From contig NC_089220.1 in NCBI RefSeq assembly GCF_963924675.1, forward strand, positions 158,509,270-158,573,269: a stretch of DNA of 64,000 nt, written 5' to 3'. Below are positions 1 through 64,000 of the stretch, piece by piece (position 1 is the first letter of the stretch; each line of letters opens with the position of its first letter). The notes beneath the pieces are model-generated. The model was not told the origin of the DNA, ran no database searches, and saw nothing but the letters and a program-made list of their open reading frames with translations. This stretch comes from Phocoena phocoena. Its lineage: Eukaryota > Chordata > Mammalia > Artiodactyla > Phocoenidae. Both the position numbers and the translations under genes were made by a program.

Positions 1-192
1 AAATGTCCTGGGCCCACTCTTTGTAGCCAGTGTCTTCCCTTCTCTTGGATGCTGGAAACTTCCTGTAACCCAATACAGTACACTGGAAGACGGCAAGTCT
101 TGAATACCCTTCTACACCTGCTAGGTCCCATTAAAGACTAATGGTACAGAGAGAGAAGGAAGCAAAATATTATCATATAATAGAAAGACGTA

Positions 193-420
193 TGTCCTAG
201 CCCACTTGAACTGCCATAATAAACTGTTACAGACCGGGGGGCTTAAACAACAGACATTTATTTCTCACGGTTCTGGCGGCTGGGAAATCCAAGATCAAGG
301 CACTGGCAGATTCAGTGTCTGGTGAGGGCCCACTTCATAGACAGCTATCTTCTCACTGTGTCTTCACATGGCAGAAGGGGCGAGAGAGCTCTCTGGGGTC
401 TCTCTTATCGGAGCACTAAG
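193..420 (-). repeat. MLT1-type MaLR LTR fragment
   Basis: The reverse complement matches the 3' half of the MLT1 LTR family as I know it: a stretch for a gapped 'aaaatttctgttgttt / cagtctgtggtatt' end, then the segment mentioning TCTGCCAGTGCCTTGATC and the 'gtgaggacacagtgagaag' block. The 5' half of the LTR is missing. Bases 421-660 look like another old repeat (ending in a GGGAATTGTAGTCTTTAG block) that I cannot classify. Non-coding. Confidence 0.75.
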
Positions 421-660
421 CTGACTCTGTTGCTTCACCATCCCACTAATGCTCTGAATACCTGCATGGCCAGGAAGAGCTCAACACCACCACCCTCAGC
501 CAATAAGAAGTGGGGAAAAGGAGTGATGGCCAGACAGCTCCCATGTAAGTGCCCAACCAGAATTGCATACATCACTTGCACTCATCCCATCAGACAGAAC
601 TTAGACATATGGTCACACCTTCTTGCAAGGGACGCTGGGAATTGTAGTCTTTAGTTGGGG

Positions 661-3600
661 AGCTAAAACTTGAGGGGTTCTAGTAATGAAAGGAAGGAGC
701 GGGGAAGGTCTGTCAAGTAACAGTCTTTCCACAGGTCCTCAGCCAGGCTGCCTGGTGGCAGCATTCAGAGATCACCAGGAAGGTACCTTCATCCTGCCTC
801 TACCCCTGGTCTCACTTTCCCCTTGTGAGTTTTCTTCTTCCTTTCCTGTACCTGCTCTTACTTCCTTCTCAGACTCTGCTAGCTCTCTGGGGATATCAGG
901 CCCTCAGAAGTAGCTCAGGTGAGTTCTATCAGAGCCCCGAAGGCTCTATAAAGCAGGAACCATGAAAAGCCTAAGGACCTCTTGAGGCAGGTTATACCCA
1001 TCATGTTCTGTGAACTTCATCCTTTGGTTGCATAGGGAGCCATCAGAACTCTTGTTTTAATTTTTCTGATATTTGAGTTTGGACCTAGGGAAATGAAGCT
1101 GCGTGGGCGAAAGGAAGAGAGACTAGAGAATGGGGCCGGCCCACCTACAAGAGAAGGTCTAGAACATGGGTTCTCAACGTTACGGTCATCCAGGGAGCTT
1201 CAAGGTGCCGCCAAGGCTGAGAACACTGGTGTAGATTGTGGAGAGCACGCACCCCATGTTGTGCAAACCCAACTTCACAGGCTCATAGATGGGGTGACAG
1301 GGGTCACGGTGGCCCATCAGTGACTATGTCTCAACTCTGGCTGATTAGAACTATGTCACCCCACCCTAGGAGCCTTCTAGAAGTGTTTGTGCATCCTAAA
1401 AGACCATTTAGGGTGTGAGCTAGAAGCCAGAATCCTCTGAAACAATCCAGCCACCCGGGAATAAAAAGCACACCAGTGAATCTGACTCCTGTTTCAGGTG
1501 TCACATCTGTCACAGCTTCCCCTCTGCTCCCTCTTCTGAGCAGACTCTCTTTGTCCCTGGGGCCAGATCTAATGAGCCAATATTGCTGACAACAGGAAGG
1601 GATGAGAGGACAGGTGGAGAATTGGAGGGCTGGTTTACCGAGGGGCGTGGGAACACCCTGGAGTGGGTCCCGCCCTTTGTGTGCTTTGTTGCCTCAGGAG
1701 TCCCTCTCCTTGTGGAATAAACAGGTAGAAGGGCAGAAAGTTGCTGTATTAAAGTCCACTAGAATCGGAGCTAGCCTGCAGCTGAAACCCCACCAGAAAG
1801 AGGACGGGCTGGTGCTAGGCGCACAGGGGGTTCAGAGAACAGTGCGAGGCTCCCCATCACTGCTCCCTTCGGGTGAGATGACTCAGAGCTATTCAAATTA
1901 CAGATCTGCTCCTAAATAGAATAAAACCATATTGTAAAAAAAAAACTGTAGAGGGGGAGGCACAAATCTTGAAGGATCATTTGCTGAAGTGAACAGTCGT
2001 GTGTGAGGGGAGTGATCATGTTAGGGGGGTGATGGGCATGTCGAGAAGTGGGGAACGTCCACAGACCCCGCCTCCCCTGGACACCTGTGCTCCCAATCCA
2101 TAGCTTTTCTCTCCTTTACATTTTGGATACTTCCATTTGTTCCTTCCATGCCAGCTCCATGTCCCATTGGACTGGTGTGACCACTAAAAATTGTCTCAAT
2201 TTTTGGCTTCTGTATCTTTGTTCTTTTTCATCCTTCTATCATTCTGAAAGCAACGTATCTGTCCCATTTCAGTCACTTCACTCCCAAGAGCCCCAGGCTC
2301 AGCTCACCTCTCGTGCCTCTTCTCCCAGTTACAATCCCTACTAAAAAGAGCTTTGGGCTCTCCTTTGCATAATAAGGATGCTCAAATCTGTGACATGAGT
2401 AGCCTTCAGTGCTACTCAAAGTGTGGTCTGTGATGAGAGAAAAATACAGAAAGTGAGTATAAGCATCTAGAAAGTTTTCAGCAAGTCGACATTGCCACAA
2501 CATCCTAGTGGGTGATTTTGAACTTTACATGCTAGTCCCAGATGCCAGCCCCCTTCCAGTGGCTAAAATGGGCCCTGGACTTGCTAAAGTGGTGTGGTGA
2601 GGATTATGACCCCTGTGCCATGCAGGTTCTTACTGCATTATGGTTGCAACAGGTAGGAAGCAGGATGACCTGTGTCTTGGTTCACCTGGGACAGTCCCAG
2701 CCGATAACCGTTGTCCCAGCATAATTATGTCAGAATGTCCCTTTTCACTCTCAGAAGTGTCCTAGTTTGGACAATAAATAAATGGTCACTCTACTTGATC
2801 TCCATCCTCATTGCATGGCTTCTGTGTTCATCCTCAGCTCACCACCCCATATCCCATAATAAGCAGCTACAGTGATTTCACAGAAGGCCAGAGAAACTTC
2901 CCATCCAATTCAAATATGTTTCTACTTCAGGGATCTAATCCTAGTACTTACTTACTTTATATGTTCTCGGTGCCTTGTGAGTTATACACCAGTCAACACT
3001 GAGAAAGCCCTCCAGTGGGAGGGGAGAACCTTGCCCAATAAGCAACTTTCTGTGATGAGATATCACAGGAGTCAGGAGCCACAGGGTACCAGGAGAGGGA
3101 CAAGGGGGGTGCTTTCTTCTCACTCTTAGTTGACTGATGGTCTCTGTAAATGACAAACGGGTTTGTCCCAACCTGTAGTTACTGCCTATGTGGTCCCGCA
3201 TTGGGAAGACACTGAAAGTCCAACTTGTCTACAAATGCATGCCCTTAACTGTTACTACATCTAAAATTCTTACCTTTGGAGCTACTCTTCCTGTTAAACT
3301 TAGGAGCAGATCTTTGTTAAGATGCAAACACCAGGGACACAGGACATTTAAAGAGGGATGTGAGTCAAAAAACAGGGCACTAGTCCACGCATGGAAGCAG
3401 GCAGGACCTGGGCGTCCAGACACGGGTGATGGTGTAGTGGGAGACTGTTAGGTAGCAGAGAGGGGGAGGCGTGGAGGCATCCTCTCCATAATTGAGCACA
3501 TCACTGGCCTGAGGTCCCCGTGTGTAACAGGATGCAGAGTGGGGCTTTCGTCATCTCTCAGAAGTTTAGCTGAGGTCCAGAGTTAAAACAAAGAAAGCCT

Positions 3601-4790
3601 CCAGTGCTTGAAGCTTTGATTCAAAATACCCCTCCACCCCCTTCACCTATATCTTATCACCATGGAAAGGGAAATGAAGAGGAAGAAACGGAAGTTATGG
3701 TTAACTTGGTGGGAAAAGGCATGCTTACGGGGGAGGACTATCTATAGGGGTGAAGAGGGGTGCCCTCCCTTCACAGAGGCCAAGTAGCAAAGAATGGGGT
3801 GCCAGCCAGAAAGGAAGACCAAAAGTTCTGCTTTCCATTGGGTTCATCTTCCAGGGAAGGACATGTCCTAGTTAACTGAAGAGTGACTGGTCCCAATTTG
3901 TGGTACCTTACTATGGATGGCTCTATTTAGTATAAAGGGTACATAGCACAGCATTTTGTTTTTTCTCCCATATTTAGCCTTTAACTGAAATTCTGGGGCA
4001 GAGGAAATCTCCATCAACAGTTCTTGACCCTGATCCTTTCCCCCCAAATTGCCCTAGTTCCAGTAAGTGAACTGGGGAATCAAGTCCTTTTCCACTTGAG
4101 CAAAATGAGGGAAGCAGAGCTGAAATGAGCTGTTAGGCCATCCAGAGGGCTGGTGCAAGCAATGCCCTGGTCCCAAACAGGGAAGCCAGGTTCAAGGTGG
4201 ATGCAGGGCTTATCAGCAAGCCAGACACATGGCAGGAATGGCTGAGTGCCTGGTGGGCTTTGGGGGCTAGAGATTTCACGGCCATGTTGGAGCTGAGAAC
4301 ATGGAAAAGAACCTGAAGCCCTTAATGTTTGCTGAACTTGGCCGGCGCTCTGTGCTGCTGGCAGGCCCAGCTGGAAATCTGTTTACCCAGCGGAACAAAG
4401 CATCAGATAAACTGGTGGCGGAAGAGCGCCACGATTCTCAGTCTAAATCTTGCAATTAGAGGGACACACAGAGATGATCCAATGGAACTTGAGGCTGGTG
4501 AAGCTCTGGTGAACCTGATGCAGAAATTTGCATCTGGGGTGAAACCTTGTTTCATTTCTAGAGAAGTGATTCCAAGAGAGAGAGCAATTTGTGGCCAGAG
4601 TTTTAGGGAAATCAGGGTTGACGCAGAATTAAGCCACAGACTTAGGACTTAAGGTCTTTTGGATTTTATTTAAACTGTATTTGGTAGAAGGAGACTTACA
4701 AATACGCGAATTCCTCTTTTTCTTAACTTAGCAGTACAGGTTCTACTAGGAGATGAGAATGACTAAGAAGTGGGCCTTGTGGGTTTTGTG
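661..4790. other. Low-copy intergenic DNA, no supported gene
   Basis: No open frame here exceeds about 107 codons, and none shows recognisable domains or splice-flanked coding structure. A short palindromic fragment at about 1,165-1,240 (GGTTCTCAA ... TGAGAACACTGG) looks like the remains of a hAT/MER5-like element. The stretch at about 2,670-2,790 resembles an old interspersed repeat that I cannot name. The remainder shows nothing I can support. Confidence 0.6.
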
Positions 4791-4835
4791 AATGTATTAC
4801 TCAGGGTCCCCCAGAGAAACGGAACCAATAGGATG

Positions 4836-4892
4836 GACGGATGGATGGATGGATGGATGGGGGGAGAGAGAGAGAGAGAACGAGAGCGAGAG
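4836..4892. repeat. Simple repeats (ATGG)n and (GA)n
   Basis: A run of about six GGAT/ATGG tetramers is followed directly by a GA-rich tract with interspersed CG. It lies within the left half of the ancient repeat. Confidence 0.9.
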
Positions 4893-4919
4893 CGCACAGT
4901 ATATAGATATATAGTTTTT

Positions 4920-5514
4920 CTAAAGCATTTAAAATTTTTAATTTCTTAAAATTTTATTGGAGTGTAGTTGATTTACAGTGTTGTGTTAGTTTCAGGTGTA
5001 CAGCAAAGTGATTCAGTTATACATATATTCATTCTTTTTCAAATTCTTTTCTCATATAGGTTATCACAGAATATTGAGTAGAGTTGCCTGTGCTATACAA
5101 TAGGTCCTTGTTGCTTCTCTATCTTATATATAGTAGCGTGTGTATGTTAATCCCAAGCTCCTGATTTATCCTCCTCCCCGTGTTTCCCCTTTGGTAATCA
5201 TTAGTTTGTTTTTGATATCTGTTAGTCTGTTTCTGTTTTGTAAATAAGTTCATTTGTATCGTTTTTTAAATTAGATTCTACATGTGAGTGATATCCCATG
5301 ATATCTCTCTTTCTGTTTCTGACTTACTTCACTTAGTATGATCATCTCTGGGTCCATCCATGTTGCTGCAAATGGCATTATTTGATTCTTTTTATGGCTG
5401 AGTAATATTCCATTGTATGTATGCATCACATCTTCTTTATCCATTCCTTCATTGATGGACATTTAGGTTGCTTCCATGTCTTGGCTATTGTATATAGTTT
5501 TCTATATAGCTCTA
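4920..5514 (-). mobile_element. 5'-truncated LINE-1 3' end
   Basis: Read on the minus strand, this is the last part of L1 ORF2 plus the 3'UTR. The plus strand shows the antisense L1 tail (TTTTATTGGAGTGTAGTTGA), then antisense ORF2 C-terminal coding (GGTCCATCCATGTTGCTGCA; GAGTAATATTCCATTGTATG). It is non-functional and inserted into the ancient repeat. Confidence 0.9.
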
Positions 5515-5935
5515 GATAGATCTATTTAAAAAGGAATTTATTATAAGGTATTGGCTCAAGTGATTACAGAGGCAGAAAAGTCCCATGATCTGCCATCTGG
5601 AAGCTGAAGGCCCAGAAAAGCCAGTGGTATAGTTCAATGGCAAGAGAGTAAAAGTGAAGATTCCAGTCCAGGTCTGCAGCCCTGAAAACCAGGAACGCTG
5701 AGGGCAGGAGAACATCCATGGCCCAGATCATTCAGTCAGGCAGAGAGGGAACGCAGCCTTCTTCTGCCTTTTTGTTCTATTAGATGAGGCCTGCCCACAT
5801 TGGGAAAGGCCATTTGCTTTACTTAGTCCACTGACTCAAATGCCCGTCCCTTCCAGAAACACTTTTACAGACACACCCTGATGTAATGTTTAACCAGCTA
5901 TCTGGTCACCAGATATCTGGTCAGCTATCTTTACT

Positions 5936-7125
5936 GCTATAGATATTTAATTTGTTTCTACCCACAAGGGAAGTATCTGTTTCTCACATATGAAATACTC
6001 AATGTTATTTATTTCTTTTCAGTTCCTTTGTGAGTTCTGTATGAATTTCTCTATGTTTCTACCTGCTCCCTGGTACCTTTTACTAGAGGGTTTGGATAAT
6101 TAAATGGAATTTCATCCTGGGGGTTGGCGGAGGGAACCTTATAATTATGTGCTAAATATGACTTTCTTCAGAGTCCAAGAAGAAAGTAGTTAAGAAGTGA
6201 AGCCTTCCCAGGGGATCCCCTCAATGGTAGATTCCTGTTCCTGCCCATTTCCCAAAGGGAAATGTTTCATCTCTGCAATCTTCCAACATGTGGGAATCTC
6301 CGCTTGCCTAGAGTGTGTGTTGCAATGCCTTAGCATTCACTTGGTGGCCAAGACGATCGCTGGAAATCAGATATCTCAAAGTTCACAAGCCTAACTTCAT
6401 TTGCTAGCTTTGTGAGTGGAAGGAAGCTAGCCTTTCTGACCTTTATTTTTCTCATCCGTAAAATAAGGTTCCATTTTATATTTGTAAAATACTTGCTCCA
6501 GGATGGTTGTGTGGATTCAATGAGACTAGAAAAGCACTTAACCCAGAGTCTGGTACAGATTAAATAACAGCCCAGGTCCTCACATTGGCAACACCTCTCC
6601 ATGTGGGTCACAAACCATCAGGCATACTTTTGTATTCATAGGACCGTTGTCTGACACTCAGATAGCAACTCTTCAATGGTGCTGAACATCTCCTCTTTAA
6701 TAGCATGGGATTTATAACCATGCTTCCCATAGCCTAGCCTTCATTTTCTCCTTCTCACAATAACCGTTTAAGGGAAGAACTACTTGGCAGTATCAAATGA
6801 GGCTAGCTGTCCTAAATTGAAACTTTATTTTATTTTTTAAACATTTTTTGAATAATTGTAAGAATGGAAATCAATTTAGAATAATGTTCACAATGGTTAT
6901 CTCAGGGTTGTTAGGTTAAATAAGTGGTTTTATGTTTTAACACTTTGGAAATTTTTATAGGTCCTATAAATGATCACTTTTTTTATGATGACATTTCTTT
7001 TTTTTTAACATCTTTATTGATGATCACTTATTATAGTTTTTTTTAAATGATGACTACCTTGCTTTCCAGTAATAAAAATCTAGTTAATATAAGAAGCCAA
7101 CAGGACTAGGGCCCAGATTTTCTTT
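5936..7125. other. Intergenic, AT-rich, with a MIR fragment
   Basis: About 6,400-6,580 reads as a decayed MIR SINE core (TGACCTTTATTTTTCTCATC, GTAAAATAAGG). The rest is AT-rich with short poly-T tracts and no supported gene. Confidence 0.5.
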
Positions 7126-7132
7126 TCTTTTT

Positions 7133-7392
7133 TTTTTTTAATTAATTTTTATTGGAGTATAGTTGCTTTACAATGGTGTGTTAGTTTCTCCTGTACAGCA
7201 AAGTGAATCAGTTGTACATATACACATATCCCTCTTTTTTAGATATCTTTCCCACTGAGGTCACCACAGAGCACTGAGTAGAATTCCCTGTGCTGTACAG
7301 TAGGTTCTCATTAGTTATCTATTTTATATATAGTAGTGTATAGATGTCAGTCCCAATCTCCCAATTCATCCCATCCCCCTTTCCCAACCTAA
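7133..7392 (-). mobile_element. Short L1 3'UTR fragment
   Basis: The antisense L1 3' end is visible: poly-T, then TTTATTGGAGTATAGTTGCT, ACAATGGTGTGTTAGTTTCT, and the block around CACAGAGCACTGAGTAGAAT. It is a 5'-truncated copy of about 260 bp with no ORF2 coding left. Confidence 0.88.
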
Positions 7393-7650
7393 ATTGAAAT
7401 TTTAAACGTTTAATTTGGTTCTATACTGAAAAGGACAAAATGTCTCCAAAGAGCTCTCTGATACCTGGAGAAGTTTTTGTTTTGTGTTTTGAAAGTGTAC
7501 CATTTTGTCCTCTGCATGCCCTGAGGTTGGCTACTCATGAGACCTTGCATTTTTTCATTCAATAATCGAAACCTAGGCTCTATTGCAGTGGTACAAAAGA
7601 ACCTCTACACCTTTTCTCTTTTACTGAGAGATAATTGACGTAAACATTGT

Positions 7651-7909
7651 ACAGCTGACCTTGAACAACATGGAGATTAGGCACCACATGACTAATGGAG
7701 GGCACCGACCTCCCCTCAGTTGAAAATCTGCATGAAACTTCACAGTTGGCGCTTCTCATTTCTGGGTTCGTTCTGCACTCGTGTGTTCGTGTGTTTTGCA
7801 TCCACAGATCATGTAGTATATATTTAATGGAAAAAATCTGCTTAAAATTAGACCTGCACTGTTCAAATCTGTGCTGTTCAAGGGTCGACTGTATTCATTT
7901 TAGGTGTAG
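7651..7909. mobile_element. MER2/Tigger-like non-autonomous DNA transposon
   Basis: The ends are inverted: CAGCTGACCTTGAACAACA on the left and CTGTTCAAGGGTCGACTG on the right. A TA dinucleotide flanks each side, the target duplication expected for pogo/Tigger-type elements. The interior is non-coding and the length (about 260 bp) fits a MER2-type internal-deletion element. It sits inside the 3'UTR of the surrounding old L1, whose sequence continues on both sides. Confidence 0.8.
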
Positions 7910-8364
7910 GCATAATGATTTGATATAGGTATAGATTGTGCAATGATTACCACAGTAAGTTTCATTAACATTCACTACCACACATGGTTACAATTTTTTT
8001 CTTGTGATAAGAACTTTTAAGATTTACTCTCAGCAATTTTCAAATGTACAATACTGCATTGTTAACTATTTCTCCATGCTGTACATTACATCCCCAGGAC
8101 TTATTTAGCTCATAACTAGAATTTTGTACTTTTTAACCATCTTTACCCATTTTGCCTACCTCCCACCCCCTGCCTTTGGTAATTACTGATCTGTTCTCTA
8201 TCTCTAAGTTCAGTTTCTTTTTAGATTCTACCTATAAGTGAGATGATACGGTATTTGTCTTTCTCTGTCCAACTTCTTTCACTTAGCATAAATTCTTTAA
8301 GGTCCATCCATGTTGTCCCAAATGGCAGGATTTCCTTCTTTTTTATGGCTGAATTTTATATAAT

Positions 8365-8366
<2 letters not shown>

Positions 8367-8399
<33 letters not shown>
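8367..8399. repeat. (AC)n microsatellite
   Basis: About 16 AC dinucleotides lie within the antisense ORF2 region of the old L1. Confidence 0.95.
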
Positions 8400-8405
<6 letters not shown>

Positions 8406-10385
8406 TACATCACATCTACTTTAACCATTCATCTGTTGATAGATAGTTTGTTTGTTTCCATACTTTGATACTTTGATTGTCTTGGCTATTGTTAATAATG
8501 CTGCAATGAACATGGGGGTGCAGAGAGGTTTCTTGTTTCCTTTGGATAAATACCCATAAGTGGAACTGCTGGATCATATGGTAGTTCTATTTTTAATTTT
8601 TGGAAGAACTTCTATAGTGGCTACACCAATTTACATTCCCACTAGCAGTGTACAAGTGTTCCCTTTTCTCCACAACCTCTCCAATACTTGTTATTTCTTG
8701 TCTTTTTGATAACAGCCATTCTAACAGGTATGATGTAATATCTTCTTGTGGTTTTGATTTGCATTTCCCTTATGATTAGTAATGTTGATCACTTTTTCAT
8801 GTACCTATTGGCCATTTGCATGTCTTCTTTGAAAAAATGTCTATTCAGTTCCTCTGCCCATTTTGAACTGGATATTTTTGAGTTTTTTTTTTTTCTATTG
8901 AGTTGTGTGCATTCTTTGTATTTTGGGGGTATTAGCCCCTTATCAGATATATCATTTGTAAATATTTTTTCCCATTCAATAGGTTGCCTTTCATTTTGTT
9001 GATGGTTTTCTTTGCTATGAAGAAGCTTTTTAGTTTGATGTAGTCCCACATTTTTATTTTTGCTTTTCTTGCCTTTGCTTTTGGTGCCAAATCCAGAAAA
9101 TTATTGCCAAGATCAATGTCAAGGAGCTTACTCCATGATTTCTTCTAGGAGTTTTATGGTTTCAGGTCTTACATTCAAATCTTTAATCCATTTTGAATTG
9201 ATTTTTGTGTATGGTATAAGATAGTGATCTAGTTTCATTCTTTTACATGTTGACTGTCCAGTTTCCCCAACACCATATTTTGAAGAGACCATCCTTTCCT
9301 TGCTGTATATACTCAGCTCCTTTGGCATAAATTAACTGACCAAATATGCACATGTTTATTTCTGGATTCTCTATTCTGGTTCCTTGATCTATGTGTCTCT
9401 TTTTATGCAAGTACCATACTGTTTTGATTATTAGAGGTTTGTAATATAGTTTGAAATCAGGAAGCATGATGCCTCCAGCTTTGTTCCTTCTCAAGATTGC
9501 TTTGGCTATTCGTGGTCTTTATGGTTCCATACAAATGTTAGAATTGTTTGTTCTATTTCTATGAAAAATGCCATTGTAGGGATTGCATTGAATCTGTAGA
9601 TTGCTTTGGATAGTTGGACATTTTAACAATATTCTTCCAATCCAGGAGCACAGAATATCTTTCCACTTATTTGTGTCTTTATTTTCTATTATCAGTGTCT
9701 TACATATTTCAATATACAGGTCTTTCGCTTCCTTGGTTAAATTTATTCCTAGGTATTTTATTCTTCTTGATGTAATTGTAATTGGGATTGTTTTCTTAAT
9801 TTCTCTTTCTGATAGTTCATTGTTGGTATAAAGAAACAACAGATTTCTGTATATTAATTTTGTATCCTGCAACTTTACTGAATTCATTTAGTAGTTCTAA
9901 TCGTTTTTTAGGGGCATCTTTAGAATTTTCTATATATGGTATCATGTTATCTGCAAACTGTAACAATTTTACTTCTTTCTTTCCAACTCAGATTCCTTTT
10001 ATTTCTTGTCTGATTGCTGTAGTAAGCACTTCCACTACTATGTTGAATAAAAGGTGCAAGAGTGGGCATCCTTGTTCCTGATCTCAGAGGAAATGCTTTC
10101 AGCTTTTCACCATTGAGAATGTTGTTGGTTGTAGGTTTGTCATATATAGCTTTTATTATGTTGAGGTGTATTCCCTCTGCACTCACATTGTTAAGAGTTT
10201 TTAACATAAATGGATGTTGAATTTTGTCAAAACTGCATCTATTGAGATGATCATATGATTTTTATTCTTCAATTTGTTAATGTTGTGTATCACATTGACT
10301 GATTTGTGGATATTGAACCATCCTTGCATCCCTGGAATAAATCCCACTTGATCATGGTGTAGGATCATTTTAATGTATTGTTGAA

Positions 10386-10799
10386 AAGGTTAAAATCATT
10401 GGCTGAGTACCTACTAAAAGTCAGGCATGTGGGAGGTTCTTTACATATATGAACTCATGGACTCTTGAGGCAATGCTATGGGCAGCTATTATTATTCCCA
10501 TCTCATAAATTCTATTCCAGGACTCTCTGTCCCCAAAGCCTTGCCCTTTCTGTTACTCTAGTCTGCCTTCCTCTAGAATTAAGTTGAGACTACAACCATG
10601 CAGGGCTACTGGGAAAGTCACCACTTCTGCAAGTTAAGATCACACATCTCCCATTGTCACTATTAATATCATTCTGATAGTTTTGGTTAAAAGGTAGAAA
10701 GACTACAGTAATGGAATAAGCAAGCCCCCAGGGCCCTGGGCAAAAGTCTCAGCTCTGAAATTTACTAGTTGTATGACTCTGATAATAATAGCTGCCATG
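10386..10799. other. Intergenic with MIR fragments
   Basis: About 10,400-10,510 (CCTACTAAAAGTCAGGCATG, GAACTCATGGACTCTTGAGG) has the style of an L2/MIR 3' end. About 10,735-10,795 (TCTGAAATTTACTAGTTGTA) fits a MIR core. No gene is supported. Confidence 0.5.
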
Positions 10800-11180
10800 G
10801 ACCGAGTTATGTCCCCCCACCCGCATTTCGTAAATTCGTATGTTGAAGCTCTGATGGTATTTGAAGATGGGGCCTTTGGGAGGTAACTAGGGCCAAATGA
10901 GGTCAAGGATGGGTGCCTTAATCTGATGGATTGATGTCCTTTTTAGAGGAGGAGGAGACACTAGAGAGCTCTCTCTCACCTCAAGCATGCACAGAGGTAA
11001 GGCCATGTGAGGACACAGTGAGGAGGCAGCCTTCTACGAGTCAACAAGAGAGCCCTCACCAGACAATAAATCTTTTAGCACCTTCTAGTGTCCATAACTG
11101 TGAGAAAATAAGTTTCAGTTGTTTAAGCCGCCCAGTCTCTGTGGTATTTTGCTGTGTCATCCTAAGCAGACTGATACAAT
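10800..11180 (+). repeat. MLT1-type MaLR LTR
   Basis: Plus-orientation MLT1-like LTR: ATGTCCCCCCACCC, then CGTATGTTGAAGCTCTGATG, GATGGGGCCTTTGGGAGGTA, GCCATGTGAGGACACAGTGA, and a 3' end with GTTTAAGCCGCCCAGTCTCT. It is near full length and solitary, with no internal MaLR sequence beside it. Confidence 0.85.
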
Positions 11181-11369
11181 AGCTAACACCATTATAAGCA
11201 CTTGATATACATCAACTATTCTGACGTATACCTCTGAGGAAGATACTGCATTATCATCATCTACATAATACAAACAAGAAGCCTAAAGCTTAGAGAGGCC
11301 ATATACTTTAGTGGTGAAAAGTACTTCAGGCACCAGGAAAAAAAAACAAAAGCACACATACCGATGGAA

Positions 11370-11850
11370 AGAAGATCAGTGGGTTCCCGATGCCAGGACA
11401 GTGGAGACTGACTGCAAAGGGCCACAGGGGAAACTTTTGGGGGTGATAGAAATATTCTATATCTTGTTTTATATGGTAGTGGTGGTTCCAAGATTGTTTA
11501 TATTTGTCAAAACTTACTGGACTGGGCTTCCCTGGTGGCGCAGTGGTTGAGAGTCCGCCTGCCGATGCAGGGGACACGGGTTCGTGCCCCGATTCGGGAA
11601 GATCCCACATGCCGCAGAGCGGCTAGGCCCGTGAGCCGTGGCCGCTGAGCCTGCGCGTCCGGAGCCTGTGCTCTGCACGTCCATTGGAGAGGCCACAACA
11701 GTGAGAGGCCCACGTACCACAAAAAAAAAACCTTACTGGACTATATACTTAAAATGGGTACATTTTATTATATGTAATTTATAACTTGATAAAAATGATT
11801 GAGAAATTTTTAAGAAAAATAAAATGTACTTGCTATTAAAGAGAAAAAAA
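11370..11850 (+). mobile_element. Old L1 3'-end fragment, carrying a SINE
   Basis: Both halves belong to one old L1 3' tail (GACTGACTGCAAAGGGCCAC ... GGGTGATAGAAATATTCTAT before the SINE; ACTTAAAATGGGTACATTTT after it). A CHR-2 SINE interrupts it, so the L1 piece predates the SINE. Non-coding. Confidence 0.75.
11524..11731 (+). mobile_element. CHR-2 SINE (tRNA-derived)
   Basis: It starts GGCTTCCCTGGTGGCGCAG with Pol III box-B-like GGTTCGTGCC, continues through the CHR-2 body and ends in a pure A tail. A perfect 11-bp target duplication CTTACTGGACT lies at 11,513-11,523 and 11,732-11,742. The good match to the family suggests a fairly recent insertion. Confidence 0.95.
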
Positions 11851-11857
11851 GATTACT

Positions 11858-11992
11858 AGAGTCAGACCACTTGGGTCTGAATCCCAGCCTCATTACAGAT
11901 TCACTGTGTGATTTTAATCAAATTACTTAATCTCTCTGGGTCTCTCAGCCTCCAGTTCCTCATCTGTAAAATGGGGATAAGAATGTCTTCTT
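11858..11992 (+). repeat. MIR SINE
   Basis: Classic MIR core in plus orientation: GAGTCAGACCACTTGGGTCT, TGTGTGATTTTAATCAAATT, TAATCTCTCTGGGTCTC, CATCTGTAAAATGGGGATAA. Confidence 0.92.
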
Positions 11993-12029
11993 AATATGTA
12001 TTTTAAGACTGTCATAAAAATATTTTACA

Positions 12030-13060
12030 GTGTATTTTATTCATTTGTGCATTCATCCAACAAATGTATAATGAACCCCTACTATGTGTCAGGCACTGTT
12101 CTAAGCAGGAAGGATGGACCCAGCCTTCTGGGTGGTATAGCAGTATACAAAAGAGGGTTCCTGTACTCTTGGAGCTAATATTCTAATGGGGGTCGGGGGA
12201 GACCACTGACAAGTAAAAAAAAAAAATAAGATAACTGCAGGTGGAAATATATTGTATGAATTAGATTAAACAAGGTAATGCAATCAGCTAGGGACTATAT
12301 TAGAGAGTGTACCCAAGGAAGAGCCTCCTGAGGGGGTGATTTAACCAAGTTTTAAAGGAGAAGTGGGAAAAGCAGGAGGAGAAAGACCATGCCAAGTTCT
12401 GAAGGACGAGGGCTCCAGGCAGAAGGAATAATATGTGCAAAGGCCCTGAAGCTGGAATGAGCTTGAGTAGTAAAGAATAAAAAGCTCAGTATGACTGGAG
12501 AGGACTGAGAAAAGCTGAGTGTCGGGAACAAGGAGAATGGTCTAAGGTAGGTCTGAGAAGGGCATGGGTCAGTGGCTTTTCAGGGAATATGAAGGCCATG
12601 AGAAGCCCTTGGAAGGTTTACTAAGGGGATTAAGAAGACCTGGTTTAATGTTACAACAGTCACTCTGTGCTGTGGAAAAGTAGTTGTAGAGGAAACACTG
12701 ATAGAAGCAAGGAAGCTTGTAGGAGGCTGTTGCAGCAGTACAGGCACTGAGGACTTGGACCATGGTGTTGGCCTTGTACCATGATGGTGGCCTTGGAGAA
12801 GGAGAGAAGTGGGTGGTTCTGGATATATACTGGTGATAGGGTCTTGCTAATATATTGCATGAAGGGGATGAGAAAAAGAAAAGAATAAAGAATAACTCTG
12901 TGTTTTTGGCTGGTGCTACTGAGTTGGTGTCATTTACAAGGTAAGAGAATCTCAGACAGAAAATTAAGAGTTCTGTTTTAGACCTGATAGATTGGAGGTG
13001 TACATTGGACAGCCATATGGAAATAGTATGTATGCAGCTGGACCTGCAAGTTGAGGTTCA
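12030..13060. repeat. L2-like and other ancient repeat sequence
   Basis: The start (CAACAAATGTATAATGAACC, CTACTATGTGTCAGGCACTG) is a typical L2-family 3' segment. The following 800 bp (GCAAAGGCCCTGAAGCTGGA; GGAGGCTGTTGCAGCAGTAC; GGTAAGAGAATCTCAGACAG) resembles an old repeat found widely in mammals, whose family I cannot name with confidence. No coding signal. Confidence 0.55.
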
Positions 13061-14890
13061 AGATAGAAGGAAATGTCCATAGCAACATAAAGTGTGTTGT
13101 TATTATGTCTCCTTGAAATTGCAGTGGTTCCCATCTCTCCTGCCTCCCTCTAAGTCTAGTTCAGTGTCTCTAGATTTTTTTTTTCAGTTATATAATAACT
13201 TTTATTATATATTCTAAAGAAATAGTAAGGCACAATGTTCACTTACACAATTAACATGCAGTCAGCACTGGGTAACTCAGAGACACAAATGTCAACAATT
13301 TTTGTTCAGGACTCATCTGCATGATACATAAAGTTTTCATTGCTGCTGTGACTCTGCAGACAAGCTCTCAAAGCTGGCCTCCCCAACAGTGGCATCAGAA
13401 CCATAAGAGAAGCTTAAATAAAACAACAGATTTCTGTCCCCATACCCCCAAAATTCTGATTGAGAAAGTTTGAGGTAGGGCCTATGAACCTCTCATTTCT
13501 GTGCCGAATACAAGAACACTAGACCCACAGGGAGCAAAGTATAGGGGCCAGGAAGAGGAGGCAGGCATAGAGACACTGATAGCCAATCACCACATTCCAA
13601 TGAATAATTCCCTTTCCTGAGGGATCATATACATTTTCAGACTCCTTCTAACTCCTTGTTTTCCAGGTCTCGTGATAAAGGCACCTTCTCAGAAAGACCT
13701 TCTTTAGCCTCCCTATCTAAAATAGGTCTCCTCACTTGGTTTCCACCCCTACTGCAGTATTTTCTCATCCCCCACACTGTTAATTTTATTCATATCATTC
13801 GTTCATAATTATTAGTTTATGTTTAGTTTATTATTAACTAAAATAAATTATTCATTTCTCCCTTCCATTGGAGAGAGAATTAGACTCTGTTATGGAAGGG
13901 AACCTTCCTGCATGGTCATCATTTTCAGCCAGAACTAGCACTGTGCCTGGCACATAATAGGTGCTCAATAAATACTTGAAGAAGTGAACAAGCTGCCCTT
14001 GCCTGAGATACCATGAGTGGATTAATTGATGCTCTAAGCATGGGCTGGTGTAGCCTTACTCCAGATCACCAAGCCCTCTGCCCAAGACAAGGAATGGGTT
14101 TTATTTTGTTTATTATGATAGAAACATTTAACATGAGATTTACCCTCTTAACAAAATAGTCAGACTCATAGAAGGAGAGAGTAGAATGGTATTTGCCAGG
14201 GGCAGGGTGAAAGGGATCTGGGGAACTGCTATTCAGTGGGTATAAACTTTCGGTTATGCAAGATGAATCAGGTCTAAGGAAAACTATGTGGCGGAATTCC
14301 AACACCTTTAGGTGCTGGATTCCGTTTGCATCAATCACTGAGCACGATGACATGTGCACTCTTACTAGCAGGATCATGGCCCAGAAATGGGTGGATCCGC
14401 TCCAACTCCCTAAACTAAGCTCCTGAAACGAAAGATTTTTGTAAGCATTTTGAATTGTTCTCATGAGATGTCAGGGCCTACACACTGAAAACCCATTTGG
14501 CTATTTGCCAGCTGCAGAGTTTAAGATCTAGTCCCTTTCATGGAAAACGAAATTGAGAAAATATTTCAAGATTTCTAATCAAGATCTGTCCCCTGCAGGG
14601 GAAAACGTTATTTTTATGTTCCATCCCAACACACTGGAGAGTTCTGGGAATGCAGCATGTATCCAGCTTCTATGAGAGGGACTGGAATGAGAAGCTAAGT
14701 GCTAGCTCTCCTCCTAAGGAGGAGGCTGAAAATATCACAGAGCTCTGTGTTTCCCAGCAACATCTGTCCTCCAAATCTATTGAGAGATGGGAAGAAGGGA
14801 CAGTGGGTCCAGTAAGGAAAATACACAGTGAAGAGAAGTGGCAGAAAAATTATAAAGGGAACCTGAAATGGTATAGACTTCTGTTAATCT
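13061..14890. other. Intergenic with scattered old repeat remnants
   Basis: Visible remnants: an L2/MIR-like end near 13,930-13,980 (CACTGTGCCTGGCACATAAT, GGTGCTCAATAAATACTTG); a hAT-MITE-like stretch near 13,390-13,500; and an old L1 3'-tail-like block at 14,100-14,260 (ATAGAAGGAGAGAGTAGAAT). The frame at 14,066-14,464 runs antisense over this material and shows no domain. Nothing else is supported. Confidence 0.5.
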
Positions 14891-14908
14891 AAACTAAAGG
14901 GTATTCTT

Positions 14909-15611
14909 TTTCTTTTTAATTAAAGTATAGTTGATTTACAATGTTGTGTTAGTTTCTGGTGTATGGCAAACCGATTCAGTTACATATGTATAGATTCTTT
15001 TTCATGTTCTTTTCCATGATGATTTATTATAAGATACCGGATATATTTCCTGTGCTATACAGTAGGACCTTATTGTTTATCGGTTTTATATATAGGAGTT
15101 TGTATCTGCTAATCCCAAAGTCTAAATTTATCCCTCCCCTACCCCCTTTCCCCCCGGTAACCAGAAGTTTGTTTTCCATGTCTGTGAGTCTGTTTGTTTT
15201 GTAAATAAGTTCATTTGTATCATATTTTAGATTCCACATATAATCAAGATCATATGATAGTTGTATTTCTCTGATTTACTTCCCTTAGTATGATAATCTC
15301 TAGGTCTATTCATGTTGCTTCAATTGGCATTATTTCGTTCTTTTTTATGGATAAGTAATATTCCATTGTATATACATACCACATCTTTATCCATTCATCT
15401 GTTAATGAACATTTAGGTTGCTTCCGTGTCTTGGCTATTGTAAATAGTACTGCTATGAACATTGGGGTGCATGTATATTTTCAAATTAGAGTTTTCTCCA
15501 GATACATGCCCAAGAATGGGATTGCTGGATCATATGGCCAGTCTAGTTTTAGCTTTTTAAGGAACCTCCATACTGTTTTCCATGTGACCCACCAACAGTG
15601 TAGGAGGGTTC
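14909..15611 (-). mobile_element. 5'-truncated L1 with perfect 15-bp target duplication
   Basis: The minus-strand 3'UTR (T-rich start, AAAGTATAGTTGATTTACAA) is followed by the C-terminal part of ORF2, cut off at the antisense of the CACTGTTGG-type block. The flanking CTAAAGGGTATTCTT is identical at 14,894-14,908 and 15,612-15,626. This is a textbook target-primed reverse transcription product of about 700 bp. Confidence 0.95.
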
Positions 15612-15626
15612 CTAAAGGGTATTCTT

Positions 15627-17335
15627 AAGAGTATAAACTTATGCATGTGAATTAGCCAATAGGGAGGCATGGAGGCAAAGGGAAAACTGTCAAATTTTCC
15701 ATTATTCTAGAGGAGGTCAGAGTTCATAGGGTGAGAGAAATCATGATCTATCCAGGGAGATGTTAGAATTTGTTCTTCTTTTGAGATATTGTTTATGTCT
15801 CTTTTTAGTCTGATGAAAAACTATCTCTTTCTCACTAAACAGTTAGTGAGAAAGAGCTGGAAACACCTGCATATATCAATCTTGGTATTTTGGAAGGGAA
15901 AATAAGGAAAAGGAGGGCTTAAATCTTCACAGGCTGAGTTTCCAGGAAAGAGGATCTGGTGACCTTCCCAGCCAAAACCTTGCTGATACTTGATTATTTG
16001 AGAGCCAGAAAATGGGAAGCACTTGAAGTGTACAACCTGTTGGCTTGTTGGTACTTGGTGTCTGACACCAAAATGGTAAAAATGAGTTGAGAGTAGCGCC
16101 TTTTCTTCAGAGATGTAAGAATAGTTGTTTGTGAAATGCCCTGTGATTAATTTTTGTTTGTCGTACTTTGTGGGTTATAATTTTCCCTTTTTTTTTCCCA
16201 CCACCACCTTCCAAAGAAAGGAACAATAATCCAACCCTTGAAGGTCGCAGTGAAAAAGTAAAATTAAGAAACGACGAACAGCATGAGTTGGAAACATGTA
16301 TAAGCATAACTAACAATTTTAAAAGTAGGTGATGCGAGTTAGACTGTGGGAGAATCCTCCCATTCTTTCTTAGCTGAAAGCCACTTGTGGCTCCCCCCAC
16401 CCCTGAGGCCTCCTATCCCCCATCAGTGACCCCGCTCCGTGCCACTGGTGGGCCATCCGTCATGGTGTGCAGATAAGGTAGGGCTGCTGAAGGCCCAGCC
16501 TCAGACTGCTTGCTGGGGTGGATGATGGATGGATGAACATTCTGTCGTGGCAGCAGGACAAATATTCTACTCATCATCACTGATACTTATGACCAAAACA
16601 AGAAAAAATTTTTGGAGATTTAAAAAAAATCATGTCTCTCAAACTGATGTGTCGTTTTCTTCTCCAAAGTCCCCGTGATGTACAGTTCTTGGCAAGCAGG
16701 CAGACTGGGTGGGTGTAAAGGCTTATGCCTCTGGGATATTGACAGGGGTTACCTGTCAATGGAAAGGCTGTCAATGGAAGGGCTAGGGTCCCCTCCCTCC
16801 ATCTGATGCTTAGAAAAACTTTGCACTTGGCCTTGGATTCGGTAACCCAGAGATTTACAATAACCTCCATCTTCCAAACTAAACACTTGGGTCTGAGTTA
16901 TTGACATAAACTCTAAGTAAAAAACTGCCTTGGGGCATCCAAAGGAAAGTCACACTTAATGAAGTAAGCCTGTTTTAAGTGCTGCCTGCAAACGGCAAGG
17001 TGGGGTGTAGGTAGAACTGCTCTTTGGAAGAGATCCATGTACTTGAGCAAGTGTAAAAAAAAACAGTCGTCTTGATGTATTTTCCAGTGGCTATGCTGGA
17101 GAGCAAATAATAGATATAAGGATAATAGATAGATTGATTGATTTTTAAATTTACTGATGGGGACACTAGTACAGAGAAGCTGAATCATCTCCACAACATC
17201 GTAGAGAAAGCATTTATGAGGAACAAGAATTAACCTCAGCGTTGTGGTTTGCCTCTCACAACGATGGCCTTCTGCTTGGGAAGCATTCTCTCCATCATTG
17301 GAAGTTTGCCCGTGGATCCTGGGCAGCAGTGGAGA
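15627..17335. other. Low-copy intergenic DNA
   Basis: I see no recognisable repeat or coding exon here. Open frames of 93-97 codons at 16,107-16,400, 16,577-16,870 and 16,913-17,194 have no recognisable domains and look like chance frames. Confidence 0.5.
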
Positions 17336-17705
17336 ATGCTATAGACTGAATGTTTGTGTCCCCGCCAAATTCATATGTTGAAACTCTGATCCCCACTGTG
17401 ATGGTATTTGCAGATGGGGTCTTGGGGAGGTTATTAGTTCATGAGGGTGGAGCCCTCATGAGGGAACTAGTACCCTTGTAATAAGTTACACAGAGAGCTT
17501 GCTTCCTCTCTCTTCGCTCTCTGTCACTTGAGGATATGAGAAGACAGCCATCTGCAATCCAGAAAAAGGGTCCTCATCAGACACAAGATCTGCCAGGGCC
17601 TCAAACTTGGACTTCTGAGCTTCTTAGAACTGTGAAAAGAAAAAAAGTTTGTTGTTTAAGCCCCATAGTCTGTAGTATTCTGCTGTTATAGCCCCAAGTA
17701 AGAGA
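17336..17705 (+). repeat. MLT1-type MaLR LTR
   Basis: Near full-length LTR starting GCTATAGACTGAATGTTTGT, with CATATGTTGAAACTCTGATC, TGAGGGTGGAGCCCTCATGA and a 3' end GTTGTTTAAGCCCCATAGTC. Solitary, plus orientation. Confidence 0.9.
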
Positions 17706-17954
17706 GAGCTAAAGAAGGGTTTTGAATATGGAGTTGACCTCCAGAATCTTAAGTTCCCTTTTACCCTGGATTTCTATGTGCTTTTAATTGAATCTTACAG
17801 ATTCTTTGTTGGATGTTGGATAACATCAAGGGACAATAAATGTGTTTTCAGTGCTTCTGTGACTTTCAGCTACTTCCAAGGTTACCAGTTGTCCTTCATG
17901 AAAATACCCAGCCATGGAAATGGTGGAAACAGTGATAAAAATGTGTCAGTAGGA

Positions 17955-18357
17955 CATAATAAAGGCCACATATGACCAGCCCACAGCTAACATTATACTC
18001 AACACTAAGAACTGAAAGCTTTTCTTCTAAGATCAGAAAAAAGAGGAGTATGCCCGCTCTCACATCTTCTAACATTGTATTGGAAGTCATAGCCATAGGA
18101 AAAAAAAAGACATAAAAGATATCCAAATAGGAAAAGATAAAGTAAAATTGTCTCTGTTTCCAGATGACATGATCTTAAATATAGTAAACACAAAGACTCC
18201 ACTAAAAAACAGTTGGAACTAATAAATGAATTCAGTAAAGTTGCAGGATACAAAATCAGCATACAAAAACCAATTGTGTTTCTATATAATAACAACAAAC
18301 TATCCAAAAAAGAAATTAAAAAAAAAACCTTTACAATACCATCAAATACAGCAAACT
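17955..18357 (+). mobile_element. L1 ORF2 reverse-transcriptase fragment
   Basis: The plus strand carries decayed L1 reverse transcriptase: ATAATAAAGGCCACATATGA, then the antisense-free catalytic-core region around TTTCCAGATGACATGATC at about 18,158, then the segment ending CATCAAATACAGC. It is truncated at both ends and directly abuts the poly-T end of the next L1, which lies in the opposite orientation. No target duplication was found. Confidence 0.85.
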
Positions 18358-18747
18358 TCTTTTTTTTTTTGCAATTGACAAGGAAATTTAGTTATTTCTG
18401 AGATATACATTTTAAAGTAATAACTAGAATTATGACTTATAACGTTATACCAGAACATACAAGATGTTTAGAAATTTCATGTAATGTCTGAAACATTTAT
18501 GTGAACATATTTCCATACAAATAACCCAAAGAAAGTTTACTACTAGTTGTTTTTTGTTTATACTGCAGATTCTTATTAGTCATCAATTTTATAAACATCA
18601 GTGTATACGTGTCAATCCCAATCGCCCAATTCAGCACACCACCATCCCAACCCCACCGCGGTTTTCCCCACTTGGTATCCATACGTTTGTTCTCTACATC
18701 TCTGTCTCAACTTCTGCCCTGCAAACTGGTTCATCTGTACCATTTTT

Positions 18748-21700
18748 CTAGGTTCCACATACATGCGTTAATACACGATATTTGTTTTTCTCTTTCTGAC
18801 TTACTTCACTCTGTATGACAGTCTCTAGGTCCATCCACATCTCAACAAATGACTCAATTTCGTAATATTCCATTGTATATATGTACCAAATCTTCTTTAT
18901 CCATTTGTCTGTCAGTGGGCATTTAGGTTGCTTCCATGACCTGGCTATTGTAAATAGTGCTGCAATGAACATTGGGGTGCATGTGTCTTTTTGAATTGTG
19001 GTTTTCTCTGGGTATATGCCCAGTAGTGGAATTGCTGGATCATATGGAATACTATTTTTAGTTTTTTAAGGAACCTCCATCCTGTTCTCCATAGTGGCTG
19101 TATCAATTTATATTCCCACCAACAGTTCAAGAGCGTTCCCTTTTCTCCACACCCTCTCCAGCATTTGTTGTTTGTAGATTTTCTGATGATGCCCATTCTA
19201 ACTGGTGTGAGGTGATACCTCATTGTAGTTTTGATTTGCATTTCTCTAATAATTAGTGATCTTGAGCAGCTTTTCATGTGCTTCTTGGCCATCTGTATGT
19301 CTTTGGAGAAATGTCGATTTAGGTCTTCTGCCCATTTTTGGATTGGGTTGTTTGTTTCTTTAATATTGAGCTGCATGAGCTGTTTATATATTTTGGAGAT
19401 TAATCCTATGTCCGTTGATTCGCTTGCAAATATTTTCTTCCATCTGAGGGTTGTCTTTTCATCTTGTTTATGGTTTCCTTTGCTGTGCAATAGCTTTTAA
19501 GTTTCATTAGGTCCCATTTGTTTATTTTGTTTTTATTTCCATTACTCCAGGAGGTGGATCAAAAACGATCTTGCTGTGATTTATGTCAAAGAGTGTTCTT
19601 CCTATGTTTTCCTCTAAGAGTTTTATAGTGTCCGGTCTTACATTTACCTCTCTAATCCATTTTGAGTTTATTTTTTTGTATGGTGTTAGGGAGTGTTCTA
19701 CTTTCATTCTTTTACATGTAGGTGTCTAGTTTCCCCAGCACCACTTATTGAAGAGACTGTCTTTTCTCCATTGTATATCTTTGCCTCCTTTGTCATAGAT
19801 TAGTTGGCCATAGGTATGTGGGTTTATCTCAGGGCTTTCTATCTTGTTCCATGGATCTATGTTTCTGTTTTTTGTGCCAGTACCATATTGTTTTGATTAC
19901 TGTAGCTTTGTAGTATAGTCTGAACTCAGGGAGTCTGATTTCTCCAGCTCCGTTTTTTTCCCTCAAGACAGCTTTGGCTATTTGGGGTCCTTTGTGTCTC
20001 CATACAAATTTTAAGATGATTTGTTTTAGTTCTGTAAAAAATGCCATTGGTAATTTAATAGGGATTGCATTGAATCTGTAGATTGCTTTGGGTAGTATAG
20101 TCATTTTCACAATATTGATTCTTCCGATCCAAAAACATGGTATATCTCTCCATCTGTTTGTATCATCTTTAATTTCTTTCATCAGTGTCTTATAGTTTTC
20201 TGCATACAGATCTTTTGTCTCCCTAGGTAGGTTTATTCCTAGGTATTTTATTCTTTTTGTTACAGTGGTAAATGGGAGTGTTTCCATAATTTCTCTTTCA
20301 GATTTTTCATCATTAGTGTATAGGAATGCAAGAGATTTCTGTGCATTAATTTTGTATCCTGCAACTTTACCAAATTCATTGTTGATTAGCTCTAGTAGTT
20401 GTCTGGTGGCATTTTTAGGATTCTCTATGTATAGTGTCATGTCATCTGCAAACAGTGACAGTTTTACTTCTTCTTTTCCAATTTGTATTCCTTTTATTTC
20501 CTTTTCTTCTCTGATGCCATGGCTAGGACTTCCAAAACTGTGTTGAATAATAGTGGTGAGAGTGGACATCCTTGTCTCGTTCCTGATCTTAGAGGAAATG
20601 CTTTCAGTTTTTCACCATTGAGAATGATGTTTGCTGTGGGTTTGTCATCTGTGGCCTTTATTATGTTGAGGTAGGTTCCCTCTATGCCTGTTTTCTGTAG
20701 AGTTTTTATCGTAAATGGGTGTTGAATTTTGTCAAAAGCTTTTTCCACATCTATTCAGATGATCATATGGTTTTCATTCTTCAATTTATTAAGATGGTTT
20801 ATCACATTGACTAATTAGCCTATATTGAAGAATCCTCGCATCCCTGGGATAAATCCCACTTGGTCGTGGTGTATGATCCTTTTAACATGTCGTTGGATTC
20901 TGTTTGCTAATATTTTGTTGAGGATTTTTGCATCTATATTAATCAGTGATATTGGTCTGTAATTTTCTTTTTTTGTAGTATCTTTGTCTGGTTTTTGTAT
21001 CAGGGTGATGGTGGCCTCATAGAATGAGTTTGGGAGTGTTCCTTCCTCCACAATATTTTAGAAGAGTTTGAGAAGGATGGGTGTTAGCTCTTCTCTAAAC
21101 ATTTGACAGAATTCACCTGTGAAGTCATCTGGTCCTGGACTTTTGTTTGTTGGAAGATTTTTAATCACAGTTTCAATTTCATTACTTGTGATTGTTCTGT
21201 TCATATTTTCTGTTTCTTTCTGGTTCTTGGAAGGTTATACCTTTCTGAGAATATGTCCATTTCTTCCAGTTTGCCCATTTTATTGGCATAGAGTTGCTGG
21301 TAGTAGTCTCTTAGGATGCTTTGTATTTCTGCAGTGTCTGTTGTAACTTCTCCTTTTTCATTTCTAATTATATTGATTTGAGTCCTCTCCCTCTTTTTCT
21401 TGATGAGTCTGGCTAATGGTTTATCAATTTTGTTTATCTTCTCAAGGAACCAGCTTTTAGTTTTATTGATCTTTGCTATTGTTTTCTTGGTTTCTGTTTC
21501 ATTTATTTCTGCTCTGATCTTTATGATTTCTTTCCTTCTGCTAACTTTGGGTTTTGTTTGTTCTTCTTTCTCTAGTTCCTTTAGGTATAAGGTTAAATTA
21601 TTTATTTGAGATTTTTCTTGTTTCTTGAGGTAGGGTTGTATAGCTATAAACTTCCCTCTTAGAACTGCTTTTGCTGCATCCCATAGGTTTTGCATTGTCG

Positions 21701-22536
21701 TGTTTTCATTGTCATTTGTCTCTAGGTATTTTTTAATTTCCTCTTTGATTTCTTCAGTGATCTCTTGGTTATTTAGTAACGTAGTATTAAGCCTACATGT
21801 GTTTGCATTTTTTACGTTTTTTCCCCTGTAATTCATTTCTAATCTCATAGCGTTGTGGTCAGAAGAGATGCTTGATATGATTTCAATTTTCTTAAATTTA
21901 CTGCGGCTTGATTTGTGATCCAAGATGTGATCTATCCTGGAGAATGTTCCATGCACACCTGAGAAGAAAGTGTAATCTGCTGTTTTTGGATGGAGTGTCC
22001 TATAAATATCAATTAAATCTATCTGGTCTATTGTGTCATTTAAAGTTTCTGTTTCCTTATTTATTTTCATTTTGGATGATCTGTCCATTGGTGTAAGTGA
22101 GGTGTTAATGTCCCCCACTATTATTGTGTTACGGTCGATTTCCTCTTTTATAGCTGTCAGCAGTTGCCTTATGTATTGAGGTGCTCCTATGTTGGGTGCA
22201 TATATATTTATAATTGTTATATCTTGTTCTTGGATTGATCCCTTGATCATTATGTAGTATCCTTCCTTGTCTCTTGTAACATTCTTTATTTTAAAGTCTA
22301 TTTTATCTGAGTATTGCTACTCCAGCTTTCTTTTGATTTCCATTTGCATGGAATATCTTTTTCCATCCCCTCACTTTCAGTCTGTATGTGTCCCTAGGTC
22401 TGAAGTGGGTCTCTTGTAGACAGCATATATATGGGTCTTGTTTTTGTATCCATTCAGCAAGCCTGTGTCTTTTGGTTGGAGCATTTAATCTATTCACGTT
22501 TAAGGTAATTATCGATATGGATGTTGCTATGACCAT
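18748..22536 (-). pseudogene. L1 ORF2 (endonuclease-reverse transcriptase), broken
   Basis: ORF2 starts at an ATG at 22,536. The apurinic-type endonuclease domain is readable in pieces at 22,303-22,536 and 21,201-22,250; the latter is 349 codons, the longest frame in the window, and includes the SDHN active-site motif. The reverse transcriptase is spread over 20,815-21,051, 20,494-20,748 and 19,829-20,569, with the catalytic FADD at 20,441-20,452. The cysteine-rich C-terminal part lies at 18,945-19,490. L1 ORF2p normally runs about 1,270 residues; here several frameshifts and stops divide it. In life it nicks DNA and copies RNA at the nick. Confidence 0.92.
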
Positions 22537-22594
22537 TTTCTTAATTATTTTGCGTTTGTTTTTGTAGGTGCTTTTCTTCTCTTGTGTTTCCCAC

Positions 22595-23486
22595 TTAGAG
22601 AAGTTCCTTTAGCATTGTTGTAGAGCTACTTTGGTGGTGCTGAATTCTCTTACCTTTTACTTGTCTGTAAAGCTTTTGTTTCTCCGTCAAATCTGAATGA
22701 GATCCTTGCTGGGTAGAGTAATCTTGGTTGTAGGTTCTTCCCTTTCATTACTTTAAGTATATCATGCTACTCCCTTCTGGCTTGTAGAGTTTCTGCTGAG
22801 AAATCAGCTGTTAACCTTATGGGATTTCCCTTGTATGTTATTTGTCGTTTTTCCCTTGCTGCTTTCAATAATTTTTCTTTATACTTAATTTTTGCCAATT
22901 TAATTACTGTGTTTCTCCTTGGGTTTATCCTTTATGGGACTTGCTGCACTTCCTGGACTTGGGTGGCTATTTCCTTTCCCAAGTTGGGGAAGTTTTCTAC
23001 TATAATCTCTGCGAATATTTTCTCTGGTCCTTTCTGTCTCTCTTCTCCTTCTGGAACCCCTATAATGCAAATGTTATTGCGTTTAATGTTGTCCCAGAGG
23101 TCTGTTAGGCTGTCTTCATTTCTTTTCATTCTTTTTTCTTTATACTGTTCCACAGCAGTTAATTCCACTATTCTGTCTTCTAGGTCACTTATCCATTCTT
23201 CTGCCTCAGTTATTCTGCTATTGATTCCTTCTAGTGTAGTTTTCATTTCAGGTATTGTATTGTTCATCTTCGTTTGTTTGTTCTTTAATTCTTCTAGGTC
23301 TTTGTTAAACATTTCTTGCATCTTCTTGATCTTTGCTTCCATTCTTTTTCTGAGGTCCTGGATCATCTTCACTATCATTTTTCTGAATTCTTTTTCTGGA
23401 TGGCTGCCTATCTCCACTTCATTTAGTTGTTTTTCTGGGGTTTTATCTTGTTCCTTCATCTGGTACATAGCCCTGTGCATTTTCAT
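22595..23486 (-). pseudogene. L1 ORF1 (RNA-binding chaperone), broken
   Basis: From an ATG at 23,486 the frame encodes a coiled coil (heptads rich in E, K, I and L over about residues 25-120), then the start of the RRM domain (NICIIGVPEGEE). A stop follows after 184 codons, at about 22,932. The remaining C-terminal domain is readable downstream to a TAA at 22,595-22,597, with a small deletion relative to the sister copy at 30.5 kb. ORF1p normally trimerises and coats L1 RNA. A separate 150-codon frame at 23,443-23,895 lies mostly in the 5'UTR and is not expected to be a protein. Confidence 0.9.
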
Positions 23487-24389
23487 CTTGTCTATCTTTC
23501 TGTGAATGTGGTTTTTGTTCCACAGGCTGCAGGATTGTAGTTCTTCTTGTTTCTGCTGTCTGCCCTCTTGTGGCTGAGGCTATCTTAGAGGCTTGTGCAG
23601 GTTTCCTGATGTGAGGGACTTGTGGTGGGTAGAGCTGACTGTTGCTCTGGTGGGCAGAGCTCAGTAAAACGTTAATCTGCTTGACTGCTGATGGGTGGAA
23701 CTGGGTTCCCTCCCTGCTGCTTGTTTGGTCTGAGGCAAGCCAACACTGGAGCCTACCTGGGCTCTTTGGTGGGGCTAATGGCAGACTCTGGGAGGGCTCA
23801 GGCCAAGGTGTACTTCCCAGAACAAGTGCTGCCAGTGTCCTTGTCCACATGGTGAGCCACAGCCACCCCCGCCTCTGCAGGAGACCCTCCAACACTAGCA
23901 GGTAGGTCTGGTTCAGTCTCCCTTGGGGTCACTGCTGCTTCCCCTGGGTCCCGATGCACACACTACTTAGTGTGTGCCCTCCAACAGTGGAGTCTCTGTT
24001 TCCCCCAGTCCTGTTGAAGTCCTGCAATCAAATCCCACTAGGCTTCAAAGTCTGATTCTCTAGGAATTCCTCCTCCAGTTGCTAGACCCCCAGGTTGGGA
24101 AGCCTGACGTGGGGCTCCGAACCTTCACTCCAGTGGGTGGACTTCTGTGGTATAAGTGTTCTCCAGTCTGTGAGTCACCCACCCAGAAGTTATGGGATTA
24201 GATTTTGCTGTGATTGTGCCCCTCCTGCCATCTCATTGTTGCTTCTCCTTTGTCTTTGGATGTGGGGTATCTTTTTTGGTGAGTTCCAGTGTCTTCCTGT
24301 CGATGACTGTCCAGCAGCTACTTGTGATTCTGGTGTTCTCACAAGAGGGAGTGAGAGCATGTCTTTCTACTCCGCCATCTTGGCTTAGG
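23487..24389 (-). promoter_or_regulatory. L1 5'UTR / internal promoter region
   Basis: A GC-richer segment of about 900 bp upstream of ORF1 on the minus strand, ending at the CCAAGATGGCGG-type 5' terminus. L1 5'UTRs hold an internal Pol II promoter, and the CCAAGATGGCGG motif resembles the YY1-type site near the start of L1 transcripts. The function is inferred from the family; activity is unknown. Confidence 0.65.
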
Positions 24390-24449
24390 CCCTTTCATTT
24401 CGTTTTATTATTTAATTGAGTTTTTTTGAATTGGAATATAGTTGCAGAT

Positions 24450-24915
24450 AGCACTTTCTTGATTAGGTTATGCAAGACTGTAACTTACATCTTACTTGGG
24501 GACTTTCCCTATTGCCCTCTTGGCCTGTATGCTTTGATGAAGTAAACAGTCATTCTGGAGCAGCCTATGTGGCAAGACATTGAGGGCAGCCAACAGTCAA
24601 CTGCCAGCTAGGAACTAAGGGCCTCAGGTCAACAGCCTGCAAGGAACCAGTCTTACCAGTAACCCATGTGAGCTTGGAAATAAGGTTGAGCCTTCAGATA
24701 AGACCCCAGCCCTGGCCAGCTGCTCACTTGCATCCTCGTGACAGTCCCTGAAGCAGAGAATCCAGCTAAGCCATGCCCAGACACACCTGACCCATGGAAA
24801 CTGCGAGATAATAAACATGTCTTGCTTTGAGGCAATGAAACGTGTATTATCTCACAGTTATTACTAAGTGTGTGGTACTTTGTTACACAGCAGTAGATAG
24901 CTAACTTAGTCTAAA
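24450..24915 (+). repeat. MaLR/ERVL-like LTR remnant
   Basis: The 3' end (GAAACTGCGAGATAATAAAC ... GTGGTACTTTGTTACACAGC, AGTAGATAGCTAAC) matches the usual 3' end of old mammalian MLT1-class LTRs. The upstream 350 bp is too diverged for me to assign firmly. Confidence 0.55.
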
Positions 24916-26924
24916 CTATTTGCATTTGGATCAGTTTACCAATATTCAGAGGTGCTCCAAGTACCTCAGTGTATATCTTCTTACCCAGGGGGCCTCCCCA
25001 AGATAAAGTGTTTATTCTGAAGGTAAACAGCCTATGTTACCCTCAGAGCAGTGACTTCTCAATTCTTCTTGCATATTATCATCATAGGGAAGGTGTTTTG
25101 TTTTGCTTTGGCTTGATTTGATGTTTTGCTTTGTTTTTAATGCCTTTGTTGCTGCCCCATTCAGGTAAGAAGGGGGCAGACTGGCAGGCATCCTTTTATT
25201 TATAGCTCCCCAGTTGTTCCTAATGGGCTGCCAGGGTTGAGAATCAGTAGTTCAGACTCAGATTATATAATTGTCTGGCACTTCTAGAATGGTAGTTCTA
25301 TCACTGTTTCCAGCACTCAAAGGTTCAGAAATATTGACGTTCACTCTCAGAGTGCCCAGCTACACACTTAAGCAATGTTTTTAATAAAAGAAAAAGGGGC
25401 ATTTCAGTGTCTGGTTTGAATTTTCTCATGTTACTGGACAGGAAAAAATGAAATGCCAGGCCATCCGGTTCATGCCCGGCCATCTGGCAAATGGATATTC
25501 ATCACTTAGGGACAGAGTGATGCAGCCAACTCATGATCCCTTAGTGGGGAGCAAGATTAACTGGAAAAACACAGATGATCAAAAAGTTTCATTTTGGTTT
25601 CTTTGTTCAGCCTCCTCTCTTAGCCTTTAGCAAAAGCTGAAGAAAGCAGTAGAAAAACTCACAGGACTTTACTCCTATGTTAAACCTCTACTTCCAAAGA
25701 CAACAAGTTCTGTAGACATCAAGGCGGGGGCAGCAGGGTTGAAGGGGCAGGAGAGAAGCAAGGGGCTTTTTAATCCCTTTTCTGGAGAAATAGTGTCTGG
25801 GTAACCCCAAAATGATTTTGCCACATGGTTATTTTCTTGTGTGTTAGTTGTATGAGGTGGCGAGCAGGTGAAGATGGTGAGAAACATACTCAAGGATGTT
25901 TCCTATGGTCCTAGAGTCCAGGATAGTTGGATGCTAGAAAGAGACTGAATCTTCATGCACAGAACAGGTAGCTTTGGGTAATGGCAGTTCAGCTGCTGTG
26001 GGACATTAACATGGAAGAAACTGTTCTGGAGGTAAAAAGTTTCCTTGAGACCAGCAGCTGACAGGACCCTGGAACACATGGAGTGATTCCCATGGTCCCT
26101 GTTGCTGGCCAAGGCTGAGCAAGATGTTAGGCCCGGATGTACAGGAAGAGGAGGAAGCCTGGGTGATGAACACAGTCATCCTTTGCTTCTCTCCCTTCAT
26201 GTCTCCAGTCCTTACCATTCTGGGTACAGGATTCTGTCTTCTTCAACTCTTCATTTTTCCCTCGACAAGTATTCAGTTAGTGTCACTCAGAGATGAAGTT
26301 GCCATAAGCCCTGCCCTCAGGGAGCTCACAAATTAGTGAGGGGGACAGAAACAAGAACTAACCAGAAAGAAATGTGGTCAAACCCTAGAATGGGAGTATG
26401 CCCCAGATGCTGTAGGATCACAGAGGGAGGAGTGATTGATTCCAAATAGGGGGTTGGGGAAGACTTCACAAATCAGGGCTTAGTGCTGGTTAGCTATTAT
26501 GCAGTGTGCATATAACTAACACAACTGAAATGTATGCTTAAAAATGGCTGAGATGGTAAATGTTACGTGTGTTTTTTACCAACCTTTTAAAAATGATCCT
26601 TCCCAAAACTTTCCAGTTGAGATTAGACCGCTTAGCCCAAGGTTTCTCAATAGCTACCCACTTCCACACTATAAAATTTTGAAGAATTGCAATAGGAGTT
26701 GCTATGGGAATGAGAATCATGACAGGCTTTGAGCAGATTTCGAAACTTGAATAAGATTTTTTGAGATAGAGGGGACAAAGAGAGACCAAGGCAGAAGGCA
26801 TGGGAATAGTATAAGCAAAGAGATTGGGTGCTGAGTGAATTGGATCCAGTGTGGCTTAGGATGAGGGCATATAATGAGTGTGGGCAGACAGGAGGAACTG
26901 AGATGATGATTTCTTTTTATTGAA
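24916..26924. other. Intergenic with old DNA-transposon and L2 remnants
   Basis: About 25,058-25,250 has ends resembling hAT (Charlie/MER5-type) termini (CAGTGACTTCTCAATTC; GTTGAGAATCAGTAG). About 26,200-26,345 is L2-like (GCCCTGCCCTCAGGGAGCTC). No coding exon is supported. Open frames of 60-87 codons here show no domains. Confidence 0.5.
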
Positions 26925-27110
26925 GTAAAGTTTATATAATGAAAAGTTCACTATTTTAACCATTGTAAGGTGTATAATTAAATGTTTCTTTAGTATATTC
27001 ATAGTGTGCCAACAACACCATGATCTAATTCCAGAACATTTTTACAACCCCAAAAGAAACTCATTGCCCATTCACCCCAGCCCCTGGCAACCACTGATTT
27101 AAGTTCTGCC
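26925..27110 (-). mobile_element. Old L1 3'UTR fragment
   Basis: Antisense old L1 tail: TTTTTATTGAAGTAAAGTTT, CTATTTTAACCATTGTAAGG, CACCCCAGCCCCTGGCAACC. Confidence 0.8.
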
Positions 27111-27500
27111 CTTTTAATCCTCTCCTTCTGGAATTCTCATTATGTGTAAGCTTCGTGGTGCCTTGCAGGCCTCTTAGGCTCTGTTCATTTTTCTTCGTTC
27201 CTTTTTATTTCTGTTTCTCAGACTGGATAATCTCAATTGAACCATTTTAAGTTCACTTATTATTTATTCCGTCTGTTCAAATCTGCTGTTGAGCCCCTCT
27301 AGTGAATTTTTTATTTCAGTTATTGTGCTTTTCAATTCCAGCATTTCCCTTTGGTTCCTTTTTATAATTTACTTATAATTTATTTTTTTGATATTCCCTA
27401 TTTGGTAAGATATTGTTCTCATGGATTCTATTTTGTTTACTATTTATATCCTTTTGCATTACTTAAGAGGAGACTTCAAGGTTTCCTCTTGACCTTCCTT
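27111..27500 (-). mobile_element. L1 ORF1/HAL1-like fragment
   Basis: Blocks such as CTGTTCAAATCTGCTGTTGA and GTGAATTTTTTATTTCAGTT are typical of antisense ORF1 from old L1 or HAL1 elements. It is highly diverged. The following 27,501-28,014 is unassigned and ends in an AT-rich and (AC)n tract. Confidence 0.55.
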
Positions 27501-27994
27501 ACCATACTAGCCTTAACTGCATGGTTCAGGGATCCAGTGTGGGCATCTGTCAGACACTAAGAATGTCTATTCCAACTACATACTCGGGAGCTGGGGAGAA
27601 TAATTGCAGAATGGGTTCACAGACCCATGAGACTTACTGTGACATGGATTTGGGCCAGAACACCATTTTTTATGGGACCTCCCCCCACCATAAGCATCCC
27701 CTTTGACTGTTAGCTCAGGGATAGCTCAGTGCCACTATCCAGTCCTATAAAGGTTTCAGGATTTTCCTTTCTCTGGTGCACATTTACACTAGTGAGCACC
27801 TGTAGACAACTAGGAAGATATATAGCATCCTGTAAGGTTACCACAGAGTTTTCTTCAGGGTTTCTGACCACCCTCCCTCCCCTTTAACCAAGGGGTCCTG
27901 TGAACTGTCTCAGGTCTTCAATCAGTTGAAGGACCATTACTAACCCATAAGTAGAGAGTCGAGGCAGACCTCTGTTTGATATATATATTTATAT

Positions 27995-28016
27995 GTACAC
28001 ACACACACATACACAG
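27995..28016. repeat. (AC)n tract at the left NUMT border
   Basis: A short alternating purine-pyrimidine run (GTACACACACACACATACAC) sits directly at the start of mitochondrial similarity. Confidence 0.85.
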
Positions 28017-28779
28017 CAGCATGATGAGAATAAGGGTCGTAATAATGGGTATTTTATTTCATGTATGTGATAGTGATAGTGTGGTGGTGGCTGAGCTATA
28101 AATGAATAATATAAATATGGTAAGTGTTATTATGATATAAATTAGGTTTGGGATTGTTATACTTGGATTATACCATATAATGACTGTTTTTCATCCTATA
28201 TGGGCAATTGATGTATAAGCTATGATTTTCCGTAATTGGGTTTTGTTTGGGCTGCCTTATCCCCCAATTATAAATGATAGTATGGATGTAGATAGTATTA
28301 AATTTAGGTTAATATTATAGTACAGATGTAGATAGTATTAAATTTAGGTGAAATTTGATATAATACTGATGGGGTGTAAGTTTTTGTCAAGTTAATAAAA
28401 TTAAGCCTGCTATTAATGAGATGCCTTGTGTGACTTCAGGTACTCAGAAGTGGAATGGAGATAGTCCTAGTTTTATGATTAGGGCTACTGTTATGATTAT
28501 TGATGCCATTGGGTTAAAGATTTCTGTAATAGTTCATTGGTTGGAATATAATAGATTAATGATAATAGCTATTATAAGTAATATTGATGTAGTGACTTGT
28601 GTCAGAAAGTATTTAGTGGATGCTTCTATGGCTTGTGGATTAAACTTTTTTATTATGATGGAATAATGGCAGGTATATTTCAAATCTGATTCAGATAAGC
28701 AATCAGTGGGAGCTGGTTATTACAATTATGGTTCCTGAGATGATGGTTGTTAAGATAATGATAAAGGTGATAGGATTTA
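28015..28779 (-). pseudogene. MT-ND2: ND2 pseudogene (NUMT, 3'-truncated)
   Basis: Starting next to tRNA-Met with ATA (28,779), the minus strand reads the N-terminal part of NADH dehydrogenase subunit 2 under the mitochondrial code. A segment resembling WLLIWIGFE is followed by IAHMGW and NLIYIMM-type membrane stretches near 28,100-28,200. ND2 is normally about 1,044 bp; here about 765 bp remain and the 3' end is lost at the (AC)n border. A duplicated patch at about 28,260-28,345 (ATGTAGATAGTATTAAATTTAGGT twice, 20 bases of it exact) indicates internal rearrangement. Frameshifts abolish coding. Confidence 0.93.
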
Positions 28780-28849
28780 TTAGTACGGGAAGGATACAAA
28801 CCAACATTTTCGGGGGATGGGCCAGGTAGCTTATTTAGCTGACCCTACT
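28780..28849 (-). pseudogene. mitochondrial tRNA-Met pseudogene (NUMT)
   Basis: The minus strand begins AGTAGGGTCAGCTAAATAAG and ends CCTTCCCGTACTA, with the CAT anticodon in place. Changes in the anticodon stem and loop (CCTGG/CCCGA, loop CCCATCC) would weaken folding. It lies directly upstream of ND2, as in mtDNA. Confidence 0.9.
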
Positions 28850-28850
28850 G

Positions 28851-28923
28851 TAGAATGTAGTGTAATGCAGAAGCATGAAGAATTTTGAATTCTTAAGGGT
28901 AGGTTCAATTCCCATGATTCTAG
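28851..28923 (+). pseudogene. mitochondrial tRNA-Gln pseudogene (NUMT)
   Basis: The plus strand starts TAGAATGTAGTGTAATGC, has the TTG anticodon region (AATTTTGAATTC) and ends ATTCTAG. It lies on the strand opposite its neighbours, as in the mitochondrial Ile-Gln-Met cluster, and overlaps tRNA-Ile by 3 bases, as in mtDNA. Confidence 0.92.
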
Positions 28924-28989
28924 AAATAGGAGGGTTGAAACCTCTATTATTTATTCTATCAAAGTAACTGTTTTATCAGACATATTTCT
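28921..28989 (-). pseudogene. mitochondrial tRNA-Ile pseudogene (NUMT)
   Basis: The minus strand starts AGAAATATGTCTGATAAAAC, has the GAT anticodon within CTTTGATAGAA, and ends CCTATTTCTA. It is well preserved. Confidence 0.92.
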
Positions 28990-29918
28990 TATGTTGTGGG
29001 GTTATGCTTGATGTTATGATATGTGGTGAGACGTGTCGTATGCATAGGGATAGTGTTAGCCGTAGGAAATTTTTTCAAAGCAGATGTACAGTATAAGTTG
29101 ATTGTATTTGAATCAAAGCTAGGATGTTCGGATTCATAGGAAAGAAATTGTTAATAATAGTGTTTTGATAATAAAGTTGGTTGTATATCCTTCTGGTGTG
29201 GGGGGGTTGTGGAATGGCTCCTAGAAAAAGGATTGTTTTGAAAATATTATGATGATGTTGGCATATTCTCCTAAGAAAAATATAGCGAATGGGCCTGCAT
29301 ATTCTACTTTGAAGCCCGAGTTCAGATTCTCCTTCTGTTAGGTCGAAGGGGGCTCGATTAGTTTCTGCTAGAGTAGAGATAAATCATATTATGGCTAGGG
29401 GTCCTGATGGGAAGATTCTTCATAAATGAGGGTTGCAAGAGTAAAGGATTCATTTATTATCAATAAAAGGACTGATAGAAGAGTAATCGCTAGTGTTAGT
29501 TCATATGAGATTGTGCTACCGCTCATAGAGCTCTGATTAGTGCATATTTTGAATTGGAAGCTCATCTGGATCATAGGATAGTATAGACAGCTAGGCTTGA
29601 CACAGCTAGTATAAATAATACTCTTTAAGTTGATATTAATGAGGGGGTAAGGTAGAGGGATTCGTATGGTTAGGTCTAAAGTTAGGGCTAGAATGGGTGC
29701 TATGATAAATATGGAAATGGAAGATGTAGCTCGTTGTAATGGTTCTTTAATGAATAATTTGACTGCATGGCAATAGGTTGTAATAGGCCATATGGTCCAG
29801 TGATATTTGATCCTTTTCAAAGTTGCATGTAGCCTAGAACTTTTCATTCAATTAATGTGAGGAATGCCACAGCTAGAAGAATAGGGATAATGAATATTAA
29901 GGTGTTAATTATAAACAT
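28990..29918 (-). pseudogene. MT-ND1: ND1 pseudogene (NUMT)
   Basis: It starts with ATG at 29,918, next to tRNA-Leu, as in mtDNA. The minus-strand frame at 29,395-29,847 shows clear ND1 segments: KLFIKEPLQRATSS, then IAPILALTLDL, then TISYELTLAI with LLSVLLL. ND1 is a core membrane subunit of respiratory complex I, normally 957 bp; about 929 bp remain. Indels shift the frame at both ends of the readable block, and the C-terminal third is heavily decayed. In the nuclear code it cannot make ND1. Confidence 0.95.
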
Positions 29919-29920
29919 TT

Positions 29921-29995
29921 TGTTAGGGAGAGGATTTGAACCTCTGGTTATAAAGGTTTAAGTTTTATGCAGTTATCGGGCTCTGCCACTCTAAC
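29921..29995 (-). pseudogene. mitochondrial tRNA-Leu(UUR) pseudogene (NUMT)
   Basis: The minus strand begins GTTAGAGTGGCAGAGCCCG, has the TAA anticodon in CATAAAACTTAAA and ends CTCTCCCTAACA, 75 bases. It is placed between 16S and ND1, as in the mitochondrial genome, and closely resembles a real mitochondrial tRNA. Confidence 0.95.
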
Positions 29996-30433
29996 AAACC
30001 CTGTTCTTGTGTAAGATTTGTATATACTAATTAACTTAAGATTATATCATTAATTGGTTTTAAGATGCTTTTATAAAGTGAGCCTCATTTATCTTTTCAT
30101 CCTGGGAGAAATATATAATAGAAACCAACCTGTATTACTCCAGTCCGAGATCAGATCATGTAGGACTTTAATCATTAAACAAATGAACCTTTAATAGTGG
30201 TTATACCATTGGGATGTCTTCATCCAACATCGAGATGGTAAACCTTTTACAACAAATACATCATCGATATGAACTCTAGAATAGGTTTGCACTGTTATGC
30301 CTAGGGTAACTTGGTCTGTTGGTCAATTTTTGGAACAAAAAGTGATCATATATTTTGACTAGTATGTCTAGACTTTAATCACTCAGAGACTTTTTTGTTC
30401 TCCAAGGTCACCCCAACCAAAATTGTCAACCCA
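29996..30433 (-). pseudogene. MT-RNR2: 16S rRNA pseudogene, 3' part (NUMT)
   Basis: Antisense of the 3' end of mitochondrial 16S rRNA. Conserved peptidyl-transferase-region blocks are visible (CCAACATCGAGATGGTAAAC near 30,225; GTTATGCCTAGGGTAACTTG near 30,294; CAAGGTCACCCCAACC near 30,403). The L1 insertion interrupts it at the target duplication 30,419-30,433. Confidence 0.95.
30419..30433. repeat. Target-site duplication, left copy
   Basis: AAAATTGTCAACCCA, identical to 35,726-35,740, brackets the L1 inside the 16S pseudogene. Confidence 0.95.
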
Positions 30434-30537
30434 GTTAGATAGCCTCATCCACCAGAGGGAAGACAGGAGAAACAAGAAGAACTATGATCCTGCAGCCTGT
30501 GGAACAAAAACCACATTCACAGAAAGACAAGATAAAA

Positions 30538-31435
30538 ATGCAGAGGGCTATGTACCAGATGAAGGAACAAGATAAAACCCCAGAAAAACAACTAAATGAA
30601 GTGGAAATAGGCAGCCATCCAGAAAAAGAATTCAGAATAATGATAGTGAAGATAATCCAGGACCTCGGAAAAACAATGGAGGCAAAGATCAAGAAGATGC
30701 AAGAAATGTTTAACAAAGAGCTAGAAGAATTAAGGAACAAACAAATGGAGATGAACAATACAATACCTGAAATGAAAATTACGAGAAGGAATCAATAGCA
30801 GAATAACTGAGGCAGAAGAATGGATAAGTGACCTGGAAGACAGAATGGTGTAGTTCACTGCTGCGGAACAGAATAAAGAAAAAAGGATGAAAAGAAACGA
30901 AGACAGCCTAAGAGACCTCTGGGACAACATTAAACGCAATAACATTTGCATTATAGGGGTTCCAGAAGGAGAAGAGAGACAGAAAGGACCAGAGAAAATA
31001 TTTGCAGAGATTATAGTAGAAAACTTCCCCAACATGGGAAAGGAAATAGCCACCCAAGTCCAGGAAGTGCAATGAGTCCCATACAGGATAAACCCAAGGA
31101 GAGACACACTGAGACACATAGTAATCAAATTGGCAAAAATTAAAGATAAAGAAAAATTATTGAAAGCAGCAAGGGATAAATGACAAATAACATACAAGGG
31201 AAATCCCATAAGGTTAACAGCTGATTTCTCAGCAGAAACTCTACAAGCCAGAAGGGAGTAGCATGATATACTTAAAGTAATGAAAGGGAAGAACCTACAA
31301 CCAAGATTACTCTACCCAGCAAGGATCTCATTCAGATTTGATGGAGAAGTCAAAAGCTTTACAGACAAGCAAAAGCTAAGAGAATTCAGCACCACCAAAG
31401 CAGCTCTACAACAAATGCTAAAGGAACTTCTCTAA
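30538..31435 (+). pseudogene. L1 ORF1, broken
   Basis: The ATG at 30,538 starts a coiled-coil frame closely matching the sister copy at 23.4 kb. A frameshift lies at about 30,780 and the frame resumes at 30,887-31,075. A TGA occurs in the RRM-linked region, at a different position from the stop in the sister copy, so the two copies decayed independently. The C-terminal RNA-binding segment continues to the TAA at 31,433-31,435. Confidence 0.9.
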
Positions 31436-31493
31436 GTGGGAAACACAAGAGAAGAAAAGCACCTACAAAAACAAATGCAAAATAATTAAGAAA

Positions 31494-34400
31494 ATGGTCA
31501 TAGGAACATCCATATCGATAATTACCTTAAACGTGAATGGATTAAATGCTCAAACCAAAAGACACAAACTTGCTGAATGGATACAAAAAACAAGACCCAT
31601 ATATATGCTGTCTCTAAGAGACCCACTTCAGACCTAGGGACACATACAGACTGAAAGTGAGGGGATGGAAAAAGATATTCCATGCAAATGGAAATCAAAA
31701 GAAAGCTGGAGTAGCAATACTCAGATAAAATAGACTTTAAAATAAAGAATGTTACAAGAGACAAGGAAGGATACTACATAATGATCAAGGGATCAATCCA
31801 AGAACAAGATATAACAATTATAAATATATATGCACCCAACATAGGAGCACCTCAATACATAAGGCAACTGCTGACAGCTATAAAAGAGGAAATCGACCAT
31901 AACACAGTAATAGTGGGGGACGTTAACACCTCACTTACACCAATGGACAGATCATCCAAAATGAAAATAAATAAGGAAACAGAAACTTTAAATGACACAA
32001 TAGACCAGATAGATTTAATTGATATTTATAGGACACTCCATCCAAAAACAGCAGATTACACTTTCTTCTCAGGTGTGCATGGAACATTCTCCAGGATAGG
32101 TCACATCTTGGATCACAAATCAAGCCGCAGTAAATTTAAGAAAATTGAAATCATATCAAGCATCTCTTCTGACCACAACGCTATGAGATTAGAAATGAAT
32201 TACAGGGGAAAAAACATAAAAAACGCAAACACATGGAGCCTTAATACTACGTTACTAAATAACCAAGAGATCACTGAAGAAATCAAAGAGGAAATTTAAA
32301 AATACCTAGAGACAAATGACTATGAAAACACGACAATGCAAAACCTATGGGATGTAGCAAAAGCAGTTCTAAGAGGGAAGTTTATAGCTATACAACCCTA
32401 CCTCAAGAAACAAGAAAAATCTCAAATAAACAATCTAACCTTACACTTAAAGGAACTAGAGAAAGAAGAACAAACAAAACCCAAAGTTAGCAGAAGGAAA
32501 GAAATCATAAAGATCAGAGCAGAAATAAATGAAATAGAAACAAAGAAAATAATAGCAAAGATCAATAAAACTAAAAGCTGGTTCTTTGAGAAGATAAAAC
32601 TGATAAACCGTTAGCCAGACTCATCAAGAAAAAGAGGGAGAGGACTCAAGTCAATAAAATTAGAAATGAAAAAGGAGAAGTTACTGCAGAAATACAAAGC
32701 ATCCTAAGAGACTACTACCAGCAACTCTATGCCAATAAAATGGACAACCTGGAAGAAATGGACAAATACTTAGAAAGGTATAACCTTCCAAGACTGAATC
32801 AGGAAGAAACAGAAAATATGAACAGACCAGTCACAAGTAATGAAATTAAAACTGTGATTAAAATTCTTCCAGCAAACAAAAGTCCAGGACCAGATGGCTT
32901 CACAGGTTAATTCTATCAAACATTTAGAGAAGAGCTAACACCCATCCTTCTCAAACTCTTCTAAAATATTGTGGGGGAAGGAACACTCCCAAACTCATTC
33001 TATGAGGCCACCATCACCCTGAAACCAAAACCAGACAACGATACTACAAAAAAAGAAAATTACAGACCAACATCACTGATGAATATAGATGCAAAAATCC
33101 TCAACAAAATATTAGCAAACAGAATCCAACAACACGTTAAAAGGATCATACACCACGACCAAGTGGGATTTATCCCAGGGATACAAGGATTCTTCAATAT
33201 ACACAAATCAATCAATGTGATACACCATGTTAACAAATTAAAGAATAAAAAGCATATTGTCATCTCAATAGATGCAGAAAAAGCTTTTGACAAAATTCAA
33301 CACCCATTTATGATAAAAACTCTACAGAAAGTGGGCATAGAGGGAACCTACCTCAACATAATAAAGGCCATATATGACAAACCCACAGCAAACATCATTC
33401 TCAATGGTGAAAAAATGAAAGCATTTCCTCTAAGATCAGGAATGAAACAAGGATGTCCACTCTCACCGCTATTATTCAACATAGTTTTGGAAGTCCTAGC
33501 CTCAGCATTCAGAGAAGAAAAGGAAATAAAAGGAATACAAATTGGAAAAGAAGAAGTAAAACTGTCACTGTTTGCAGATGATATGATACTGTACATAGAG
33601 AATCCTAAAAATGCCACCAGAAAACTACTAGAGCTAATCAACAATGAATTTGGTAAAGTTGCAGGATACAAAATTAATGCACAGAAATCTCTTGCATTCC
33701 TATACACTAATGATGAAAAATCTGAAAGGGATATTAAGGAAACACTCCCATTTACCACTGCAACAAAAAGAATAAAATACCTAGGAATAAACCTACCTAG
33801 GGAGACAAAAGACCTGTATACAGAAAACTATAAGACACTGATGAAAGAAATTAAACATGATACCAACAGACGGAGAGATATACCATGTTCTTGAATTTGA
33901 GGAATCAATATTGTGAAAATGAGTGTACTACCGAAAGCAATCTACAGATTCAATGCAATCCCTATCAAATTACCAATTGCAATTTTTACAGAACTAGAAC
34001 AAAAAATCTTAAAATTTGTATGGAGACACAAAGGACCCCGAATAGCCAAAGCAGTCTTGAGGGGAAAAAACGGAGCTGGAGGAAATCAGGCTCCCTGACT
34101 TCAGACTATACTACAAAGCTACAGTAATCAAGACAATATGGTACTGGCACAAAAACAGAAACTTAGGGCTTCCCTGGTGGCGCAGTGGTTGAGAGTCTGC
34201 CTGCCGATGCAGGGGACACAGGGTCATGCCCCAGTTGGCGAAGATTCCACATGCTGCGGAGCAGCTGGGCCCGTGAGCCATGGCCGCTGAGCCTGCGCGT
34301 CCGGAGCCTGTGCTCCACAACGGGAGAGGCCACAGCAGTGAGAGGCCCGCATACTGCAAAAAAAAACAGAAACATAGATCAGTGGAACAAGATAGAAAGC

Positions 34401-35520
34401 CCAGAGGTAAACCCACGCACCCATGGTCAACTAATCTATGGTAAAGGAGGCAAGGATATACAATGGAGAAAAGACAGTCTCTTCAATAAGTGGTGCTGGG
34501 GAAACTGGACAGTTACATGTAAAGGAATGAAATTAGAACACTCCCTAACACCATACAAAAAAATAAACTCAAACTGGATTAGAGATCTAAATGTAAGACT
34601 GGACACTATAAAACTCTTAGAGGAACACAAAGGAAGAACACTCTTTGACGTAAATCACAGCATGATCTTTTTTGATCCACCTCTCCTGGAGTAATGGAAA
34701 TAAAAACAAAAATAAGCAAATGGGACCTAATGAAACTTAAAAGCTTTTGCACAGCAAAGGAAACTACAAACAAGACGAAAAGACAACCCTCAGAATGGGA
34801 GAAAATATTTGCAAACAAATCAATGGACAAAGGATTAATCTCCAAAATATATAAACAGCTCATGCAGCTCAATATTAAAAAAACAAACAACCCAATCCAA
34901 AGATGGGCAGAAGACCTAAATTGAGATTTCTCCAAAGAAGACATACAGATGGCCAAGAAGCACATGAAAAGCTGCTCAAGATCACTAATTATTAGAGAAA
35001 TGCAAGTCAAAACTACAATGAGGTATCACCTCACACCAGTTAGAATGGGCATCATCAGAAAATCTACAAACAACAAATGCTGGAGCGGGTGAGGAGAAAA
35101 GGGAGAAAAGTGCAACTCACTTGCACTGTTGGTGGGAATGTAAACTGATACAGCCACTATAGTGAACAGTATGGAGGTTCCTTAAAAAACTAAAAATAGA
35201 ATTACCATATGATCCAGCAATCCCACTACTGGGCATATACCCAGAGAAAACAATAATTCAAAAAGACACATGCACCCCAGTGTTCATCGCAGCACTATTT
35301 ACAATAGCCAGATCATGGAAGCAATGTAAATGCCCATTGACAGACAAATGGATAAGGAAGATGTGGTACATATATACAATGGAATATTACTCAGCCATAA
35401 AAAGGAACGAAATTGGGTCATTTGTTGAGACATGGATGGATCTAGAGACTGTCATACAGAGTGAAGTAAGTTAGAAAGAGAAAAAAGTATCAGATATTAT
35501 CGCATATACGTGGAACCTAG
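31494..35520 (+). pseudogene. L1 ORF2 (endonuclease-reverse transcriptase), broken and SINE-interrupted
   Basis: The ATG at 31,494 begins the endonuclease domain (ITLNVNGLNAQT-like start). Readable blocks: endonuclease 31,781-32,299 with SDHN near 32,168; linker 32,336-32,614; reverse transcriptase 32,971-33,894 (307 codons) with FADD at 33,571-33,582; thumb and C-terminal region 33,913-34,924 interrupted by the SINE; and the last segment 35,280-35,474. The stop is at 35,518-35,520. Several indels and stops (for example at 32,297 and 32,612) prevent a full protein. Confidence 0.93.
34167..34361 (+). mobile_element. CHR-2 SINE inside L1 ORF2
   Basis: Starts GGCTTCCCTGGTGGCGCAG and ends with a short A tail. 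The target duplication AAAAACAGAAACTTAG (34,151-34,166) and AAAAACAGAAACATAG (34,362-34,377) differs at one base. It inserted after the L1 did and is the third layer here (NUMT, then L1, then SINE). Confidence 0.95.
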
Positions 35521-35725
35521 AAAAATGGTACAGATGAACCGGTTTGCAGGGCAGAAATTGAGACACAGATGTAGAGAACAAACATGGATACCAAGAGGGG
35601 AAAGCGGCGGGGGAGGGTGTGTGTGTGATGAATTGGGCAATTGGGATCGATATGCATACACTGATGCGTATAAAATTGATGACTAATAACCTGCTGTAAA
35701 AAAAATAGAAAAAAACTATTAAAAA

Positions 35726-35740
35726 AAAATTGTCAACCCA
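35726..35740. repeat. Target-site duplication, right copy
   Basis: AAAATTGTCAACCCA, identical to 30,419-30,433, follows the L1 A tail. Confidence 0.95.
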
Positions 35741-36780
35741 TGTGAAAATTTTGTTATCTGTTGAGGGTTTGTTAGTTTTTGGGGGCTAATAAAGCTCCAG
35801 AAGGCCTTCCTATCGTATTTTGTTATTCCTGCCTCTTCGTGGGAAGGTCAGCTTCACTGATTGAAAGTAAGAGGTAGTGAAACCCTTGTGTGGCCATTCA
35901 TACAAGTCCTTATTTAGAGAACAGATGATTATGCTACCCTTGCATGGTCAGGATACTGCGGTAGTTTAACAGTTGTCACTGAGCAGGCAGTGCCTCTAAT
36001 ACTAGTTATGCTAGAGGTGATGTTTTTGGTAAACAGGCAAGGTTTGTGTTTGCTGAGTTCCTTTTACTTTTTAAAATCTTTCCTTGAGTGCATGCCTGTG
36101 TTAGGTTAACAGTGTACTTAATAAATAATTCAATGTTGAATTGTGTTTATTTGCTGTTAGCTATCAGTAACTGATGTAACCTTATGCGAGGAGAAGTGGT
36201 TCTTGTTATTCGTGTTAACATTATTGCTTCTATTGGTTATTAGATTATTCCAGTGTAAAACTAGGGGTTGATTTGTTTATTGTTGATATTAAGATAAAGT
36301 TATTGTTGAGTTTGAACACTTTTTAATTGGTGGATGATTTTAAGCCAACTATTGTGTTGTTTATTTTTACTCTCTAGATAAGGTTGTGCCCATTTCTATA
36401 AACCTGTACCTTTGTAAAAATACCTTAAAATATATAATTTGGGGTAATTTTTTAAAGTTGAACTAAGATTCTTTCCTTGGACAACCAGCTATCACCAGGC
36501 TCATTAGGCTTGTCATCTCTATTTATAAATCTCACTATTTTGCTACATTGATGAGCTTGTTCTAATAAACTGTTCATAAGTAGCTCATTGGTTTCTAGGT
36601 ATTTAACTTAATTTCTCTTTGTTAAATGTTTACTAGTTAAATCCTTTTGCAACAGGTAAAAGGGTAAACTTTGCTTTTCATTCCCTTATGGTACTTCCTC
36701 TGTAGCACCAAAGCTTGTTTTAAATTTCTGTCTTCTATACTTTGAATGTTGAGTGAATGATTTATTTAATTTGCTTGTGG
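35741..36780 (-). pseudogene. MT-RNR2: 16S rRNA pseudogene, middle and 5' part (NUMT)
   Basis: Antisense 16S rRNA continues after the L1. Blocks such as TGGTCAGGATACTGCGG near 35,945, GGCAGTGCCTCTAATACTAG near 35,986, GGTGATGTTTTTGGTAAAC near 36,016 and GGACAACCAGCTATCACCAG near 36,480 are readily recognised. About 1,040 bp here plus about 420 bp on the other side of the L1 make about 1.46 kb, slightly short of a full mitochondrial 16S gene. The 5' end is lost near the (TG)n tract. Confidence 0.95.
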
Positions 36781-36782
36781 TA

Positions 36783-36800
36783 GTGTGTGTGTGTGTGTAC
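36783..36800. repeat. (GT)n tract at the right NUMT border
   Basis: An alternating GT run ending GTGTGTAC at the junction between the 16S remnant and the old L1. It is the inverted counterpart of the (AC)n tract at the other NUMT border. Confidence 0.85.
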
Positions 36801-37194
36801 AACTGATTTTTGTATATTGATTTTTGTATCCTACAACTTTATTGTCTATTCTAACATTTTTGGTGTGGTCTTTAGGGTTTTCTATATATAATAGCATGTC
36901 ATCTGCAAATAGAGACAGTTTTACTTCTTCATTGCTGATTTGGATGCCTTTTATTTCTTGTGTAATTGCCAGGTTAGGATTTCCAGTACTCAGTTGAATA
37001 AAAGTGATCAGAGTGGGTGTCCTCGTCTTGTTCTTGATCTTGGAAGATAAGCTTTCAGCTTTTTACTGCTGAGTGTGATCTTGGCTGTGGACTTGTCACA
37101 CAAGGCTTTTATTATGTTGAGTTTCAGTCACTTTGTATCCACTTCATTGAGAGTTTCTATCATGAAGGCATGTTCAGTTTTGTCCAGTACTCTT

Positions 37195-37393
37195 TTTTTT
37201 TTTTTTTTTTTTTTGCGGTAGCGGGCCTCTCACTGTTGTGGCCTCTCCCGTTGCGGAGCACAGGCTCCGGACGCGCAGGCTCAGCAGCCATAGCTCGCGG
37301 GCCTAGCCACTCCACGGCATGTGGGATCTTCCCGGACTGGGGCACGAACCCGTGTCCCCTGCATCGGCAGGTGGACTCCACCAGGGAAGCCCA
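37195..37393 (-). mobile_element. CHR-2 SINE
   Basis: Poly-T, then the antisense CHR-2 body ending ACCAGGGAAGCCC. The target duplication GTCCAGTACTCTT is perfect at 37,182-37,194 and 37,394-37,406. A small deletion near the SINE 5' end (around GGTGGACTCCACCAGG) distinguishes it. Confidence 0.95.
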
Positions 37394-38716
37394 GTCCAGT
37401 ACTCTTATGTATTATTGCGATGGTCATATTTATCTTTGATTTTGTTAATGTGGTGTATTACATTGATTTGTGGGTGTTGAACCATGCTTGTATCCCTAAA
37501 ATAAATCCCACGTGATCATGCTATATGATCCCATTAATGTATTGTTGTATTTGGTTGAATATTGAATATTGTTGATTTTTGAGGATTATTGCATGTATTT
37601 TCATCTGGGATATTGGCCTGTAATTTTCTTTTCTTGTAGTGTCCTTGTCTGGTTTTGGTATTAGGGTAATTCTGGCCTAGTAAAATGTGTTTACAAGTAT
37701 TCTCTGCTTTTCTCTCTTTTTTTTTTTTTTTTGGACGAGTTTGAGAAGAATTTGTATGAGTTCTTCTTAAATGTTTGGAAGAATACACAAGCAAAGCCAT
37801 CTGGTACTGGACTTTCACTTGTTGGGAGCTTTTTGATTACTTATGCAATCTCCTTGCTAGTAATTGCTTTGTCACATTTTCTATTTCTTCATGATTCGGT
37901 CTTGGTAGGTTTTATGTTTGTAAGAATATATGCATTTATTAAAAATTGTCCAATTTGTTGGCATATAATTGTACATAATAGTCTCTTATGATCCTTTGTA
38001 TTTCTGTGATATCTGTTGTAAATTTCTGTTGTAAAATTTCATCTTTTATTTCTGATTTTATTTGAGTCCTCTCTCTTTTTCTCCTGGTGGGTATAGTTAA
38101 AGATATGTTTAACTTTTTTTTACCTCTTGAAAGACCAGCTCTTAGTTTCATTGATCTTTTGTCATTTTAGTCTCTGTTTCATTTATTTCTGCTCTGATAT
38201 TTCCTTCCTTCTACTAACTTTGGGCTTACTTTGTTCTTTTTCTAATTCCTTCCAGTAGAGAGTTGTTTATTTGAGATATTTCTTGTTTCTTAATGTAAGC
38301 ATTTATCACTTGAACATCTCTCCCATAACTGCTTTTGCTGTACCCCTTAAGTTTTAGTATGTTGTGTTTCCATTTTCATTTGTCTTGTGTTATTTTTTTA
38401 TTTCTCTTAAAAATTTCTTCTTTGACCCATTGATTGTTCAGTAGTGTATTTTTTAACCAACACGTATCTGTGACTTTTCCAGTTTTTTTCTTGTAATTGA
38501 TTTCTAGTTTCATACCATTATGGTTGGAAAAGATGCCTGATATAATTTCAGTCCTCTTAAATTTGTTGACTTGTTTTGTGACCTAATGTATGGCCTATCC
38601 TGAATAATGTTCCATGTGCACTTGAGAAGAATGTGTTGTCTGCTGCTATTGGATGGGATGTTCTTAAATGTCTGCCAAGTTTATCTGGTCTACCATGTCA
38701 GTTAAGTCCAGTGTTT

Positions 38717-38927
38717 ACTTTTCTTTTTTAAAGGTTTTTTTCTTTTTCTTTGGATATGGACCATTCTCCAAAGTCTTTATTGAATTTGTGACGACACCAC
38801 TCCTGTCCCATGCTTTGGCTCTTTGGCTGTGAGTCATGTGGGATCCCAGCTCCCAAACCAGGGATCGAACCCGCACCCTCTACATTGGAAGGTGAAGTCG
38901 CAACCACTGGACCACCAGGGAAGTCCC
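38717..38927 (-). mobile_element. CHR-family SINE, older subtype
   Basis: The antisense begins T-rich and ends GACCACCAGGGAAGTCCC. The body has the tail block CAATAAAGACTTTGGAGAAT (read on the minus strand), seen in tRNA-Glu-type cetartiodactyl SINEs. The target duplication AAGTCCAGTGTTT is perfect at 38,704-38,716 and 38,928-38,940. It diverges more than the other CHR-2 copies. Confidence 0.88.
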
Positions 38928-39715
38928 AAGTCCAGTGTTTTCTTATTGATTTTCTCTCTAGATGATCGACCCATTGATGAAAGTAGAGTCAGTAGAAAAA
39001 TAGTCCCTACTATTATTGTATAGCAGTCTGTTTCTTCCTCTAGGGCTGTAAATATTTGTTTTATATATTTAGGTTCTTCTATGCTGGGTGCATAAATATT
39101 TACAAATGTTATATCTTATTGTTGCATTGGCCCCTTTATTGTTACATAATTACCATCTTTGTCTCTTATTGCAACCTTTGTCTTAAGGTCTATTTTATCT
39201 AATATAAATATAGCTACCCAAGCCTTTTTTGGGTTTCTGATTATATGAAAGATCTTTTTTCCATTCCTTCACTTTTACTTTGTGTGTGTTCTTAAAGACA
39301 AAGTGAATCTCTTATAAGCAGCATACAGATGGGTCTTGTTTTGTTTTTTTTTTAACATCTTTATTGGAGTATAATTGCTTTACAATGGTGTGTTACTTTC
39401 TGCTGTAGAACAAGTGAATCAGCTATATGTATACATATATCCCCATATCCGCTCCCTCTTGCATCTCCCTCCCACCCTCCCTATCCCACCCCTCTAGGGG
39501 GTTACACCGCATGGAGTGGATCTCCCTGTGCGATGCAGCTGCTTCCCACTAGCTATCTATTTTACATTTGGTAGAGTGTATATCTCAATGCTACTCTCTC
39601 ACTTCGTCCCAGCTTACCCTTCCCCCTCCCCATGTCCTCAAGTCCATTCTCTACGTCTGCATCTTTATTCCTGTCATGCCCCTAGGTTCTTCAGAACCAT
39701 TTTTTTTAAGATTCC

Positions 39716-42700
39716 ATATATATATATATGTTAGCATACGGTATTTGTTTTTCTCTTTCTGACTTACTTCACTCTGTATGACAGACTCTAGGTCCATCCA
39801 CCTCACTACAAATAACTCAATTTCATTTCTTTTTATGGCTGAGTAATATTCCATTCTATATATGTGCCACATCTTCTTTATCCATTCATCTGTCGATGGA
39901 CACTTAGGTTGCTTCCATGTCCTGGCTATTGTAAATAGTGCTGCAATGAATATTGTGGTACATGACTCTCTCTGAATTATGGTTATCTCAGGGTATGCCC
40001 AGTAGTGGGATTGCTGGGTCATAAGGTAGTTCTATTTTTAGTTTTTTAAGGAGGTATCAACTTACATCCTAACCAACAGAGCAAGAGTGTTCCCTTTTCT
40101 CCACACCCTCTCCAGCATTTATAGTTTGTAGGTTTTTTGATGATGGCCACTCTGACCGGTGTGAGATGATACCTCATTGTAGTTTTTGATTTGCATCTCT
40201 CTGATGATTAGCAATGTTGAGCATCCTTTCATGTGTTTGTTGGCAGTCTGTATATATTCTTTGGAGAAATATCTATTTAGGTCTTCTGCCCAATTTTGGA
40301 TTGGGTTGTTTGCTTTTTTGATATTGAGCTGCATGAGCTACTTGTATATTTTGGAGATTAATACTTTGTCAGTTGCTTCATTTGCAAATATTTTCTGCGG
40401 TTCTAAGGGTTGTCTTTTCGTCTTGTTTTTGGTTTCCTTTGCTGTGCAAAAGCTTTTAAGTTTCATTAGGTCCCGTTTCTCTAAGAGGTGGGTCAAAAAG
40501 GATCTTGCCATGATTTATGTCATAGACTGTTCTGCCTATATTTTCCTCTAAGAATTTTATAGTATCTGGCCTTACATTTAGGTCTTTAATCCATTTTGAG
40601 TTTATTTTTCTTTATAGTGTTAGGGAGTGTTCTAATTTCATTCGTTCACATGTAGCTGTCCAGTTTTCCCAGTACCACTTATTGAAGAGGCTGTCTTTTC
40701 TCCATTGTATGTTCTTGCCTCCTTTATCAAAGATACGGTGACCATATGTGCATGGGTTTATCTCTGGGCTTTCTATCCTGTTCCATTGATCTATATTTGT
40801 TTTTGTGCCAGTACCATGTTGTCTTGATTACTGTAGCTTTGTAGTATAGTCTGAAGTCAGGGAGCCTGATTCTTCCAGCTCCGTTTTTTGTTCTCAAGAT
40901 TTCTTTGGCTATTCGGGGTCTTTTGTGTTTCCATACAAATTGTGAAATTTTTTGTTCTACGCCTGTGAAAAAATGCCACTAGCAGTTTGATAGGGATTGC
41001 ATGGAATCTGTAGATTGTTTTGGGTGGTGTAGTCATTTTCACAATGTTGATTCTTACAATCCAAGAACATGGTATATCTCTCCATCTGTTTGTATTGTCT
41101 TTAATTTCTTTCATCAGTGTCTTATAGTTTTCTGCATACAGATCTTCTGTCTCCTTAGGTCAGTTTATCCCTAGGTATTTTATCTTTCTCTTGTAATGGT
41201 AAATGGAAGTGTTTCCTTAATTTCTCTTTCAGATTTTTCATCATTAGTTTATGGGAATGCAAGAGATTTCTGTGCATTAATTTTGTATCCTGCTACTTTA
41301 CCAGATTCATTGATTAGCTCTCGTAGTTTTGTGGTAGCATCTTTAGGATTCTCTATCTTTAGTATCATGTCATCTGCAAACAGTGACAGTTTTACTTCTT
41401 CTTTTCCGATTTGGATTTCTTTTTCTTCTCTGATTGCTGTGGCTAAAACTTCCAAAACTGTGTTGAAAAATAGTGGTGAGAGTGGGCAACCTTGTCTTGT
41501 TCCTCATCTTAGAGGAAGTGGTTTCCATTTTTCACCATTGAGAACGATGTTGGCTGTGGGTTTGTCATATATGGCCTTTATTATGTTGAGGTAGTTTCCC
41601 TCTATGCCTGTTTTCTGTAGAGTTTTTAATCATAAATGGGTGTTGAATTTTGTCAAAAGCGTTTTCTGCATCTATTGAGATTATCATATGGTTTCTATCC
41701 TTCAATTTGTTAATATGGTGTATCACATTGATTGATTTGTGTATATTGAAGAATCCTTGCATTACTGGGGCAAATCCCACTTGATCATGATATATGATCC
41801 TTTTAATGTGCTGTTGGATTCTGTTTGCTAGTATTTTGTTGAGGATTTTTGCATCTGTGTTCATCAGTGATATTGGCCTGTAGTTTTCTTTTTTTGTGAC
41901 ATCTTCATCGGGTTTTGGTATTAGGGTGATGGTGGCCTCATAGAATGAGTTTGAGAGTGTTCCTCCCTCTGCTATATTTAGGAAGATTTTAAGAAGGATA
42001 GGTGTTAGCTCTTCTCTAAATGTTTGATAGAATTGGCCTGTGAAGCCATCTGGTTCCAGGCTTTTGTTTGTTGGAAGACTTTTAATCACAGTCCATTTCA
42101 GTGCTTGTGATTGGTCTGTTCATATTTTGTATTTCTTCATGGTTCAGTCTTGGCAGGTTGTACTTTTTTAAGAATTTGTCCATTATCTTCCAGGTTGTCC
42201 ATTTTATTGGCATATAGTTGCTTGTAGTAGTCTCTTATGGTCGTTTGTATTTCTGCAGTGTCAGTTGTTACTTCTCCTTTTTCGTTTCTAATTCTGTTGA
42301 TTTGAGTCTTCTCCCTTTTTTTCTTGATGTGTCTGACTAACGGCTTATCAATTTTGTTTATCGTCTCAAAGAACCAGCTTCTATTTTTATTGATCTTTGC
42401 AGTTGTTTCCTTCATTTCTTTTTCATTTATTTCTGATCTGATCTTTATGATTTCATTCCTTCTGCTAACTCTGGGGGATTTTTGTTCTTCTTTCTCTAAT
42501 TGCTTCAGGTGTAAGGTTAGGTTGTTTAATTGAGATATTTCTTGTTTCTTGAGATAGGATTGTATTGCTATAACTTCCCTCTTAGAACTGCTTTTGCTGT
42601 ATCCCATAGGTTTTGGGTCATCATGTTTTCATTGTCATTTGTTTCTAGGTATTTTTTGATTTCCTCTTTGATTTCTTCAGTGATCTCTTGGTTATTTAGT

Positions 42701-43455
42701 GGCATATTGTTTAGCCTCCATGTATTTGTATTTTTTACAGTTTTTTCCTGTAATTGATATCTAGTCGTATAGTGTTGTGGTTGGAAATGATACTTGATAC
42801 GATTTCAGTTTTCTTAAATTTACCAAGGCTTGATATGTGACCCAAGATATGATCTATCTTGGGTAATGTTCCATGAGTACTTGAGAAGAAAGTGTATTCT
42901 GTTGTTTTGGATGGAATGTCCTATAAATATCAATTAAGTCCATCTGGTCTAATGTGTCATTTAAAGCTTGTGTTTCCTTATTTATTTTCTGTTCGGATAA
43001 TCTGTCCATTGGTGAAAGTGGGGTGTTAAAGTCCCCTACTGTTATTGTGTTACTGTCGATTTCCCCTTTTATGGCTGTTAGCACTTGCCTTATGTATTGA
43101 GGTGCCCCTATGTTGGGTGCATAAATATTTACAAGTGTTATATCTTCTTGGATTGATCCCTTGATCATTATGTAGTGTCCTTCTTTGTCTCTTGTAGTAG
43201 TCTTTATTTTAAAGTCTATTTTGTCTGACATGAGAATTGCTACTCCACCTTTTGATTTCCATTTTCATGGAATAACTTTTTTCCATCCCCTCTCTTTCAG
43301 TCTGTATGTGTCCCTAGATCTGAACTGGGTCTCTTGTAGACAGCATATATACAGGTCTTGTTTTTGTATCCATTCAGCCAATCTGTGTCTTTGGTTGGAT
43401 CATTTATTCCATTTACATTTAAAGTAATTATCGATATGTAAGTTCCTATTACCAT
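39716..43455 (-). pseudogene. L1 ORF2, broken
   Basis: The ATG is near 43,455. Readable pieces: endonuclease 42,854-43,231, linker and start of reverse transcriptase 42,137-42,607, palm 41,565-42,089, the FADD-containing block 41,249-41,455, and C-terminal pieces 40,857-41,114, 40,119-40,334 and 39,651-40,022. Frames change many times, so it is inactive. Confidence 0.88.
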
Positions 43456-43513
43456 TTTCTTAATTGTTTTGGGTTTGTTTTTGTAGGTCTTTTCCTTCTC
43501 TTGTGTTTCCTGC

Positions 43514-44397
43514 CTAGAGAAGTTCCTTTAGCATTTGTTGTAAAGCTAGTTTGTGGTTGCTGAATTCTCTTAACTTTTGCTTGTCTGTAAACATTTTAAT
43601 TTCTCTGTCAAATCTGAATGAGATCCTTGCTGGGTAGAGTAATCTTGGTTGTAAATTTTTCCCTTTCATCACTTTAAATATATTGTGCCACTTGCTTCTG
43701 GCTTGCAGAGTTTCTGCTGAAAGATCAGCTGTTAATGTTATGGGGGTTCCTTTGTATGTTATTTGTTGCTTTTCCCTTGCTGCTTTTAATATTTTTTCTT
43801 TGTATTTAATATTTGATAGTTTGAATAATATGTGTTGGCATATTTCTCCTTAGATTTATCCTATATGGGACTCTGTGCTTCCTGGACTTGACTATTTCCT
43901 TGCCCATGTTAGGGAAGTTTTTGACTATAATTTCCTCAAATATTTTCTCAGACGCTTTCTTTTTCTCTTCTTCTGGGATCCCTAAAATTCAAATGTTGGT
44001 GTGTTTAATGTTGTCCCAGAAGTCTCTGAGACTGTCCTCAATTCTTTTCATTATTTTTTTCTTTATTCTGCTCTGTGGTAGTTATTTACACTGTTTTATC
44101 TTCCAGGTCACTTCTCCGTTCTTCTGCCTCAGTTATTCTGCTGTTGATTCCTTCTAGAGATTTTTTCATTTCATTTATTGTGCTGTTCATCATTGTTTGT
44201 TTGCTCTTTAGTTCTTCTAGGCCCTTGTTAAATGTTTCTTATATTTTCTTCATTCTGTTTCCAAAATTTTGGATCATCTATACTATCACTACTCTGAATT
44301 CTTTTTCAGGGAAACTGCCTATTTCCTCTTCATTTGTTTGGTCTGGTGGGTTTTTACCTTGCTCCTTCATCTGCTGCATACTTCTCTGTCTTCTCAT
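43514..44397 (-). pseudogene. L1 ORF1, broken
   Basis: The start codon at 44,397 precedes a short run with the charged ORF1 N terminus (RRQRSMQQMKEQ). The rest is visible only in fragments with multiple frame changes, ending at a TAG at 43,514-43,516. Confidence 0.75.
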
Positions 44398-45944
44398 TTT
44401 GTTTAACTTACTGTGTTTGGGGTCTCCTTTGTGCAGGCTGCAGGTTCGTAGTTCCTTTTGTTTTAGGTATCTGTCCCCAGTGGATGAGGTTGGTTCAGTG
44501 GCTTGTGTAGGCTTAGTGGTTGAGGGGACTGGTGCCCATGTTCTGGTTGGTGGAGCTGGATCTTGTCTCTCTGGTGGGCAGGGCCACGTCTGATGGTGTG
44601 TTTTGAGGTGTTTGTGAACTTAATATGATTTTGGGCAGTCTCTCTGCTAATGAGTGGGGTTGTGTTTCTGTCTTACTAGTTGTTTGGCCTGTGATGTCCA
44701 GCACTGGAGCTTGCTGGCTGTTGGGTGGAGCTGGGTGTTAGCATTGAGACGGAGATCTCTGGGGGAGCTCTCGACGATTTATATTACATGGGGCTGGGAG
44801 GTCTCTGGTGGTCCAGTGTCCTAACCTTGCCTCTCCCACCTCAGTGGCTCAGGCCTGACACCAGGCCAGAGCACCAATACCCTGTCAGCCACACAGGTGG
44901 AAATACATTTGCTCTTGATTCTTGCATGTTCCTGGCCTGTGAACATAAGAGACTTGTCTCCTGCAGCTGTTAAGATGAGTAGTTCTCTGCACCTGCCCAC
45001 CAGAATCTTAAAAGTTTATATAGAGTTTCAGTCGCATATTCAGTGCCGATGGTCTCAACCCTGCCTTACCTCTCAAAGGCTGCATCCTTGGAAAAGCTAT
45101 GTTTGTTTGTTTTTTAATCCATTCAGCCACTGTATATCTTTTTGTTGGAGAATTTAGTTCACTTACATTTAATGTAGTTATTAATAGATATGGACTTGTT
45201 GAAATTTTGTTAATTGTTTTCGGGATGTTTTGTAATTCCTCTGTTCCTTTCTTTTCTTGTTCTCTTCCCTTGTGATTTGATGGTTTTTCTGAGTGGTATG
45301 CTTAGATTTCTTTATCTTTTGTGTGTTTTCTGTATGGTTTTGCTTTGTGATTACCATGAAGCTTACATAAAACATCTAAGAGTTATAACAGTTTATTTTA
45401 AGCTGATGACAACTTAAGTTTGAATGATTCTAAAACTCTACATTTTTACTCTCCCCTCCCAGCACATTTTATGTTTTTGATGTCACATTTGCATCTTTTT
45501 ATCTTTAGTATCCATTAACAAATTATTGAAGTTATAGTTATTTTTACTATTTTGCCTTTTAACCTTTATACTAGTTATATAAGTGATTAACCCACCACCA
45601 TTGCAGCATTAGATTATTCTGAATTTGACTCTACATATTTACCTTTATCAGCAAGATTTATACTTTATGTTTCCTGTTACTAATTAGTGCCCTTTTATTC
45701 CAGCTTAAAGAAATCTTTTTAACATTTCTTGTAGGGTTAGTCTATTGGTGCTGAACTCCTTCAGTTTTTGCCTGTCTGGAAAACTCTCTCTCCTTCAGTT
45801 CTGATTTGTGTATATAGATTTTGCATCCTGCAACTTTACTAAATTTGTTTATTAGTTCTAAGAGCTTTTTCTGGTGGAGTCTTTAGGGTTTTGTATATAT
45901 AATATGTTCTCCTTCAATTCTGAAGGACAACTTTGCTGGGTAGG

Positions 45945-46238
45945 TTATTCTTGGTTGGTAGATTTTTTTTCTTTCAGGAGTTTGAATACATATCCCAGCC
46001 CCTTCTGGCCTGCAAAGTTTCTGCTAAAATAATCTGATAATTTTGTGTGTGTTCTCTTGTATATAACAAGTTGTCTTTCTCTTGCTGCTTTTAAGATTTT
46101 CTCCTTGTCTTTATCTTTTGACAGTTTAATTATAATGTGTCTCAGCGTGAGTCTCTTTGTATTCATCCTTTTTGAAAATCTGGGCTTCCTGGATCTGGAT
46201 GCCTGTTTCTTCCTCCAGGTTAGGGAAGTTTCAGCCAT
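45945..46238 (-). pseudogene. Old L1 ORF1 C-terminal fragment
   Basis: The minus-strand frame contains RHIIIKLSKDKDKEKILKAA, the typical ORF1p C-terminal RNA-binding region. It belongs to the old L1 flanking the younger nested copy. Confidence 0.85.
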
Positions 46239-46899
46239 TATTTCTTTGAATTAGCTTTCTGCCCTTTCTCCTTCTCTTCTTCTGGCACCCCTATAAATGT
46301 GTATATTGGTCTGTTTGATAGTGTCCCATAAATCCCTTAAGTTCTCTTCAATCTTTTATCTTTCGCTCCTGTGATTAGATGAATTCTACTGCCTTATCTC
46401 AAGTTTATGGATCTTTATGATTGATCTAGTCTGCTGTTGAAACCCTCTATTGAATTTTTCAGTTCACTTATTATACTCTTCAGCCTTGTGATCTGATTGG
46501 TACTTTTTAATATTTTCTATCTTTGTTGAAATTCTCACTTTGTTCATGCAAATGATGATGGAGCAAAGATGCTTCTGACCACACTGAGAATCTTTATGTC
46601 TGTTAGTTGAAGTCTGTTAGATAACTTACTAACCTCTGTTTTATTAAGATCTGTGTCTGGAGTTTTATCTTGGTCTCTAGTTTGGAATATATTCTTCTGT
46701 TTCTTCATTTTCCTTGACTCTTTTGTTTGTTTTTGCACATTAGATAAAGCAGTCTCCTCTCCCAGTCTTGCTAGAGTGGTCTTGTGTAGGAGATGAACCT
46801 TATCTATCAGGCTGGCTCATGCTCCTGTAACCTTTGTGATTGTCCAAGCCACCTTTTTTGTTCCTAGTACCTCCCAGTAGTTGAAGGTGTGCCAACTTG

Positions 46900-47830
46900 A
46901 CAGGGTTCCAAAGGAAATGATCACAGCACCTACGTGAAGGCTGGTTGGTAGCTGGGCCCTCAGGCAGCAGCTGGGAAAGTATGTAGATAGGCATCTTCCA
47001 GAAAGAAATGGGAGCTGGGTGTTTTTGCCTACTCCCTCTGCACTGGGCCCAGGTGTATAGCTTTGTGGCCAGGGTGTGCTCTTGAGCCTTTTAAGAACTT
47101 CTTTGTTTGCTACATGAATGTAAGTCCTGTTTGCTATCAGAACCAAGCAATTTGGATGCCTGCCCCTGAGGTGGCAGCCACAAAAGCTGGGGCACAGATA
47201 GGTATACAAGTTTCTTCCAGGGAGATAACTAGCAACCTGGAGCAGGCTAGAAAAAGAGGGAGGAAGAGGTGTCTTCGGGCTTCCCTGGTCTTCGGAGAGG
47301 ATCAGGGAATCAGGCCTAGGTGCATAGTACATTAGAAGGCTGACCCTCAGGCGGAAGCTTTTGAAGTATGCAAAGAGACCCCTTTCAGGGAAAGACTGGG
47401 AGACTGGGCATTTCTGTTTGCTCCTTCTATGCTGATCCCTGGGGGGATGGCCAGTTTAAAACTGCCTCTGTTTTCTGTAGTCCTATGGGACTTGTAAATG
47501 GAAGCACTGGTGACTGTCAGAGCCAGGTGATCTGGGGACCCATCAGCTACCAGCAGCCACAAAGGCTGGGGTGCAGACTTGTGTACAAGTTTCTTTCAGG
47601 GAGATTCTGGCAACTTGGAGCAGGTCAGAGAGAGAGGACAGGGGTGGTGTCCACTGGCTTCCCTGGTCTTTGGGGAGGATGGCAGTCAGCCCCTAGATAT
47701 GGGCTCAATTAGAAGCCTGACCCCCAGGCAGCAGCTTTTAAAGTATCCAAGTAGACCGCATTCAGGGAAAGACTGGGAGGTGAGCGTTTTTTCCCTGCTC
47801 CCTCTGCACTGACCCCGAGGTGATGGCTGA
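46900..47830 (-). repeat. Tandem units in the old L1 5'UTR
   Basis: A unit of roughly 380 bp recurs about 2.5-3 times. The block CAGGCAGCAGCT (or CAGGCGGAAGCT) starts at 46,961, 47,348 and 47,725, giving spacings of 387 and 377 bp. Later blocks repeat in step: TTCAGGGAAAGACTGGGAG at about 47,384 and 47,762, and GTACAAGTTTCTTTCAGGGA and its variant GTATACAAGTTTCTTCCAGG. Open frames of 70-170 codons here are by-products. L1 5'UTRs made of repeated promoter units are known in some mammals. Confidence 0.8.
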
Positions 47831-48262
47831 AGTGAGTGCCTGTGCCCTTTAACAACTGCTGCTTCTTTTGCTATAGTCTGTGGATCTCATGGACGCAAAC
47901 CCCATTGGCTTTCAGAGCTAGGTGTATGGAGGCCCACCCCTCGGGTAGGAGTCTTAAAACCTGGGGGTTGTAGATGTGGGGTGCAAACCCTTCACCCCTC
48001 AAGGAGAAGCTGGCATTCGGGGACTTCCTTCCACAAACTGTACAGTCTGTGCCAGGGCTGGGGTTTATGGCAACAGCATGTCTCAGCCTTTCCTACTCAT
48101 ACATAGGAAAGACATAGGTGTTTTCTTGGTCCCTCATTGTATAAGAGGTCCTTAGCCAGTTTGAGTTTCTTTCAGAGGGAGTTGCTCTGTGTGTAGCTGT
48201 TCACTAGGTGTGTCCGTTGGAGGAGGGGGCGTCCAGGAGCCTTCTGTGTCACCATCTTAAAA

Positions 48263-48939
48263 CACAGCTTCAATACTTTCTAAACTGTTTTGGTTTTTCC
48301 TGGGATGGATAAATCTGAGCATGACTGGAGGATAAGGGCAGGATTCCCCAACTAAGAAAAGATTTATAATAAAAGAGGGAACATTGGTGGAGCCAGGTTT
48401 TGAGAGGAGCGATATGAACTCAGGATAACAGGGCAGGGATTTGACCCTGGATGTGGCCCAGAGGGATGAGCCTTCCTTTGAGTTGGAAGGGAGGAGAGAA
48501 GGGGGGGGGTAAACTAGACAGTGTGAGTGACAAGCTAGTATGGATGAAGAACGTCCCCTGCCATATCAGTAAACAAAGGATGTTGCGGCCATCAAGCTAG
48601 CAGCCACTGCAGCGGCCCTGACTGTGCACCCTGAGGGGATTCAGGATGGAGAAAAACAGGACACTGGCCCTAGCTAGTTAAGGTGCATATCAAAGGAATG
48701 ACTTCAATAAGCCCAGACTCTCGCATCTTCCCATACGTAGAAAATTCGTTAACTTGCGATGTCTGGTTTTTTCTTTAACCACCATCTTTCAGTGTTTTAT
48801 CTGGTTGTGTTTTGCTTTGTTTCTGCAAAAGCTCCCGCGTACCCTGGCTCCTCGCTCACCTCTTCAGAGCGACCTGAGAGGCACCTGCCGGGCTGAAGTC
48901 CTGAGTATGTCCACTGAGTAAAATGCAATTCTCAACCTT
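48263..48939. other. Intergenic, no recognised feature
   Basis: Moderate GC with a G-run at about 48,500. No repeat or exon recognised. Confidence 0.5.
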
Positions 48940-48949
48940 TAGGTTGTGC

Positions 48950-49169
48950 TTTTTTTTTTTTTTTTTTTTTTTTTTGAGGTACGCAGGCCTCTCACTGCTG
49001 TGGCCTCTCTCCCATTGCAGAGCACAGGCTCTGGACGCACAGGCTCAGCGGCCATGGCTCACGGGCCCAGCTGCTCCACAGCATGTAGGGTCTTCCCGGA
49101 CCGGGGCATGAACCCATGTCCCGTGCATCAGCAGGCGGACTCTCAACCACTGCATCACCGGGGAAGCCC
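48950..49169 (-). mobile_element. CHR-2 SINE
   Basis: Long poly-T (48,950-48,975), then antisense CHR-2 ending GGGGAAGCCC. The target duplication TAGGTTGTGC lies at 48,940-48,949 and 49,170-49,179. Confidence 0.95.
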
Positions 49170-49179
49170 TAGGTTGTGC

Positions 49180-50664
49180 ATTTGTTAATTCGACCCTAGG
49201 AAGGTGAGCAAACACATTTCTGATGGACTATATTTTCTTGGTAAATTTGCAGGAACAACCAACTACTGAATGTGAAAGAAAAGGAGGTAGTTCAGAAATA
49301 AGGAAAATGGAAAGGAGCTGGAATATTGTATGGCAATTGGACGAGAAAATTACGTGGAATCCCACCAGACACTCTTATTTCTGACATGCATTGGGCCTTT
49401 CTGGTGAGTATTTATCACTATAATATAGATGATTATTGTGAGTAATATTATTGAGTACGTGTGGGGTGTCAGGTATCATGCTATCAAAGCATCTGTATGA
49501 GTAATTTCAGGCCTCCTCACAGCCTTTACAGTGATTATCCCCATTCTACAGGTGAGCTCGTGCAAAGAGAAAAGAAGATAGGGTTGGAGGTTTGACTGGC
49601 CACCTGTCCTAGTTGTGTACACGGGGCAAGTTAATCTCTTGAAGCCCCAGATTCCTCTTGGAAAATGGCGATCAGAATCACTATTTATGAAATTATTAGG
49701 AATATTAAGTGAGATGTGTGTGTGAGAGCCTAAAGCATTCTGGGTACTTAGTTGTTTTTTTTTTTAAACCATCATAGAATGTGGGCGTTGCTGAGCCAAC
49801 AGCTGATCCATAGTTGTTGTGATTGGATTTTGCGTTCTCTCTCCCCAAAGGAAGGTGAGGATTTGCACCACAGAAGCGGGAATCCCTGTTAACTTCTGCT
49901 GTCAGGCAGGTACACAAATGCGTGATGTGTGTTAAAAAAAAAAAACAAAAAAACCCAAACGGGGGTGGGTGCGATAGTAGCAGAGACAGCGGCCTGAACT
50001 GTAGCCCAGTGAAGGTTGACATTCAAACACAGAAACCTCATCCCCACGTGAGGTGTGGCCCACATGCCACCAGTTTGTAACTCATGGGGACCCTAGTTTA
50101 AAGATACTAGATTCTGTCAGCCTCTTGCTTATTATGTGACTTTGGCAAAGTCATTTAGCCTCCTTGAACCGCTGAGTGGAACTAAACCATGGTACACAGC
50201 TCAGAGATAGTGCTACGACAGGTCGACCAATGTGTGTCAAGTTCTGAGCAATTCTTGGGTTTTTCTTGCATGAACAATTCCTACTAATACAATGAGCGGG
50301 TGGCGAGGGCTGCCGTAAGATGACAACGTAGCAGATAATGGGGACCTGGGAGTTCCTGTTGGCACAGATCCTAATGTACTTTTGAAGACATTGATTAATG
50401 AAGCTGCATGTCCCTCGTGAGGTGAGGTCAGGATAACACTGCTTGTCTGCAGGTGTGTTGAGAGATGGGAACCCGGGGAGAGACACGGTTAGCCTCATCC
50501 CAACGGGGAAAGCAGAGGAGGCTTCAGCTCAATCTCCTAAATGCCTCAGGTGTGACCCACAGATGCTTCCCCCCGAGGATCTAAATGGCCTTTTCAGGCC
50601 AAAGCTGGAAATCCTGCAGGACCCCTGCTCCAAAAGATACACGCATTGCTTTACTGCTGTGGCT
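49180..50664. other. Low-copy DNA with MIR remnants
   Basis: MIR-like pieces lie near 49,500-49,700 (GATTATCCCCATTCTACAGG; CCCAGATTCCTCTTGG) and 50,105-50,165 (TTATGTGACTTTGGCAAAGT). No gene is supported; the frames at 49,705-50,022 and 50,151-50,498 lack domains. Confidence 0.5.
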
Positions 50665-52286
50665 GAACTACTGGCTCACGTTTATTGAAAAGGCAGAACA
50701 TAATACATCCAAAGAGATCCAGCTTCCACAGTTCTCCAAACGCTGGCTGTAAATCACCGTTAGGCTTGTCATTCCCTTGGGTGGCAGCAAAACTGCTGTA
50801 ATGAAACGTCCCTGGGAAGAATAAACCACAAGACGTGCCTTCTACTGTACCAGACCATGAAGATTACAGCTGATAAAGTGCTGGCAGAAGCTTAGCGGTA
50901 AAGAGCCCTTGAGCAAAAGTCCCCGTGCTGTACAGTCCAGGGCGCTGGCTTCTCCTCTGAGGCCATCGCCTACCATCAAGACCCAAGTGTCACAAGGCTC
51001 ACGCCCCAGGCGTGCTGCCAGAGCAAGAAGGACATGGTTCTTCTAAAGGCAGGGGATGGCAATCTGACCCTAACTGCCATTTCCAATGGAGAGGACGGCA
51101 TTGTCGGGCCCTCCTGAATCTGGGGTGGTAAAGGGGCAGCTTCTACCTAAAACAGCAGGGAAGGGACACTGGTTGGTTTGGAGAACCATCATCAGAAGAT
51201 AACCAAGGGATGGGCACTTCTTAGTCACACAGCTGGGACGCGATCACATGTGGCTAAGTGAAGGGCTCAAGTGTTAGGTATTGTGAATATCTTTTACTTT
51301 CAATGCTCTCTCTAGAGGTTTCTTCCCAAAGAAGGTGAAGCGATCGTACAGAGGATCTAATGCAGTGAGAAGCGGGCTGATGTGCAAACACTACTCCCAG
51401 GGTCTGTCTGGACAGTCCAGGTGGGTGCAAAGCATTTGCATAAAGAAGCCAAGATCGGAATGCCCTCAACAAGCCCTTTTGGGAGCAGAGCAACGAGGCA
51501 AGGTCCCCAGACCCCAGTAGGTAAGGAGGTGTCTTTGCACAACAGAAATTCACAACATATTGGGTCAGCTCCCCTCGAATTCAGAGAAGTTGGAAGTAAT
51601 CACTGAGCAAACAGTATGTCAGAATTTAGTAGGGGCTGAGATACTGTTCGAGCTCCTCCAACTTAGAAATGTGCTTTCATGAAACAGGACAGGACCATAA
51701 AGGCAATTCCCCTTTAAAGTGGCCCATGGGAAACCTCTGTAACTCTGGATAGCTGAGGTTGGAAATCAGGTATAATTCTTCTTACTTAATTACCTGCCAC
51801 CTCTAGCTCCACTCCCTGACTTGTGATGAGCTCCGTAAGTCTTAACGACACCAGAAGATTCCACGACCTATCATTCCTTCAAACCAATGGTTGTCCTGCT
51901 GCTGAGAGCTGGGACCACACTCCCTTTCTTCAGAAATGGAGGCTGAACCCCTTGAGTTCTGTACCTCTAGAGATTCTAAAATGTTCTTTCCCTAATAAGT
52001 GCACTTTTTCCAAACTGCTCCTGGAAGCCAGGGACAGGCCCCAGGCAAGCATATGGCACTGCTGGCATCAGAGCACTGGGTCTGGGACAAGGGAAGGGCA
52101 GGAGGCCGGCAGCCAAGGAGATAGGAGACTTGCCCTGTAAACCAACTAGACGCTACCAAATGCACAGTAAAAATATCATCATCTACAAGAGTTCTTGAGC
52201 TATGTGCACGTCTAAACCCAGTGTCCTTTTCCACTCCCCGTGAGAGGCCTCAGCGGGTACCAGGTGAGGCCAAGGCTCCATCCCTG
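50665..52286 (-). other. Possible 3'UTR of the minus-strand terminal exon
   Basis: Downstream of the coding exon's stop codon the sequence is low-copy and free of recognised repeats for about 1.6 kb. It reaches the first minus-strand AATAAA (50,681-50,686), followed by a GT-containing stretch. That fits a terminal exon with a long 3'UTR, but transcription is only inferred. Confidence 0.35.
50681..50686 (-). terminator. Candidate poly(A) signal AATAAA
   Basis: Plus-strand TTTATT reads as AATAAA on the minus strand, 1.6 kb after the stop codon of the exon at 52,287-52,562. It is a short motif that occurs by chance, so support comes only from context. Confidence 0.3.
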
Positions 52287-52562
52287 CTACCCCCGCAGGT
52301 AGGCGGCGCCCGCGGGCTCACGGCCCAGCGCGTTGATGTGCGGGAGCGCGCCTGCCGCGGCCACCAGCTTCTCGCTCAGCTTCTGGTTCAGCAGCTCCAG
52401 GTGGCGGCCATTCTTCCGCGCCTGCCGCAGGGACCTCTTGACCTTCTTCACCCGGTCCCGCAGCTGCTTGTTCCGCTTCTCTAGGGTGGCCACCTTCTGC
52501 TGCAGCTTCTTGACGTGGTCCTCCTCCTCAAACAGGGCCTTCTGCACCGAGGAACACATGAG
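52287..52562 (-). CDS. Terminal coding exon of an unidentified gene (basic coiled coil)
   Basis: On the minus strand a strong 3' splice acceptor (TTTCCTCCCCAG, at 52,574-52,563) opens directly into an uninterrupted frame of 91 codons, ending TAG at 52,287-52,289. The intron is in phase 0 and the first exon codon is CTC. The peptide begins LMCSSVQKALFEEEDHVKKL and continues as a highly charged heptad coiled coil (LQQKVATLEKRNKQLRDRV, then KKVKRSLRQARKNGRHLELL). It ends GREPAGAAYLRG. The region is GC-rich with CpGs, unlike its surroundings. The coiled coil rich in K and R is reminiscent of C-terminal regions of THAP-type or other DNA-binding proteins, but I do not recognise the gene. Upstream exons would lie beyond 52.6 kb on the minus strand; I could not identify them in this window. 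Confidence 0.6.
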   Translation of the reverse strand, partial: LMCSSVQKALFEEEDHVKKLQQKVATLEKRNKQLRDRVKKVKRSLRQARKNGRHLELLNQKLSEKLVAAAGALPHINALGREPAGAAYLRG

Positions 52563-52574
52563 CTGGGGAGGAAA

Positions 52575-54004
52575 CACCAGGAGACGCAGGTGAGTTTCAG
52601 AAAACCTCCCCAGGTAAGCTTCCTGGTGCTGCCAGCCCGGCAACACAGACCCCCGATGTCACCAATGGCCCCAACCCGGGATAAGGACAGTCCTCATGCC
52701 CCCTTCTTGTTTTCACCCTGTGGACCCCAAATACAGGGCCCCTCTTTTTTGCTTTCTGTGTTTGGGTACCCTAGATAATTTTGTTTTCAAAAGATACTCC
52801 ATGGTTTTGTCTTCTTACGTGCCTACCGATTTGCATCCTATTGAGTCCCTGTTGGAGCAGGTCACGCTTCACTTTTTGCTCTCATTCAGCAGTTTCGCCT
52901 GTTCAATTCTAATCTGACTCTAGAACATTTTACAGTAAAGCCCAAGCTTGAGGATCACCCACTTGGACTTGGAAGCGAAACTGGATCCACAGAGGGCCTT
53001 CAGCGTATTTCCAACGAAAGGGCTTTGCCTGTGCTGAGCTGCAAATACCCTCATTCTGGAAACATTTCTAGTCATCGTGGGATGGGCTGGAAGTGAGTGT
53101 CTCTTTTGAAAAACTGAGTTTTTGTTTCTTACCTAAGCCCCCTTGGTTTCTTACAGAAAAAAGAGGTATTCTAAATATGTCACTCTAGCAAGAAGGACAG
53201 AGCTCTGGTGACCCAAGAAGTAAGAGAACAAAACCCGAAACAGAAAGATGCACAGAGAATATGAATAGTCTACAGGAAAGGTAAATATCTCTTAATCTCT
53301 TATATGAAAAACTTAATAAGATAAATGCAAAATAGATCCACAATGGATTGCTTTTCTTTTAACAAAATGAAATTTCGATTTTACCCTTTGGTAAAATCAG
53401 AATCAGCATTTGGGGAAACAGGCATTCTCTTGTAGGCATTCTCATATACTGCGGGTAGAGTGTAAACTTCTATAAAGAACAATCTGTGTCAAAATGAAAA
53501 TTGCATATACCCTTTGATCTAGTCATTCTGATAGAAACACTCCCATATGTGCAAATGTATATTTATATATATATAATAATATAATTGTATTTTATTTATA
53601 CACACACACACACATAAAACAACTCTAAGAAGGTTGAGGAATGACATTAGCATCGTGGCCATATGAGACATCCCTCTTCCCGCCCGCAACAAAAATGGCA
53701 TCACGAACAAAAGTGACTTTAAGAGAACTGTGGGATCCACCAAGGGACCCAGGAGGAGTCTTGCCCACGCATTGCATCTATGCATGCCTGTCTTCCTGAT
53801 TGCTTGCCTGTCTCTAGTATTCTATTGTGTCCACAGAACCTATTTTTCCCTGTATATGCAAATTGTATGTTTATAAGTGAAAATGTTAATACATTAAATG
53901 ATTGTTCATTTTAAAGCATAAGAAAAAAAGACGAACATCAGTCCTGGCTGTGGACCCTTCAGTGGTCCACGAGCTTCCTCCGGCCCCTCTCAGGCAAAGA
54001 ACCT
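52575..54004. other. Putative intron or intergenic DNA with an L1 remnant and simple repeats
   Basis: About 53,410-53,560 resembles a decayed plus-strand L1 ORF2 C-terminal segment (GAACAATCTGTGTCAAAATG; CCCTTTGATCTAGTCATTCT). Short AT and (AC)n repeats lie at about 53,560-53,615. No exon is convincing. Confidence 0.45.
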
Positions 54005-54106
54005 CAACAGGTATTTCTCAAAGGAGCTATACAAATGGCCAACGAGTATATGAGAAGGTGCTAGACATCACCAATCAGGAAAATACAAATCAAAACCACC
54101 GTGAGG
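54005..54106 (+). mobile_element. Old L1 ORF2 fragment, left of the ERV
   Basis: CTCAAAGGAGCTATACAAAT ... AATACAAATCAAAACCACC is the L1 ORF2 C-terminal region. It continues on the other side of the ERV at 60,573-60,610, showing that this L1 was the target. Confidence 0.8.
54092..54106. repeat. Target-site duplication left of the ERV
   Basis: AAAACCACCGTGAGG, matching AAAACCCACAATGAGG at 60,557-60,572 at 13 aligned positions with one extra base. A duplication of about 15 bp beginning at an A-run is typical of L1 endonuclease targets, not of retroviral integrase (4-6 bp). Confidence 0.75.
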
Positions 54107-54250
54107 AGCAGGCAAGCAAAGGCACCTGTTGTTCTCACTGCCCCCCACCCCTGCTCTGCTGCAGCAGGGGTCCCAATAAAGCCCTGACTGAACTTGGCCT
54201 CTGATCAATTTCTGTTGATTAAGGAGGCCAAGAACCCTAGTTGGTAACAT
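54107..54250 (+). repeat. ERV 5' R-U5 (U3 absent)
   Basis: GGCAAGCAAAGGCACCTGTT through CTGCTGCAGCAGGGGTCCC to AATAAAGCCC (signal at about 54,175) matches the R part of the 3' LTR at 60,470-60,545. U5 follows to about 54,250. L1 sequence, not U3, lies directly upstream. Confidence 0.8.
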
Positions 54251-54255
54251 ATTTT

Positions 54256-54273
54256 GTGTGCCCAACGTGGGGC
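54256..54273 (+). other. Primer-binding-site-like sequence (tRNA-Lys type)
   Basis: GTGTGCCCAACGTGGGGC follows U5 directly. The last 13-14 bases match the complement of the 3' end of a lysine tRNA, and the first bases are degraded. Placement is right for a retroviral minus-strand primer site; the tRNA assignment is tentative, because lysine is unusual for gamma-type pol genes. Confidence 0.5.
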
Positions 54274-56329
54274 TTGTCCCTTCTAGGGGAGAGGATCTGG
54301 GCACCTCCGGGACCACCGAACGCAGCTTCCCCGTGGGTGACAAGCGGCCACCTGAACCTCTTGTTTCAGCATCACCTCGTTTGGTAAGTCTGCCTTTCTG
54401 GCCCCCGAGAGGCCTCGGTACCCTCATTCAGGCAACGCTTCTCCCCTCCCCTTTGTCCCTCACCATTTTCCCTTTCCCTCTCCTGAAATCTCTCTACTTC
54501 TCTCTCTCTCCTCTCCTCCTTCTGTCCTTCCAAGAGAGTGGATGTCAGGCAAGCTACAGCTCCCTCCGGCCGGCAGTGGCTCACCGTGATGGGTGACAAG
54601 CAGAGGTGGGAGAGGCTTCCATCACACCTTGCAGACCTTGGTCCAGCGGGCTCTCCCTGACTGGAGATTTATGAGAGCGATAGAGGTTCAAACCTCATAT
54701 CGTGTAGTGGGCTGTAAGTCTGATCGTCGCCATATTCTCACCTTTATTTCCCTGCCACCAAGAGAAGTCCCATTGGGAACGAGCTGAAGTGGCAGATTTC
54801 TATATACTGGTGCATGCGTGGGTAAGAGTCCTACCGGTGGGTCGGGGACCCACAGACGACATACAACTGGCTGGTTTCCGGGCTTGATCACCCCGGATGG
54901 GCAGTGGACAGGGTGCTCCCTCCTTCACTGGCCCTTTCTGGAAGCATGCAGATTGGTACCTGAATAGACAGCCGCAGGGGGCGGGCTGAAAAGGCAATCT
55001 CTCTGTCTCTTTCTCATTTTCAGGCTTTTCTGTCCCTCCTCCCTTTACCTCTCCCTTGGTCCTTACCCCTACCCTCCCATCCCCTTAATCCTGAAAACTT
55101 CCTGTTTGTGTCTTTAAGTTTTGCGATTGGTATCTTTGTGATGTAGTTTTTGTCCAGCTGTTCCTGGAAGTCACTGCCGACATTGTGAGCACATACAAAC
55201 ACAGCCCGCATTGCCTGAGACTCCAGCCTTGGGTTACTTAGTGGGATTTCAAAGAACAAAAAGAAAAGACAGGAGCTTGCATCTCCCTCTCCTCTGCACT
55301 TGCAATGTCGCTATTCTGCCCAGGCTCTCAGGAACTACCTGATTCATCTGTAGTCCCCCAGACTGAGGGGGGAAAAAAAAGGCCATTTTAAATTCAAGCG
55401 GGAAAACTATGAGATCTCTGCTTCTACAGAAATTAACTTGTCTAGCTTAAGCTATGGGTTTAATTAATACAGACCCATCTTTAGAGTCATCAACATAAAG
55501 TACAATACTTTCATTGTATCTAGGGTTACTGGAAGTCAATAAGTGTACATTGTTCCTGTTATAAAAATCTGTCAACAGGGACAATAACCTGATATGATTA
55601 AATTTTTAAGTAAATGTAACTGGGATAAGAACTTTTTGCTAAACTACATAGGAATAATTATGTTTTGGAAACATCCATCTAAAACAGTCTCTCCCATTTT
55701 TGGTGAATTTGAAGCTAAAGTAATTAAGGTAGGAATTAATTGTATATGTAGGCCATTTCAAATAAGATAAACTATTGGAACATTAATTGCTAAACAGGTC
55801 TAAATTTACCTACTTTTGTCTTCTTGTGAGAGAGAAATTAAGCTGTTTGGTGCCACCGTGAGATGTTCGCTACCAATTTGTGGAATGCTAATGTGAAAGA
55901 CAGTTCATGGTGGCTTAAGGAAAGTAGGATGCGTTAAAAAAAGAAGGTACGAGGAATGGGAATATATTTTGTTGAAAGGAAAAAGGATGACTTTGTCCTA
56001 GAGCTGGCTGTTTCTGAATGGGGAAAGAATAAGGGACTAAGTATGGCTACAGAAAGTTGCAGGTTTGCGGAAGAGGAACATTAGGAACTTTGGTCAGGAT
56101 TTTCTAAGGTTGGATTAAATTTAATTAGGTAAATGGATTTTATTAAGAGTAGGTTGATGCAAGACTGGGCTTGGTTCCTCTCTCTCGTAAAAAAAGTTTT
56201 CCCGGGATCAGGTTCAAAGTCAGCCCCCACCTTTCCCCCCTTCGGGAAGTAGCGATGGCAACAGAGGGCTTATTAGAGTCAACAGCCCCTTCTCAATGGG
56301 AGACTTAGGAAACCCATAAGGCAGGTTCT
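54274..56329 (+). other. ERV leader and decayed 5' gag region
   Basis: About 2 kb between the primer site and readable capsid sequence. The first part (54,280-55,000) is GC-rich with short frames. From 55,360 to 56,110 it is AT-rich with no coding signal. Any matrix-coding part is too decayed to define. Confidence 0.5.
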
Positions 56330-57115
56330 CAGGGAACCCTAACAAGTTTAGGGATGAATTTATCAGGCTGGGATTGACATTCTCTCTCACCTGGCAGGAC
56401 ATCATGGATTATTCTGGCCCACTGTTGCACCCCAGATGAAAAGGAGCGCATACTGAGAAAGCCCAGGGAACACTCAGATGGCCTACTGGCCACCAGTCCG
56501 CATGGCCAAGTTTATCAGGTAGGTGGGATGCAATCCCAGAACATGACCCGTGCCGGGACTGTGAAGATTGTGTAGGCCAAGCTAGGATGAGACGTTAGAT
56601 TACTTGTCTGTCAGAAATAATGAAAAGGTGTATGGTGAAGCCAGTAAATTACAATAAGGTCTGAGAGGTTACACAGGAAAAAGGTGAGAGCCCAGCAGGC
56701 TTCCTGAGCCGGGTGACAGAGGCATTCAGGAAGGACACCAATACAGACCCTGAGTCTGCAGGAGGGAGGACACTCTGGGCCATGCATTTTATCACCAAGC
56801 CCACTCCTGATATCTGGAGACAGTTCCAGAAGCTTGCGGCTGGGCCCCAAGCCCCGCTGTCAACCCTGAGGAGGCCTTCAAGGTCTGTAACAACCAAGAA
56901 TTAACAGAGGAGGCCAATGAGGATAAGAGGCTAATAAAGAAGACGCAGCCTCTGGCCGCTCTGATCCACCCACCACCTCGAGGGGACCCTGGAGGGCCGA
57001 GAAGGCTGGACAGACCACCAAGAAGCCCCTTGGACCCAAACCAGTGTGCCTTTTGTCAGAAAGGGGGCACTGGGAGGCGGAATGTCCTGGGTGCCCTCCT
57101 GTGGGATGCCCGAGC
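56330..57115 (+). pseudogene. gag: ERV gag (capsid and nucleocapsid) remnant
   Basis: Capsid-like sequence runs in several frames from about 56,340. The most readable block is at 56,713-56,904, after a segment encoding PAGFLSRVTEAFRKDT, which matches the conserved capsid region of gammaretroviruses. A nucleocapsid zinc-knuckle start (CAFCQKGG) lies at about 57,043, after which the frame shifts. Gag normally forms the particle core. Many stops and shifts are present. Confidence 0.75.
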
Positions 57116-57410
57116 GCCTCCCTGGCTCCAGATCCATCCTCGTGACTGCAGCGGAGCCTCGGGTCACCCTCGATGTGGCAGGTAGGAGAACTGAATTTAT
57201 TGTAGACGCTGGAGCCGCCTGCCCTGCTCTGACTTGGCCGGCTGGCCCCCTCTCCAGCCATGACTGTGCTGTGATGGGAGTCGATGGACAGCCAAAGGAA
57301 AGGCGATTTACCATCCCCTCTTGCCTGTGGAATCGGGTCCATTATTATTATTCACTCCTTTTTATACATGACAGAATGCCCTGTCCCTTTCCTCGGGAGA
57401 GATAAGTTAG
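57116..57410 (+). pseudogene. pro: ERV protease remnant
   Basis: Frame 57,046-57,405 includes EPRVTLDV and then FIVDAGAACPALT, the retroviral aspartic protease active-site region (57,202-57,216). The catalytic triad normally reads D-T-G; here it is D-A-G, an unfavourable change. The flap and C-terminal helix are incomplete. Confidence 0.82.
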
Positions 57411-57464
57411 GAGCTAGTATATTCTTAGGTCAGGGTGAATCCAAGAAGGTAATCCGAACGGAGA

Positions 57465-58140
57465 ATGCACCTATTAATAGTCCCAGATGACCCACCTGTT
57501 GGGCATCAAAATATGCCCCAAGACATCCCCCAAGAAATTACAGAACAGGTAGATCCTGCAGTTTGGGATACCTCGGTGCCAGGAAGGGCAAAACGTGTTC
57601 CCCCAATAAAAATAAGGTTAAGGCCTGGGGAAAAATACCCCTGGAAGACACAATATCCTTTAAAGCCTGAGGCCCTGAGGGGAATCCAACCGCTGCCCAG
57701 CGGATTCCTGAAACACGGACTCATTAGGCCCTGCCAATCCCCTTGCAGCACCCCGAACCTCCCCGTACAGAAGCCTAACGGGGAGTGTCGGTTTGTGCAA
57801 GACTTACGAGCATTAATGAGAGCTTTGCAATTAGGGAAGGATAAGAAATTAAATATTTTCACTGACTCTAAGTATGGGTTCCACGTGCTACATGCTCATG
57901 TTGCCAGATGGAAAGAAAGAGGAATGTTAACCACTAGAAGTTCCCCCATAAAACATAAAGATTTGATTCTGGTCTGTTAGAAGCAGTGTCGCTTCCTACC
58001 CAGGTAGCAGTAATGCACTGCAGGGGCCATCAGAGGGATGGATCTTTTGTGATCTTTTGCGAGCCAAGGGAACAGCAAAGCTGATCAAATTGCAAAACAG
58101 GCAGCTCAGTTGCGGGAGCCTGAACAAGTTAAGGCTCTAG
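57465..58140 (+). pseudogene. pol: ERV pol with large in-frame deletion: RT start joined to RNase H
   Basis: One open frame of 171 codons (57,465-57,980) starts with the fingers region of reverse transcriptase (YPLKPEALRGIQP, then TPNLPVQKPNGECRFVQDLR near residues 65-115). Within a few residues it passes to the late part of RNase H (KKLNIFTDSKYGFHVLHAH). The palm with its catalytic YxDD, the thumb, the connection domain and the first part of RNase H are absent, roughly 450-500 residues. The frame stays open across the junction at about 57,815-57,825. Further RNase H sequence continues to about 58,140 in shifted frames. Confidence 0.85.
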
Positions 58141-59380
58141 TGATTGGCCCCCCCTGAACTCCCTAGCCTTCCCCAGTTCTCCCCCCCAGGAATAAGAAAA
58201 TGCTGAGAAATGGAGCTCTGAGAAGGGAAGCACAGGCTGGCATCAAAAGGAGGATGTTTCTAATCCCTGAAGCCCAACAATGGAGACTCACCAAGAGCTT
58301 ACATGACGCCACCCACTACGGGAGGGATGCACTATGGGACTTGAGGCAAAAGGCTTTTTCAGGAAAGGGGCTTGAAAGAACAATAAAACAAGGAACGCTT
58401 GCCACGCCGGTAATAAACCACAGGCCCATCCAATCCCCCCTTCGTTACTCAGGCCAATTCAACGCCGAGGGACATACCCGGGGGAAGCCTGGCAGTTAGA
58501 TTTCACCCAAATGCCCCCACGATCAGGATATAAATATCTTATGGTGGGGCTTCCCTGGTGGCGCAGTGGTTGAGAGTCCGCCTGCCGATGCAGGGGACAC
58601 GGGTTCGTGCCCCGGTCTGGGAGGATCCCGCATGCCGCGGAGCGGCTGGGCCCGTGAGCCATGGCCGCTGAGCCTGCGCGTCCGGAGCCTGTCCTCCGCA
58701 ATGGGAGAGGCCACAACAGTGAGAGGCCCGCGTAACGCATAAAAAAAAAAAAAAATATATCTTATGGTGTTTGTTGATACTTTCCCCACCCGATCTGAGA
58801 ACGCCCCACAAGTCTGTAAGTCCCTTTTAAAAGAAAGAATTTTTCGGTTTGGACTTCCAAAGTCCCTGCAGAGCGATAACGGGCCCTCTTTTTATAGCCA
58901 AAATCACACAGGGGCTCACAACAGCCCTAGGGCTAGACTATAAGCTACACACCTCTTGGCACCCCCAGTCTTCAGGGAAGGTAGAGAAAATGAACCATCC
59001 TTTAAAGAAAACCTTAGCAAAGCTCTGCCCAGAGACTCATGCACCCTGGACCAACCTGCCTCTTATTGCACTCCTCAGGGTCCGTGTAGCCCCCAGGAGT
59101 GGTCTGAAACTTAGTCCCCTTGAAATGACCTACGGGAGACCTTTTCTTACTACTGACATTCTACTGGATGAGGAAGTGAACCAGACCCTGAGATATATTA
59201 TTCTAGGACAAGTTCAGAAAGCAATCCAGGACTATGCCTACAAGGCACTGCCAGCTCCCACTAAAAATACAGAGGAAGGAGCAGTTCCTTCACAAATAAA
59301 CCCCGGGGACCCAAGTTCTTCTCAACATCTGGAAAGAGAGCTCCCCCAAAGACCAACTATTGCCAACTATTACTCTTAAA
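58141..59380 (+). pseudogene. pol: ERV integrase, SINE-interrupted and frameshifted
   Basis: The N-terminal zinc-binding part is readable at 58,200-58,499 (LHDATHYGRDALWDLRQKAF). A CHR-2 SINE interrupts the domain at 58,547-58,756. The core continues at 58,760-59,380: an acidic active-site residue (GAT at 58,875-58,877, within SDNGP) lies in one frame and the catalytic glutamate (GAG at 58,984-58,986, in KVEKMN) in another. A frameshift therefore falls between them. The C-terminal part runs to a stop at about 59,379. Confidence 0.88.
58547..58756 (+). mobile_element. CHR-2 SINE inside the ERV integrase
   Basis: Starts GGGCTTCCCTGGTGGCGCAG and ends in an A tail of about 15 bases. The target duplication ATATCTTATGGTG is perfect at 58,534-58,546 and 58,757-58,769. 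Among the closest copies to the CHR-2 pattern in this window, so likely young. Confidence 0.96.
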
Positions 59381-59439
59381 GTAATTTAAACCACCCCCAC
59401 TGCTGTCAAACTGCAAGGGGTATCTGTTGGGTACATCTG

Positions 59440-60129
59440 TCCAGACTAAAGCTTTTACTTCCAGAAACCCCACGGGTCACAACAGAAGAACAATGCACCT
59501 GTGAGCTAGCGGAAGATCTGAGATGCCTATTCCAACGACAGGTACCATCAACAGGTAAGTAAAATGATGTAGTGAGTTGGCTCCTATTTGAAGCCTTAAT
59601 GGGACTTGGGACCTCTCTCGTTTCCTTGGCTGATGTGGTTCTTGACAATCGTCTGGCCCTTGAGTACCTTCTGGCAGAGCAAGGCAGAGTTTGTGCGGTA
59701 ACTAATACTTCCCGCTGCACTTGGATCAATGCAACAGGACAGGTAAAAGTTAATATTAAGGAAATAGAAGCTCAGGCAGAGTGGCTTCATCATTTTGGCA
59801 GGGGTGATATCACCTTCCTCGTCTGGTGGTCAACAGTCAAGGAAGCCCAAAGTTAACCTGGTTCCTTCCCTTTCTAGGCGCTTTAATGGCAATTGTTCTC
59901 CTCCTTTTTAGCCTTTGTTTTGTTTAACCTTTTGGTTAAGTTTGTGTCTTTTAGGCTCCAACAGTTTGAAGTAAGGCTCACGATGGCCCAAGAAATTCAG
60001 CCCATTCCAGCGGAAAGTGGCCCAGGTCCCTACAGGTCCTTGGAACAGTCAGGTCCTTCTCCTCTAGGGGAGGCTAGGGTCTTTCAGAAGAAGAGACCTT
60101 CAGCCTCTTACCCCTTAATAAATGTGTAG
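59440..60129 (+). pseudogene. env: ERV envelope remnant (mainly transmembrane subunit)
   Basis: The surface subunit is almost entirely missing. The transmembrane subunit is readable at 59,572-59,856, containing DVVLDNRLALEYLLAEQG and then CAVTNTSRC. In this position gammaretroviral-type envelopes carry a C-x6-C-C motif; the middle cysteine is replaced by arginine. A hydrophobic segment follows at about 59,880-59,950 and a cytoplasmic tail to a stop at 60,127-60,129. Frame changes separate the parts. It is not a complete envelope. Confidence 0.82.
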
Positions 60130-60136
60130 AGTCTCT

Positions 60137-60146
60137 TAGGGGGGAA
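60137..60146 (+). other. ERV polypurine tract
   Basis: TAGGGGGGAA sits immediately before the TGAGACAGG start of U3, the standard plus-strand primer position. Confidence 0.7.
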
Positions 60147-60545
60147 TGAGACAGGCTGGGACCTGGGACCCTATACTGCAGTGCTGCAATGCTTGCACCT
60201 GGACATACCTCTCCTCAAGCAACAAATTAAAAGAAACCGTATGGGACTAAAAATTACTGTGTGCATGCTCAGTTGGGGCAAATTGTAGACAAAAGATACA
60301 AAGAGACCAAAAACACCCAACTGCCATTTTGAGGAGCCTGGAGCAAAAGCAGGGCACTGCGCATGCCCCTGGCACACAACACCACCTAAGCTACCCCTTC
60401 GGCCCAACCCCTGGACACACCCCTACCTTCACCCCATGTAAGGAACAAGCTCGCCCCCTCTCGGCGTGGGCAAGCAAGGGAACCTGTTGTTTGTTCTCAC
60501 TCCCTCCTGCTGCTGCAGCAGGGGCCCCAATAAAGCCTTGCCTGA
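60147..60545 (+). repeat. ERV 3' U3-R (U5 absent)
   Basis: Starts TGAGACAGGCTGGG after the polypurine tract. U3 runs about 320 bp. R starts near GGGCAAGCAAGGG (about 60,468) and contains the poly(A) signal AATAAA at 60,529-60,534. Only about 10 bases of R follow the signal before an A-rich tail; no U5 follows. This is where a polyadenylated viral transcript would end. Confidence 0.8.
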
Positions 60546-60560
60546 AAAAAACAAACAAAA
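60545..60560 (+). repeat. A-rich tail at the ERV 3' end
   Basis: AAAAAAACAAACAAAA directly follows the R region, about 10 bases after AATAAA. It overlaps the start of the right target duplication (60,557-60,572). Confidence 0.8.
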
Positions 60561-60572
60561 CCCACAATGAGG
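60557..60572. repeat. Target-site duplication right of the ERV
   Basis: AAAACCCACAATGAGG; see the left copy at 54,092-54,106. The interrupted L1 continues straight after it. Confidence 0.75.
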
Positions 60573-60610
60573 AATCACTCACACCTGTCATCAAAAAGAC
60601 AAGAAATATA
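60573..60610 (+). mobile_element. Old L1 ORF2 fragment, right of the ERV
   Basis: AATCACTCACACCTGTCATC followed by AAAAAGACAAGAAATA continues the L1 ORF2 sequence interrupted at 54,106. Confidence 0.8.
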
Positions 60611-61125
60611 GTTCCAGTTCAAGATGGTGACATAAGAGGATTCTGAGCTCACCTCCCACCACGGACACACCAAATCTATAGCTACATACCAGGCAACCGA
60701 GAAAAAAACGCACACTGAAGCAGGTAGGAGAGGCTGAGACAATCTCATCATAAACCCGGTGCGGCAACCTGCAATCAAGAGGGAACTGACGACGGAGCTT
60801 ATCCCTGAGGAGCAAAGGGGTTGAACCCCACATCTGGCACCCCAACTTTTAAGACCTTCACCTAAGAGACGAGCCCCCAAAACTTCCAGGTTTGAAAGCC
60901 ACCAGGGCTTGCCTCCCTGAGACCCACAGGCTATGAGTGAACTGAGAACAGTTCTTAAAGGGCTCACACAGACTCACCTGGCTACCCAGCACCAAGGCCC
61001 AGTACAGAGGCAGCTGACTGAAAAGCACCCGATTCGCTTGTCTGAAAGCTTTGGCCTGAGGGGCAGGCTTCTCACTGAACACACAACGAAAGGCCAACTG
61101 AAATACTCGACAGAGACTATGGCCT

Positions 61126-61789
61126 CTTTTTGAATTATGGTTTTCTCAGGGTATATGCCCAGTAGTGGGACTGCTGGAAGTCATGTACCAAAATGTTCAT
61201 TGCAGCTCTATTTACAATAGCCCAGAGATGGAAACAACCTAAATGCCCATCATCGGATGAATGGATAAAGATGATGTGGCACATATATACAATGGAATAT
61301 TACTCAGCCATAAAAAGAAACGAAACTGAGTTATTTGTAATGAGGTGGATAGACCTAGAGTCTGTCATACAGAGTGAAGTAAGTCAGAAAGAGAAAGACA
61401 AGTACCGTATGCTAACACATATATATGGAATTTAAGGAAAAAAATGTCACGAAGAACCTAGGGGTAAGACAGGAATAAAGACACAGACCTACTAGAGAAC
61501 AGACTTGAGGATATGGGGAGGGGAAAGGGTGAGCTGTGACAAAGCGAGAGAGAGGCATGGACATATATACACTACCAAATGTAAAATAGATAGCTAGTGG
61601 GAAGCAGCCGCATAGCACAGGGAGATCAGCTTTGTGACCGCCTGGAGGGGTGGGATAGGGAGGGTGGGAGATGCAAGAGGGAAGAGATATGGGAACGTAT
61701 GTATATGTATAGCTGATTCACTTTCTTATAAAGCAGAAACTAACACACCATTGTAAAGCAATTATACTCCAATAAAGATGTTAAAAAAA
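61126..61789 (+). mobile_element. 5'-truncated L1 with perfect 12-bp target duplication
   Basis: Last part of ORF2 (readable at 61,193-61,435) plus the 3'UTR and an A tail. The flanking AGACTATGGCCT is identical at 61,114-61,125 and 61,790-61,801. The 3' end (CTCCAATAAAGATGTTAAAA) is the same subtype as the L1 at 39,341. Confidence 0.95.
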
Positions 61790-62365
61790 AGACTATGGCC
61801 TTCGGGAGCCATTGTCATGCTTTCCTTCTGCCCCACCTTAGGTTGGGGTGCCTCCAAGAAAGGGGCTTATGTACACATCTGACACCTAGCTTTTGTGTCT
61901 GTCAACCAGAGAACACATCCCTTGATACCGTGGCTCTGGTGGCCAGCGGGGCTTGTGTTCATGGGATCCTCAGGATGGTAGCAAACAAAGAAATAGTTCT
62001 TAACTGGCTATTACCACAGGGTTCAAGGCAGAGGGAGCAGACAGAAATACCCATCTCCCAGTCTTCTAAAAGAGATATTTGCAAACTGTAAAAGCTTCTA
62101 CATGAGGGCTTGGCTTCCAATCAGCCTGAATCTAGGTGCTGACTGAAATCCTCCCCTGACAGGTCTCGGCACACCCTCAACTACAGCAAGCCACTAAGAA
62201 TAAAGTAGGCTTCTTGGACAATCAATCACAAAGGTTTGAGAGATATCCAAGAGCTAGGGCAGAGTCGAACGATAAGGTTCATCTCCTACACAAAGCCACT
62301 CCTTCAAGACTGGGAGAGGTAGTTGTTTCATCTAACGCATATAAGCCATAGACTGTCGAGGAAAA

Positions 62366-63233
62366 ATGAAGAAACAGAGGAATATTTCCAAAGGAAAGAA
62401 TAAGATAAAACCTCAGAAAAAGACCTTAATGAAATGGAGATGAGTAATTTACCTGATAAAGAGCTCAAAAGAGTGGTGATAAAGATGCTCACAGAGCCCA
62501 GGAGAAAAATGCATGCATAAAATGAGAATTTCAACAGAGATCAAAAATATAAGAAAGTACCAAACAGAAGTGACAGAGCTGAAGAATAACTGAACTGAAA
62601 AATACAGTAGAGGTGTTCAACAGCAGACCGGATGAAACAGAAAAAAAGGATCACTGAACTCAAAGACAGGGCAGTGGAACTCATCCAATCAGAACAGCAA
62701 AAAGAAAAGAGAATGAAGAAGAGTGAAGACAGCCTAACGAGACAACATCAAGCAAAAGGGGTCCCTAAAGAGGAAGAGAGAAAGGGGCAGAAAACTTAAT
62801 TGAAGACATAATGGCTGAAAACTTCCCTAACCTAGATCCAGATCCAGGAAACCCAGAGAGTATTAAATAAGATGAACCCAAAGAGACCCACACCAAGATA
62901 CACTGTAATTTAAGTATCAACAGTTAAAGACAAGGAGAGAATCTTAAAAGCAACAAGAGAAAAATAACTTATGTACAAGGGGAACCTACAAGACTATCAG
63001 CAGGTTTTTCAGCAGAAACTTTGCAGGTCAGAGGGAGTGGCGTGATATACAGATATAAAGAGCTGAAAGAAAAAAAAAAAAACTGCCAACTAAGAATACT
63101 CTACCCTGGAAAACTGTCCTTCAGAACTGAAGGAGAGAGAAAGAATTTTCTAGACAAGGAAAAGCAAAAGAATTTCATCACCACTAGACCAGCCTTACAA
63201 GAAACGTTAAAGGGAGTTATTCAAGCTGAATAG
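62366..63233 (+). pseudogene. L1 ORF1, broken
   Basis: The ATG at 62,366 starts KKQRNISKGK-like sequence. Coiled-coil and RRM parts follow in several frames. The C-terminal part is readable at 63,021-63,233 (LRILYPGKLSFRTEGERKNF), ending in TAG. Frameshifts make it inactive. Confidence 0.82.
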
Positions 63234-63664
63234 AGAAGGTGCTAATTCGTAATAAGAAAACATTACAAAGTAGGCATCTCACTGGTAAAGGTAAATATAT
63301 AGTAAAATTCAGAATAATCTAATGTCATAAAGGCAGTGGGTTAATCACTTGTAAAGCCAGTATGAAGGTTAAAAGATAAAAGTAGAAAAATAACTATATA
63401 ATTTGTTAGTGGATACACAAGATAAAAAGATGTATTTGTGACATCAAAAGCATTGGAAAATAAGTTATTAACTTAAAATGGACTGTTACAGGTTGTTTTA
63501 CATAAACCTCATGGTAACTACAAAGCAAAAACCTATATAGTAGATAAACAAAATATAAAGAGAAAGGACTCTACCACTACAGAAAATCATCAAACAAACA
63601 ACAAAGAGCAAGAGAAGAGAAAGGAACAGAGGAACTACATAACAACCAGAAAGAAATTAACAAA

Positions 63665-63736
63665 ATGGTAATAAGTACATACCTATAAGTAATTACATTA
63701 AATGTAAATGGACTATCTCCAATCAAAAGAGTGGCA
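63665..63736 (+). pseudogene. L1 ORF2 start, interrupted
   Basis: From the ATG at 63,665, ITLNVNGLSPIKRV-like endonuclease start sequence with an early stop. Cut by the SINE at 63,737. Confidence 0.8.
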
Positions 63737-64000
63737 GGACTTCCCTGGTGGCACAGTGATTAAGAATCTGCCTGCCAATGCAGGGGACATGGGTTCGAGC
63801 CCTGGTCCAGGAAGATCCCACATGCCGCAGAGCAACTAAGACCATGTGCTGCAATTACTGAAGCCTGCGTGCCACAACTACTGAAGCCCACACGTCTAGA
63901 GCCTGTGCTCCACAACAAGAGAAGCCACCACAATGAGAAGCCCATGCACCACAAGGAAGAGTAGCCCCCTGCTCGCTGCAGCTAGGAAAAGCCCGTGTGC
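63737..64000 (+). mobile_element. CHR-type SINE, longer subtype, cut by the window end
   Basis: Starts GGACTTCCCTGGTGGCACAG and extends beyond the usual CHR-2 body through blocks such as GAGAAGCCACCACAATGAGA and GTAGCCCCCTGCTCGCTGCA. This longer form is known as CHR-1/CHRL in whales, hippos and ruminants. The 3' end and target duplication lie outside the window. Confidence 0.9.

Follow-up and report, generated by a model that had tools for sequence, protein, structure and literature searches.

The endogenous retrovirus (ERV) at 54107-60556 of the window, the 64,000-nucleotide stretch of Phocoena phocoena DNA that was analysed, is almost certainly an L1-made (processed) copy of a gammaretrovirus-like ERV RNA. 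It has R at its 5' end, U3-R at its 3' end and an A-rich tail last (Table 1). The kind is already known from the HERV-W-like processed pseudogenes; L1-processed ERV pseudogenes are defined in PMC5016936 by an R-U5 5' end, a U3-R 3' end, poly(A), a 5-15 bp duplication and a TT/AAAA motif.

In the window copy R-U5 without U3 was found at the 5' end and U3-R without U5 at the 3' end; searches gave no U3 match left of the element and no significant U5 match right of it. Alignment of the two ends, the check proposed in the preliminary description, matched 54108-54190 to 60466-60544 with 8 differences at 74 gap-free sites (K2P 0.12) and three gaps. It bore out the earlier statements that the element begins at R with no U3 at the left, and that U3-R at the right is followed by an A-rich tail about 10 nt past AATAAA. 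The sequence is A-rich from 60545, with at least 7 A unless the longest duplication reading is taken. An integrase-made provirus has two complete LTRs and a 4-6-bp duplication, whereas this copy has neither the left U3 nor the right U5 and is flanked by a 15/16-bp duplication.

Table 1. Features of the processed ERV copy and of its insertion site in the window
Feature	Position	Strand	Basis or remark
Host L1, left piece (ORF2 part, sense strand), insertion target	53993..54106	+	joined flanks align with 4 other L1 copies of window at 69-73% identity
Left target-site duplication AAAACCACCGTGAGG	54092..54106	+	compared with right copy
5' R, start of copied RNA	54107..54190	+	matches 3' R; start region common to six other copies; first base uncertain by one to three bases
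U5	54191..54252	+	LTR end ..GGTAACA set by comparison with other LTRs
Primer-binding site, tRNA-Lys1,2-like	54256..54273	+	3 mismatches in 18
gag capsid remnant (Gag_p30)	56665..56901	+	Pfam PF02093, E 3e-11
Protease remnant, weak	56965..57402	+	Pfam RVP, E 0.005, under its cut-off
RT N-terminal part fused directly to RNase H	57453..57977	+	RT core (~1.3 kb) absent at ~57811
Integrase zinc-binding remnant, weak	58167..58496	+	Pfam PF17921, E 0.003, under its cut-off
Inner SINE, left duplication AATATCTTATGGTG	58533..58546	+	read in sequence
CHR-like SINE with A tail, later insertion into integrase region	58547..58755	+	five or more other copies or fragments in window
Inner SINE, right duplication TATATCTTATGGTG	58756..58769	+	read in sequence
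Integrase core remnant	58831..59376	+	solved integrases, E 2e-8
env TM remnant, directly past pol stop; SU absent	59563..59853	+	Pfam TLV_coat, E 7e-7; ORF list
Polypurine tract AGGGGGGAA	60138..60146	+	read in sequence; also in L010 and L013
U3	60147..60465	+	LTR start TGAGACAGG; U3-R query scored 39 further genomic matches (among ~40 best of 1,472)
3' R	60466..60544	+	polyadenylation signal AATAAA at 60529-60534
A-rich tail	60545..60556	+	7 A, then C AAA C, unless duplication read at longest
Right target-site duplication AAAACCCACAATGAGG	60557..60572	+	compared with left copy
Host L1, right piece	60573..60608	+	alignment of joined flanks with other L1 copies
Target sequence expected once at an empty site AAAACCACAATGAGG			

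The bracketing duplication, put at roughly 15 bp in the preliminary description, is present but imperfect, with two substitutions and one indel between its left (15 bp) and right (16 bp) copies. Its alignment can be extended to 28 columns (AAAATACAAATCAAAA.. against AAAAAACAAACAAAACC..), so that the length here is 15/16 bp and up to 28 columns beside the variable 5-15 bp of PMC5016936. The border between tail and duplication is ambiguous: the tail is 12 nt if the duplication is 15/16 bp, 7 A if it is about 21 bp, and nearly absent if it is about 27 bp. Under the longest of these readings the window copy keeps almost no tail, an observation that counts against the L1 explanation. The score of the short form was reached in 20 of 20,000 random window pairs; that of the extended form was reached in 8 of 20,000 random pairs and in none of 20,000 shuffles.

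Paralogous empty sites were identified within the window. The joined flanks align across the join in 4/4 matching L1 ORF2 copies (69-73% identity), and the duplicated segment is a single copy in those four L1s, in phase with both flanks. The element had been placed inside an older L1; L1 sequence is indeed found on both sides, but the host piece is short (~53993-54106 plus 60573-60608), and directly beyond it begins another, different L1-like sequence. Since both flanks are L1 and this second sequence adjoins, the flanking repeat might be made of joined pieces of different L1 copies, or reflect L1 self-similarity, rather than be a target-site duplication, and A-rich sequence aligns easily, as the random pairs reaching the short score illustrate. 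Such an origin is extremely improbable, because the four other L1 copies hold the segment once and in phase, and duplications also occur at the family members L070, which lies in another L1, and L059 and L060, whose flank has no L1 match.

The 5' ends of relatives in the same genome were compared in a leader-bearing set of 42 rows (the best ~40 of 895 candidates). Four rows matching R-U5 only and two second pieces of counted loci were left out, and 36 loci were examined. Among the matches listed, 29 have U3 upstream and 7, including the window copy, do not; after a tandem array was merged, the share of R-start loci among these matches is 7/30. All seven begin at the transcription start, ~30 nt downstream of the TATA box position, and a TATA-like box lies ~30 nt above the start site in 17/23 U3-bearing loci. 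Their left flanks share nothing at the junction and the seven copies therefore represent separate events. At the 3' end, four of the other six have R followed by an A-rich tail, one has lost this end and one is a read-through. In five of six copies compared, the duplication in the copy's own pair of flanks scored 16, 15, 14, 13 and 12; cross pairs (n=30) scored 11 at most. The duplication of L062 is weak (score 8 in 60 nt, inside the cross-pair range). In L064 neither a 3' end nor a tail or duplication could be recognised. L059 is missing the part of R with AATAAA, and in both L059 and L060 the tail is rich in A without being pure. In two 5'-truncated relatives, L010 and L013, R switches to A at the same base as in the window copy, and little or no duplication was found. 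Copies truncated at the 5' end are under-counted and the counts are a lower bound.

Ordinary copies of the family are set apart from these. Three proviral controls (L057, L058 and L063) each carry an LTR at both ends, between exact duplications of 4 bp; for a fourth U3-bearing control, L085, no 3' LTR was found in the stretches fetched. Among the ~40 best of 1,472 matches to the U3-R query, exact 4-bp duplications were found at 14 of the 33 measurable LTRs, and 37/39 matches continue into U5 (33 by BLAST, 4 by reading). The preliminary description had named U3 at the left, or complete LTR ends flanked by a duplication of 4-6 bp, as what would turn the element into a truncated provirus. Among the relatives from the same genome, six others likewise have no 5' U3 and share the same start; complete LTRs with short duplications are those of the three proviral controls.

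An ordinary integrase-made provirus that later lost its 5' U3 and 3' U5 would fit with the two-LTR proviruses elsewhere in the family and with the other deletions of the window copy (RT core, SU). One deletion would, however, have to stop at the transcription start and a second one at the polyadenylation site, with an A run and a duplication of 15 bp alongside, and the same 5' end is repeated at six loci with unrelated flanks, four of them with the R-plus-A-rich 3' end. As the paralogous empty sites also carry the target once, later deletion is very unlikely.

The read-through copy, at C2:72122103, comprises U3-R-U5, ~425 nt of flank, AATAAA and A19, with an exact 12-bp duplication. Among the ~40 best of 1,068 matches to this flank there is only one near-full-length paralog, at C5:128.30 Mb on another contig, and it is joined to a family LTR at the same base as in the C2:72122103 copy. 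This paralog is taken as the source locus for most of the copy's RNA. The last 27 nt before A19, with the AATAAA, were found neither at the source locus nor within 3 kb below it. The source locus is apparently a single LTR now; if so, the internal region of a provirus no longer present at its original locus survives in the read-through retrocopy.

For the window copy, transcription of a gammaretrovirus-like ERV in the germ line would have started at the LTR transcription start (R) and passed through gag-pol-env into the 3' LTR, and the RNA would have been cut and polyadenylated ~10 nt after AATAAA. L1 proteins acting in trans would have reverse transcribed this RNA into an older L1 fragment by target-primed reverse transcription, the insertion leaving a long target-site duplication. 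We infer that L1, and not another source of reverse transcriptase, was the agent and that the event took place in germ cells. The L1 retrotransposition proposed in the preliminary description agrees with the expected marks, which are present, and with the seven loci, window included, that start at R.

The cleavage site in the window reads TC/AAAA, and that of the 5'-truncated L010, which sits inside an L1, reads CTTT/AAAA (two copies read). The departure of the window site from the textbook TT/AAAA counts against the L1 explanation.

Capture of reverse-transcribed RNA at breaks by end joining is known in principle. The retrovirus's own reverse transcriptase might have copied the RNA, and end joining captured the copy at a break with no L1 endonuclease, which would suit the TC/AAAA site. 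Against this, the duplications are long, A tails occur at 3' ends and some members are 5'-truncated, as is typical of target-primed reverse transcription; capture of this sort has a negligible probability beside copying by L1.

The ends of the element resemble those of the HERV-W (ERV-W) processed pseudogenes of Old World primates, with their R-U5 start, U3-R end, poly(A) and long target-site duplication, and in both families several processed copies occur beside ordinary proviruses (PMC5016936, PMC5537654). The same papers describe HERV-W as the sole HERV group mobilised by L1; the present family differs from it in its host order and in one sister copy, a read-through that transduced flank and has a source locus. 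A LINE-1 retrocopy of ARTenvV reported from Hippotraginae antelopes is likewise an ERV-derived RNA in an artiodactyl, with a 14-bp duplication and a short A run, but it is one spliced env transcript at a single old locus, whereas gag-pol-env RNAs, a multi-copy family and R-to-R ends are found here (PMC9604959). The family is gammaretrovirus-like, as are the class I cetacean ERV lineages of PMC8297934. That survey was mined by RT protein, and its main text does not use the words "processed" or "pseudogene"; the window copy, having no RT core, could be missed by it.

It is probable that a whale ERV family, presumably other than the primate W group, has been a recurrent L1 template, with ~7/30 independent leader-bearing copies among the matches listed being L1-made, including the read-through that carries host flank. 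It would be an apparent second ERV family used by L1, in another mammalian order than that of HERV-W. The HERV-W review (PMC5537654) names as an open question why L1 copies the RNAs of certain ERVs only, and processed and integrase-made copies in one genome allow a direct comparison of what the L1-copied RNAs share. The copy with transduced flank links an L1-made copy to the source locus of its RNA. LTR-LTR dating of processed copies would mislead, because the two ends of such a copy did not arise together as a new pair of LTRs.

The assignment to gammaretrovirus-like (class I) ERVs is based on Gag_p30, gammaretroviral RT/RNase H and the TLV_coat TM. The nearest solved structures to TM are Syncytin-2 (E 4e-9) and then Syncytin-1 (E 4e-7). 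The integrase core has 47 database relatives, the best at 94% over 69%, and two named relatives are toothed whales; no Pfam family was found for the core at E 0.1, no relative of the integrase piece in IMG/VR, and nothing useful in NCBIfam. The primer-binding site was compared with tRNA-Lys1,2 and tRNA-Pro patterns, the latter giving 0 matches. The copying of a full-length viral RNA, as first proposed, holds for the layout, which runs from R to R and includes parts of gag, pol and env; the RT core and SU are, however, now missing from this copy. One database relative, P0048, has the same RT gap, and in the genomic copy L064 the gap is filled by ~1.3 kb; it is therefore treated as a probable deletion in the lineage of the window copy, before or after insertion. 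Splicing was considered as its cause and rejected, the junction having no clear donor or acceptor and another copy keeping the ~1.3 kb. The SINE in the integrase region, presumably of the CHR family, has its own 13-14-bp duplication and was inserted after the element's arrival.

The ends of the element were delimited by sequence comparison within the window (table below). Between the two repeat copies the order is R, U5, primer site, remnants of gag, pol and env, polypurine tract, U3, R and an A-rich stretch. No U3 match was present to the left of the element and no significant U5 match to its right in this comparison, and the arrangement first proposed, with R at the left and U3-R with an A-rich tail at the right, was borne out. 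The bracketing duplication of about 15 bp in the preliminary description also stood: 20 of 20,000 random window pairs scored as high as its short form; for its extended form, 8 of 20,000 random pairs did so and none of 20,000 shuffles. With so A-rich a target, the match may be taken as 15/16 bp or extended to as many as 28 columns, and the tail length in the window depends on the reading. The R-R distance (K2P 0.12) is the divergence of the source's LTR pair plus later change, and not the age of the insertion alone.

Coordinates in the window of the ends of the element and of the repeat that brackets it
Feature	Position
Left repeat copy	54092-54106
5' R	54108-54190
U3	60147-60465
3' R	60466-60544
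A-rich stretch	from 60545
Right repeat copy	60557-60572

A query of R, U5 and leader gave 42 rows in the same genome (best 40 of 895 candidates scored), and the upstream side was fetched for 35 loci. Among these best 40 of 895, whole or partial U3 was identified upstream of R at 29 of the 35 fetched loci, while unrelated sequence ended at the start of R at six (7/36 with the window copy). Seven of the 29 U3-bearing loci have flanks in common and belong to a single tandem array; when it is counted once, the R-start share is 7 of 30 independent loci (best 40 of 895 candidates). No junction flank is common to any two of the seven R-start loci. With each array represented once, 17 of 23 U3-bearing loci have a TATAAGG-like box at 25-39 nt upstream of the R anchor (median 30 nt), so the R-start copies begin at the transcription start. 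The array, at C2:121,109,000-121,364,000 of this genome (G000; loci L068, L069, L071, L073, L074, L075 and L079), is a tandem segmental array carrying the provirus; its seven U3-bearing copies lie 37-49 kb apart and their left flanks are 94-99% identical.

Integrase-made proviruses with two LTRs were found to coexist in the same genome. Three of the four proviral controls tried carry an LTR at each end and are flanked by exact duplications of 4 bp (TAGG, AAAA, CTTT); the 3' LTR of the fourth was not found in the stretches fetched. Four of the six R-start sisters (L059, L060, L062 and L070) terminate in R followed by an A-rich tail; in L064 the 3' end is lost. The tail is of mixed composition in L059 and L060, L059 is without the AATAAA stretch, and L070 has L1 on both sides. 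Duplication scores for a copy's own left and right sides were 16 for the window and 15, 14, 13, 12 and 8 for the others (the right side of L065 being placed after its A19), whereas 30 cross pairs averaged 6.7 and reached at most 11; the 8 of L062 does not stand out from these.

The U3-R query was run over the 2.51-Gb genome (best 40 of 1,472 candidates scored) and all 39 non-window matches were fetched. Among these best 40 of 1,472, R continues into U5 in 37 of the 39; in the other two it gives way to A at one and the same position, TGCCTG/AAAA (3/40 with the window). Both A-ended copies are 5'-truncated; one has L1 on both sides, the site CTTT/AAAA, 15 A and little or no duplication beyond the A's, and the other, with six A, shows no clear duplication. 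Exact 4-bp duplications flank 14 of the 33 measurable LTRs (same best 40), the chance expectation being 33/256 (~0.1), with LTR ends set by fuzzy match and six of the 39 LTRs unmeasurable; the 33 include at least one 5' LTR with leader, L036, whose right side is therefore not flank. Several SINE pieces occur in the stretches fetched below this LTR (L036/L082, C3:155882906-155883526).

The R-start sister L065 (C2:72122103, minus strand) has R-U5 at its left; its right side consists of a whole LTR, about 425 nt, AATAAA, A19 and TAAAGTCCCTGA, a repeat of the bases immediately before its R. Among the matches scored, just one, at C5:128302785 (89% over 390 nt), is a near-full-length paralog of a 416-nt stretch of its flank; the remaining 38 are at most about 250 nt each and look like interspersed repeat. 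At the C5 locus a family LTR is joined to this flank at the same base as in L065 (86.5% over 912 nt), so the L065 RNA most likely came from a provirus once there; its reduction to a single LTR since then is our inference. The roughly 10.7 kb upstream of this LTR yielded no internal ERV piece, and the 4-mers beside it, GTTC and GGAA, are unmatched. The last 27 nt before the A19, including AATAAA, are absent at the C5 locus and within 3 kb below; the source may have changed since, or the RNA end may have been unusual. L065/L100 (C2:72113605-72122103) and L115 (C5:128302785) form a pair of L1-made read-through ERV copy and likely source locus, where just one LTR now seems to be left. One of the 38, L122 (C6:108421424-108421685), starts at the first base of the transduced flank, is 73% like its first 257 nt, and has no LTR of the family; it may represent, in a paralogous copy, the empty site of the source provirus.

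Transcription of the RNA would start from R, polyadenylation would occur about 10 nt after AATAAA, or at the downstream signal in L065, and L1 proteins would act in trans by target-primed reverse transcription; these steps together explain the ends. The definition of processed pseudogenes applied here is that of the HERV-W papers, which describe HERV-W as the only HERV group so mobilised (PMC5016936, PMC5537654). Processed copies are absent from platyrrhine ERV-W according to a further paper (PMC6995185). Antelopes are known to carry a LINE-1 copy of an ERV env gene, and the paper on it mentions surveys which found retroduplicated copies, ERVs included, in various mammals (PMC9604959). The words "processed" and "pseudogene" are absent from the main text of a cetacean ERV survey (PMC8297934). 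Among the open-access papers listed on processed ERV families, no description of this one was identified by title or abstract start.

The element had been placed inside an older L1 continuing on both sides. Once its flanks are joined, four other L1 ORF2 copies from the window align across the junction (69-73% identity, gapped); in each of them the repeated segment is present once, and these represent a paralogous empty site. The L1 location was thereby upheld, but the host L1 piece is short, and a different L1-like sequence adjoins on the right. Directly right of the element, 60612-61800 holds an L1-like 5' end followed by L1 ORF2 pieces in opposite sense, possibly a twin-primed L1. Long L1 copies were located at 18541-23660, 30437-35721 and 39647-44584; two of these run in opposite directions and are 94% identical over 3.7 kb.

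The gammaretrovirus-like character of the element was confirmed by Pfam matches above cut-offs to Gag_p30 (E 3e-11), RNase H (E 8e-9) and TLV_coat TM (E 7e-7) and by a match to gammaretroviral RT. Protease and integrase zinc domain matches fell below their own Pfam cut-offs; the integrase core piece, without a hit in Pfam, does match solved integrases. Aligned to a solved gammaretroviral RT, the RT part breaks off at about residue 101 and picks up again at about residue 538. TM follows directly after the pol stop, and SU is therefore missing. Database relatives numbered 47 for the integrase piece and 17 for the TM piece. P0001 is 94% identical over 69% of the integrase query and, close to the integrase end, has the same frame change as the window, which is absent in the five other aligned relatives reaching there; the RT gap also occurs in P0048. 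P0001 and P0081, which may lie on one contig (the longest is 7,589 bases for both), could represent this element at the orthologous site of another cetacean. Among the RNase H relatives, two are named as Delphinus delphis and Mesoplodon densirostris. Together with the CHR-like SINEs of the window (PMC10531181), these two point to a whale or dolphin.
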